DNA of 29,860 nucleotides from a virus. Numbering within the stretch: the first letter of the stretch is position 1; every line of letters starts with the position of its first letter. The stretch lies in IMG/VR virus record IMGVR_UViG_3300042991_000525, positions 1-29,860 of that record. One strand, written 5' to 3'. Shown piece by piece: positions 1-29,860 of this stretch. Made by a program: the position numbers and the translations under genes. The notes beneath the pieces are model-generated. The model was not told where the DNA came from. It worked only from the letters and a program-made list of their open reading frames with translations, and did not search any database.

Positions 1-3000
1 CGCCAGCGCACCGGGTTCGCCTCATACTGACGGACGAGGTAGTCTTTCCGGACTATCTTCTCGCCGGCCTCTGTTTTGCCCACAACCGCCGCAGGCCCCG
101 CGCCCTCCAGCGGCCGCCCCGACATCCCCCACTCGCTTTCCGCGATGCCGCGCTGCGTGTAGCGAACCCCCAGCCGCGAGTACAGAGCCGTCATCTCCGC
201 CTTGTTCAACCCCAGGCCGCCCAGCGGGTGCGTGCCCTTCTTTGCCCCCTTGATGAGCTCTTCCAGGTCCCGCAGGATCTGCTGGAACTCGCCCGCCTCA
301 GCCGGCCGCAGGAGCTTGCGCACCTGCCGCTCCTTGGCCGGAATGAACAGCGCCGCGAATTGCTCGTTGACCTCCGGAGTCATATTGTGCTGGCCGAAGC
401 GCTCGTAGATGTTCTCCAGCCAGTCGTGCATATCCTGGAATAGCGGCTTGAGCTCGGGCGCGGGAATCACGTTCTCCCGCACGTACTGCTCGACCATCTC
501 CGCGAAGCGTTCCTCGTGTTCCTCTTTCCAGTCGTGGTTCGGCACGTCCAGATAGCGCTCGAAGGCCAGGAGCTCCGCAGGATGCAGCTGCCGGCGCCAG
601 ATATGCGCGAGCTCGTGGAGAACGGTCGAGAAGTCCGTCTGCTCGCAGGCGTGGATTAGCGCCTTGCCCATCAGGTCGAAGGAGACCGCGCCCTTCCCGC
701 GCATCCAGAGGTAAGGTCCCTCCGTCACCGCCTCCAGCATCTGCGGAGTGATCCGCATGGCGTGCACAACGCGAGCTTGCTGCGCCCGCTCTTTTTCCTC
801 GACCCACTGGTCCACGACCGTCCAGCCCTCGTGCCCCGGCTCTCGCAGCATCTGCTGTAAGTACTCCAGATTCGGACCGGTTTCGACAGCTTCGCCTTCG
901 GCGTTTCGGACCTCGTACCGGTAGGCGGCCGCCGTCAAGTGCTCGCCTTCCCCCGTCATCATCTGAATGTCCGCGAAGACGTCCTCGGCCTCTCGCCAGG
1001 CTTCCTCCAGTGACTCGTAGGTACCCGGACCGTGGATCTCTTCCCACTCCCCGCTGGGCAGCTGGCCGTCCACGATAAACTCCTCGACTGTGCTCTCTGC
1101 TTCTGCTGGTGTAGTCCGTTGCCCCCACTCATCGACTGGCATTTCTATGGCTCGCGCCCTCGTATCCACCCAGCGCAGCGGCTTGCCCGCCGGCTTGCGG
1201 CGGAACATAACATCCTCGACAGCGGCGCCCCAGCTTCGGCCGTACTTGCGCATGAAGTCCGGAATCATCTCGTCATAGAGATGCTTCTTGCCGAACCCTC
1301 CGATCTTGAGTTGCTCCCCGCGCAGCACGAGCACGGGCCCCTCGACCGTGCCTTCGCGAAGCATCCGATCCGCGAGTTCGCGCCCGATGTACCGGGACAG
1401 GTTCTGGAGCGTGATCGGCTCTCCCCGCTCTCCCTCGATCTGCTGCCAGGCCGGGCCCGTTTCCGCCCGCACGACGAACAGCTGCTCTTTCTTCTGGTCC
1501 CAGCCGACTGCCTCGACGACCTCCTGCAGGCCAGGGTAGCGGTCGATCTGCTGCTGGCCCGTGGTCCAGGCCACCATGTCATAGCCTTCCTGGGTTGCCA
1601 GCTGCAGCATCCGTTTCATGGCCACCTCGTGCCAGTTCTTCTGCAGAGGAGCCGGCGGGTAGCCGGGCGTCTTTTCCCACTGCTCCCACTCTCTCAGCAG
1701 CCCCTGATAGGCCTCCAAGTCCAGCTGCTCGCCGCGGCTGTTGCGGACGACGAAATGTCCCTGCTCTATCAACCTCGCCGAGATCGAGTCAGCCTCCTGC
1801 CAATACTGCAAGAAAAGCCGCATGGCCGATGAACCTTGCAGTTCATTCTCCTGCACTGTGCCGTACTCTCGTCTGGCGAGCTCATCTGCTTCCACCACCA
1901 CGCCCAGCGGTCGCGGCGGCCTGACCCCCACGTCACGGAGACCCTGCAGCCAGTCGCTCTGTATCTCCTCCACCAGCAGCATCTTTTCGCCAGCGGGACC
2001 GATCCGGTCCGACACCCGCACATGGAAAAGCACGTTGTCCTCAGTCCAGTGCGACGTCTTATAGTCTTTGCCCGGAACGCGGATCCAGCGCTCTACCCAT
2101 GCGTTCTTGTTCATGGCGCGCACTTCTGTCTCTGTCAGCGGTTGATCGAGCCAGCCCTGCACTGCGCCGGTTTTCTCATCCACGAGCGCCAGCCGCCGGC
2201 TGTTGGCCAACAGGAAGACGATCTCCCGGTATTTCACCGCGCCGGGCAAGGTGTACTGCTCGTACCGCGCTGCCTCTGCTTGCGGATACCCCTCCGGTCT
2301 GTACTTCTCTGTAGGCCGGAGCTTCTCCTGCAACTCGAAGGTGTGGTCCGCGACGTATGCCAGAATCGACTCGGCGTCGAGCTTCGCGTCGGTATCCAGG
2401 AACTCCAGCAGGCCGGTCCACTTCATCTCGTCGTCTTTGACGCCGTTGTTTTTCAGCATCTTGAGGATCTGTCGCCCCGGCATGGGCGCCCGCATCTTGT
2501 CGACGATGATGTCCCGGCTTTTCAGCCTCCAGTCCGGCGTGTTCTGGTAGAGGACGTGCTTGTCAATCTGAATCGCGCGGTCGTCGAACACCACATAGTT
2601 GCGACCGGCGTCGTACGACCTGGCCGCGTTCGCCCCCATGAGGGTCCCGACCGGATAGGTGGTGCCATCGATGCCCGCGCGCAGCAGGAACAGGCTGGCC
2701 TCCTTGTCGCTGCCCAGGGCCCGGGAGAGGTTCGCATAGACATGCGCTCCGGTATCCTGGTGCATCGCCCGCCGCGCCTGCTCGACCTGGTAGTTGATGT
2801 TGCTCAGGGCGAACTCGACTCCACCGAGCTCCACGGTAATGTCCGCCCACTGTTTCGCGAGTTGACCGGTCGACGTGTTCCTCGCATCTCGCGCATATAG
2901 GTAGCCCTCCGACAAGATCGACGGCAGCATGTTCTCCATGTAGGTTGCGTCCAGATCGCCCTTCACGCGGAACGGTGGAATCTTGTCGTCGTACTTGCGA

Positions 3001-6000
3001 ATGACGCCCGCGGCCTTCTTGATCGTGACCAGCCTGGCCGCTTCGAGCCGCTGGAGCTCTGCCTCCGTGGGCGGCCGGCGGAAGGTCTCAATACCCGTCC
3101 CCGGCTCCTTCTGTGCCTGTTTCTCGATCTTCTGCCAGACTTCCTCGGGCACCAGACCGTACCAGTCCAGATAGTAGTACTCGCCAGGTTGTTTACCGGC
3201 GTGGAGGGTTACCTCGTACAGATTGCGCGTTTTCGTTCTCCCGACCGCGAGGGCCTCCGGGTTGGTCGCCAGGCAGCTGAGGACCTGCAGCAGGTTTCTC
3301 ACATCTGTTTCCAGCCCAGTGACCACACTCTGAATGTTGGCAACGTAGGCTTCCATCGTCGCGTTGGGCCGCCGCTTGAGTATATCCTGCGCGGCTGCCA
3401 GCGCCTGCCTTTCGCGACACCAGTGCTCTTGCGTCTCCGGCACAATGCCGCTGAGCCTCTCGTGGAGTTGCATGGTCTCGGCCCCCGGCTCGCCCTTCGG
3501 GGCCCTGTTCCACATATCGATGTAGTAGCCGGCGCGAAATGGCAACTCGTGATACTTCATCTCGAAGGGGTTGCCCTTGCTGTCCGTGCCCTTCACCACC
3601 GGCTGAGGTACCTCGGCCAACGACTGTGCGTAGTCTCTGGCTACTGACTCCAGGTTGGAGAAGTAAAAGCCCCAGCCGAAGGCTGCCGAGCCCTGGCCGG
3701 TCCCGATATGCCGCGTGTCGAATCTTGTATGCGTTTTCCCGCCGCCGTGGAAGACCGGTCCAATCTGCCGGAAGGTGTAGACCCCGGGCCGCACGTTGTT
3801 GAACAGCCTGCGCAGCACTTCCCTCGTCGGGTTCGGGACCGTCGGGGACCCGAAGGTCCGACCGTTCTCGTCGACGAAGTCGATGTACGCCGCGCGGCTG
3901 GCCTGTTGTCCCTCGACCCACCTGTCTCCGCGGCTTTTCTGGTAGCCGACGGCGAAACCCACCGCCAAGGCCTCAGCCTGGCGCTCAGTGGGCGTCCCCA
4001 TGATCTCGATCGCCAGCACCCTAAAGTCGACGCGGATTGCGCCACTGCGCTTCATGAACTCGTACTTGTCACCCTTGCCCCGCAGGTTCAGGGGGTTGCT
4101 GCCGCCGGTGTCCAGATCGTTGTGGTCGACACCGCGTTGTCCACCCATGTAATCAGTGACGCCCGCTTTCGGTTTCCAGGTCCCGCCCGGGGCCTTTTCG
4201 TAGTCGTTCAAAGACTGGTGGCGGCCAGAGAAGTCCAGCATGGTGCCATCAGGCAGCACGTAGCCGGCTTCCAGCGGGTTGTGGGTAATGCCGAAGAACC
4301 TGATCGCTCGCTGGCCGGCTGCACGCATGGACAAGGCGCTGGGCGGCCCCTGGAAGAGGGCCCGCGGGCCCCGTTGCCCGAAGAACTTGCGGATCCGCTT
4401 CTCGCTGAGCTCCTCTTTCGGGATCTTCTCGAAGGCGACCGGCTCGCCGATTTCGCTCGTGATCTCCAGCAGCGCCTCGCGGCCTACCGCCAGATCCATG
4501 ATCGCCCGTAGCTGTTCGACCGTCGGCTTGCCGATGATCTCGAAGGAGTTGAAGTCGAAGTTGTAGCGAATCGCCCCACACCGCTCCATCCACTCGGTCA
4601 TCGTGCGTGAGCCACCAGTCCTGGGATCCCCGAGCAGCTGGTAAATGCCCAGCGAGTGCATATCTCCAGGATCCCCCGGAGAGCGGATCTTCCGGCCATC
4701 GCTGAGGATCCACTTGGTCTCTTGTGGCGCCTCGGTGGTCCCCGCCACCTCGGCCGCGAAGTCGTTCATCCGCTGCAACTCTTGTCCGCTGAACGCCGAG
4801 AGACTCCCATCCGGCGGCGCCTCGTTGGTAATGACGTCACGCTGGAAACTGTGGTGCAGGTACTCGTCTGAAGACAGGCCCAGGCTGGAGGCGCGCGCCG
4901 CGACGATCGAGGCACTGGCTTCGATCTTGTAGTCGCTCAGCTGCGGCGCGTACCGCTTGAGCCCGTCCTTGTAACGCTGGATCCACGGCTCCGGCATATT
5001 GGCGGAGTCCGCGCCCGCGCGGTACCAGGGCACGAACTCGTCCTCGCTCATGAAGATGCCGTTGATGATCCGTCCCACGTCGCGCACGTCCTGCCTCACC
5101 CCGTACTGGGCCGCGAGCTGGTCGAAGTCCTCAGCTGCGACGTCCGAGTAGATGTGCCCTTCCTTGGTCTGCACGGCGAGGATCCCCATGCCGCGGCCTT
5201 CCTGTTCGCTGCGATCGTAGGCCTCCTGGGGCGTGAGCCGCTCGACCTCGGCCTCTGCAGGTGCCATCTCGGCGGCGACCGCCGGCTTCTGCTCCAGTGC
5301 CGCGCCAGGTGCGCCCTTCTCGGCCCTCCTCTGGAGGATGGTGCGCACGGCCGGCTCGCTCGGGGGAATGTAGGCCACCGGCTTGCCGTCCGCCTCGTCA
5401 TCCACCACAACCCTGCCGGAGCCCGCGCCGAACAGCCCAGCACCAACGTCCACGGCGTTCGGTGGCCCGTATTGCTGAATGAGCTCCCTGGCCCGCGCCG
5501 GATCCGTGACGATTTCCACGCTCGCCAGATCCGCTCCTGCTTCCTCCACGAGCGTCGCGACGGCCTCGGGAAGGACCTGCGGCTGGGTGATCTGCTTCAC
5601 CAGCGCCTCGTCGACGACCGCTGGCGCCGCGGGCGCCACTTCTGCTGCAGCGGGTGCTGCGGCCGCCATGGGTGCGGGTTGGGCAGCGGGTACCGCGCGC
5701 GCCGCTTCCGGCATCCGCACTTGGGCGGCTCCCGGGGCGACCTCGGGTGCCACGGCTCGCAGCTGGACCCGCCCTCTCTGGGTTTTCACCCCCTCGACGC
5801 CGATTCCCAGCAGCGTCGAGGCGACCTGCAACGGGGCGAAGCCCTTCACGGCCTGCAGGACCTGGGAAGCGACGTCCGGCAGGATCTCCCGCCAGGTGTG
5901 CTCGAACTCCGTGCCCTTGGTCCAGTTGTTCAGACCGACGGCCATCTCCTGCATGAAGGCGGAGATCAGCCCCTGCACACCTTCCTCGTACAGCGTTTCC

Positions 6001-7172
6001 TTGGCCAGAGATCCCACCGTGCCCTTGCCCTTGGTCAGAACCCCCTGCATGATCTTCCGCAGCATGTTCGGATTCTGCAGCACCTTGCGCGTGGCGAGCT
6101 TGGCCGACTGCTGCCAGGCTTTGCTGCCCACCAATCGCATCATGGGCGCAGCGACCTCGCTCATCTGCATGAACTCGAAGGGAGCCTGCAGCACTCCTGA
6201 CGTGAGGCCTACAACCCCCGCGATTGTCCGATCCAGCCCCTGCTCGTACAGCCCCCAGGCCTCGATCGCGCCGCTGGTCAGAGCCATCTGCGTCATGCCA
6301 GCGATGCGTGAGCCGTACGTTGCCCCGGCAGCGGCGCCAGCGGGACCACCGATCAGGTACCCCGCACCGTAACCGGCTCCCGCTCCCGCAAACGTGAAAC
6401 CCATCCCGACGAGGATCTGCGGCGCGATCGCCGCGGCGGAAACCAGCGCGTCCTCCAGCACACTCATGTTCTGCAGGCCCATGACTTCCTTGAAGATCCG
6501 CATGGCTTGCGCCTTCTGCATCAGCGGTTGAGCGGCCGCCGCTTTCGTGGCGAGTTCTGCTAGCTGCCGACTGGGAGCAATCTGCGCTCGCAAGATTGGC
6601 GGCAGCTCCTGGATCTGTTTTTCGCTGGGTCGTGTAGGGCTTGGCCGCAGGATCTCCGCGATCCCCAACTCGGTCATCCGGCTGCCGGTGTCCTCCGTCA
6701 GGCTCTCCCAGGCCTTGTCCTCTGGCGTCATTTGATCCAGCAGCCCCCGGATGTACTGCTCCATCTCCGGCGTGTACTTCGAGTCGTCCATGAAGAATTG
6801 CCAGATCGGCGCCGTGGCGTACAGCGTGAGCATCCCACCCTTGAACCGGGTGCCCATCTTCTTGAGCACTTCCAGCACGTTTGCGCCAGGTCCGCCATCT
6901 GCCTCCAGGTAGACTTCCGCAGCGTCGTAGATGTCCTGTGGCAACTTCCCGAGTTCCGCCGCGCGCAGCAGCGAATAGACCGTCCAGGCCTGCTGCTCTT
7001 CGCGCTTGTCCTCCGGCATCGTCTCCAGGAGGTCTTTCATCGTCTTCGCCCAGTCCTCGGGGATCTCCAGGCGCATCGGGTTTGACAGGCCTGGATCCGG
7101 CGGGCGCTCCTGTTCCAGGGTCAGGGGATTGGAGAGGCCAAGGTCGGAGAAGTACTTGTCCTCGTCGCTCAC
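1..7172 (-). CDS. Giant polyvalent virion protein in the T7 gp16 position, partial (C-terminus beyond left edge)
   Basis: The minus frame opening with GTG at 7172 (GTGA overlap with the preceding gene) stays open to base 1, giving 2390 codons without a stop. Residues about 244-290 are a Gly/Ala-rich hydrophobic stretch, and about 465-510 an Ala/Pro linker. A duplicated DG...GAIR...PT..Q domain lies at about 820-895 and 970-1075. An ADP-ribosyltransferase-like module starts at H1142 (FHGG, then IGTGQGS, GWGFYF) and ends with NYVVFDD (1525-1531). EIQSDW (1736-1741), NWHEVAMKRM (from 1846) and a GFGKKHLYDE segment (about 1956) are typical of large polyvalent phage proteins. HELAH (2186-2190) followed by E2221/E2225 is a zinc metallopeptidase signature. 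It follows gp14- and gp15-like genes, where T7 encodes its 1318-aa ejected gp16, so delivery into the host with the DNA is inferred. No lytic transglycosylase motif was seen, but one could lie beyond the edge. Confidence 0.85.
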   Translation of the reverse strand, partial: MSDEDKYFSDLGLSNPLTLEQERPPDPGLSNPMRLEIPEDWAKTMKDLLETMPEDKREEQQAWTVYSLLRAAELGKLPQDIYDAAEVYLEADGGPGANVLEVLKKMGTRFKGGMLTLYATAPIWQFFMDDSKYTPEMEQYIRGLLDQMTPEDKAWESLTEDTGSRMTELGIAEILRPSPTRPSEKQIQELPPILRAQIAPSRQLAELATKAAAAQPLMQKAQAMRIFKEVMGLQNMSVLEDALVSAAAIAPQILVGMGFTFAGAGAGYGAGYLIGGPAGAAAGATYGSRIAGMTQMALTSGAIEAWGLYEQGLDRTIAGVVGLTSGVLQAPFEFMQMSEVAAPMMRLVGSKAWQQSAKLATRKVLQNPNMLRKIMQGVLTKGKGTVGSLAKETLYEEGVQGLISAFMQEMAVGLNNWTKGTEFEHTWREILPDVASQVLQAVKGFAPLQVASTLLGIGVEGVKTQRGRVQLRAVAPEVAPGAAQVRMPEAARAVPAAQPAPMAAAAPAAAEVAPAAPAVVDEALVKQITQPQVLPEAVATLVEEAGADLASVEIVTDPARARELIQQYGPPNAVDVGAGLFGAGSGRVVVDDEADGKPVAYIPPSEPAVRTILQRRAEKGAPGAALEQKPAVAAEMAPAEAEVERLTPQEAYDRSEQEGRGMGILAVQTKEGHIYSDVAAEDFDQLAAQYGVRQDVRDVGRIINGIFMSEDEFVPWYRAGADSANMPEPWIQRYKDGLKRYAPQLSDYKIEASASIVAARASSLGLSSDEYLHHSFQRDVITNEAPPDGSLSAFSGQELQRMNDFAAEVAGTTEAPQETKWILSDGRKIRSPGDPGDMHSLGIYQLLGDPRTGGSRTMTEWMERCGAIRYNFDFNSFEIIGKPTVEQLRAIMDLAVGREALLEITSEIGEPVAFEKIPKEELSEKRIRKFFGQRGPRALFQGPPSALSMRAAGQRAIRFFGITHNPLEAGYVLPDGTMLDFSGRHQSLNDYEKAPGGTWKPKAGVTDYMGGQRGVDHNDLDTGGSNPLNLRGKGDKYEFMKRSGAIRVDFRVLAIEIMGTPTERQAEALAVGFAVGYQKSRGDRWVEGQQASRAAYIDFVDENGRTFGSPTVPNPTREVLRRLFNNVRPGVYTFRQIGPVFHGGGKTHTRFDTRHIGTGQGSAAFGWGFYFSNLESVARDYAQSLAEVPQPVVKGTDSKGNPFEMKYHELPFRAGYYIDMWNRAPKGEPGAETMQLHERLSGIVPETQEHWCRERQALAAAQDILKRRPNATMEAYVANIQSVVTGLETDVRNLLQVLSCLATNPEALAVGRTKTRNLYEVTLHAGKQPGEYYYLDWYGLVPEEVWQKIEKQAQKEPGTGIETFRRPPTEAELQRLEAARLVTIKKAAGVIRKYDDKIPPFRVKGDLDATYMENMLPSILSEGYLYARDARNTSTGQLAKQWADITVELGGVEFALSNINYQVEQARRAMHQDTGAHVYANLSRALGSDKEASLFLLRAGIDGTTYPVGTLMGANAARSYDAGRNYVVFDDRAIQIDKHVLYQNTPDWRLKSRDIIVDKMRAPMPGRQILKMLKNNGVKDDEMKWTGLLEFLDTDAKLDAESILAYVADHTFELQEKLRPTEKYRPEGYPQAEAARYEQYTLPGAVKYREIVFLLANSRRLALVDEKTGAVQGWLDQPLTETEVRAMNKNAWVERWIRVPGKDYKTSHWTEDNVLFHVRVSDRIGPAGEKMLLVEEIQSDWLQGLRDVGVRPPRPLGVVVEADELARREYGTVQENELQGSSAMRLFLQYWQEADSISARLIEQGHFVVRNSRGEQLDLEAYQGLLREWEQWEKTPGYPPAPLQKNWHEVAMKRMLQLATQEGYDMVAWTTGQQQIDRYPGLQEVVEAVGWDQKKEQLFVVRAETGPAWQQIEGERGEPITLQNLSRYIGRELADRMLREGTVEGPVLVLRGEQLKIGGFGKKHLYDEMIPDFMRKYGRSWGAAVEDVMFRRKPAGKPLRWVDTRARAIEMPVDEWGQRTTPAEAESTVEEFIVDGQLPSGEWEEIHGPGTYESLEEAWREAEDVFADIQMMTGEGEHLTAAAYRYEVRNAEGEAVETGPNLEYLQQMLREPGHEGWTVVDQWVEEKERAQQARVVHAMRITPQMLEAVTEGPYLWMRGKGAVSFDLMGKALIHACEQTDFSTVLHELAHIWRRQLHPAELLAFERYLDVPNHDWKEEHEERFAEMVEQYVRENVIPAPELKPLFQDMHDWLENIYERFGQHNMTPEVNEQFAALFIPAKERQVRKLLRPAEAGEFQQILRDLEELIKGAKKGTHPLGGLGLNKAEMTALYSRLGVRYTQRGIAESEWGMSGRPLEGAGPAAVVGKTEAGEKIVRKDYLVRQYEANPVRW

Positions 7173-9553
7173 TGCCGTTTCCTCATCGCCTGCGCAAAGC
7201 GAGTCAACTCATCGATCGGAAGGAGCTCGACCTGCTTGGTGAGCTTGTTGAAGACCCAGGCCATGCCTTCTTTCGCCGGCATGTTATTGTACAACTCCCA
7301 GACCTTCACGCGCCGGCCATCCGGTTCCAGAAAGTAGTTATTCATACTGGCGATCAGGTCGCTTTCCGCCCTGTCCAGCGCCACTTTGGCTCGCCCGGTT
7401 TCTTCGTACAGCGCCTCGCTCGTCCGCCGCACTCTTTCAGCGGGCGCCGTCTCCGGTCCCGCGCCGAAAGCTGGCAGCTCGGCACCCGGCTCGAAGCTCG
7501 GCCGCGGCATCAGTTCCGGTGTTCCCAGACGCTCGTAGTACTCGTAGTCGGTTTCCAGGCGCCTCTGCCTGCTCAGTGTGTCGCGCACCATGTTGCGCTG
7601 CGCCGGGTAGAGAATCTGCAGGGCTGTCTGCGTCGTGTCGTCCGCCATCGGCGCCGCCGCGTCGTACTCCTCCAGCGCCCGCGACTGCTGCTGCAGGAGT
7701 TGCGCCTGCTCTCGGATCAGGTCCTCGACGACCCTTCTCCGTGTTTCCACTTTCAGCCGATCCTCGATCTCTTGGAGCTTGTTCCCGTAGAACGTGGAGA
7801 TCGTCGTGCGCCCGTTCTCGATCGACGCCATCTTCTTCTTGTACGCATCGCTGCGCAGCTCCACGATCCGGCGGTCGATCTTCGCCATGTAATCCTTGAC
7901 GTCGGCGTGCTTGATCCGCTGGATCTCCAGCACCGCATCCACCCCCGCGTTGTTCAGGATGTAGTTTTTCAGTTCCTGCAGCTGCTCGACGTCATGGCTC
8001 TCGCGGTTGCCCTCCAGCACCCCCTGCACGTGTTTCCAGTATTCCTCTCCCGTCGGCTGTTTCGCCAGACTGGTCAGGCGGTTGTCCTTGGCCGCCTTCT
8101 CCCGCCTGCTCTCCAGTTGTTCCATTTGCTCGCGGAAGTAGGAGAGTTTCTTCTGCCCGTCCTCGCCGAAGTCCCCGTCTTTGACGAACTTCTCGAACCG
8201 CCGCACGTCCGACCACTGAGCTGCGGGCAGTGGTCCCAGGAACTTGCCCTCCAACTCGACGACGGCAGCATCCCAGTCCGTCGCATCTCCCGGCGCCTTT
8301 GCCTCGTCGATCAACAGCTGCGCCTTGCGCACGTCGTAGTGGTCCTGCATCGACCAAGCCAACTCTGGTTTCGCCTTGAGCGCCTCTAGCTCGGCCTGCG
8401 CCTCTTGCTTCTTGCCCAGCTTCACCAGCTGCGTAATGTAGTCGAACCCCTCTTTCTTGACCTCCGTGGCCACTTCTATCTGCGTTTCGACTTTGTCGTC
8501 GTACAGGTCTTTCACGTACTTGCGACTTACGTCGTCCAGGAAGAACTTGGAGCGGTCGTTCAGGTCGAAGATATTCGACGGATTGAGCTCGCCGCTCTCG
8601 ATCATCTGTTCGGCTCGCTTGCGGTCCTCTTCGATTTTCTGCTGGTTCGCTGCGAAGGCATAGGCCTTTCGGTCTTTGACTTCTTCGGCGAGTTCCTCGG
8701 CGCCCTTTGCGGCCTGCTCCGCCGTGATCTCGTAGAGCTTCTGGCTTTGCTCGCTCATTAGGAAGTCCGGGCCCGCCTCTCCCAGTCGGCGCGCCCGTTC
8801 CATCGCCGCATCGAGGCGGATCGCCGGTACCACAGCAGCCAGCAGCTTCTCCCCCTCCGCCTCATTCCAGACGCGCGCCGAGACGGCGCTGCGGATGATC
8901 TGCTCCGCCATCTGCGGGTTGTGCTGCTCTGCTGCCAGACGCAGCGCCCTAGCGAAGCGCGCCTCTGCCACTTTCGCATCCCGATCCAGGCCGCCGGCGC
9001 GGAACTCCGCATAGGCCTTGCTGTAGTACCCGGACAGCCACTGCTCGAACTTCGCCCCCACGCTGGCATCGCTGAATTTCTTCTTGCGCCGATCCAGGAT
9101 GTCCGCGTACAGCTCGTCGCTGCGGTCCGTATAGTACTGGGCGTACTGGCTTATTTGAGGGAGCTGCTCGATTTCGCTCAGTCCCTCCAGGGCGCCAGGC
9201 AACTGATCCTCCGGCACCGTGGTCTGATCGAGGCCTGTTTTCAGCTCGACGAACTCCTTGACCGTCTCCATGGCCTCGGATTCCAGCTGCGCCTGGTCCT
9301 GGGCTTTCTTGACTTCCTCCTGTTGCTTGCCGAAATGGATCGCCAACTCCAGCCCGGCCTGCGCGATGTCGAAGATTCCGCGCGCGATCCCCTGCCTTTT
9401 ACGCGCGCCCGCCTCTTCCAGGCGAATATCCGAAATCGTGCGCTCGTACTTGAACCTCGACGCGATTCGCTCCCCGAAGCGTTCATACACTGGGGTTGTC
9501 GTCGGGATCGGCGTCCTGGGAATCGGTTCGTACTTCGGTATTTTGATGGGCAT
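7169..9553 (-). CDS. Internal virion (ejection) protein, T7 gp15-like
   Basis: This 794-aa protein is highly charged and almost wholly helical in appearance, with long Glu/Lys/Gln/Ala runs and no signal peptide or enzyme motif. The N-terminus is Pro-rich (MPIKIPKYEPIPRTPIP), and residues about 75-100 and 280-330 look like coiled coil. T7 gp15 is 747 aa and lies between gp14 and gp16; this gene has the same neighbours and a similar length. In T7-like phages this protein stacks in the capsid core and is ejected to form part of the trans-envelope DNA channel. The family assignment rests on position, size and composition, not on a recognised motif. Its stop overlaps the GTG of the next gene by 3 bases, and 3 bases separate it from the gene upstream. 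Confidence 0.7.
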   Translation of the reverse strand: MPIKIPKYEPIPRTPIPTTTPVYERFGERIASRFKYERTISDIRLEEAGARKRQGIARGIFDIAQAGLELAIHFGKQQEEVKKAQDQAQLESEAMETVKEFVELKTGLDQTTVPEDQLPGALEGLSEIEQLPQISQYAQYYTDRSDELYADILDRRKKKFSDASVGAKFEQWLSGYYSKAYAEFRAGGLDRDAKVAEARFARALRLAAEQHNPQMAEQIIRSAVSARVWNEAEGEKLLAAVVPAIRLDAAMERARRLGEAGPDFLMSEQSQKLYEITAEQAAKGAEELAEEVKDRKAYAFAANQQKIEEDRKRAEQMIESGELNPSNIFDLNDRSKFFLDDVSRKYVKDLYDDKVETQIEVATEVKKEGFDYITQLVKLGKKQEAQAELEALKAKPELAWSMQDHYDVRKAQLLIDEAKAPGDATDWDAAVVELEGKFLGPLPAAQWSDVRRFEKFVKDGDFGEDGQKKLSYFREQMEQLESRREKAAKDNRLTSLAKQPTGEEYWKHVQGVLEGNRESHDVEQLQELKNYILNNAGVDAVLEIQRIKHADVKDYMAKIDRRIVELRSDAYKKKMASIENGRTTISTFYGNKLQEIEDRLKVETRRRVVEDLIREQAQLLQQQSRALEEYDAAAPMADDTTQTALQILYPAQRNMVRDTLSRQRRLETDYEYYERLGTPELMPRPSFEPGAELPAFGAGPETAPAERVRRTSEALYEETGRAKVALDRAESDLIASMNNYFLEPDGRRVKVWELYNNMPAKEGMAWVFNKLTKQVELLPIDELTRFAQAMRKRQ

Positions 9554-9556
9554 GTC

Positions 9557-10135
9557 CTACCTCATTCCGGCGAAACCGCCCCTGAACATATTCATCGTCT
9601 TGATAGGGCTCGGCAGCGTGCTGGGAGAGCCCAGCAAGCTGCTGGGCAAGGCGACCTCGGTGTTGCTCCGCAGGATTCCCAGCTGCTCCTGCACGCCGAC
9701 GATCTCCGCCTGGATCCTCCCCATCTCCGCCGCGTACCAGCTCTGCTTGTAGGCCACGTCCTCCTGTGTCTGCTTGAGCGTCCCGGTCATGACCTGCAGC
9801 GGGCTGCCGGCACCGAGTTCCGCGCCGCCCACGGCAAAGCCGGCCCGTTGAGTTCCCACCGTCTCGTAGCCGGCTTTGCCGATCCTGCCGTACTCGTACA
9901 GAGACTGGCCGCCCAGGCTAGCCGCCTGCTCCTGCAGCGACTGCACCTCGGCTTCTTTCTCGGCGATCGCCAAATCGCGCTGTTCCTGGCGGTACTCTTC
10001 CTCCGCGGCGGCCGTTTCCTCCGCCCGCTCTTCCTCTTTGACCGCCGACACGATCCCCGCCACGGCGCTCGTTGTTGCCGCCACGGCGCCGACCACCGCA
10101 GCGATCCCCACCAGAATTGGTACAGCTGGAGGCAT
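9557..10135 (-). CDS. Internal virion protein, T7 gp14-like
   Basis: The product is 192 aa; T7 gp14 is 196 aa. Residues 3-32 form an Ala/Val-rich hydrophobic segment that could insert in a membrane (VPILVGIAAVVGAVAATTSA and onward). Residues about 33-75 are a Glu/Ala-rich coiled coil, and the remainder is Gly-rich and Gln-rich. In T7, gp14 is ejected first and places the channel in the outer membrane. The hydrophobic-then-coiled-coil layout is common in podovirus proteins at this position. ATG at 10135 overlaps the preceding stop as ATGA, and the next gene begins 3 bases after this stop. The function is inferred from order, length and composition. Confidence 0.65.
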   Translation of the reverse strand: MPPAVPILVGIAAVVGAVAATTSAVAGIVSAVKEEERAEETAAAEEEYRQEQRDLAIAEKEAEVQSLQEQAASLGGQSLYEYGRIGKAGYETVGTQRAGFAVGGAELGAGSPLQVMTGTLKQTQEDVAYKQSWYAAEMGRIQAEIVGVQEQLGILRSNTEVALPSSLLGSPSTLPSPIKTMNMFRGGFAGMR

Positions 10136-10584
10136 CAGTTTACCCTCGCATACATAACGACGTTCTCTCCCGCAGGGCCAGCCCTACGCATGACCCCCTC
10201 GGTCTTGAATCCGAGCTTTTCCACGAAATGTCTGCCGGCACCCCAATCTTCCGAGCTCATAGCCTGAACCCGATGCAGTCTCAACCTGCGGGTGAAGTAC
10301 TCCAGCGCATCCTTCACCTTGCGGAAGGCGTCGTACGGATACTGCCGGATCTCCTGGTCAAGCACCATCCAGGCCTCGGCCGTTCCCGGCCAATACAGCG
10401 CCAGGCCGATGCACATGACCGGCTTCTCTCCGTGGAAATAGGTGTAGCTGGGTCCGAGCGTGGCGAGCCCGTCGAAAATCTTGCCGAACGTCGACACCTT
10501 GGCCATCGTGAGCTCATCGAAGGGTCTGAGCTTGAGAATGTCGCCGGGCTGGTATTTCTCGAACCACAGACTCACGTGTGTCAC
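10135..10584 (-). CDS. GNAT-fold protein, T7 gp13-like (DUF2833 type)
   Basis: This 149-aa protein has features of the GNAT acetyltransferase fold: a ...GEKPVMCIGLALYW... strand pair, a helix near SSEDWGAGRHFVEKLGF, and the typical closing strand LGFKTEGVMRR...VMYARVN. T7 gp13 (138 aa) occupies the same position between gp12 and gp14 and belongs to a GNAT-like family. The start is GTG at 10584 in a GTGA overlap with the nozzle gene; the frame is open further upstream but only inside that gene. The canonical acetyl-CoA loop (Q/RxxGxG/A) is not obvious, so it may be a structural or assembly protein that kept the fold rather than an active enzyme. Confidence 0.65.
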   Translation of the reverse strand: MTHVSLWFEKYQPGDILKLRPFDELTMAKVSTFGKIFDGLATLGPSYTYFHGEKPVMCIGLALYWPGTAEAWMVLDQEIRQYPYDAFRKVKDALEYFTRRLRLHRVQAMSSEDWGAGRHFVEKLGFKTEGVMRRAGPAGENVVMYARVN

Positions 10585-12980
10585 AACTCCTTGGTCTCCA
10601 GGAAAGGCATTACGCTGAGAATCGTCTGCGGCTGCGGCTGATCTTGCACGATCATCAAGAAACCGTCCGCATCCCAGGTGCCTTGCACCGACAGTTTCTT
10701 GAAGCCGCTGAATACGGGAGGCACCGCGTCCATCGGATCCTCTGGGTTGCGCCACTCGAACTCGGTGAGGCTGGTTTCATCCGGCCCCACCTTGGCCCCC
10801 AGGCTCTTGTAGAAGCCCACCAGCACGCTTTTGATCCGTTTCGTTTTGCCCAAACCCGGCCCCTGGTCGCCCCCGGCGTTCTGGCGCATCAGACGCATGA
10901 TCCCGGTGTAGGGCAGCCCGGCGTGGATCCTGTTCGCCCACACCTGCAGGCTGATCACGCCACCGCTGACCGTGCGCCGCGGATGATTGGCTCCGTCGCA
11001 GACCACGTCGACCTCTTCTCCGTTCAAGTGAGAGAAGCCAGACACGGACTCCTCGAAACGCTGCGCGGTGCCCCCCGCTGTCCAGGTCCCGTATAGATCC
11101 GTCACGATCGGGTAGCCCGCGGCGCCGGTGGCCGTGTTGGTGCCGTCGCTGATGTTCTCGCCATCGGTGAAACTGGTGGATCGGAGCCGGCACAGGTACT
11201 CGGTGGAGCTGATCTTCTGGAAGACCTGGCAGGTGCAGCCACTCAGTGCGCCCGTGAGCGTCGCGCCCGGAGCGAAATCCGCGGGGCTGGGCGCCGAGGC
11301 CACCTTGAGGTTGAAGAACGTGGCGTCGATCCCGTCGGAGCCCTCCTCGTTGTACAGCTGGAAGGTGTGAGTGCTCGCGCCTTTTACCGTGTAGATTTTG
11401 CCGTTGAGCTCGGTCATGCCCTCCATCCCCTCGATCCACACGTGTTGATCGTTGGCAAAGCCGTGCGAACTCGCCGTGATAACCACCGGATCCGCCTTGG
11501 TGGCTCCGCTGATCGTTTTGGCCGTACCGTAGTCCACCGTCAGGCCGGCGTCTACGAAGAACACGTCCCGCTGGTCAGCTCCCCAGTTGCGCGCTTTCAT
11601 GTAGCAGATCTGGCGGGCCGTGCCCAGAACGAAAGAGACCCAAAGCTCGTCCTCCGTGGTGCCGCTGATGACGGCGACGCTCTCGACCAGCTTCTCTGTC
11701 ACCGCGCGCGTCCATCCCGCCATGCTCACCGAAGGATCGTAGCCGAAGGCCAGCAGCGCGCCGTCGGTTCTCAGCACCCAGAGGATCGGAGAGGGTACGT
11801 TCTGCGCGGCCATTTCAGAGACGCCACAAGCCACGATATGAGGGGCCAGCGCCGTCAGGTCTGGCGCGACGTAGCCGTTGCGTTCATAGGTGAAGTACAA
11901 CTCCCGCAGCTGACTGCCCAGCTTCGGCACGAACAGGCAGCGGCTGCCGAACGGCTGGGCCTGCAGGTTTGCCGAACCCTGGCTTCCCTGCTGCTTGATC
12001 TGAAAGTTCTCCGCGTAGAAAGCGCCGTCGCCCCCGGTAAAGATGAACTCACCGCCAGAGGCCCCAACGAGAAGATCGGACCCGGCGACCAGCCAGCGAA
12101 TCGTCTGCGCTTTCTCGGAAGCGATCCGGAAACTCCAGGGATCCGAAGGCCCAGTCGCCGGCGTGACATTCGGGTAGCCCGCCACGGCCGGCGCCGTGTT
12201 GGTTCCGTCGGTGATCGTTTCGCCGTACCGGTAGTTGCCGCTCAGTGTCTTCACCACGTAGAGCAGCGCGGTGATCTTGGTCACCACGAGGCTCGTCGCG
12301 CCCGACGTCCCTCCGGTCAGCGTCGCCCCGGCCGCAAAGTCCGCGGGCGCCGCCGCCTGGCCGAGTTCCATCAGCCAGGTCTGCCAGGTGTTATAGTTGC
12401 CCACATACGAGCCCCAGACCATCTGCGGTTCATTCACTGTTGCGGCTACCACCAGCCTGCCCTGCCAGAAGGCGCCGCAGCTGGGATAGTTGCCCGAGCT
12501 GTTGAACGGTGCCCCCAGGGCGGCCCCGATGGTCCAGGTGAAGTCGTCGGTGGTCCGCTGAATGACCTGCGTGGCGTACGACGGGTGAAAGACGTACAGC
12601 AGGTCATCGTCCTGCGCGAATTTCAGCTCTCCGAGCACCGCGGTGGGCCAGGGCGTGACGATCTCCACCGGCGTCCCAGGAGGATTCTCGATTCTGGCGT
12701 GCGCCGTGTAGATCCGCGCATAGAGGTTGCCAAGCTCCAGCACATAATTTTGGAGTGACCCGCGCTCATAGGCTTTCAGTCGTATGCGTACACCGGCGGT
12801 TTTTGACGCATTGAGATAGTATGTTCCCGGTCGAAAGGCCATGGCTCCCTGCGGCAACGCCAGGTAGTTTTCGCAGCGGGACAGACCGCGCGCGTAGGCG
12901 TCCATATCCACGCGCCCGGCCAGGAGCTCCCCGAGTTCGCCGAAGAGCCAGTTGTTGAACAGAGGCGTGGCCTGTCCCAT
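10581..12980 (-). CDS. Tail nozzle protein, T7 gp12 (tail tubular B)-like, with inserted modules
   Basis: At 799 aa it matches T7 gp12 (794 aa). The N-terminus (NNWLFGELGELLAGRVDMDA, then ...YARGLSRCENYLALPQGA) is the recognisable start of podovirus nozzle proteins, which open with a statement that the tail protein reaches the adaptor ring. Residues 211-272 and 565-627 are two copies of a DFA.GATLTG module. Residues 488-556 resemble the E1 FCCH-like beta domain often annotated in phage tail proteins (VVITASSHGFAND...GMTELNGKIYTV). The protein would form the hexameric tube at the tail tip, attached to the gp11-like adaptor. It is followed by gp13-, gp14- and gp15-like genes, as in T7. It begins with ATG at 12980, one base after the preceding stop. 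Confidence 0.85.
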   Translation of the reverse strand: MGQATPLFNNWLFGELGELLAGRVDMDAYARGLSRCENYLALPQGAMAFRPGTYYLNASKTAGVRIRLKAYERGSLQNYVLELGNLYARIYTAHARIENPPGTPVEIVTPWPTAVLGELKFAQDDDLLYVFHPSYATQVIQRTTDDFTWTIGAALGAPFNSSGNYPSCGAFWQGRLVVAATVNEPQMVWGSYVGNYNTWQTWLMELGQAAAPADFAAGATLTGGTSGATSLVVTKITALLYVVKTLSGNYRYGETITDGTNTAPAVAGYPNVTPATGPSDPWSFRIASEKAQTIRWLVAGSDLLVGASGGEFIFTGGDGAFYAENFQIKQQGSQGSANLQAQPFGSRCLFVPKLGSQLRELYFTYERNGYVAPDLTALAPHIVACGVSEMAAQNVPSPILWVLRTDGALLAFGYDPSVSMAGWTRAVTEKLVESVAVISGTTEDELWVSFVLGTARQICYMKARNWGADQRDVFFVDAGLTVDYGTAKTISGATKADPVVITASSHGFANDQHVWIEGMEGMTELNGKIYTVKGASTHTFQLYNEEGSDGIDATFFNLKVASAPSPADFAPGATLTGALSGCTCQVFQKISSTEYLCRLRSTSFTDGENISDGTNTATGAAGYPIVTDLYGTWTAGGTAQRFEESVSGFSHLNGEEVDVVCDGANHPRRTVSGGVISLQVWANRIHAGLPYTGIMRLMRQNAGGDQGPGLGKTKRIKSVLVGFYKSLGAKVGPDETSLTEFEWRNPEDPMDAVPPVFSGFKKLSVQGTWDADGFLMIVQDQPQPQTILSVMPFLETKEL
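11100..11288 (-). repeat. GATLTG module, copy 2 in nozzle gene
   Basis: Nozzle residues 565-627 read SPADFAPGATLTG, then SG.T..VF.K, ending DGENISDGTNTA..AAGYPIV. It lies immediately after the FCCH-like domain. It shares this pattern with residues 211-272 of the same protein and with residues 24-85 of the 149-aa protein at 19666-20115. Confidence 0.75.
12165..12350 (-). repeat. GATLTG module, copy 1 in nozzle gene
   Basis: Nozzle residues 211-272 read APADFAAGATLTGGTSGATS, then VV.K, G.Y..GETITDGTN and AGYPNV. The short plus-strand core gggtagcccgc, encoding AGYP, is shared by all three copies. Confidence 0.75.
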
Positions 12981-12981
12981 C

Positions 12982-13266
12982 TCACTTCCTCACGTGTACG
13001 TACAGCAGCCCGCCGCTGCCGCTCAGGCTGGCGATCTTCGGCCCCTGGAAACGGTTGTTGAGCCACCGAATGCCCGTATAGTTGGGCCCGTCCACCGGGA
13101 ACCTCGCGATCGGGCTGCCGCTGGCATCTTGCACCACACACAGATCCCCCGCGGCTCCGCCCGAGTCCACGGTGTAGCAGAGGAAGTCGATAAACGGGTT
13201 GCCGACCAGCTGGTCGTTCAACGTGTCCATCGTAATGACCGGTTTGCTCTGGTCGCTCACAGCCAT
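12982..13266 (-). CDS. Small protein of unknown function, probably virion-associated
   Basis: The product is 94 aa, beta-rich and soluble in appearance (ITMDTLNDQLVGNPFIDFL, ...GDLCVVQDASGSPIARF, ...YVHVRK). I recognise no family. The start is ATG at 13266, 10 bases inside the preceding gene, and the next gene, the nozzle, begins one base after its stop. The Gly/Ser-rich beta pattern and the position beside the nozzle suggest a tail component or fibre-attachment piece; that is inference only. Confidence 0.6.
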   Translation of the reverse strand: MAVSDQSKPVITMDTLNDQLVGNPFIDFLCYTVDSGGAAGDLCVVQDASGSPIARFPVDGPNYTGIRWLNNRFQGPKIASLSGSGGLLYVHVRK

Positions 13267-13454
13267 TTCGTTCTATCCAGTCTCCGCTCTCGATCTATCA
13301 CCAGCAGATCCGCCAGGCGCCACCGCCGGCGCCCCGCCACTGCCTCGCCCAGACAACTCCAGCCATCGCACCACCACTGATCCTCTCCCAGGACTCCGTC
13401 ACAGAACAACTCGTCGCACGCCCACACATCCGGGCCGAAGAACGTGTCACTCAC
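13257..13454 (-). CDS. Small Trp/Cys-rich protein of unknown function
   Basis: This 65-aa product is unusually rich in Trp and Cys in its first half (MSDTFFGPDVWACDELFCDG, then EDQWWCDGWSCLGE), with a basic second half (RRRWRLADLLVIDRERRLDR). GTG at 13454 overlaps the methyltransferase stop as GTGA, and its own end overlaps the next gene by 10 bases. Tight coupling on both sides supports it being real. Four Cys could bind metal, but the spacing is not a standard zinc finger. No function can be given. Confidence 0.5.
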   Translation of the reverse strand: MSDTFFGPDVWACDELFCDGVLGEDQWWCDGWSCLGEAVAGRRRWRLADLLVIDRERRLDRTKWL

Positions 13455-14068
13455 CTACCCACCCGCTTGAACAGCCGCACCTTGATCTCCTGTGCGACGT
13501 TGATATAGTGCTTCAGCACCATCGAGCGAAACTCCTCGTTGCGCTGCCCGATGTTCAGCGGTGGGCCAGCGTCGGCAGTGTACTCGATCCCCGACTGGTC
13601 GAAATCGCAGCTCACAGGATAGTGGTCCAGCTTGGTCGCCACCCTCCAGGGTTTGTTGAAGTAGATGAACGTCGCATCACAGATCGGAGGCCACTCGTGT
13701 GTCGGGTCCTGCACAGCCCCCATCGAGGAGTAGTACGGGCAGACGATGAAGACCTCGGCGTCCGGCCGCAGCACCCGCCACAGCTCGTCCATGAAGGCGA
13801 AGCGCAGCTTGGCTGGTACGTGCTCGAAGAAGTGGAGCATCCTGGCGGCGTCCACCGAGCTGTCCTTGAACGGCCAGGGGAAGGTGAAGAGGTCGTGCAC
13901 GACGTCGGCCCCCTCCCATTTGTCCACTACCTTCCAGCCCTCCTCCTTGTGCTGCCCCCCGCCCAGATCCAGGCGCAGGATCGGCCGCTCCAGCTTCGGC
14001 GTCACCCGCTGCTTCGGCGCTCTCGTCTGCCTCGCCTTTTTCCCGCTCACCGTTCCCTCCTTCACCAT
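13451..14068 (-). CDS. Class I SAM-dependent methyltransferase
   Basis: This 205-aa protein carries the class I methyltransferase core: motif I LRLDLGGG (residues about 31-38), an acidic second strand with VVDKWEGADVVHDL, a PWPFKDSSVDAA loop, FFEHVP as motif IV, and the LRPDAEVFIVCPYY strand. This is the Methyltransf_11-like pattern often found beside glycosyltransferases, where it methylates sugars or small glycoconjugates. ATG at 14068 overlaps the glycosyltransferase stop. An alternative GTG at 14050 has a better-placed AAGGAGG before it, so the protein may be 199 aa. The target is unknown; partnership with the neighbouring glycosyltransferase is inferred from the overlap. Confidence 0.8.
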   Translation of the reverse strand: MVKEGTVSGKKARQTRAPKQRVTPKLERPILRLDLGGGQHKEEGWKVVDKWEGADVVHDLFTFPWPFKDSSVDAARMLHFFEHVPAKLRFAFMDELWRVLRPDAEVFIVCPYYSSMGAVQDPTHEWPPICDATFIYFNKPWRVATKLDHYPVSCDFDQSGIEYTADAGPPLNIGQRNEEFRSMVLKHYINVAQEIKVRLFKRVGR

Positions 14069-14787
14069 ACAATGTCCTCTTGCTCAGAAAAATGCCCGAC
14101 TTTCACCCGCGTATCGCACCCGATCCTGTACCCCAGGCCAACGGCCTTCTCGAAGAAATACAGGTCTTGCGTCCACATGCCCATCCCCCGCCCCTCCTCC
14201 ATCCCCTGCACGGTCTTGAACCAGGGCTTGGTCAGGCGGGCGTCCTTGAAGATGTCCAGCTTGAACAGGGTGAAGCCCATGCCCAGGCCGTTGCACCGCT
14301 GGAGGCATTCCTGCTTCGGCGGCTGCGGCCAGAAGTTCAGCGGGACGAGCTCCGGATCCCCGTAGATCATCGGTTGGCCCAACTCCCCTTTGGTCCAGTA
14401 AAGGCCACCCACCACATCGACCTGATCCATGTTCTCCAGGAGCTTAATCAAGCCGTCCGGTGGAGGGATATTGTCGTTCTCCAGCGTCAGAATGTACTTG
14501 AAGGTGTTTAGCCCCGGGTGCTCCACGATCTGCTGGAAAGTCTGATTATAGGCCTCGCCGATCTCCATGTTGACCACCGGCAGCCGGTAGAACTTCTGAT
14601 TCATCGGCGGCATCAGGTTAAACCAGGAATTGGCGACGCGCAGGTGGATATGCCCGTCCTTAGAGGGCATGATGCAGATCGTCGAGGAGTCGCGGTACAC
14701 GCCCTGCTTGTTCAACCGCGTGGTTTGCTGCTGCAGGTCCAGGTTGAGGCGGCCCATCGACTCGTCGAGAAGGATCGACTTGCTCAC
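14062..14787 (-). CDS. GT-A fold glycosyltransferase-like protein
   Basis: The product is 241 aa from GTG at 14787, chosen because AAGGAG stands 8 bases before it and it overlaps the micro-ORF stop as GTGA; another GTG lies three codons upstream. Residues in the middle read ILTLENDNIPPPDGLIKLLE, where ENDN takes the place of the GT-A DXD metal and nucleotide-sugar site. DVVGGLYW follows, then CNGLGMGFTLFKLDIF, which fits the acceptor-side Gly-rich strand, then WTQDLYFFEKA and VKVGHF with the His that often closes the active site. This is a family 2-like layout. Donor and acceptor cannot be read from the sequence. Its place between fibre and nozzle genes suggests it modifies a virion or surface component. 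Confidence 0.75.
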   Translation of the reverse strand: MSKSILLDESMGRLNLDLQQQTTRLNKQGVYRDSSTICIMPSKDGHIHLRVANSWFNLMPPMNQKFYRLPVVNMEIGEAYNQTFQQIVEHPGLNTFKYILTLENDNIPPPDGLIKLLENMDQVDVVGGLYWTKGELGQPMIYGDPELVPLNFWPQPPKQECLQRCNGLGMGFTLFKLDIFKDARLTKPWFKTVQGMEEGRGMGMWTQDLYFFEKAVGLGYRIGCDTRVKVGHFSEQEDIVW

Positions 14788-14864
14788 AACAGCCACTCCT
14801 TGTGATCCACGGTCTTCCGCAGCGAGTCCTCGAGAGACTGGCCTCCTGTCAGCAGGATTCTCAC
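14784..14864 (-). CDS. Possible 26-aa micro-ORF coupled to both neighbours
   Basis: GTG at 14864 overlaps the stop of the FnIII-like gene as GTGA. The frame reads 26 codons (MRILLTGGQSLEDSLRKTVD, then HKEWLL) and ends in a TGA that overlaps the GTG of the glycosyltransferase, again as GTGA. Such double coupling exactly fills the gap and would be unlikely by chance. The codons for HKEW supply the AAGGAG used by the next gene. It could be a real peptide or simply a translational bridge that keeps ribosomes on the message. Confidence 0.4.
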   Translation of the reverse strand: MRILLTGGQSLEDSLRKTVDHKEWLL

Positions 14865-15202
14865 AACTTGATCCTCAACCTACCAGGAGCACCCGGAATG
14901 CTCCTCAACACGAAAGGGTCCGTCACCTCGTCGCTCCAGATGTAGTCCGACGCAAGGCCTGCCGCCAGCGATCGCACGCCTACCACCCAGTCCCCTTTGG
15001 GCAGGCTGGAGATGGTGTACTCCAGGGCGGCGGTGGTCCCCAGGACCTGCCAGCCCGTGCGGTCGGCCTTCGCCACGACCACCTCGTAGGTCTCAGCACC
15101 TTCCCCTGCGTCCCACGCGACAGTGACCGGGAACTGCGTGTGGATCGTCAGGCCCAGCAGCAGGGGCAGGACCACCAGCAAACCGATCAGCTTTTTCATC
15201 AT
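14861..15202 (-). CDS. Secreted fibronectin type III-like protein
   Basis: The 113-aa product starts with a clear signal peptide (MMKKLIGLLVVLPLLLGLTI). The rest has the fibronectin III pattern: VTVAWDAGEGAETYEVVVAK, then GTTAALEYTISSLPKGDWVV, then ...GVRSLA, ending in short strands. Two ATGs lie in tandem (15202 and 15199) in an ATGATGA overlap with the fibre stop. A single small FnIII domain behind a signal sequence could coat the host surface, help the fibre, or act in the periplasm; the context next to the fibre favours surface interaction but does not prove it. No lipobox Cys is seen. Confidence 0.7.
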   Translation of the reverse strand: MMKKLIGLLVVLPLLLGLTIHTQFPVTVAWDAGEGAETYEVVVAKADRTGWQVLGTTAALEYTISSLPKGDWVVGVRSLAAGLASDYIWSDEVTDPFVLRSIPGAPGRLRIKL

Positions 15203-17772
15203 CAGATACTCCCACTTATGACATAGTAGGCCGGAGCCCTCTGGAACATCGACGAGTTGCCCTGAATCTGTGAGAAGGCAATGGAGACCGGGAAGGTCGT
15301 ACCGGCTGCCGTGTAGCGTCCCTGCCCCAGTATCCTCTGGGCGGTCGCGTTTGACGCTACACCCCATACCCCGGAGAAGCTTGTGTTGACTTGCGATCTG
15401 ACGTACTGCGAAATCGAACAGTTGCCACCCGCACTGTTCGTCGAGGAGAAGATAGCAATCCAGTAGTCCCCTTCAGTGATGGTGGTCGTCCACCCCACCG
15501 TGGCGACTCTCTGTCCAGCATAGGTGACGTTGGATGCCGTCCCGGAAAAGGGAACCGTCCATGTCCCCGTGGTCGAATGCAGTCTGGAAATTGACGACAC
15601 GTTTTTCGTGTAGAAGGCGATTCCCATGGTCAAGGTTGCAGTGCCAGTCTGTCCGGTCTGGGCGCTCTGGTTCACACGGAAAGCCACCCGGTCTAACACG
15701 ACGTTCGGATAGCTGTCGGGCCGGATGATCATGGTGCCCTGTCCGTGCGTACCCGCTACAAGGACCGCCTCGTCGAATGGAGCAAAGAACGAATGCGACA
15801 CGGCTGCCCCACCACCAGCAGGGTTGCCGGAGAAGCCCAGGGTCATCGAGGCGCCGTTTGTGGTCTGCTGCAACGTGACGTTGGTGACGTTGGAAAAGAC
15901 CACCTGCACGGCGGTCCCCGTGATCGAGGACAGGCCGTTCACCGAGAAGGTCTGCGTCCCGCCAGCCCCACCCGCTCCCGCCGACAGGCTTAAGGTCAGG
16001 CCAGCGGAGTTGGAGGCCGTGGTGCCCGAGAGGTTCGTCAGGGCGAGCGACGGGTTGCCGTGCGAGTGATTGCTCAGCGCAGCGGTGGTCAGATAGGTCG
16101 ATGCAGACAGCGACAGAGTGAGCCCCGCACTGTTGGAAGCAGTCGTGCCCGACAGATTGGTGAGCGCCAGGGACGGATTGCCGTGGGAGTGGTTCGAGAG
16201 GGCGGCCGTTGTCAGATAGGGCGCGAGGTCTGGACCAGTAATGACGATCTGCCCAGCCGCGCTGCCCACCGTGATGTTCCGCGACCCACTCAAGACCACG
16301 GTGCCGCTGGTATAGGTCGTGTTGCTGCCCGCCAGCCCCCGGATGTGCGGCTCGGTCGAGTTCATGGCCGTGGTCAGATACGGGCTCAGATCCGGTCCGC
16401 TGATCGAGACCGTCTGGCCATTGCCGCTGACCGTTATGTTCTGCGTCCCGGTGAATACAGCGGTCCCGCTGGTGATGGTCACCGTGCCGGCCTGGATCGC
16501 TACCCCGCCTCCACCGGCCCCGGCGTCGATCCGGATCTGAGAGGCGCCGACTCCTGAGAGGGTGATGTTGTTGCCCGCGACTAGCTGGATTGTGGAGCCG
16601 GAGATCGTAGACTGGCCCACGGTGTTGCCGGCGAGCTCGTGCCAGTTGCTCTCGGCAGCCGCTCCGGGAGCAGCCGCGGACAGGGACAGGGTGATCCCCT
16701 GAGAATTCCCTCCGGTCGTTCCCGAGAGGTTGGTCAGGTTCAAGGTGACACCGTGGGAGTGATTGGACAAGGCTCCCGTAGTGAGGAAACTGTTCGCCCC
16801 GGTCAGCGCCAGGGTCCCGCTGGCATCCGGCAGATCGACCGTCCGTCCGGCCGTGTGGCTGACCCGAAGCGCGTAATCGGTCGGCCCACGGAACAGGATA
16901 CGCTTGGAGCCGGTGGTAGCGTTGCCGATGATCCAATCGTCCTCGATGGTTCCCTTGTGGGTGTTGCGCTCGGACCTGCTCAAGATCAAGGCAGTGCCGT
17001 TCACCGCGCTCGTAAGGATGCGAGCGACCCGCTGGCTGATGTTCGGAATCACCGGGGCTGTGGTCGTCAGGCCTCCGCCGACTGCCACATACAGGACGTC
17101 CCCCGCAGCAAACCCGCTCGTGTTGACGCCCGTGATGACACCGAACAGCATGATGAAACCGTTCGCGCCGTTTGCAATCGACTCGACCGTGATCCCGATG
17201 GCGGGCATCGTGGACTCGCCGGCCGCATTCGCTGGCGCTACCAGTGGTTCCCCGGATCCCCCGGTCCCAGTCTCGTATACCGGCGTGAAGGCCGCGATTG
17301 AACTCCCCGTCTGGTTTCTGACGACAGCCACGTTGTCCTGAGCCAGCTGGAACGTGTTTCCACCGGGGGTCTTGTAGCGCAGTACGTTGCGCCCAAAGCG
17401 GTCAAATGCGTAGACGACGGCGCGGCCAGCGGCCGGTGTCCCCGGCTCTCCGCCCAGAGTATGCTCTCCGAAACTCAGGGCGGCACTTCCCAGGTATTGA
17501 TCGACTCCAGGCAGGACGTTGCCGCTGTGGTTCAGCGAGTCGTGCGTGCCTACACCCGCCAGAATGCCGATGGTAGCCCCGTTGGCGCTCAGAGTGATGT
17601 TGGCGCCCCCGGATAGGATGATGTTGGTGCCGCTCAGCGTTGAGCCGCCTAGCGTGTTGCCGGCCAGCGTGACGGACTGCTGGTGGGCGGAGGTCCAATC
17701 CTGCGGCCCCACCCGCGAGGCGATCGTGCAGCTGCCGGCTACGGTTTTCGCATGGACAATTACCCCAGGCAT
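15202..17772 (-). CDS. Tail fibre / receptor-binding protein with repeats
   Basis: The product is 856 aa, very rich in Gly, Ser, Thr and Asn and almost free of Lys and Cys, as in trimeric beta-fibres. Short repeated phrases (NITLS, NITVSG, GPDLSPYLTTA, GPDLAPYLTTA) alternate with three copies of an LTT.ALSNHSHG...LSLSA unit at residues 330-366, 520-557 and 561-598. HSHG is an HxH motif like the iron-binding HxH of the T4 long tail fibre. From about residue 640 a non-repetitive C-terminal domain begins (FFAPFDEAVLVAGTHGQGTM, later GDYWIAIFSSTNSAGG) and is the likely receptor-binding head. It starts with ATG at 17772, 3 bases after the upstream stop. In T7 the fibre gene follows gp16; here it lies before the nozzle. 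Confidence 0.8.
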   Translation of the reverse strand: MPGVIVHAKTVAGSCTIASRVGPQDWTSAHQQSVTLAGNTLGGSTLSGTNIILSGGANITLSANGATIGILAGVGTHDSLNHSGNVLPGVDQYLGSAALSFGEHTLGGEPGTPAAGRAVVYAFDRFGRNVLRYKTPGGNTFQLAQDNVAVVRNQTGSSIAAFTPVYETGTGGSGEPLVAPANAAGESTMPAIGITVESIANGANGFIMLFGVITGVNTSGFAAGDVLYVAVGGGLTTTAPVIPNISQRVARILTSAVNGTALILSRSERNTHKGTIEDDWIIGNATTGSKRILFRGPTDYALRVSHTAGRTVDLPDASGTLALTGANSFLTTGALSNHSHGVTLNLTNLSGTTGGNSQGITLSLSAAAPGAAAESNWHELAGNTVGQSTISGSTIQLVAGNNITLSGVGASQIRIDAGAGGGGVAIQAGTVTITSGTAVFTGTQNITVSGNGQTVSISGPDLSPYLTTAMNSTEPHIRGLAGSNTTYTSGTVVLSGSRNITVGSAAGQIVITGPDLAPYLTTAALSNHSHGNPSLALTNLSGTTASNSAGLTLSLSASTYLTTAALSNHSHGNPSLALTNLSGTTASNSAGLTLSLSAGAGGAGGTQTFSVNGLSSITGTAVQVVFSNVTNVTLQQTTNGASMTLGFSGNPAGGGAAVSHSFFAPFDEAVLVAGTHGQGTMIIRPDSYPNVVLDRVAFRVNQSAQTGQTGTATLTMGIAFYTKNVSSISRLHSTTGTWTVPFSGTASNVTYAGQRVATVGWTTTITEGDYWIAIFSSTNSAGGNCSISQYVRSQVNTSFSGVWGVASNATAQRILGQGRYTAAGTTFPVSIAFSQIQGNSSMFQRAPAYYVISGSI
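15979..16215 (-). repeat. Tandem fibre repeat: two 38-aa copies, 123-bp period
   Basis: Copies at 16102-16215 and 15979-16092 encode an identical 38 residues (LTTAALSNHSHG at the start, LTLSLSA at the end), separated by Ser-Thr-Tyr. By hand count about 35 of 114 bases differ, all silent. Confidence 0.85.
16675..16785 (-). repeat. Diverged third fibre repeat copy
   Basis: Fibre residues 330-366 begin LTTGALSNHSHG, continue LTNLSGTTGGNS and end LSLSA. This is the same unit as at 15979-16215, one residue shorter and with several substitutions. Confidence 0.8.
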
Positions 17773-17775
17773 CTT

Positions 17776-18072
17776 CTATTGCACCTTTCGGATCTCCTTG
17801 AGCAGCTGTTCCTGGCCCAGCTTTACAGCCTGCACGTCCAGCTGAATCCTGTTGATGTCCCGCTGCATGTCCTTGACCGTTTGCTCGATGTCGATGCGCT
17901 GCTCGTCGCCGGCCTGGATCTGCTGCTCCAGCGCGTCGCAGCGAAACTCGAACACACGGTCCCGACTCACCAGCGTCCAGCCTACGACCGCCACCAGCAG
18001 CGAAATGCAGACCGCCAGCAGCGGAATCACCACCCTGGCAGCCGACTGATTGTTGTGCGACTCACCACTCAT
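17776..18072 (-). CDS. Membrane-anchored coiled-coil protein (spanin-like or virion-associated)
   Basis: This 98-aa product has a short polar N-terminus, one transmembrane helix at residues 14-36 (VVIPLLAVCISLLVAVVGWT), and a C-terminal heptad-rich coiled coil from about residue 48 to 95 (LEQQIQAGDEQRIDIEQTVK, then DMQRDINRIQLDV). It was not among the longest frames because its true start, ATG at 18072, lies inside a longer frame; ATGA overlap with the preceding gene fixes it. An N-in, coiled-coil-out topology is that of Rz inner-membrane spanins, which are usually longer, about 150 aa. No partner outer-membrane lipoprotein or endolysin is evident beside it, so a structural or other membrane role remains possible. 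Confidence 0.65.
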   Translation of the reverse strand: MSGESHNNQSAARVVIPLLAVCISLLVAVVGWTLVSRDRVFEFRCDALEQQIQAGDEQRIDIEQTVKDMQRDINRIQLDVQAVKLGQEQLLKEIRKVQ

Positions 18073-18749
18073 CAGGCCACGAGCTCCCACCAGCCGAGCT
18101 CGAACTCCCAGCTGGGCGGTGTCGTGGCGTTGGCCACGTTCCACACATGCACGCTCAACGAGTAGCCCGGCGGCACGATGATCGGGCCCATGTAGATCGG
18201 CAGGATCCCGGCCGTAGTGGCCGCGATTCCCCCGGCGGTTGCTTGCATGGTGCCGAACGTGAAGACCACCTGGTCGCCGACCGCCCAGCAGGGTGCCGCG
18301 GCCACCTTGAGCGTGCCGCGCCCCACCGTTGATACGCCGCTGCCCTCGGCGTTGGCCGTGCAGGCCCCGAAATACAGCTTGCCAGAGCTTAGGCAGGAGC
18401 TGGCCGAAGCGGGCCCCGGCTGGGTGAATGCCGTAATCTGCGTGCCGGAGGCGCTGTATCGGTCCTTGCTGTCCAGGCGCAGCACACACTGCGAGCTCGT
18501 GGTCGTGGCGCCGGCGGCGCTGTTGATGAGCTTCAGGAAGTCCAGCACCACGTTTTTGCCGCTGGCCGCCGCGTTGTACAGGATCAGCAGCACGTTGGCC
18601 GTGGCGCTGTAGCTCGTCTGGATTCCCATGGCGATCCCGGTGCCAGGTGTCGCGTTGCCGGCGCGAAAGTACACCCCGGCCAGGTTCGCCGCCTGCGGCA
18701 CGGTGAGCGGCAGCACCGCGTTCCGATTGATCAAGTCGCGAAGATACAT
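18072..18749 (-). CDS. Probable virion structural protein, family not recognised
   Basis: The 225-aa product is rich in Ala, Gly, Ser and Thr with alternating hydrophobic strands (YSATANVLLILYNAAASGKN, later GYSLSVHVWNVANATTPPSW), typical of beta-sandwich virion proteins. It begins with ATG at 18749, well placed behind AGAAGGAG, and lies 12 bases after the gp11-like adaptor. A decoration, head-fibre or baseplate-like role would fit its composition and position, but no motif decides between them. Confidence 0.6.
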   Translation of the reverse strand: MYLRDLINRNAVLPLTVPQAANLAGVYFRAGNATPGTGIAMGIQTSYSATANVLLILYNAAASGKNVVLDFLKLINSAAGATTTSSQCVLRLDSKDRYSASGTQITAFTQPGPASASSCLSSGKLYFGACTANAEGSGVSTVGRGTLKVAAAPCWAVGDQVVFTFGTMQATAGGIAATTAGILPIYMGPIIVPPGYSLSVHVWNVANATTPPSWEFELGWWELVA

Positions 18750-18761
18750 CGCTTTCTCCTT

Positions 18762-19337
18762 CTAGCTTCGATTGACGATCACATCTGGATCGTCCTCCTG
18801 AGTCTGCCGCACGTCGTCCCCCGAGGAGTCTGCCCCGTCCGCTTGCTTGGCGAACTGCATGGCTCCGATGAACTCGCGCCACAGGCTCTGCGCGAGCTCC
18901 GGCTTGTTGGCCACCGCCGTTGCCAGCTTCGAGGCCAGCCGCAGCACGATCGCCTCAGTGAGAATGTCATCGAGCTCGTTGGGATCCTCGATCTCTTTGA
19001 CGTACTTGAGCGTGAGCTCCAGCTCGTTGGAGAGGATCTTGCGGCCCATGCGTTCGTAGTCCGAGGCCGGGTACACCTCGATGATGCGCAGAGCCCTCGG
19101 GTAGGTGGGCATGCTGAACTGATACGACCAGCCGTACAGAGGAGCGGTGGTCTCACGGGCCAGGGCTTGCGTTTCGGTCGCGGAGCGCCAGTTGCGAGCT
19201 CTTAGGACCTCGTTGCGCGTCTGCTCATAGTACAGGTTGCACCAGTTGGCCTCGTTGGTGGCATCTGTCAGAGCGGTGATCCGCCCGGCGCCCACCCGAC
19301 CCAGTGCCATGTTGCACAGGTCAACGACGGTGGGCAT
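18762..19337 (-). CDS. Head-to-tail adaptor, T7 gp11 (tail tubular A)-like
   Basis: At 191 aa it is close to T7 gp11 (196 aa). It opens with the characteristic MPTVVDLCNMALGRVGAGRI segment, followed by ...YYEQTRNEVLRARNWRSATE and a YGWSYQFSMPTYPRALRIIE strand. These are the helix bundle and beta insertion of the adaptor that forms a dodecameric ring between portal and nozzle. ATG at 19337 uses the AAGGAG formed by the last codons of the previous gene (Asn-Lys-Glu-stop). The acidic C-terminal tail (QTQEDDPD) is probably disordered. Confidence 0.88.
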   Translation of the reverse strand: MPTVVDLCNMALGRVGAGRITALTDATNEANWCNLYYEQTRNEVLRARNWRSATETQALARETTAPLYGWSYQFSMPTYPRALRIIEVYPASDYERMGRKILSNELELTLKYVKEIEDPNELDDILTEAIVLRLASKLATAVANKPELAQSLWREFIGAMQFAKQADGADSSGDDVRQTQEDDPDVIVNRS

Positions 19338-19340
19338 GAG

Positions 19341-19664
19341 CTACTCCTTGTTGAGCTGTCCAGGGATCCCGCCGGACGCCAGGCCAGTTTTCTTGACGCG
19401 GCCCCGCGGCCGTATCCCCTCCGGCTCGACGGTCGTGTCGATGATCTTCGGCTGCCGGATGTCGGGCGTCGGATTCACCACCTGCGGGCCCAGGCCGCCG
19501 GCGCGCACCTCCAACCCGGCGCTCGCTGCCGTCACTTCCACGAACATCGGCCCATGCAGCTTGCTCACTGGCATCTGGGTGGTGTCCGGGTAGGAGTAGT
19601 AGGCGCCCTCCTCGTGCAGCCGGTTCTGAAAGTAGCATTTGACGAGGCAGTGGTAGATCTTCAT
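19341..19664 (-). CDS. Small virion-region protein of unknown function
   Basis: The 107-aa product has a beta-rich N-terminal half (YHCLVKCYFQNRLHEEGAYY, then MPVSKLHGPMFVEVTAAS), a shape common in small phage proteins found near the capsid gene. A Pro/Arg-rich, probably disordered tail follows. ATG at 19664 lies one base after the upstream stop. It may be a head-completion or minor capsid protein; the sequence alone does not tell. Its last codons provide the ribosome site of the adaptor gene. Confidence 0.55.
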   Translation of the reverse strand: MKIYHCLVKCYFQNRLHEEGAYYSYPDTTQMPVSKLHGPMFVEVTAASAGLEVRAGGLGPQVVNPTPDIRQPKIIDTTVEPEGIRPRGRVKKTGLASGGIPGQLNKE

Positions 19665-19665
19665 G

Positions 19666-20115
19666 TTACGCCGGTCCCCCGTCCCTGGGCTGGTTCTCCC
19701 CCAGTGCGATGAGCGCGCGAGCGATCAATGCCGCCTCGCGCTTGGTGAGTTTGTACGAGCTATTCAGCAGAGCTCGCTGCTGAATGCTGTCCAGCTTGTT
19801 GCGGATGAACGAGGGCAGTGAGGAGTCGTCTGCGACTAGCCCCACCACGTTCTCGTTGCTGAGCACTGGGTAGCCCGCCCCGCAGTCCCGCGAGTTGGTC
19901 CCGTCACTGATGATTTCCCCATCGGTGTAGGCCCCGTTGCGGTCCTTGATCAGGTAGACCGTGGAGCTCAGCTTGGCCACCACCACGGAGGTTTTGCCGG
20001 ACGTGCCCCCGGTGAGCGTGCCGCCCACCGTATAGTCGGCTGGCGCCGGCCCTGCGTCGAGCGTCAGTTTTTCCAGCCCGATCAGAGCGTCCCACGCCGC
20101 GTGTGTTGATTTCAT
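19666..20115 (-). CDS. Unknown virion-region protein carrying the GATLTG module
   Basis: This 149-aa protein has a beta-rich module at residues 24-85 (PADYTVGGTLTGGTSGKTSV, later DGEIISDGTNS and AGYP) and a helical C-terminus (LDSIQQRALLNSSYKLTKRE). The module is shared with two places in the nozzle protein at 10581-12980. ATG at 20115 has a strong site (GAGGAGGG, 4 bases away). It is the first gene after a 67-base spacer with a strong hairpin. A joint structural role with the nozzle, such as a shared carbohydrate-facing or docking domain, is conceivable but unproven. Confidence 0.6.
   Translation of the reverse strand: MKSTHAAWDALIGLEKLTLDAGPAPADYTVGGTLTGGTSGKTSVVVAKLSSTVYLIKDRNGAYTDGEIISDGTNSRDCGAGYPVLSNENVVGLVADDSSLPSFIRNKLDSIQQRALLNSSYKLTKREAALIARALIALGENQPRDGGPA
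19861..20046 (-). repeat. GATLTG module, copy in the 149-aa gene
   Basis: Residues 24-85 of the 149-aa protein follow the same pattern as the two modules in the nozzle gene: PAD...G.TLTGGTSG, V.K, G.Y.DGE.ISDGTN and AGYP. Confidence 0.75.
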
Positions 20116-20136
20116 TCAACCCTCCTCGGTTGAACA

Positions 20137-20162
20137 GGTGGAGCCCCCGCAGGGGCCCCACC
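20137..20162 (-). terminator. Strong hairpin in spacer, possible attenuator or terminator
   Basis: On either strand 11 bases (20137-20147) pair with 20152-20162, with one mismatch and a 4-base loop. It lies in the 67-base gap 20116-20182 between the cement protein and the 149-aa protein. On the minus strand TGTTC follows the stem, not a run of T, so it is not a textbook terminator. It may attenuate the message after the highly expressed capsid genes or stabilise the upstream RNA's 3' end. Confidence 0.4.
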
Positions 20163-20182
20163 CCACCTTTTTGCCCGGACCC

Positions 20183-20587
20183 TTAGATCTGGGCCGCCAG
20201 GTATGCTCCGTGATTCAGGAAGAACCCGGAGATCGTGCCGCTGGTCAAGGCAGCGGAGCAGGTGAAGTACAGTTGACTGTACCTTTTCAGGCCGCCAGGT
20301 ACCGGCCCCGAGAACAGCACCCCGCGGGTGAGCAGGAGGCTCGTGGCCCTTGCGGGCAGGAGCACCCAGCCGGTCGCGTAGGAACCATCCGTTGCCGAAT
20401 GGCGCAGCTCGACCGTGAGCGTGTTGGCGCTCGTGTCGAACGGCGTGGTGAGCAGGACGAGGAGCCACACTGGCGTGCCCAGCCCGATATCCAGCCCGGC
20501 CGCGCCCACGTCGATGTTGGTGCTCGACGCCGCGCTCGTGGTGACGGCCTGATCTTCGCAGTAGATGTTTTTCTGGTCGAGGAACAT
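20183..20587 (-). CDS. Capsid cement protein, Bbp16 family
   Basis: The 134-aa product begins MFLDQKNIYCEDQAVTTSAA, then STNIDVG, and continues with LGTPVWLLVLLTTPF and a late GLKRYSQLYFTCS segment. This is the pattern of Bbp16-type cement proteins that sit directly after the major capsid gene in BPP-1-like phages and stabilise the shell. ATG at 20587 follows AAAGGAGG at good spacing, 13 bases after the capsid gene. It is last in the capsid block before the hairpin. Confidence 0.82.
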   Translation of the reverse strand: MFLDQKNIYCEDQAVTTSAASSTNIDVGAAGLDIGLGTPVWLLVLLTTPFDTSANTLTVELRHSATDGSYATGWVLLPARATSLLLTRGVLFSGPVPGGLKRYSQLYFTCSAALTSGTISGFFLNHGAYLAAQI

Positions 20588-20600
20588 CTGTCTGCCTCCT

Positions 20601-21563
20601 TTAGGTAAGCGCCGACTCGGTGTCGACGATGCTGTCTTCCTGCTTCAAGGGTACGCCCCGGAAGTAGTTGACAGGCCGGCCGAACTCCTGGCCTACCGTG
20701 TATTGCACGTTCGTCTTGGAGTTGGCCTGCTGGTCGATCTGAGTCAGGACCGTCACGTTGCCGTAGCACACGGCTCCCTTGCCGCGCATCTGCAGCCGGT
20801 TCAGGAGCTGGATCAACAGCGTGTCGTCGAAGATGTTGGTAGTCCCGGTCGTCTCGATGTTCGCCAGGCGGCCCACGTTCCGATCGTCGCGCACGACCAG
20901 ACCCACTTTGATCTGGAAGTGCGTCCGATAGGCCTGGTACTCGCCACCGGCGCCATCAGAGACTGTGTCCTCTCCCAGGTCCTCCATCTCGATACCCACC
21001 GACTTGTGGCCTCTGGGGTAGATCAGGTGAACCTTGGTCCTGCCCCACTGGATCGCCCAGAGGGAGGTGAGGTCCGAACCGGTCCCGCCGCAACCGACGA
21101 CCCTGGTGCCCAAGGTTCCGTAGCGGTTTGCGAATCCGTGGATCTTCTCAGGATCCTGGTAGACGTTGCCGTAGAACACGGCGTCGCCGAGTGTCTGCGA
21201 CAACCCTTCGATGAATGCCCGCTCCTCGTCCGATCTGGCCTGCCCAGGGTTGGGCGCCAGGCGCACCCAGTCGCGGTCGATCTTGGAATAGGACTCCAGG
21301 GAGCCAATGCCTTCCTCGATCTGCCGCGTGGCGCTCGACTCGGCGGGAACGCCATAGTTGAGCTTGCGCCAGGTACCGGTCGGGATGGACGTGCGGATGG
21401 TCACCATGTGGCTTGAGCGATTGTTTGCCTCGATCCACACGGCGTCGGTCAGCATCTCTCTGGTCTCGTCGAGGACCTCGGCAATCTCCATGAGATTGTT
21501 GTTCGCGGTCCGTTTCGCGAGTTCGACCAGCGTCAGCTGTCCGCGAATCGCGACAGTTGCCAT
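20601..21563 (-). CDS. Major capsid protein, GP7 (BPP-1/epsilon15-like) type
   Basis: The 320-aa protein has the signature of GP7-type HK97-fold capsid proteins: TLVELAKRTANNNLMEIAEV near the N-terminus, SSHMVTIRTSIPTGTWRKLN as part of the E-loop region, ...AFIEGLSQTLGDAVFYGNVY, GCGGTGSDLTSLWAIQWG, and HLIYPRGHKSVGIEMEDLGE. It follows the scaffold by 36 bases and has GGAGGG before its ATG at 21563. It would form the icosahedral shell, with the scaffold upstream and Bbp16-like cement downstream. This type differs from the T7 gp10 capsid family. Confidence 0.92.
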   Translation of the reverse strand: MATVAIRGQLTLVELAKRTANNNLMEIAEVLDETREMLTDAVWIEANNRSSHMVTIRTSIPTGTWRKLNYGVPAESSATRQIEEGIGSLESYSKIDRDWVRLAPNPGQARSDEERAFIEGLSQTLGDAVFYGNVYQDPEKIHGFANRYGTLGTRVVGCGGTGSDLTSLWAIQWGRTKVHLIYPRGHKSVGIEMEDLGEDTVSDGAGGEYQAYRTHFQIKVGLVVRDDRNVGRLANIETTGTTNIFDDTLLIQLLNRLQMRGKGAVCYGNVTVLTQIDQQANSKTNVQYTVGQEFGRPVNYFRGVPLKQEDSIVDTESALT

Positions 21564-21599
21564 GCCGCCCTCCAGAACTCAGTCGTGGAGAGCCAGGGT

Positions 21600-22493
21600 C
21601 TACGACCCCGTTTCGCCCTCCATCGACGGGTACTGGAATTGCCCAGGGGTTCTCGCCGGCGCCGGCGTCGACTGCGCGGAGGCCAGGCTGTCCTCGGAAG
21701 TGGCCTCGCCCACGTTGTACCACGCCCGGATCATTTCGGGATGATCGCCCAGCCGCGACTCGTTCAGGAACTTGATGAGCGTGGCACCACCGAACCGCAG
21801 CGCGGCCCGTTTCGCCTTTTCGAGGTTGCCCTCGTACTCACCGTGCCACTGCGAGCGCAGCTCGGTTTCGGCTTCTCGCCCGGCCTTCACGTAGGAGTTG
21901 CGGAGTTGGTTGAACATGCCCAGCGACTGCTGGTTGTACATACCCAAGAACTCGGTCACTTCCGCCTGATTCAGGCCCAGCTGAAACGCCTTGTCCCGGA
22001 ATGCCTTGGCGAAGGTATCGTTGGGTGCCAGATCTTTCGGCAGGGCGCTGAAATCCAGCGCATACTTGTCGGCACTCTCCGGCCTGCCCCTCAGCTTCCA
22101 GTACTTCGCACGGTCCTCTTCGGACGCGGCCTGGATCAGCTCCTGGAGATTGGTCGCCCCGGATCCCTGGAGGAACGCCCGAATCACGTCGTTTTGGCTC
22201 TCGAATGCCGACAGAGCCTTGACGGTCACCGGGTTGTCCTTGAGGTCCTTTGGCAACGCGCTCATCCACGGCTTGACCTGCGCCGCAGCGCCTTCCCCGC
22301 CTCCGAGCAGAGTCCCACTTCCGGTCGGCTCGCTACCTGTCGGCTTCCCCTTTCCCCCTGCAGCTTCTGGCTCCCCAGCGCCAGGGCCCGCCGGCTGAGA
22401 ACTCGGCGCAGCTTCCTGACGGATTGTGGTGCCGTCGCCCCTGGGTTCCAGGTTTGCGTTGCGGTTTGGATCCGCAGCCGGTTCGCCTGCCAT
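21600..22493 (-). CDS. Scaffolding / capsid assembly protein
   Basis: The 297-aa product has a disordered, Pro/Gly/Ala-rich first quarter (residues 1-70) and then a helical body with the motif WMSALPKDLKDNP followed by an ALSAF helix. It contains YWKLRGRPESADKYALDFSA and GLNQAEVTEFLGMYNQQSL, phrases typical of podovirus scaffold proteins upstream of the capsid gene. The stop of the gene before it and its ATG share one base (TAATG). It is expected to guide procapsid assembly and then leave or be degraded. Confidence 0.8.
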   Translation of the reverse strand: MAGEPAADPNRNANLEPRGDGTTIRQEAAPSSQPAGPGAGEPEAAGGKGKPTGSEPTGSGTLLGGGEGAAAQVKPWMSALPKDLKDNPVTVKALSAFESQNDVIRAFLQGSGATNLQELIQAASEEDRAKYWKLRGRPESADKYALDFSALPKDLAPNDTFAKAFRDKAFQLGLNQAEVTEFLGMYNQQSLGMFNQLRNSYVKAGREAETELRSQWHGEYEGNLEKAKRAALRFGGATLIKFLNESRLGDHPEMIRAWYNVGEATSEDSLASAQSTPAPARTPGQFQYPSMEGETGS

Positions 22494-22798
22494 TACTGTT
22501 CCTCCTTCACCATGTCTTTGCCGGCCTTCTTCTCCCCCGAAGCACTCCGGGGCATGCCGGCGTATCGGCGCACGAGACCCCGGATCTGCCAGGGCTCGTA
22601 GATACCCAACAACATGAGCAGCCGCACGGCGAAGTTGTGCAAGTACTGCTCTTCCTCGGTCACGATCTCATCGAACAGCCCCAGCTCGATCAGCAGCCAC
22701 TCCAGCACGCGTTGACCGCGCTCGTTGCCCAGCAGCGTGTCCTGCAGGTCCTTGCGCAGGTCCCGCAGGGCCTCCTCGGTGTACCTACCTCTGGCCAC
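22493..22798 (-). CDS. Bbp19-like phage protein
   Basis: The 101-aa product has the short pattern of the Bbp19 family: a helix ending GNERGQRVLEWLLIELGLFD, then EEEQYLHNFAVRLLMLLGIY. A basic, charged tail (EKKAGKDMVKEEQ) follows. It lies between portal and scaffold as in BPP-1-like phages. GTG at 22798 overlaps the portal gene by 14 bases. The family has no known biochemical role; location suggests head assembly. Confidence 0.65.
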   Translation of the reverse strand: MARGRYTEEALRDLRKDLQDTLLGNERGQRVLEWLLIELGLFDEIVTEEEQYLHNFAVRLLMLLGIYEPWQIRGLVRRYAGMPRSASGEKKAGKDMVKEEQ

Positions 22799-24473
22799 GC
22801 GCGCCCTGCAGCGGCGCCTGGCCGCTCATGATCTGATCCAGCGGGCTGCCTGGAGGCGTCGGCGTTGCCAGGTTGCGCGCCGTCTCGCTCATGCCCTTCA
22901 TCTTCTCGACGTTCGCCTGAGCCTGCAACTCCTGGGCCCGAGCCTTGCGCATCGCTGCCACGAGTTTGGGATCGCGCAGCGCCTGCTGTGGGAAGCCGTA
23001 GGCCTGCAGCAGCTCGCGCGCCAGGATGTCCGGGTCGATCACGTCGGTGATCTGCGGGAACATCTGCGTCATGGGCGCCACGACTTCCATGCTCTGCAGT
23101 ATCCCTTGAGTCTGGAAGAGCTTGCGTTGCGCCTGCGCGAGGGGGCCCATGACCTGAATGTTGAGTTGCCCGCCCGTTGCCAGGAGGACCTCCGGGGGCG
23201 GTGGCATCCGGCCGGCGGTGTCCTCGATGTCGTAGATCCGCTCGAACAGCGGCTGCAGGCACTCGGAGTCCAGCCGCCCGATGTTCGGCCCCAGGACCGC
23301 GGCCTTCTCCCCGGCCATTTCCATGACCTGCGTGGCGGTCATGCTCTTCTGCTGCGCCTCGTTGAGCATCAGCCAGTACTTGACCTTGAAGTTGCGCTCG
23401 ATGATCTGCTGGATCCGCTCGCGTTCCGCCAGCAGCCAGGTGGGGTTGCCGCGCACGCGCATCTCCGTGATAACGCGCTCCGGGCTCTCGTAGTAGTTCA
23501 TGCCGTTGGGCACCAGCCGCACCCGTCCCTCCATCTCCTCGGGAACGTTCACTGGCGGCTCGGCTTCTTTTTGCGCTACGATCATCGAAGCCTTGGCGCT
23601 CTTGTTGATGCCTTGGATGTCGTAGATCGAGTCCGCGGCGGGTGAGCGCCCATAGACTTCGTTGGAGTTCTTCCGCCACCTCCAGACGTGATAGGGCAGT
23701 GTGCGGTAGCCGGCCTCGCGCAAGATCTTCTTGCCGATGGGCAGCAGGTAGATGCTGATCCAGGGCATGTTCTTGCGGTCGACCTTCCAGGGCGCGCGAT
23801 CGTTGCGCGGATAGACCCAGTGCACGAGCTCGACCTTCTCATCCGGCGTGCGCCTGTAGCGCTCCAGCAGCTGCTCGGGGACGGCGGTGTCGCCGAAGAG
23901 CATGACGAGCTGCCGCAGCGTTGGATTGGACTTGCGCATGACCGTGTCGACCTGGCCCCAGCGGTCCTCCGCGACGTAGATCTCTTCCGGATGCCGGCAG
24001 CTGAACACGATCCGCCCCGTGTTGGCGTCCTCCTCGACGTACAGCGTGGCCGTCCCCACCGTTGCCGCGTCGTAAAAGTACTCGTTCATCATGGCGTAGA
24101 AGTTGGAGACGCGCAGCACGTAGTACAGGTGCCGCTCGACCTCTTGCAGCCAGCCGCGGATGCCAGGCAGGTCGTCCAACGCCTCGGGCTCCATGCCGAC
24201 TTTGAACCAGTTGAAAGACGGGCTGCACAGGTATCCCTGCATGCCGTCGGTCAGGATCTGGGCGGCGCCGCTGGGCGTGCCGTCGTAGATCTCTTTGCCC
24301 AGCAGGTTGCCGCCTCTGGAGCTCTTGTACGGCCGGCGCGGGAAGTACCGGAAGATTTCCTCCCAGAGGCTGTTCCACTCGCTGCGCAGCGACTCCAGCT
24401 CCCGCTGGCGCGTCAGAAGCGCGTTGAGCTGGGCGTTTGCTTGCGTGGTGTCGACGACCGTCACTTCTGCCAT
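22785..24473 (-). CDS. Portal (head-tail connector) protein, T7 gp8-like
   Basis: At 562 aa it matches T7 gp8 (536 aa). Podovirus connector family features are clear: LRSEWNSLWEEIFRYFPRRP near the N-terminus, GAAQILTDGMQGYLCSPSFN and WFKVG, NEYFYDAATVGTATLYVEED, EVYGRSPAADSIYDIQGINK, and a tail helix with AQQKSMTATQVMEMAGEKAA before the clip region. It would form the dodecameric ring through which DNA is packaged and released, docking TerL during packaging and the gp11-like adaptor afterwards. ATG at 24473 is 3 bases after the upstream stop. Confidence 0.93.
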   Translation of the reverse strand: MAEVTVVDTTQANAQLNALLTRQRELESLRSEWNSLWEEIFRYFPRRPYKSSRGGNLLGKEIYDGTPSGAAQILTDGMQGYLCSPSFNWFKVGMEPEALDDLPGIRGWLQEVERHLYYVLRVSNFYAMMNEYFYDAATVGTATLYVEEDANTGRIVFSCRHPEEIYVAEDRWGQVDTVMRKSNPTLRQLVMLFGDTAVPEQLLERYRRTPDEKVELVHWVYPRNDRAPWKVDRKNMPWISIYLLPIGKKILREAGYRTLPYHVWRWRKNSNEVYGRSPAADSIYDIQGINKSAKASMIVAQKEAEPPVNVPEEMEGRVRLVPNGMNYYESPERVITEMRVRGNPTWLLAERERIQQIIERNFKVKYWLMLNEAQQKSMTATQVMEMAGEKAAVLGPNIGRLDSECLQPLFERIYDIEDTAGRMPPPPEVLLATGGQLNIQVMGPLAQAQRKLFQTQGILQSMEVVAPMTQMFPQITDVIDPDILARELLQAYGFPQQALRDPKLVAAMRKARAQELQAQANVEKMKGMSETARNLATPTPPGSPLDQIMSGQAPLQGARGQR

Positions 24474-24476
24474 GCT

Positions 24477-24863
24477 CTACCCCATCAGCGTTGCAGGCGG
24501 CGCGCCCATCAGCGTATCCGCCAGCTGCGATTGATCCTCTGGCATCGACAGCAGCTCCAGACCCATCATGCGGCGCCACTGGTTCTCCGCCCAGGTGTTG
24601 AGGGTTGTCGGGTCATCGCTGCCAGTTACGGTCTGCCCCTTGCGCAGGACCTGGTACCAGGATCCGCCCATGTCCCCCAGCAGCGAGAGGTTCGCGCGAG
24701 CTCCGCCGGCCAGCACGAAGAAGCGATACGGCCAGGCCTCGCCCATCCGCGCCTCGTACTCCTCGTCGGAGAATGCCGTCTTGTGCGTCAGGTTGAACTC
24801 AACGACGTGCGGTAGCAGGCAGAACTCCCCTCCAGTTGCCCGTCCCCCTATAGAGTATCCCAC
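24477..24863 (-). CDS. Unknown protein between terminase and portal
   Basis: The 128-aa frame begins with GTG at 24863, 27 bases after TerL. It contains CLLPHVVEFNLTHKTAFSDE, EEYEARMGEAWPYRFFVLAG and a helical part ending LLSMPEDQSQ. The GTG has a poor ribosome site and falls inside a promoter-like element (24854-24882), so an mRNA from that promoter could not use it; the only later ATG is at 24746 (residue 40). The N-terminal residues look protein-like, so the long form may be made from the upstream message. I do not recognise the family. Confidence 0.6.
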   Translation of the reverse strand: MGYSIGGRATGGEFCLLPHVVEFNLTHKTAFSDEEYEARMGEAWPYRFFVLAGGARANLSLLGDMGGSWYQVLRKGQTVTGSDDPTTLNTWAENQWRRMMGLELLSMPEDQSQLADTLMGAPPATLMG

Positions 24864-24882
24864 CTTTCGAGGGAGTTGTAAA
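24854..24882 (-). promoter_or_regulatory. Sigma-70-like promoter upstream of head genes
   Basis: On the minus strand TTTACA (24877-24882) and GATACT (24854-24859) are separated by exactly 17 bases. The next bases read CTATAGGGGGA, which also resembles the core of T7-type promoters (CTATAGGG). It lies in one of the few true gaps in the operon and could lift expression of the portal and capsid genes. Confidence 0.4.
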
Positions 24883-24890
24883 GGTCAAAC

Positions 24891-26378
24891 TCACCACTTC
24901 CGAGGGTCATAGCTGCTGGCCTCCTCGTCCTGCCTGTACCGCCGGATCCGTCGCGGCTCGCCGATGTCCCGCCGGTTCTCATAGCGGAACTGCTTCACGG
25001 CCAAGTATTGGATGGCATCCTGGAGGTGACTAAACTTGTTTTTAAGCACGTTGGGCAGGTACTCGCCCTGGATCGCCCGGTTCTCCGGGTACACGTAGCC
25101 GCCAAGGAAGCCGTTGATCAGCTGCCGGCAGCTCGGGTCGATGAGCAGCCCGTCGCGCCTGGCCAGTAGGTACTCGACCGCCTCGATCCGCGCCTGGAAG
25201 TTGTTGTCGGCCGGCCGCACGACGACGCCGGCGCCCTCGCGCATGAGGCGCGCGTTGCTGGTGAAGCCCCCCTCCTTCCGGCTGAACAGCTGCTCGCCGG
25301 CCGGGTCCCCCCAACTCACGGTCTGACAGCCGGGATACCGCACATTCAGCTCTGCCATGACGTAGCGCGCGAAGTCCACGATGTTCATTTTCTCGCTATG
25401 GAACTCCGCCAGGACCTGCAGGCGCCAGGCGCTCGGGATCTGCGTCACGACACAGGCGGGCGTATTGCCGCTGTTGTCCCAGCCCAGGTACAGCGTCGCA
25501 CCGTCGGGCATCCGTTGCCCAGGTTCTACCGAGGCGCCCACCCACGCCAGCGGCTCAGTCGCCAAGTGTGCCTCTCGGTTGAAGTTGTGATACACGAGTT
25601 TCCCGCGAATCAGCATGCCCGGCTTGCCCAGAATGTACATATCGAGCCAGTCCGGATTGTTCACGTAATCGCTCTTGAGCGCCTCATAATAGCCGTGCGG
25701 CAGGTTCTTGATGTTCTCATAGGGGGGTTGCCAGAAACCCGCGTGAGATGCCAGCGGCGGCTGGGTTGGCAGCGGGCCTGGAGGCGGCGTCTGCCATTTG
25801 AATTGCCAATAGGTTGGATCCTCGACGTCTGGCGGGTTGGTGGTCTCTATGCCATAGCGCTCCGGGCAGCGGGCCGGGAAGCGACCGATCCGGCTTTTAA
25901 GCATGTTCTTGATATCCTGGGGAACCTCGATGGACTCGTCGTTCCAATAGCCCGTGACTTCGAGCGATTTGAACTTTTTTAGGTCCTCCGGCCGGTCGCA
26001 GCTGCGCAGGAGGAGCTCGATCTGCCGGTCGTCCTTGTGTAGGAGCAGATCCTTGCCGTTGTTGCGCCAGGTCCCCCCGCCGCCCTCCCATTCCATGATC
26101 GTACGCTTGGTCGTGTCCATGAGCTCGACGTACGTGTTGCGCACCACGACCCACCGAGTGCGCTTGATCGTGTACTGGGCCTCCAGGAACTGCGGCAGCA
26201 GGTGCATGACCTCCATGGCCGCGGCCGTCGTCTTCCCAGAGCCCACGGGCCCGACGATGCAGCGGATCTCCGCGTTGCTCTGATGGAAGAGCTTGATCGT
26301 CGGCAGGATGTCCCGATAGTCGGCGTCCGGATCTTTCCGCGCCAACCCCGCCGGCAGGACGTCAGTGCCGAGCAGCAC
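24891..26378 (-). CDS. terL: Terminase large subunit
   Basis: This 495-aa packaging motor has an N-terminal ATPase with Walker A GPVGSGKT (residues 43-50) and a Walker B-like VTGYWNDES with D147/E148. Its C-terminal RNase H-like nuclease has acidic residues in GWDNSG (D301), AEFHSE (E325), WGDPAG (D358) and HLQDAIQY (D454). It cuts concatemeric DNA and pumps it through the portal. The start is GTG at 26378, directly after the previous TAG; AAGGAG nine bases earlier supports it. TerS-like and portal genes on either side fit. Length and motif spacing are those of an intact enzyme. Confidence 0.95.
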   Translation of the reverse strand: MLLGTDVLPAGLARKDPDADYRDILPTIKLFHQSNAEIRCIVGPVGSGKTTAAAMEVMHLLPQFLEAQYTIKRTRWVVVRNTYVELMDTTKRTIMEWEGGGGTWRNNGKDLLLHKDDRQIELLLRSCDRPEDLKKFKSLEVTGYWNDESIEVPQDIKNMLKSRIGRFPARCPERYGIETTNPPDVEDPTYWQFKWQTPPPGPLPTQPPLASHAGFWQPPYENIKNLPHGYYEALKSDYVNNPDWLDMYILGKPGMLIRGKLVYHNFNREAHLATEPLAWVGASVEPGQRMPDGATLYLGWDNSGNTPACVVTQIPSAWRLQVLAEFHSEKMNIVDFARYVMAELNVRYPGCQTVSWGDPAGEQLFSRKEGGFTSNARLMREGAGVVVRPADNNFQARIEAVEYLLARRDGLLIDPSCRQLINGFLGGYVYPENRAIQGEYLPNVLKNKFSHLQDAIQYLAVKQFRYENRRDIGEPRRIRRYRQDEEASSYDPRKW

Positions 26379-26540
26379 CTACTCCATCTCCTTCAGCTTG
26401 GCGTCGATGCGGGCAAGCAGGGACATCACCGCCCCACTATGCTCGCCTGTACGCCCGACAGAAAACACATAGGCATTCTCCCTCGCTAGCGCCTCCCTCG
26501 CCTCCCGCAGCAGGACCAGCAGGTCGGGGGTGGTTCTCAT
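26379..26540 (-). CDS. 53-aa paralogue of the preceding gene
   Basis: The 53-codon frame starts with ATG at 26540 (ATGA overlap) and stops directly before the TerL GTG. Its start (DLLVLLREAREALA) and end (LLARIDAKLKEME) closely match the start (DLLGLLREARDAYE) and end (LIARIDAKLKEVEG) of the 120-aa protein upstream; the middle is missing. The codons for KLKE supply the AAGGAG of the terL ribosome site. It is helical and of unknown function, and it completes the coupling between its neighbours. Confidence 0.65.
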   Translation of the reverse strand: MRTTPDLLVLLREAREALARENAYVFSVGRTGEHSGAVMSLLARIDAKLKEME

Positions 26541-26899
26541 CCCTCCACCTCCTTCAGTTTGGCATCGATACGGGCGATTAGTGGCGGCATCTCGTACTTG
26601 CTCAATCCGGCTTGGTCTGAAGCGCGCAACACTTCATCGGCCTGTTTTCTCCAATCGTCGTGTACCGAGTAACAGATACGCGCCGGTTGCATGGAATGAG
26701 CGATTGCGTAACCATCGTGGGCGAATCGCTCAAGCGCTTTTCTGTCGGCATTTTCCCAGTCAGATATGCCGTTATCGATGAAGATGTTGGCCGCCTCAAT
26801 CGCTTGCAGAGCCTTGTCTGCTTGCTCGTAGGCATCTCTCGCCTCCCGAAGTAGGCCTAGCAGGTCTGTGTCGGTTGCGCGGCGGTTCCATGCAATCAC
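26537..26899 (-). CDS. Small helical protein of unknown function, paralogue of next gene
   Basis: The 120-aa, strongly charged, helical protein begins with GTG at 26899 in a GTGA overlap. N-terminal LLGLLREARDAYEQADKALQ and C-terminal PPLIARIDAKLKEVEG are repeated in the 53-aa protein that follows. The middle (IFIDNGISDWENADRKALER) has no match there. Its final codons include AAGGAGGTGGAGGG before the next ATG. No enzyme motif is seen. Confidence 0.6.
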   Translation of the reverse strand: MIAWNRRATDTDLLGLLREARDAYEQADKALQAIEAANIFIDNGISDWENADRKALERFAHDGYAIAHSMQPARICYSVHDDWRKQADEVLRASDQAGLSKYEMPPLIARIDAKLKEVEG

Positions 26900-27603
26900 A
26901 GTTTTTGCCCCTCAAGGCTCGGGTCGCCCGCATCGAGCGCCATCTCGCGGGTCACATAGCGGTCCTCTTCTGGCTCTTGCTCTGATTCGGATTCCTTCTC
27001 CTCCAGGGCGGCGCGGGCCATGTTCAGCAGCAGATCACGGAACTCGGGCGGAGTAGCAGCGCGTTCGCGATGGGACAGTCTTTGGCAAACCTCGGTTCTG
27101 ATGGCTCTTTCCCGTTCTTCTGCGGAATGGAATCCGTCATCAAGACGTATTTTTCCTCCACATGGCCCCCATCGCAAAGGAGGCGGCGTGAACCCATAGA
27201 CATACAACCATGTCGCTTTCCGCGCCGGATGTCCGTAGTGCCCTTGCTCCACGCAGCAAGTCCACCCTCCGTCCAAGCAAGCAATCCATCCGCCTTCGCG
27301 GGGCGGCGCGGGAATCCCGAAGGCCGGCCACGCCCTCGACGCCTCCGGGTGTTCCAGCACCCCGCCCCATCGACGTACGGCAGCCAGGGCGGCAGCGAAA
27401 CAGCCACCATCATCGCCCAGTTTCCGGCGCACTTTCGCCCTGGGCCCTCCAGACCAGTATCGGCCCCACCGGGCGCAAGGAGAATGCGCCACCACCGGCC
27501 AGGGGCCGGCATACAAGCGAGCATCCCGGAGCTCGTTCCAAGGGTCCACGTCGGGCAGGCCGTAGTACACTCCATCCCGCTCGACGTATAGGGCCGCTAT
27601 CAT
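26896..27603 (-). CDS. Conserved phage protein with SPC motif, perhaps methyltransferase-like
   Basis: The 235-aa protein opens MIAALYVERDGVYYGLPDVD, followed by PVVAHSPCARWGRYWSGGP, LGDDGGCFAAALAAVRRWGG, LEHPEASRAW, and a late ATPPEFRDLLLNMARAALEE. I recognise this as an uncharacterised family common in phages. The SPC motif after a strand recalls the catalytic Pro-Cys of cytosine-C5 methyltransferases, and EFRDLL recalls their late conserved helix, but a full motif set including a SAM-binding FxGxG is absent. It may be a degenerate or alternative enzyme. ATG at 27603 overlaps the preceding stop as ATGA. The last 35 residues are acidic. Confidence 0.7.
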   Translation of the reverse strand: MIAALYVERDGVYYGLPDVDPWNELRDARLYAGPWPVVAHSPCARWGRYWSGGPRAKVRRKLGDDGGCFAAALAAVRRWGGVLEHPEASRAWPAFGIPAPPREGGWIACLDGGWTCCVEQGHYGHPARKATWLYVYGFTPPPLRWGPCGGKIRLDDGFHSAEERERAIRTEVCQRLSHRERAATPPEFRDLLLNMARAALEEKESESEQEPEEDRYVTREMALDAGDPSLEGQKL

Positions 27604-27845
27604 TTCGTTTCCCCCAGGGCGGCGCGGGCTACCTCACACACTTCTTTACTCCATGTTCCTTTGGCGTCAAATACTAGACCTCGATTACTGATATATCGCA
27701 GCGCCTTCTCCAGCCGCTTCACCCGCTGGGCCAGCTTCTCATGGTCGGCTTTTAGTTCCACGTTGGCCTCTTCGTAATCCTCGACGGTTCCACGCGAATT
27801 GTCCCACAACGCTTGCCAGTAATGCATCGCTCGTTTGTCGGTCAT
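27600..27845 (-). CDS. Small coiled-coil protein of unknown function
   Basis: The 81-aa product starts MTDKRAMHYWQALWDNSRGT and continues with a coiled coil (EEANVELKADHEKLAQRVKR) and a compact end. ATG at 27845 is chosen because GAGAGAGGA precedes it; an ATG at 27884 would add 13 residues. The stop overlaps the next ATG. No family recognised. Bases 27846-27896 hold only the leader. Confidence 0.55.
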   Translation of the reverse strand: MTDKRAMHYWQALWDNSRGTVEDYEEANVELKADHEKLAQRVKRLEKALRYISNRGLVFDAKGTWSKEVCEVARAALGETK

Positions 27846-27896
27846 ACCTTCGCCGTCCTCTCTCGCCTTGGCCCCAGGCGGCATCTACTCAAGCCC

Positions 27897-28292
27897 TCAC
27901 CAGCCTTTCGCCTTGAAACGCACATAGATCTGCTCGTAGGCGCCTTCCCATCGCGCTTCCTGGCCCAGGGGCTCCACCCAGAGCGGCTGCAGCGGCATAA
28001 CCGGATGCGTGCAGTAATGCCGGAAGCCAACCTCTAGCCACTTGTGGCGCAGCCCGAGCTCGAAGAGGTACGCCGCCCTGAATGGCCAGAAAGACCTCTT
28101 GTCGTCCCACCACATTTGTGTCTGCACTCCGCCCCCAACGAACAGCAGGTTCCAGGCCATGATCCTCGCCTGCAGTTCCGTGTAGTAGATCGGGCCCTCT
28201 TTGAAGACGTTGTCGGGCGGCCCGTACATGATCATTTGGTCCCACGGAGCGATACCCAGCTCCAGAGCCGCGACCAGTATCAGCCAGTTCAT
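27897..28292 (-). CDS. Probable exported protein of unknown function
   Basis: The 131-aa product has a hydrophobic N-terminus resembling a signal sequence without the usual basic start (MNWLILVAALELGIAPWDQM). The rest is rich in aromatics and alternates hydrophobic and polar residues (AAYLFELGLRHKWLEVGFRH, ...YEQIYVRFKAKGW), suggesting beta strands like those of outer-membrane or envelope-associated proteins. ATG at 28292 overlaps the previous stop as ATGA. Function not known; an envelope or virion role is inference. Confidence 0.55.
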   Translation of the reverse strand: MNWLILVAALELGIAPWDQMIMYGPPDNVFKEGPIYYTELQARIMAWNLLFVGGGVQTQMWWDDKRSFWPFRAAYLFELGLRHKWLEVGFRHYCTHPVMPLQPLWVEPLGQEARWEGAYEQIYVRFKAKGW

Positions 28293-28894
28293 GGCTCCTC
28301 CTCTTTCGGCCCGGCCAGGGCCCGGATGGCCCGGAGGGCCCGTTCCTGCGGCGTCTTCTCAATCGAGCCGATCCGCACCACGTAGACGTTGCCCTGGATC
28401 ATAGTCCCATTGCCCCCGTCCCCCGGCTGCGGCCCGATCCCCAGGGCCCGGCCGACTTCCTTGGCTGCCCCCAGCTGCACGGGCCCATCCTCCAGCAACT
28501 CGCTGTTGCGCTCCTGCACGACGAACGGCTTGAACTGCAGCGAGCTCTCCGGGTCCGGTTCGATCAGCCTGGTGCCCACGACCTCATCGTAACGCTTGGC
28601 CTCCAGGAGTTGGTCGAGCTTCCCGAAGTAGCGGTCGGCGGTGATCCTGTGCCGCTCAGCTGTCTCTTTCAGATCGTAGCGGTAATCCGCCATGTAGTTT
28701 TGGTAGATCAGCCGGCCCATGCGGCTGCGGTTCTTGATCGAGCCCTTCTTGCGCAACGGGTACACCAGGGCATAGGCCTTGGCGGCGCTCATGCCCTGCA
28801 GGACCAGGACGGCCAGGTGCCGGGCCTCTTCGACTGTGGGGCCCTTCCCGTTCTTGCTTTTCCTGTCCGGGGGCTGGATCGCGGTAGTGCTCAC
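28289..28894 (-). CDS. Terminase small subunit candidate
   Basis: The 201-aa protein starts with GTG at 28894 in a GTGA overlap; the frame is open further upstream only as a shadow of the preceding gene. Residues about 20-95 look like the helix-turn-helix DNA-binding region of small terminases (VEEARHLAVLVLQGMSAAKA, later RMGRLIYQNYMADYRYDLKE), followed by a helical oligomerisation part (TADRYFGKLDQLLEAKRYDE) and a C-terminal beta part with an acidic tail. It would select the packaging site and stimulate TerL, which lies five genes downstream. The match is by pattern, not by a diagnostic motif, so another DNA-binding role is possible. Confidence 0.6.
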   Translation of the reverse strand: MSTTAIQPPDRKSKNGKGPTVEEARHLAVLVLQGMSAAKAYALVYPLRKKGSIKNRSRMGRLIYQNYMADYRYDLKETAERHRITADRYFGKLDQLLEAKRYDEVVGTRLIEPDPESSLQFKPFVVQERNSELLEDGPVQLGAAKEVGRALGIGPQPGDGGNGTMIQGNVYVVRIGSIEKTPQERALRAIRALAGPKEEEP

Positions 28895-29154
28895 GGGTCG
28901 CTGTCCTCCGCGCCCAGCAGGTCCCCCGGCTGGATCCGCTGGTCCAACTCGGCCCTGAGGATATCTATGGCGTACTGAGGCACCTTGTGGCCCGCCTGGC
29001 GGTGCTTCTCCAGGTGCTCCAGGATTGCCTCGCCCCCGTGTTCCCACTCGCCCATGTCGTCCCGGGCCAGCTTACAGACGCAGCAGGTGAAGACGTTGTC
29101 CCCGCTGGCGTAGACGAAGACGTCGCTGTCGTGCCCGAACCTACAGTAGCTCAT
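28891..29154 (-). CDS. Small conserved phage protein with Cys pair (MSYCRF family)
   Basis: The 87-aa product begins MSYCRFGHDSDVFVYASGDN and has CCVCKLARDD with a CxxC-like pair, then HGGEAILEHLEKHRQAGHKV and a helical end. The opening MSYCRF.xDSDVxVY is familiar from many phage accessory proteins of unknown role. Cys4 and the CCVC cluster with His residues could hold zinc. ATG at 29154 overlaps the upstream gene by 14 bases; a longer frame exists but has no support. Confidence 0.65.
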   Translation of the reverse strand: MSYCRFGHDSDVFVYASGDNVFTCCVCKLARDDMGEWEHGGEAILEHLEKHRQAGHKVPQYAIDILRAELDQRIQPGDLLGAEDSDP

Positions 29155-29407
29155 GAGACTCCGGCTCCTTCCAGGCGTCGCAGACGTTCCGCATCCGTAT
29201 GTCCGTAGCCGCACAGCGGCTGTCACCCAACAGCCGGCATTTCTGGTATGCCCTGCCACGCAGGTGCACGAAGTGATTGGCGCAGGTCCCACAGCAGACG
29301 GCGCGGTTCTCCCGTTTCCTGTACCGGTATTTCCCCAGGACTCGGCGCTTGAGAGTCCTCGGAGGATCTGTCACCACGTAGGGCGCTCCGAACAGATCGC
29401 TCATCAT
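29141..29407 (-). CDS. Small Cys-rich protein, probable metal binding
   Basis: The 88-aa product has a basic first half (TLKRRVLGKYRYRKREN) and six Cys at residues 38, 39, 42, 57, 65 and 76 in the pattern CCGTC...KC...RC...VC, ending DAWKEPESHELL. The spacing suggests a zinc or iron-sulphur site, as in other short phage accessory proteins. Two ATGs in tandem (29407, 29404) overlap the previous stop (ATGATGA). A nucleic-acid-binding role is possible given the basic arm. Confidence 0.6.
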   Translation of the reverse strand: MMSDLFGAPYVVTDPPRTLKRRVLGKYRYRKRENRAVCCGTCANHFVHLRGRAYQKCRLLGDSRCAATDIRMRNVCDAWKEPESHELL

Positions 29408-29598
29408 CCCTTGGATCTCCCCGGCTTCCAGTCCAGGTTCGGCTCGTGCAGATAACTGACGTGGCTGTGCGTCAGGTGACCACACACGGGGCAGCGCCAG
29501 ACCAGCTTGCCCTTGGCAGCATCCAAGCGCACGACCTGTTCGGCTTTGATCGCTGCGAGCTGGTAACCGCAGCTCCCGCACTCCGCGTACTTGCTCAC
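29404..29598 (-). CDS. Zinc-ribbon protein
   Basis: The 64-aa product has two knuckles, ECGSCGYQL (residues 6-14) and RCPVCGHLTHSH (from about 35), giving CxxC-x24-CxxC, the rubredoxin-like zinc-ribbon arrangement. GTG at 29598 overlaps the previous stop as GTGA. Such ribbons bind DNA, RNA or protein; the partner is not evident. Confidence 0.65.
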   Translation of the reverse strand: MSKYAECGSCGYQLAAIKAEQVVRLDAAKGKLVWRCPVCGHLTHSHVSYLHEPNLDWKPGRSKG

Positions 29599-29771
29599 TT
29601 CTGCCTGGCCGGCCAGTTGCCCGTATAGGTACCGGACCGGTCCTTGTCGAAGGCCGCGCGCTCGGCCCGCTCTTTCGGGCTCAGGTCCGCGTCGCAGGTC
29701 TCACCGGCCGCCTGCCTGGCCGCCATGTCAGCCTTGTAGGCCTCCTGGCTCGCTTCCTCGATCTGCCCCAT
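29595..29771 (-). CDS. Small charged protein of unknown function
   Basis: The 58-aa, highly charged helical product starts MGQIEEASQEAYKADMAARQ and ends TYTGNWPARQK. ATG at 29771 is preferred over a GTG at 29801 because a near-perfect AAGGAGG lies five bases before it. One Cys only. Nothing in the sequence indicates a role. Confidence 0.6.
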   Translation of the reverse strand: MGQIEEASQEAYKADMAARQAAGETCDADLSPKERAERAAFDKDRSGTYTGNWPARQK

Positions 29772-29860
29772 CCTGTCCTCCTTGGTCGACCCTGGCCACA
29801 CAGCGGTCGGGTCCCAGATACGTGACGATCGGTATGCCGCACCCGATCGCGTCGCCCACA
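29728..29860 (-). CDS. Possible C-terminal end of an upstream gene, partial
   Basis: One frame entering from the right edge reads VGDAIGCGIPIVTYLGPDRC, then VARVDQ, and stops at 29728. This looks more protein-like than the other two frames. It would overlap the 58-aa gene by 44 bases, more than other junctions here. Too little is visible to name it. Confidence 0.3.
   Translation of the reverse strand, partial: VGDAIGCGIPIVTYLGPDRCVARVDQGGQDGADRGSEPGGLQG

Follow-up and report, generated by a model that had tools for sequence, protein, structure and literature searches.

The internal virion proteins gp14, gp15 and gp16 of phage T7 are ejected and form a channel across the cell envelope, with gp16 as its inner-membrane part (PMC8954989, PMC12633501). 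Homologues of gp16 in T7-like phages share an average identity of about 20% (PMC8954989). Phage N4 ejects its vRNAP, a protein of 3,500 residues. The N-terminal domain of the vRNAP inserts into the membrane, its C-terminal part is large and helical, and it contains an HExxH region (PMC12633501). A further class of phage proteins, termed polyvalent, combines unrelated enzyme domains in one chain. According to PMC5512222, to which all statements on this class refer, such proteins are predicted to be injected together with the DNA, a zincin metallopeptidase is their hub domain, and their ADP-ribosyltransferases (ARTs) carry a His in strand 1, a Tyr in strand 2 and an Asp in strand 5. Both polyvalent proteins and giant ejected proteins such as N4 vRNAP are already published; what is added here is the location of a polyvalent protein in the gp16 slot. 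The locus joins two subjects that stood unjoined in the literature searched: polyvalent effector proteins, studied mostly through domain analysis, and the short-tailed phages' DNA ejectosome, for which structures exist from T7 and N4. We found no systematic link of the gp16 slot to polyvalent cargo in that literature, most subscription journals lying outside it; such a link may be known elsewhere.

Gene order and extent of the giant reading frame

The window analysed here is the entire 29,860-base virus record IMGVR_UViG_3300042991_000525. In reading order it encodes terminase, portal, scaffold, capsid, tail tubular protein A (phrog_394), several tail-region genes, tail tubular protein B, a gp13-like, a gp14-like and a gp15-position protein, and finally a giant ORF. 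The order of gp13, gp14 (196 aa), gp15 (747 aa) and gp16 (1318 aa) in T7 is the same. The tail tubular protein B-like gene (10581-12980, minus strand; phrog_376, 5e-134), which later served as the anchor of our survey, is followed on the same strand by the gene for a gp13-like protein of up to 206 aa (10135-10755), whose longest start overlaps the tail gene. This protein matches phrog_4177 (1.3e-18) and phrog_308 “internal virion protein” (3.6e-5) and is 28% identical to gp37 of the pelagiphage HTVC028P, annotated as a putative acetyltransferase. The gp14-like internal virion protein (192 aa, 9557-10135, minus strand) matches phrog_418 “internal virion protein” with 1.2e-6. For the next protein (794 aa, 7169-9553, minus strand) we detected no relative, whether in the PDB, in T7 gp15 or at the gp15 position of 140 other loci, and it is therefore labelled by its place and by its size, which is similar to that of T7 gp15. 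An earlier note on this DNA had placed gp13-, gp14- and gp15-like genes upstream of the giant ORF; the first two assignments agree with the PHROG matches, while the third is one of position and size.

The giant ORF (3-7172, minus strand) directly follows these genes and is the largest of the module, as is gp16 in T7. It differs from T7 gp16 in length (at least 2390 residues against 1318), in its effector-type domains and in showing no SLT transglycosylase in the part present (residues 1-2390, Pfam). No match to T7 gp16 was obtained by BLASTP at E ≤ 1, and hhalign gave a probability of 0.1%. We therefore use “gp16” for the slot and the presumed role, with no implication of descent. A pairwise profile comparison of the gp14 and gp15 proteins of the window with T7 gp14 and gp15 likewise gave no match, and neither the N-terminus of the giant protein nor the gp15-position protein has relatives in the sets searched. 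Membership in an ejectosome is for these reasons assigned from gene position and the PHROG matches.

The frame starts with a GTG at 7172 that overlaps the TGA stop of the upstream gene (GTGA), and runs for 2390 codons down to position 3 without a stop. The earlier statement of at least 2390 open codons is thereby upheld. Since the window is the complete virus record, the ORF is cut by the assembly and lacks its own stop. It is coding over its whole length: GC content at codon positions 1, 2 and 3 is 0.67, 0.43 and 0.82 overall, resembling the portal, terminase and capsid genes of the window, and the ranking third > first > second holds in 23 of 24 blocks of 100 codons, the exception being the Ala/Pro-rich block 501-600. 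A stop or frameshift had been named as a possible refutation; the codon-phase signal is steady and gives no sign of a frame change. That the contig end falls inside the gene might suggest an assembly artefact or a chance ORF. We regard this as a negligible possibility given the phase signal throughout and the existence of complete relatives of similar build; second-order Markov shuffling of the window, repeated 50 times, gave no stop-free run above 636 codons. The 36 bases at the start of the window, searched against viral contigs, retrieved no overlapping contig carrying the missing end. Complete slot proteins of relatives stop about 1,100 residues past their metallopeptidase, so the full protein is likely to have near 3,300 residues, with some 1,000-1,100 C-terminal residues missing here.

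Two further genes lie between the tail genes: one (13451-14068) is methyltransferase-like (Methyltransf_11, 2e-5) and the other (14062-14796) looks glycosyltransferase-like by eye; the pair may possibly serve glycan modification. A domain of the pattern ADF..GATLTGG.SG...DG..ISDGTN...AGYP occurs three times in two proteins, twice in the tail tubular B protein (10581-12980) and once in 19666-20115. At the DNA level the copies are 67-78% alike in places, and both copies of the tail tubular B protein are missing from two relatives; the domain is apparently a mobile insert. A tandem repeat of about 121-123 nt lies at 15980-16223 within a large fibre-like gene (15202-17772).

Domain composition of the giant protein

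All window coordinates in this section are on the minus strand, within the giant gene. The N-terminal 470 residues have no detectable relatives, and comparison with an LPD22-containing N-terminal profile was not significant. They include a Gly/Ala-rich hydrophobic stretch (residues ~235-345; 6138-6470) with a Kyte-Doolittle peak of 1.7 at residues 242-261, a possible inner-membrane segment as judged from the sequence. A crude scan gives this one hydrophobic segment here and none in T7 gp16 itself. An Ala/Pro-rich linker (residues ~480-545; 5538-5735) precedes two copies of a domain that we call DG...GAIR (residues ~808-900, 4473-4751, and ~961-1085, 3918-4292). The copies match each other in BLASTP with 2e-8, a similar stretch occurs once in phage MD07, and no Pfam model matches the domain.

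An ART domain with a long insert follows (residues ~1138-1545; 2538-3761). ART-PolyVal is the sole Pfam domain seen in the giant protein; on the excised segment it scores 2e-6 and 29.0 bits. Its scores, 24.8-29.0 bits overall, do not reach the curated cut-off of 31.2, and we therefore term the domain ART-like and divergent. Comparison with relatives extended it to about 400 residues. In alignments with MD07 and the loci L045 and L234, residues H1142, Y1170 and D1530 fit the H-Y-D signature, and the terminal strand reads NYVVFDD where L234 has NYVVFAD. An AlphaFold2 model of this domain was discarded (pLDDT 39, from only 8 aligned sequences), its low quality probably reflecting the lack of relatives.

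Next comes a short KDDEMKW module (residues ~1556-1620; 2313-2507), a stretch of which is 57% identical to locus L002 and which in relatives, too, stands before the EIQSDW module. The latter spans residues 1632-1992 (1197-2279), with the EIQSDW motif itself at residue 1736. In an alignment of 78 sequences H, R, E, Q, S, D, W, G and Y are invariant. Its AlphaFold2 model reaches a pLDDT of 80.9. Against the PDB this model found no confident match (best E 0.06); the weak matches are mostly GNAT acetyltransferases, which we take as a lead only. Among predicted viral structures 27 entries fall below 1e-3, all of them phage proteins where named, and several are annotated as ART-PolyVal, “Large polyvalent protein associated domain” or LT_GEWL. 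Structure prediction by domain, as had been proposed, gave a good model of the EIQSDW module and failed for the ART. The EIQSDW module lacks Pfam coverage in any protein scanned. It is very common in IMG/VR viral contigs, with at least 600 stretches fitting the pattern and at least 514 confirmed; one phage ORF of 4695 aa (L010:4169-18256) holds two EIQSDW modules, a metallopeptidase and a GGDEF domain.

The last domain in the available part is a zincin-like metallopeptidase (residues 2157-2272; 357-704), related to that of locus L030 (BLASTP 9e-9). It has the sequence HELAH at residues 2186-2190, with H2186, E2187 and H2190, and a distal Glu, E2221. The HExxH and the distal Glu are invariant in an alignment of 15 sequences, and they fit the pattern of such zincins, with HExxH in one helix and Glu in the next. 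The window was the seed of the profiles built in this study, and its own E-values against them are left out of the evidence. Sequence searches found no solved relative for the metallopeptidase, for the C-terminal module of the relatives or for the whole giant protein, and NCBIfam and PADLOC gave no match.

The ART, EIQSDW and metallopeptidase signatures read from the sequence by the earlier note are hence all present, the ART with its H-Y-D residues intact and its ART-PolyVal score below the Pfam cut-off. With a zincin metallopeptidase and, subject to that same cut-off, an ART, the giant protein has two unrelated enzymatic domains in one polypeptide, is phage-encoded and stands among virion genes. 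It resembles the polyvalent proteins of PMC5512222 in combining an H-Y-D ART with a zincin; the EIQSDW module and the doubled DG...GAIR domain, neither with a Pfam match, and the location in a T7-type gp16 slot set it apart.

The slot behind tail tubular protein B in related phages

A tblastn search of 50,697 phage records with the giant protein returned no more than four matches, all of them partial. The best match to the portal is in Rhodobacteraceae phage LS06-2018-MD07 (MD07, OP947163.1), whose gene order is identical. MD07 has a giant protein with metallopeptidase and ART in the same slot, 33% identical to ours over residues 961-1186 including the DG...GAIR domain. It differs by a methyltransferase and DUF7178, by a metallopeptidase that precedes the ART, and in that no EIQSDW module was found in it. 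The MD07 slot gene is annotated “methyltransferase” and spans the start of the record. A stretch of about 150 bases is apparently doubled at the join of this circular record (loci L003/L005), splitting the giant gene into the “methyltransferase” ORF and a 500-aa “hypothetical protein”; with the duplication read once, the gene would comprise about 3,510 codons.

Two slot proteins from IMG/VR are complete, that of L030 with 2576 aa and that of L151 with 2195 aa, and they have a C-terminal module in common. L030 shows the order LPD22-ART-KDD-EIQSDW-metallopeptidase-C-terminal module, its ART, KDD, EIQSDW and metallopeptidase domains standing in the same order as in the window. In L141, a locus with a related capsid, the slot protein starts with an SLT transglycosylase (2.8e-8), as T7 gp16 does. 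HTVC028P has in the same slot gp34 with KDD and EIQSDW modules; in contrast to the window it uses two genes, gp34 and gp33 (954 and 985 aa), with no match to ART or metallopeptidase. Here the EIQSDW protein is followed by one which its depositors name “putative internal virion protein”. Many loci are HTVC028P-like: a smaller slot gene contains the EIQSDW module, and another large gene comes after it.

We surveyed the slot, defined as the second ORF of at least 450 aa after tail tubular B, in loci collected mainly through the tail tubular B gene and not through the domains; five loci (L030, L046, L048, L055, L086) entered by way of the EIQSDW search. In 218 loci with tail tubular B, 48 ORFs matched the ART, EIQSDW, KDD, metallopeptidase or C-terminal profiles and 43 of these were the slot ORF, although many of the loci are mutually related and the counts are not independent. 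Among the five exceptions, two ORFs that adjoin the slot are short or split. Second ORFs of at least 450 aa after tail tubular B hold 365 of 2,892 kb. Of the 99 loci whose downstream sequence extends for 7 kb or more, 19 have an ORF of at least 1500 aa there. Pfam searches in 22 large slot proteins found LPD22 in 10, ART-PolyVal in 8 and PBECR (PBECR3/5) RNases in up to 3, with methyltransferase and nucleotidyltransferase domains as single cases.

The survey bears on the idea that the giant protein is a late intracellular factor which is not packaged and lies beside the ejection genes by chance. We consider this very unlikely in view of the slot specificity over the 218 loci, the SLT-fused relative in L141 and the GTGA overlap with the gp15-position gene. 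The earlier note had described the protein as replacing gp16. Its slot and polyvalent nature are borne out; for “replaces” we prefer an enlarged gp16-slot protein, because L141 keeps an N-terminal SLT domain and the overall layout resembles that of N4 vRNAP.

Proposed delivery of the giant protein and its cargo

Like the giant ORF of the window, which follows presumed tunnel genes, that of N4 (gp50, the vRNAP) comes directly after the genes for the tunnel proteins gp52 and gp51. Both proteins show a membrane N-terminal domain (a candidate one here), cargo, an HExxH (residue 2228 in N4, 2186 here) and a large C-terminal part, which we expect beyond the contig end. They differ in the ART and EIQSDW modules of the window protein and in the lack of an RNA polymerase Pfam domain in its residues 1-2390. 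Direct comparison with N4 gp50 gave no match with E below 0.05. The metallopeptidase profile matches the HExxH region of N4 vRNAP weakly (E 5e-4 in a single-protein search, hhalign probability 12%), while the C-terminal module of the relatives was not significant against either N4 vRNAP or T7 gp16. The resemblance of slot proteins to the N4 layout and the match at the HExxH are our reasons for an ejected protein that engages the inner membrane.

Taken with the position of the gene and the recurrence of these domains in the slot, this makes it quite probable that the product of the giant ORF serves a T7-like podovirus as its large ejection protein, a positional counterpart of gp16 enlarged to a polyvalent protein that delivers effectors. 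Packaging and ejection would follow the T7 and N4 precedents; catalysis by the ART and the peptidase, and their targets, are likewise presumed. Inside the head it would be packed alongside the gp14- and gp15-like proteins, and during infection these two would build an outer-membrane pore and a periplasmic tunnel, as known for T7. The giant protein would go next, its N-terminal hydrophobic part engaging the inner membrane, and the middle part with the two DG...GAIR copies, the ART and the EIQSDW module would reach the cytoplasm. There the ART might modify a host protein early in infection, and the metallopeptidase might cut its own chain, freeing the effector domains, or cut a host protein.

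A packaged and ejected but purely structural protein, with enzyme-like domains that have decayed or serve maturation in the head, for instance a peptidase trimming the chain, appears unlikely to us. Iyer et al. (PMC5512222) propose self-processing inside the head as a role of such metallopeptidases, and ART-PolyVal stays under its cut-off; yet the H-Y-D residues of the ART and the HExxH and Glu of the peptidase are intact, and the cargo families differ among relatives as effectors do.

The effector-delivering ejection protein may also represent a wider principle. We hold it evenly balanced whether the T7-type gp16 slot is a general cargo bay, an ejection frame with swapped effectors in which the same protein delivers DNA and effectors. 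The frame would consist of the N-terminal part, the zincin peptidase and the C-terminal part of about 1,100 residues, N4 vRNAP being similar in outline, and the effectors would comprise ART, EIQSDW module, RNase, methyltransferase and nucleotidyltransferase. If so, many T7-like phages inject customised sets of enzymes as infection begins, and the gp16 slot indicates where to seek injected enzymes. Passage of the giant protein through the tail and release of cargo by a built-in peptidase become testable.

The earlier note had further raised a possible counter-defence system, a narrower form of effector delivery in which the domains, once ejected, would inactivate an anti-phage system of the host. 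We consider this proposal doubtful; we found no antirestriction domain, and PADLOC gave no match. It has a precedent in DarB-type proteins of phage P1, which counter restriction, and PMC5512222 lists anti-restriction among the themes of polyvalent proteins. By the same source, the ART could equally well have RNA polymerase or translation as its target, in the manner of T4 Alt.
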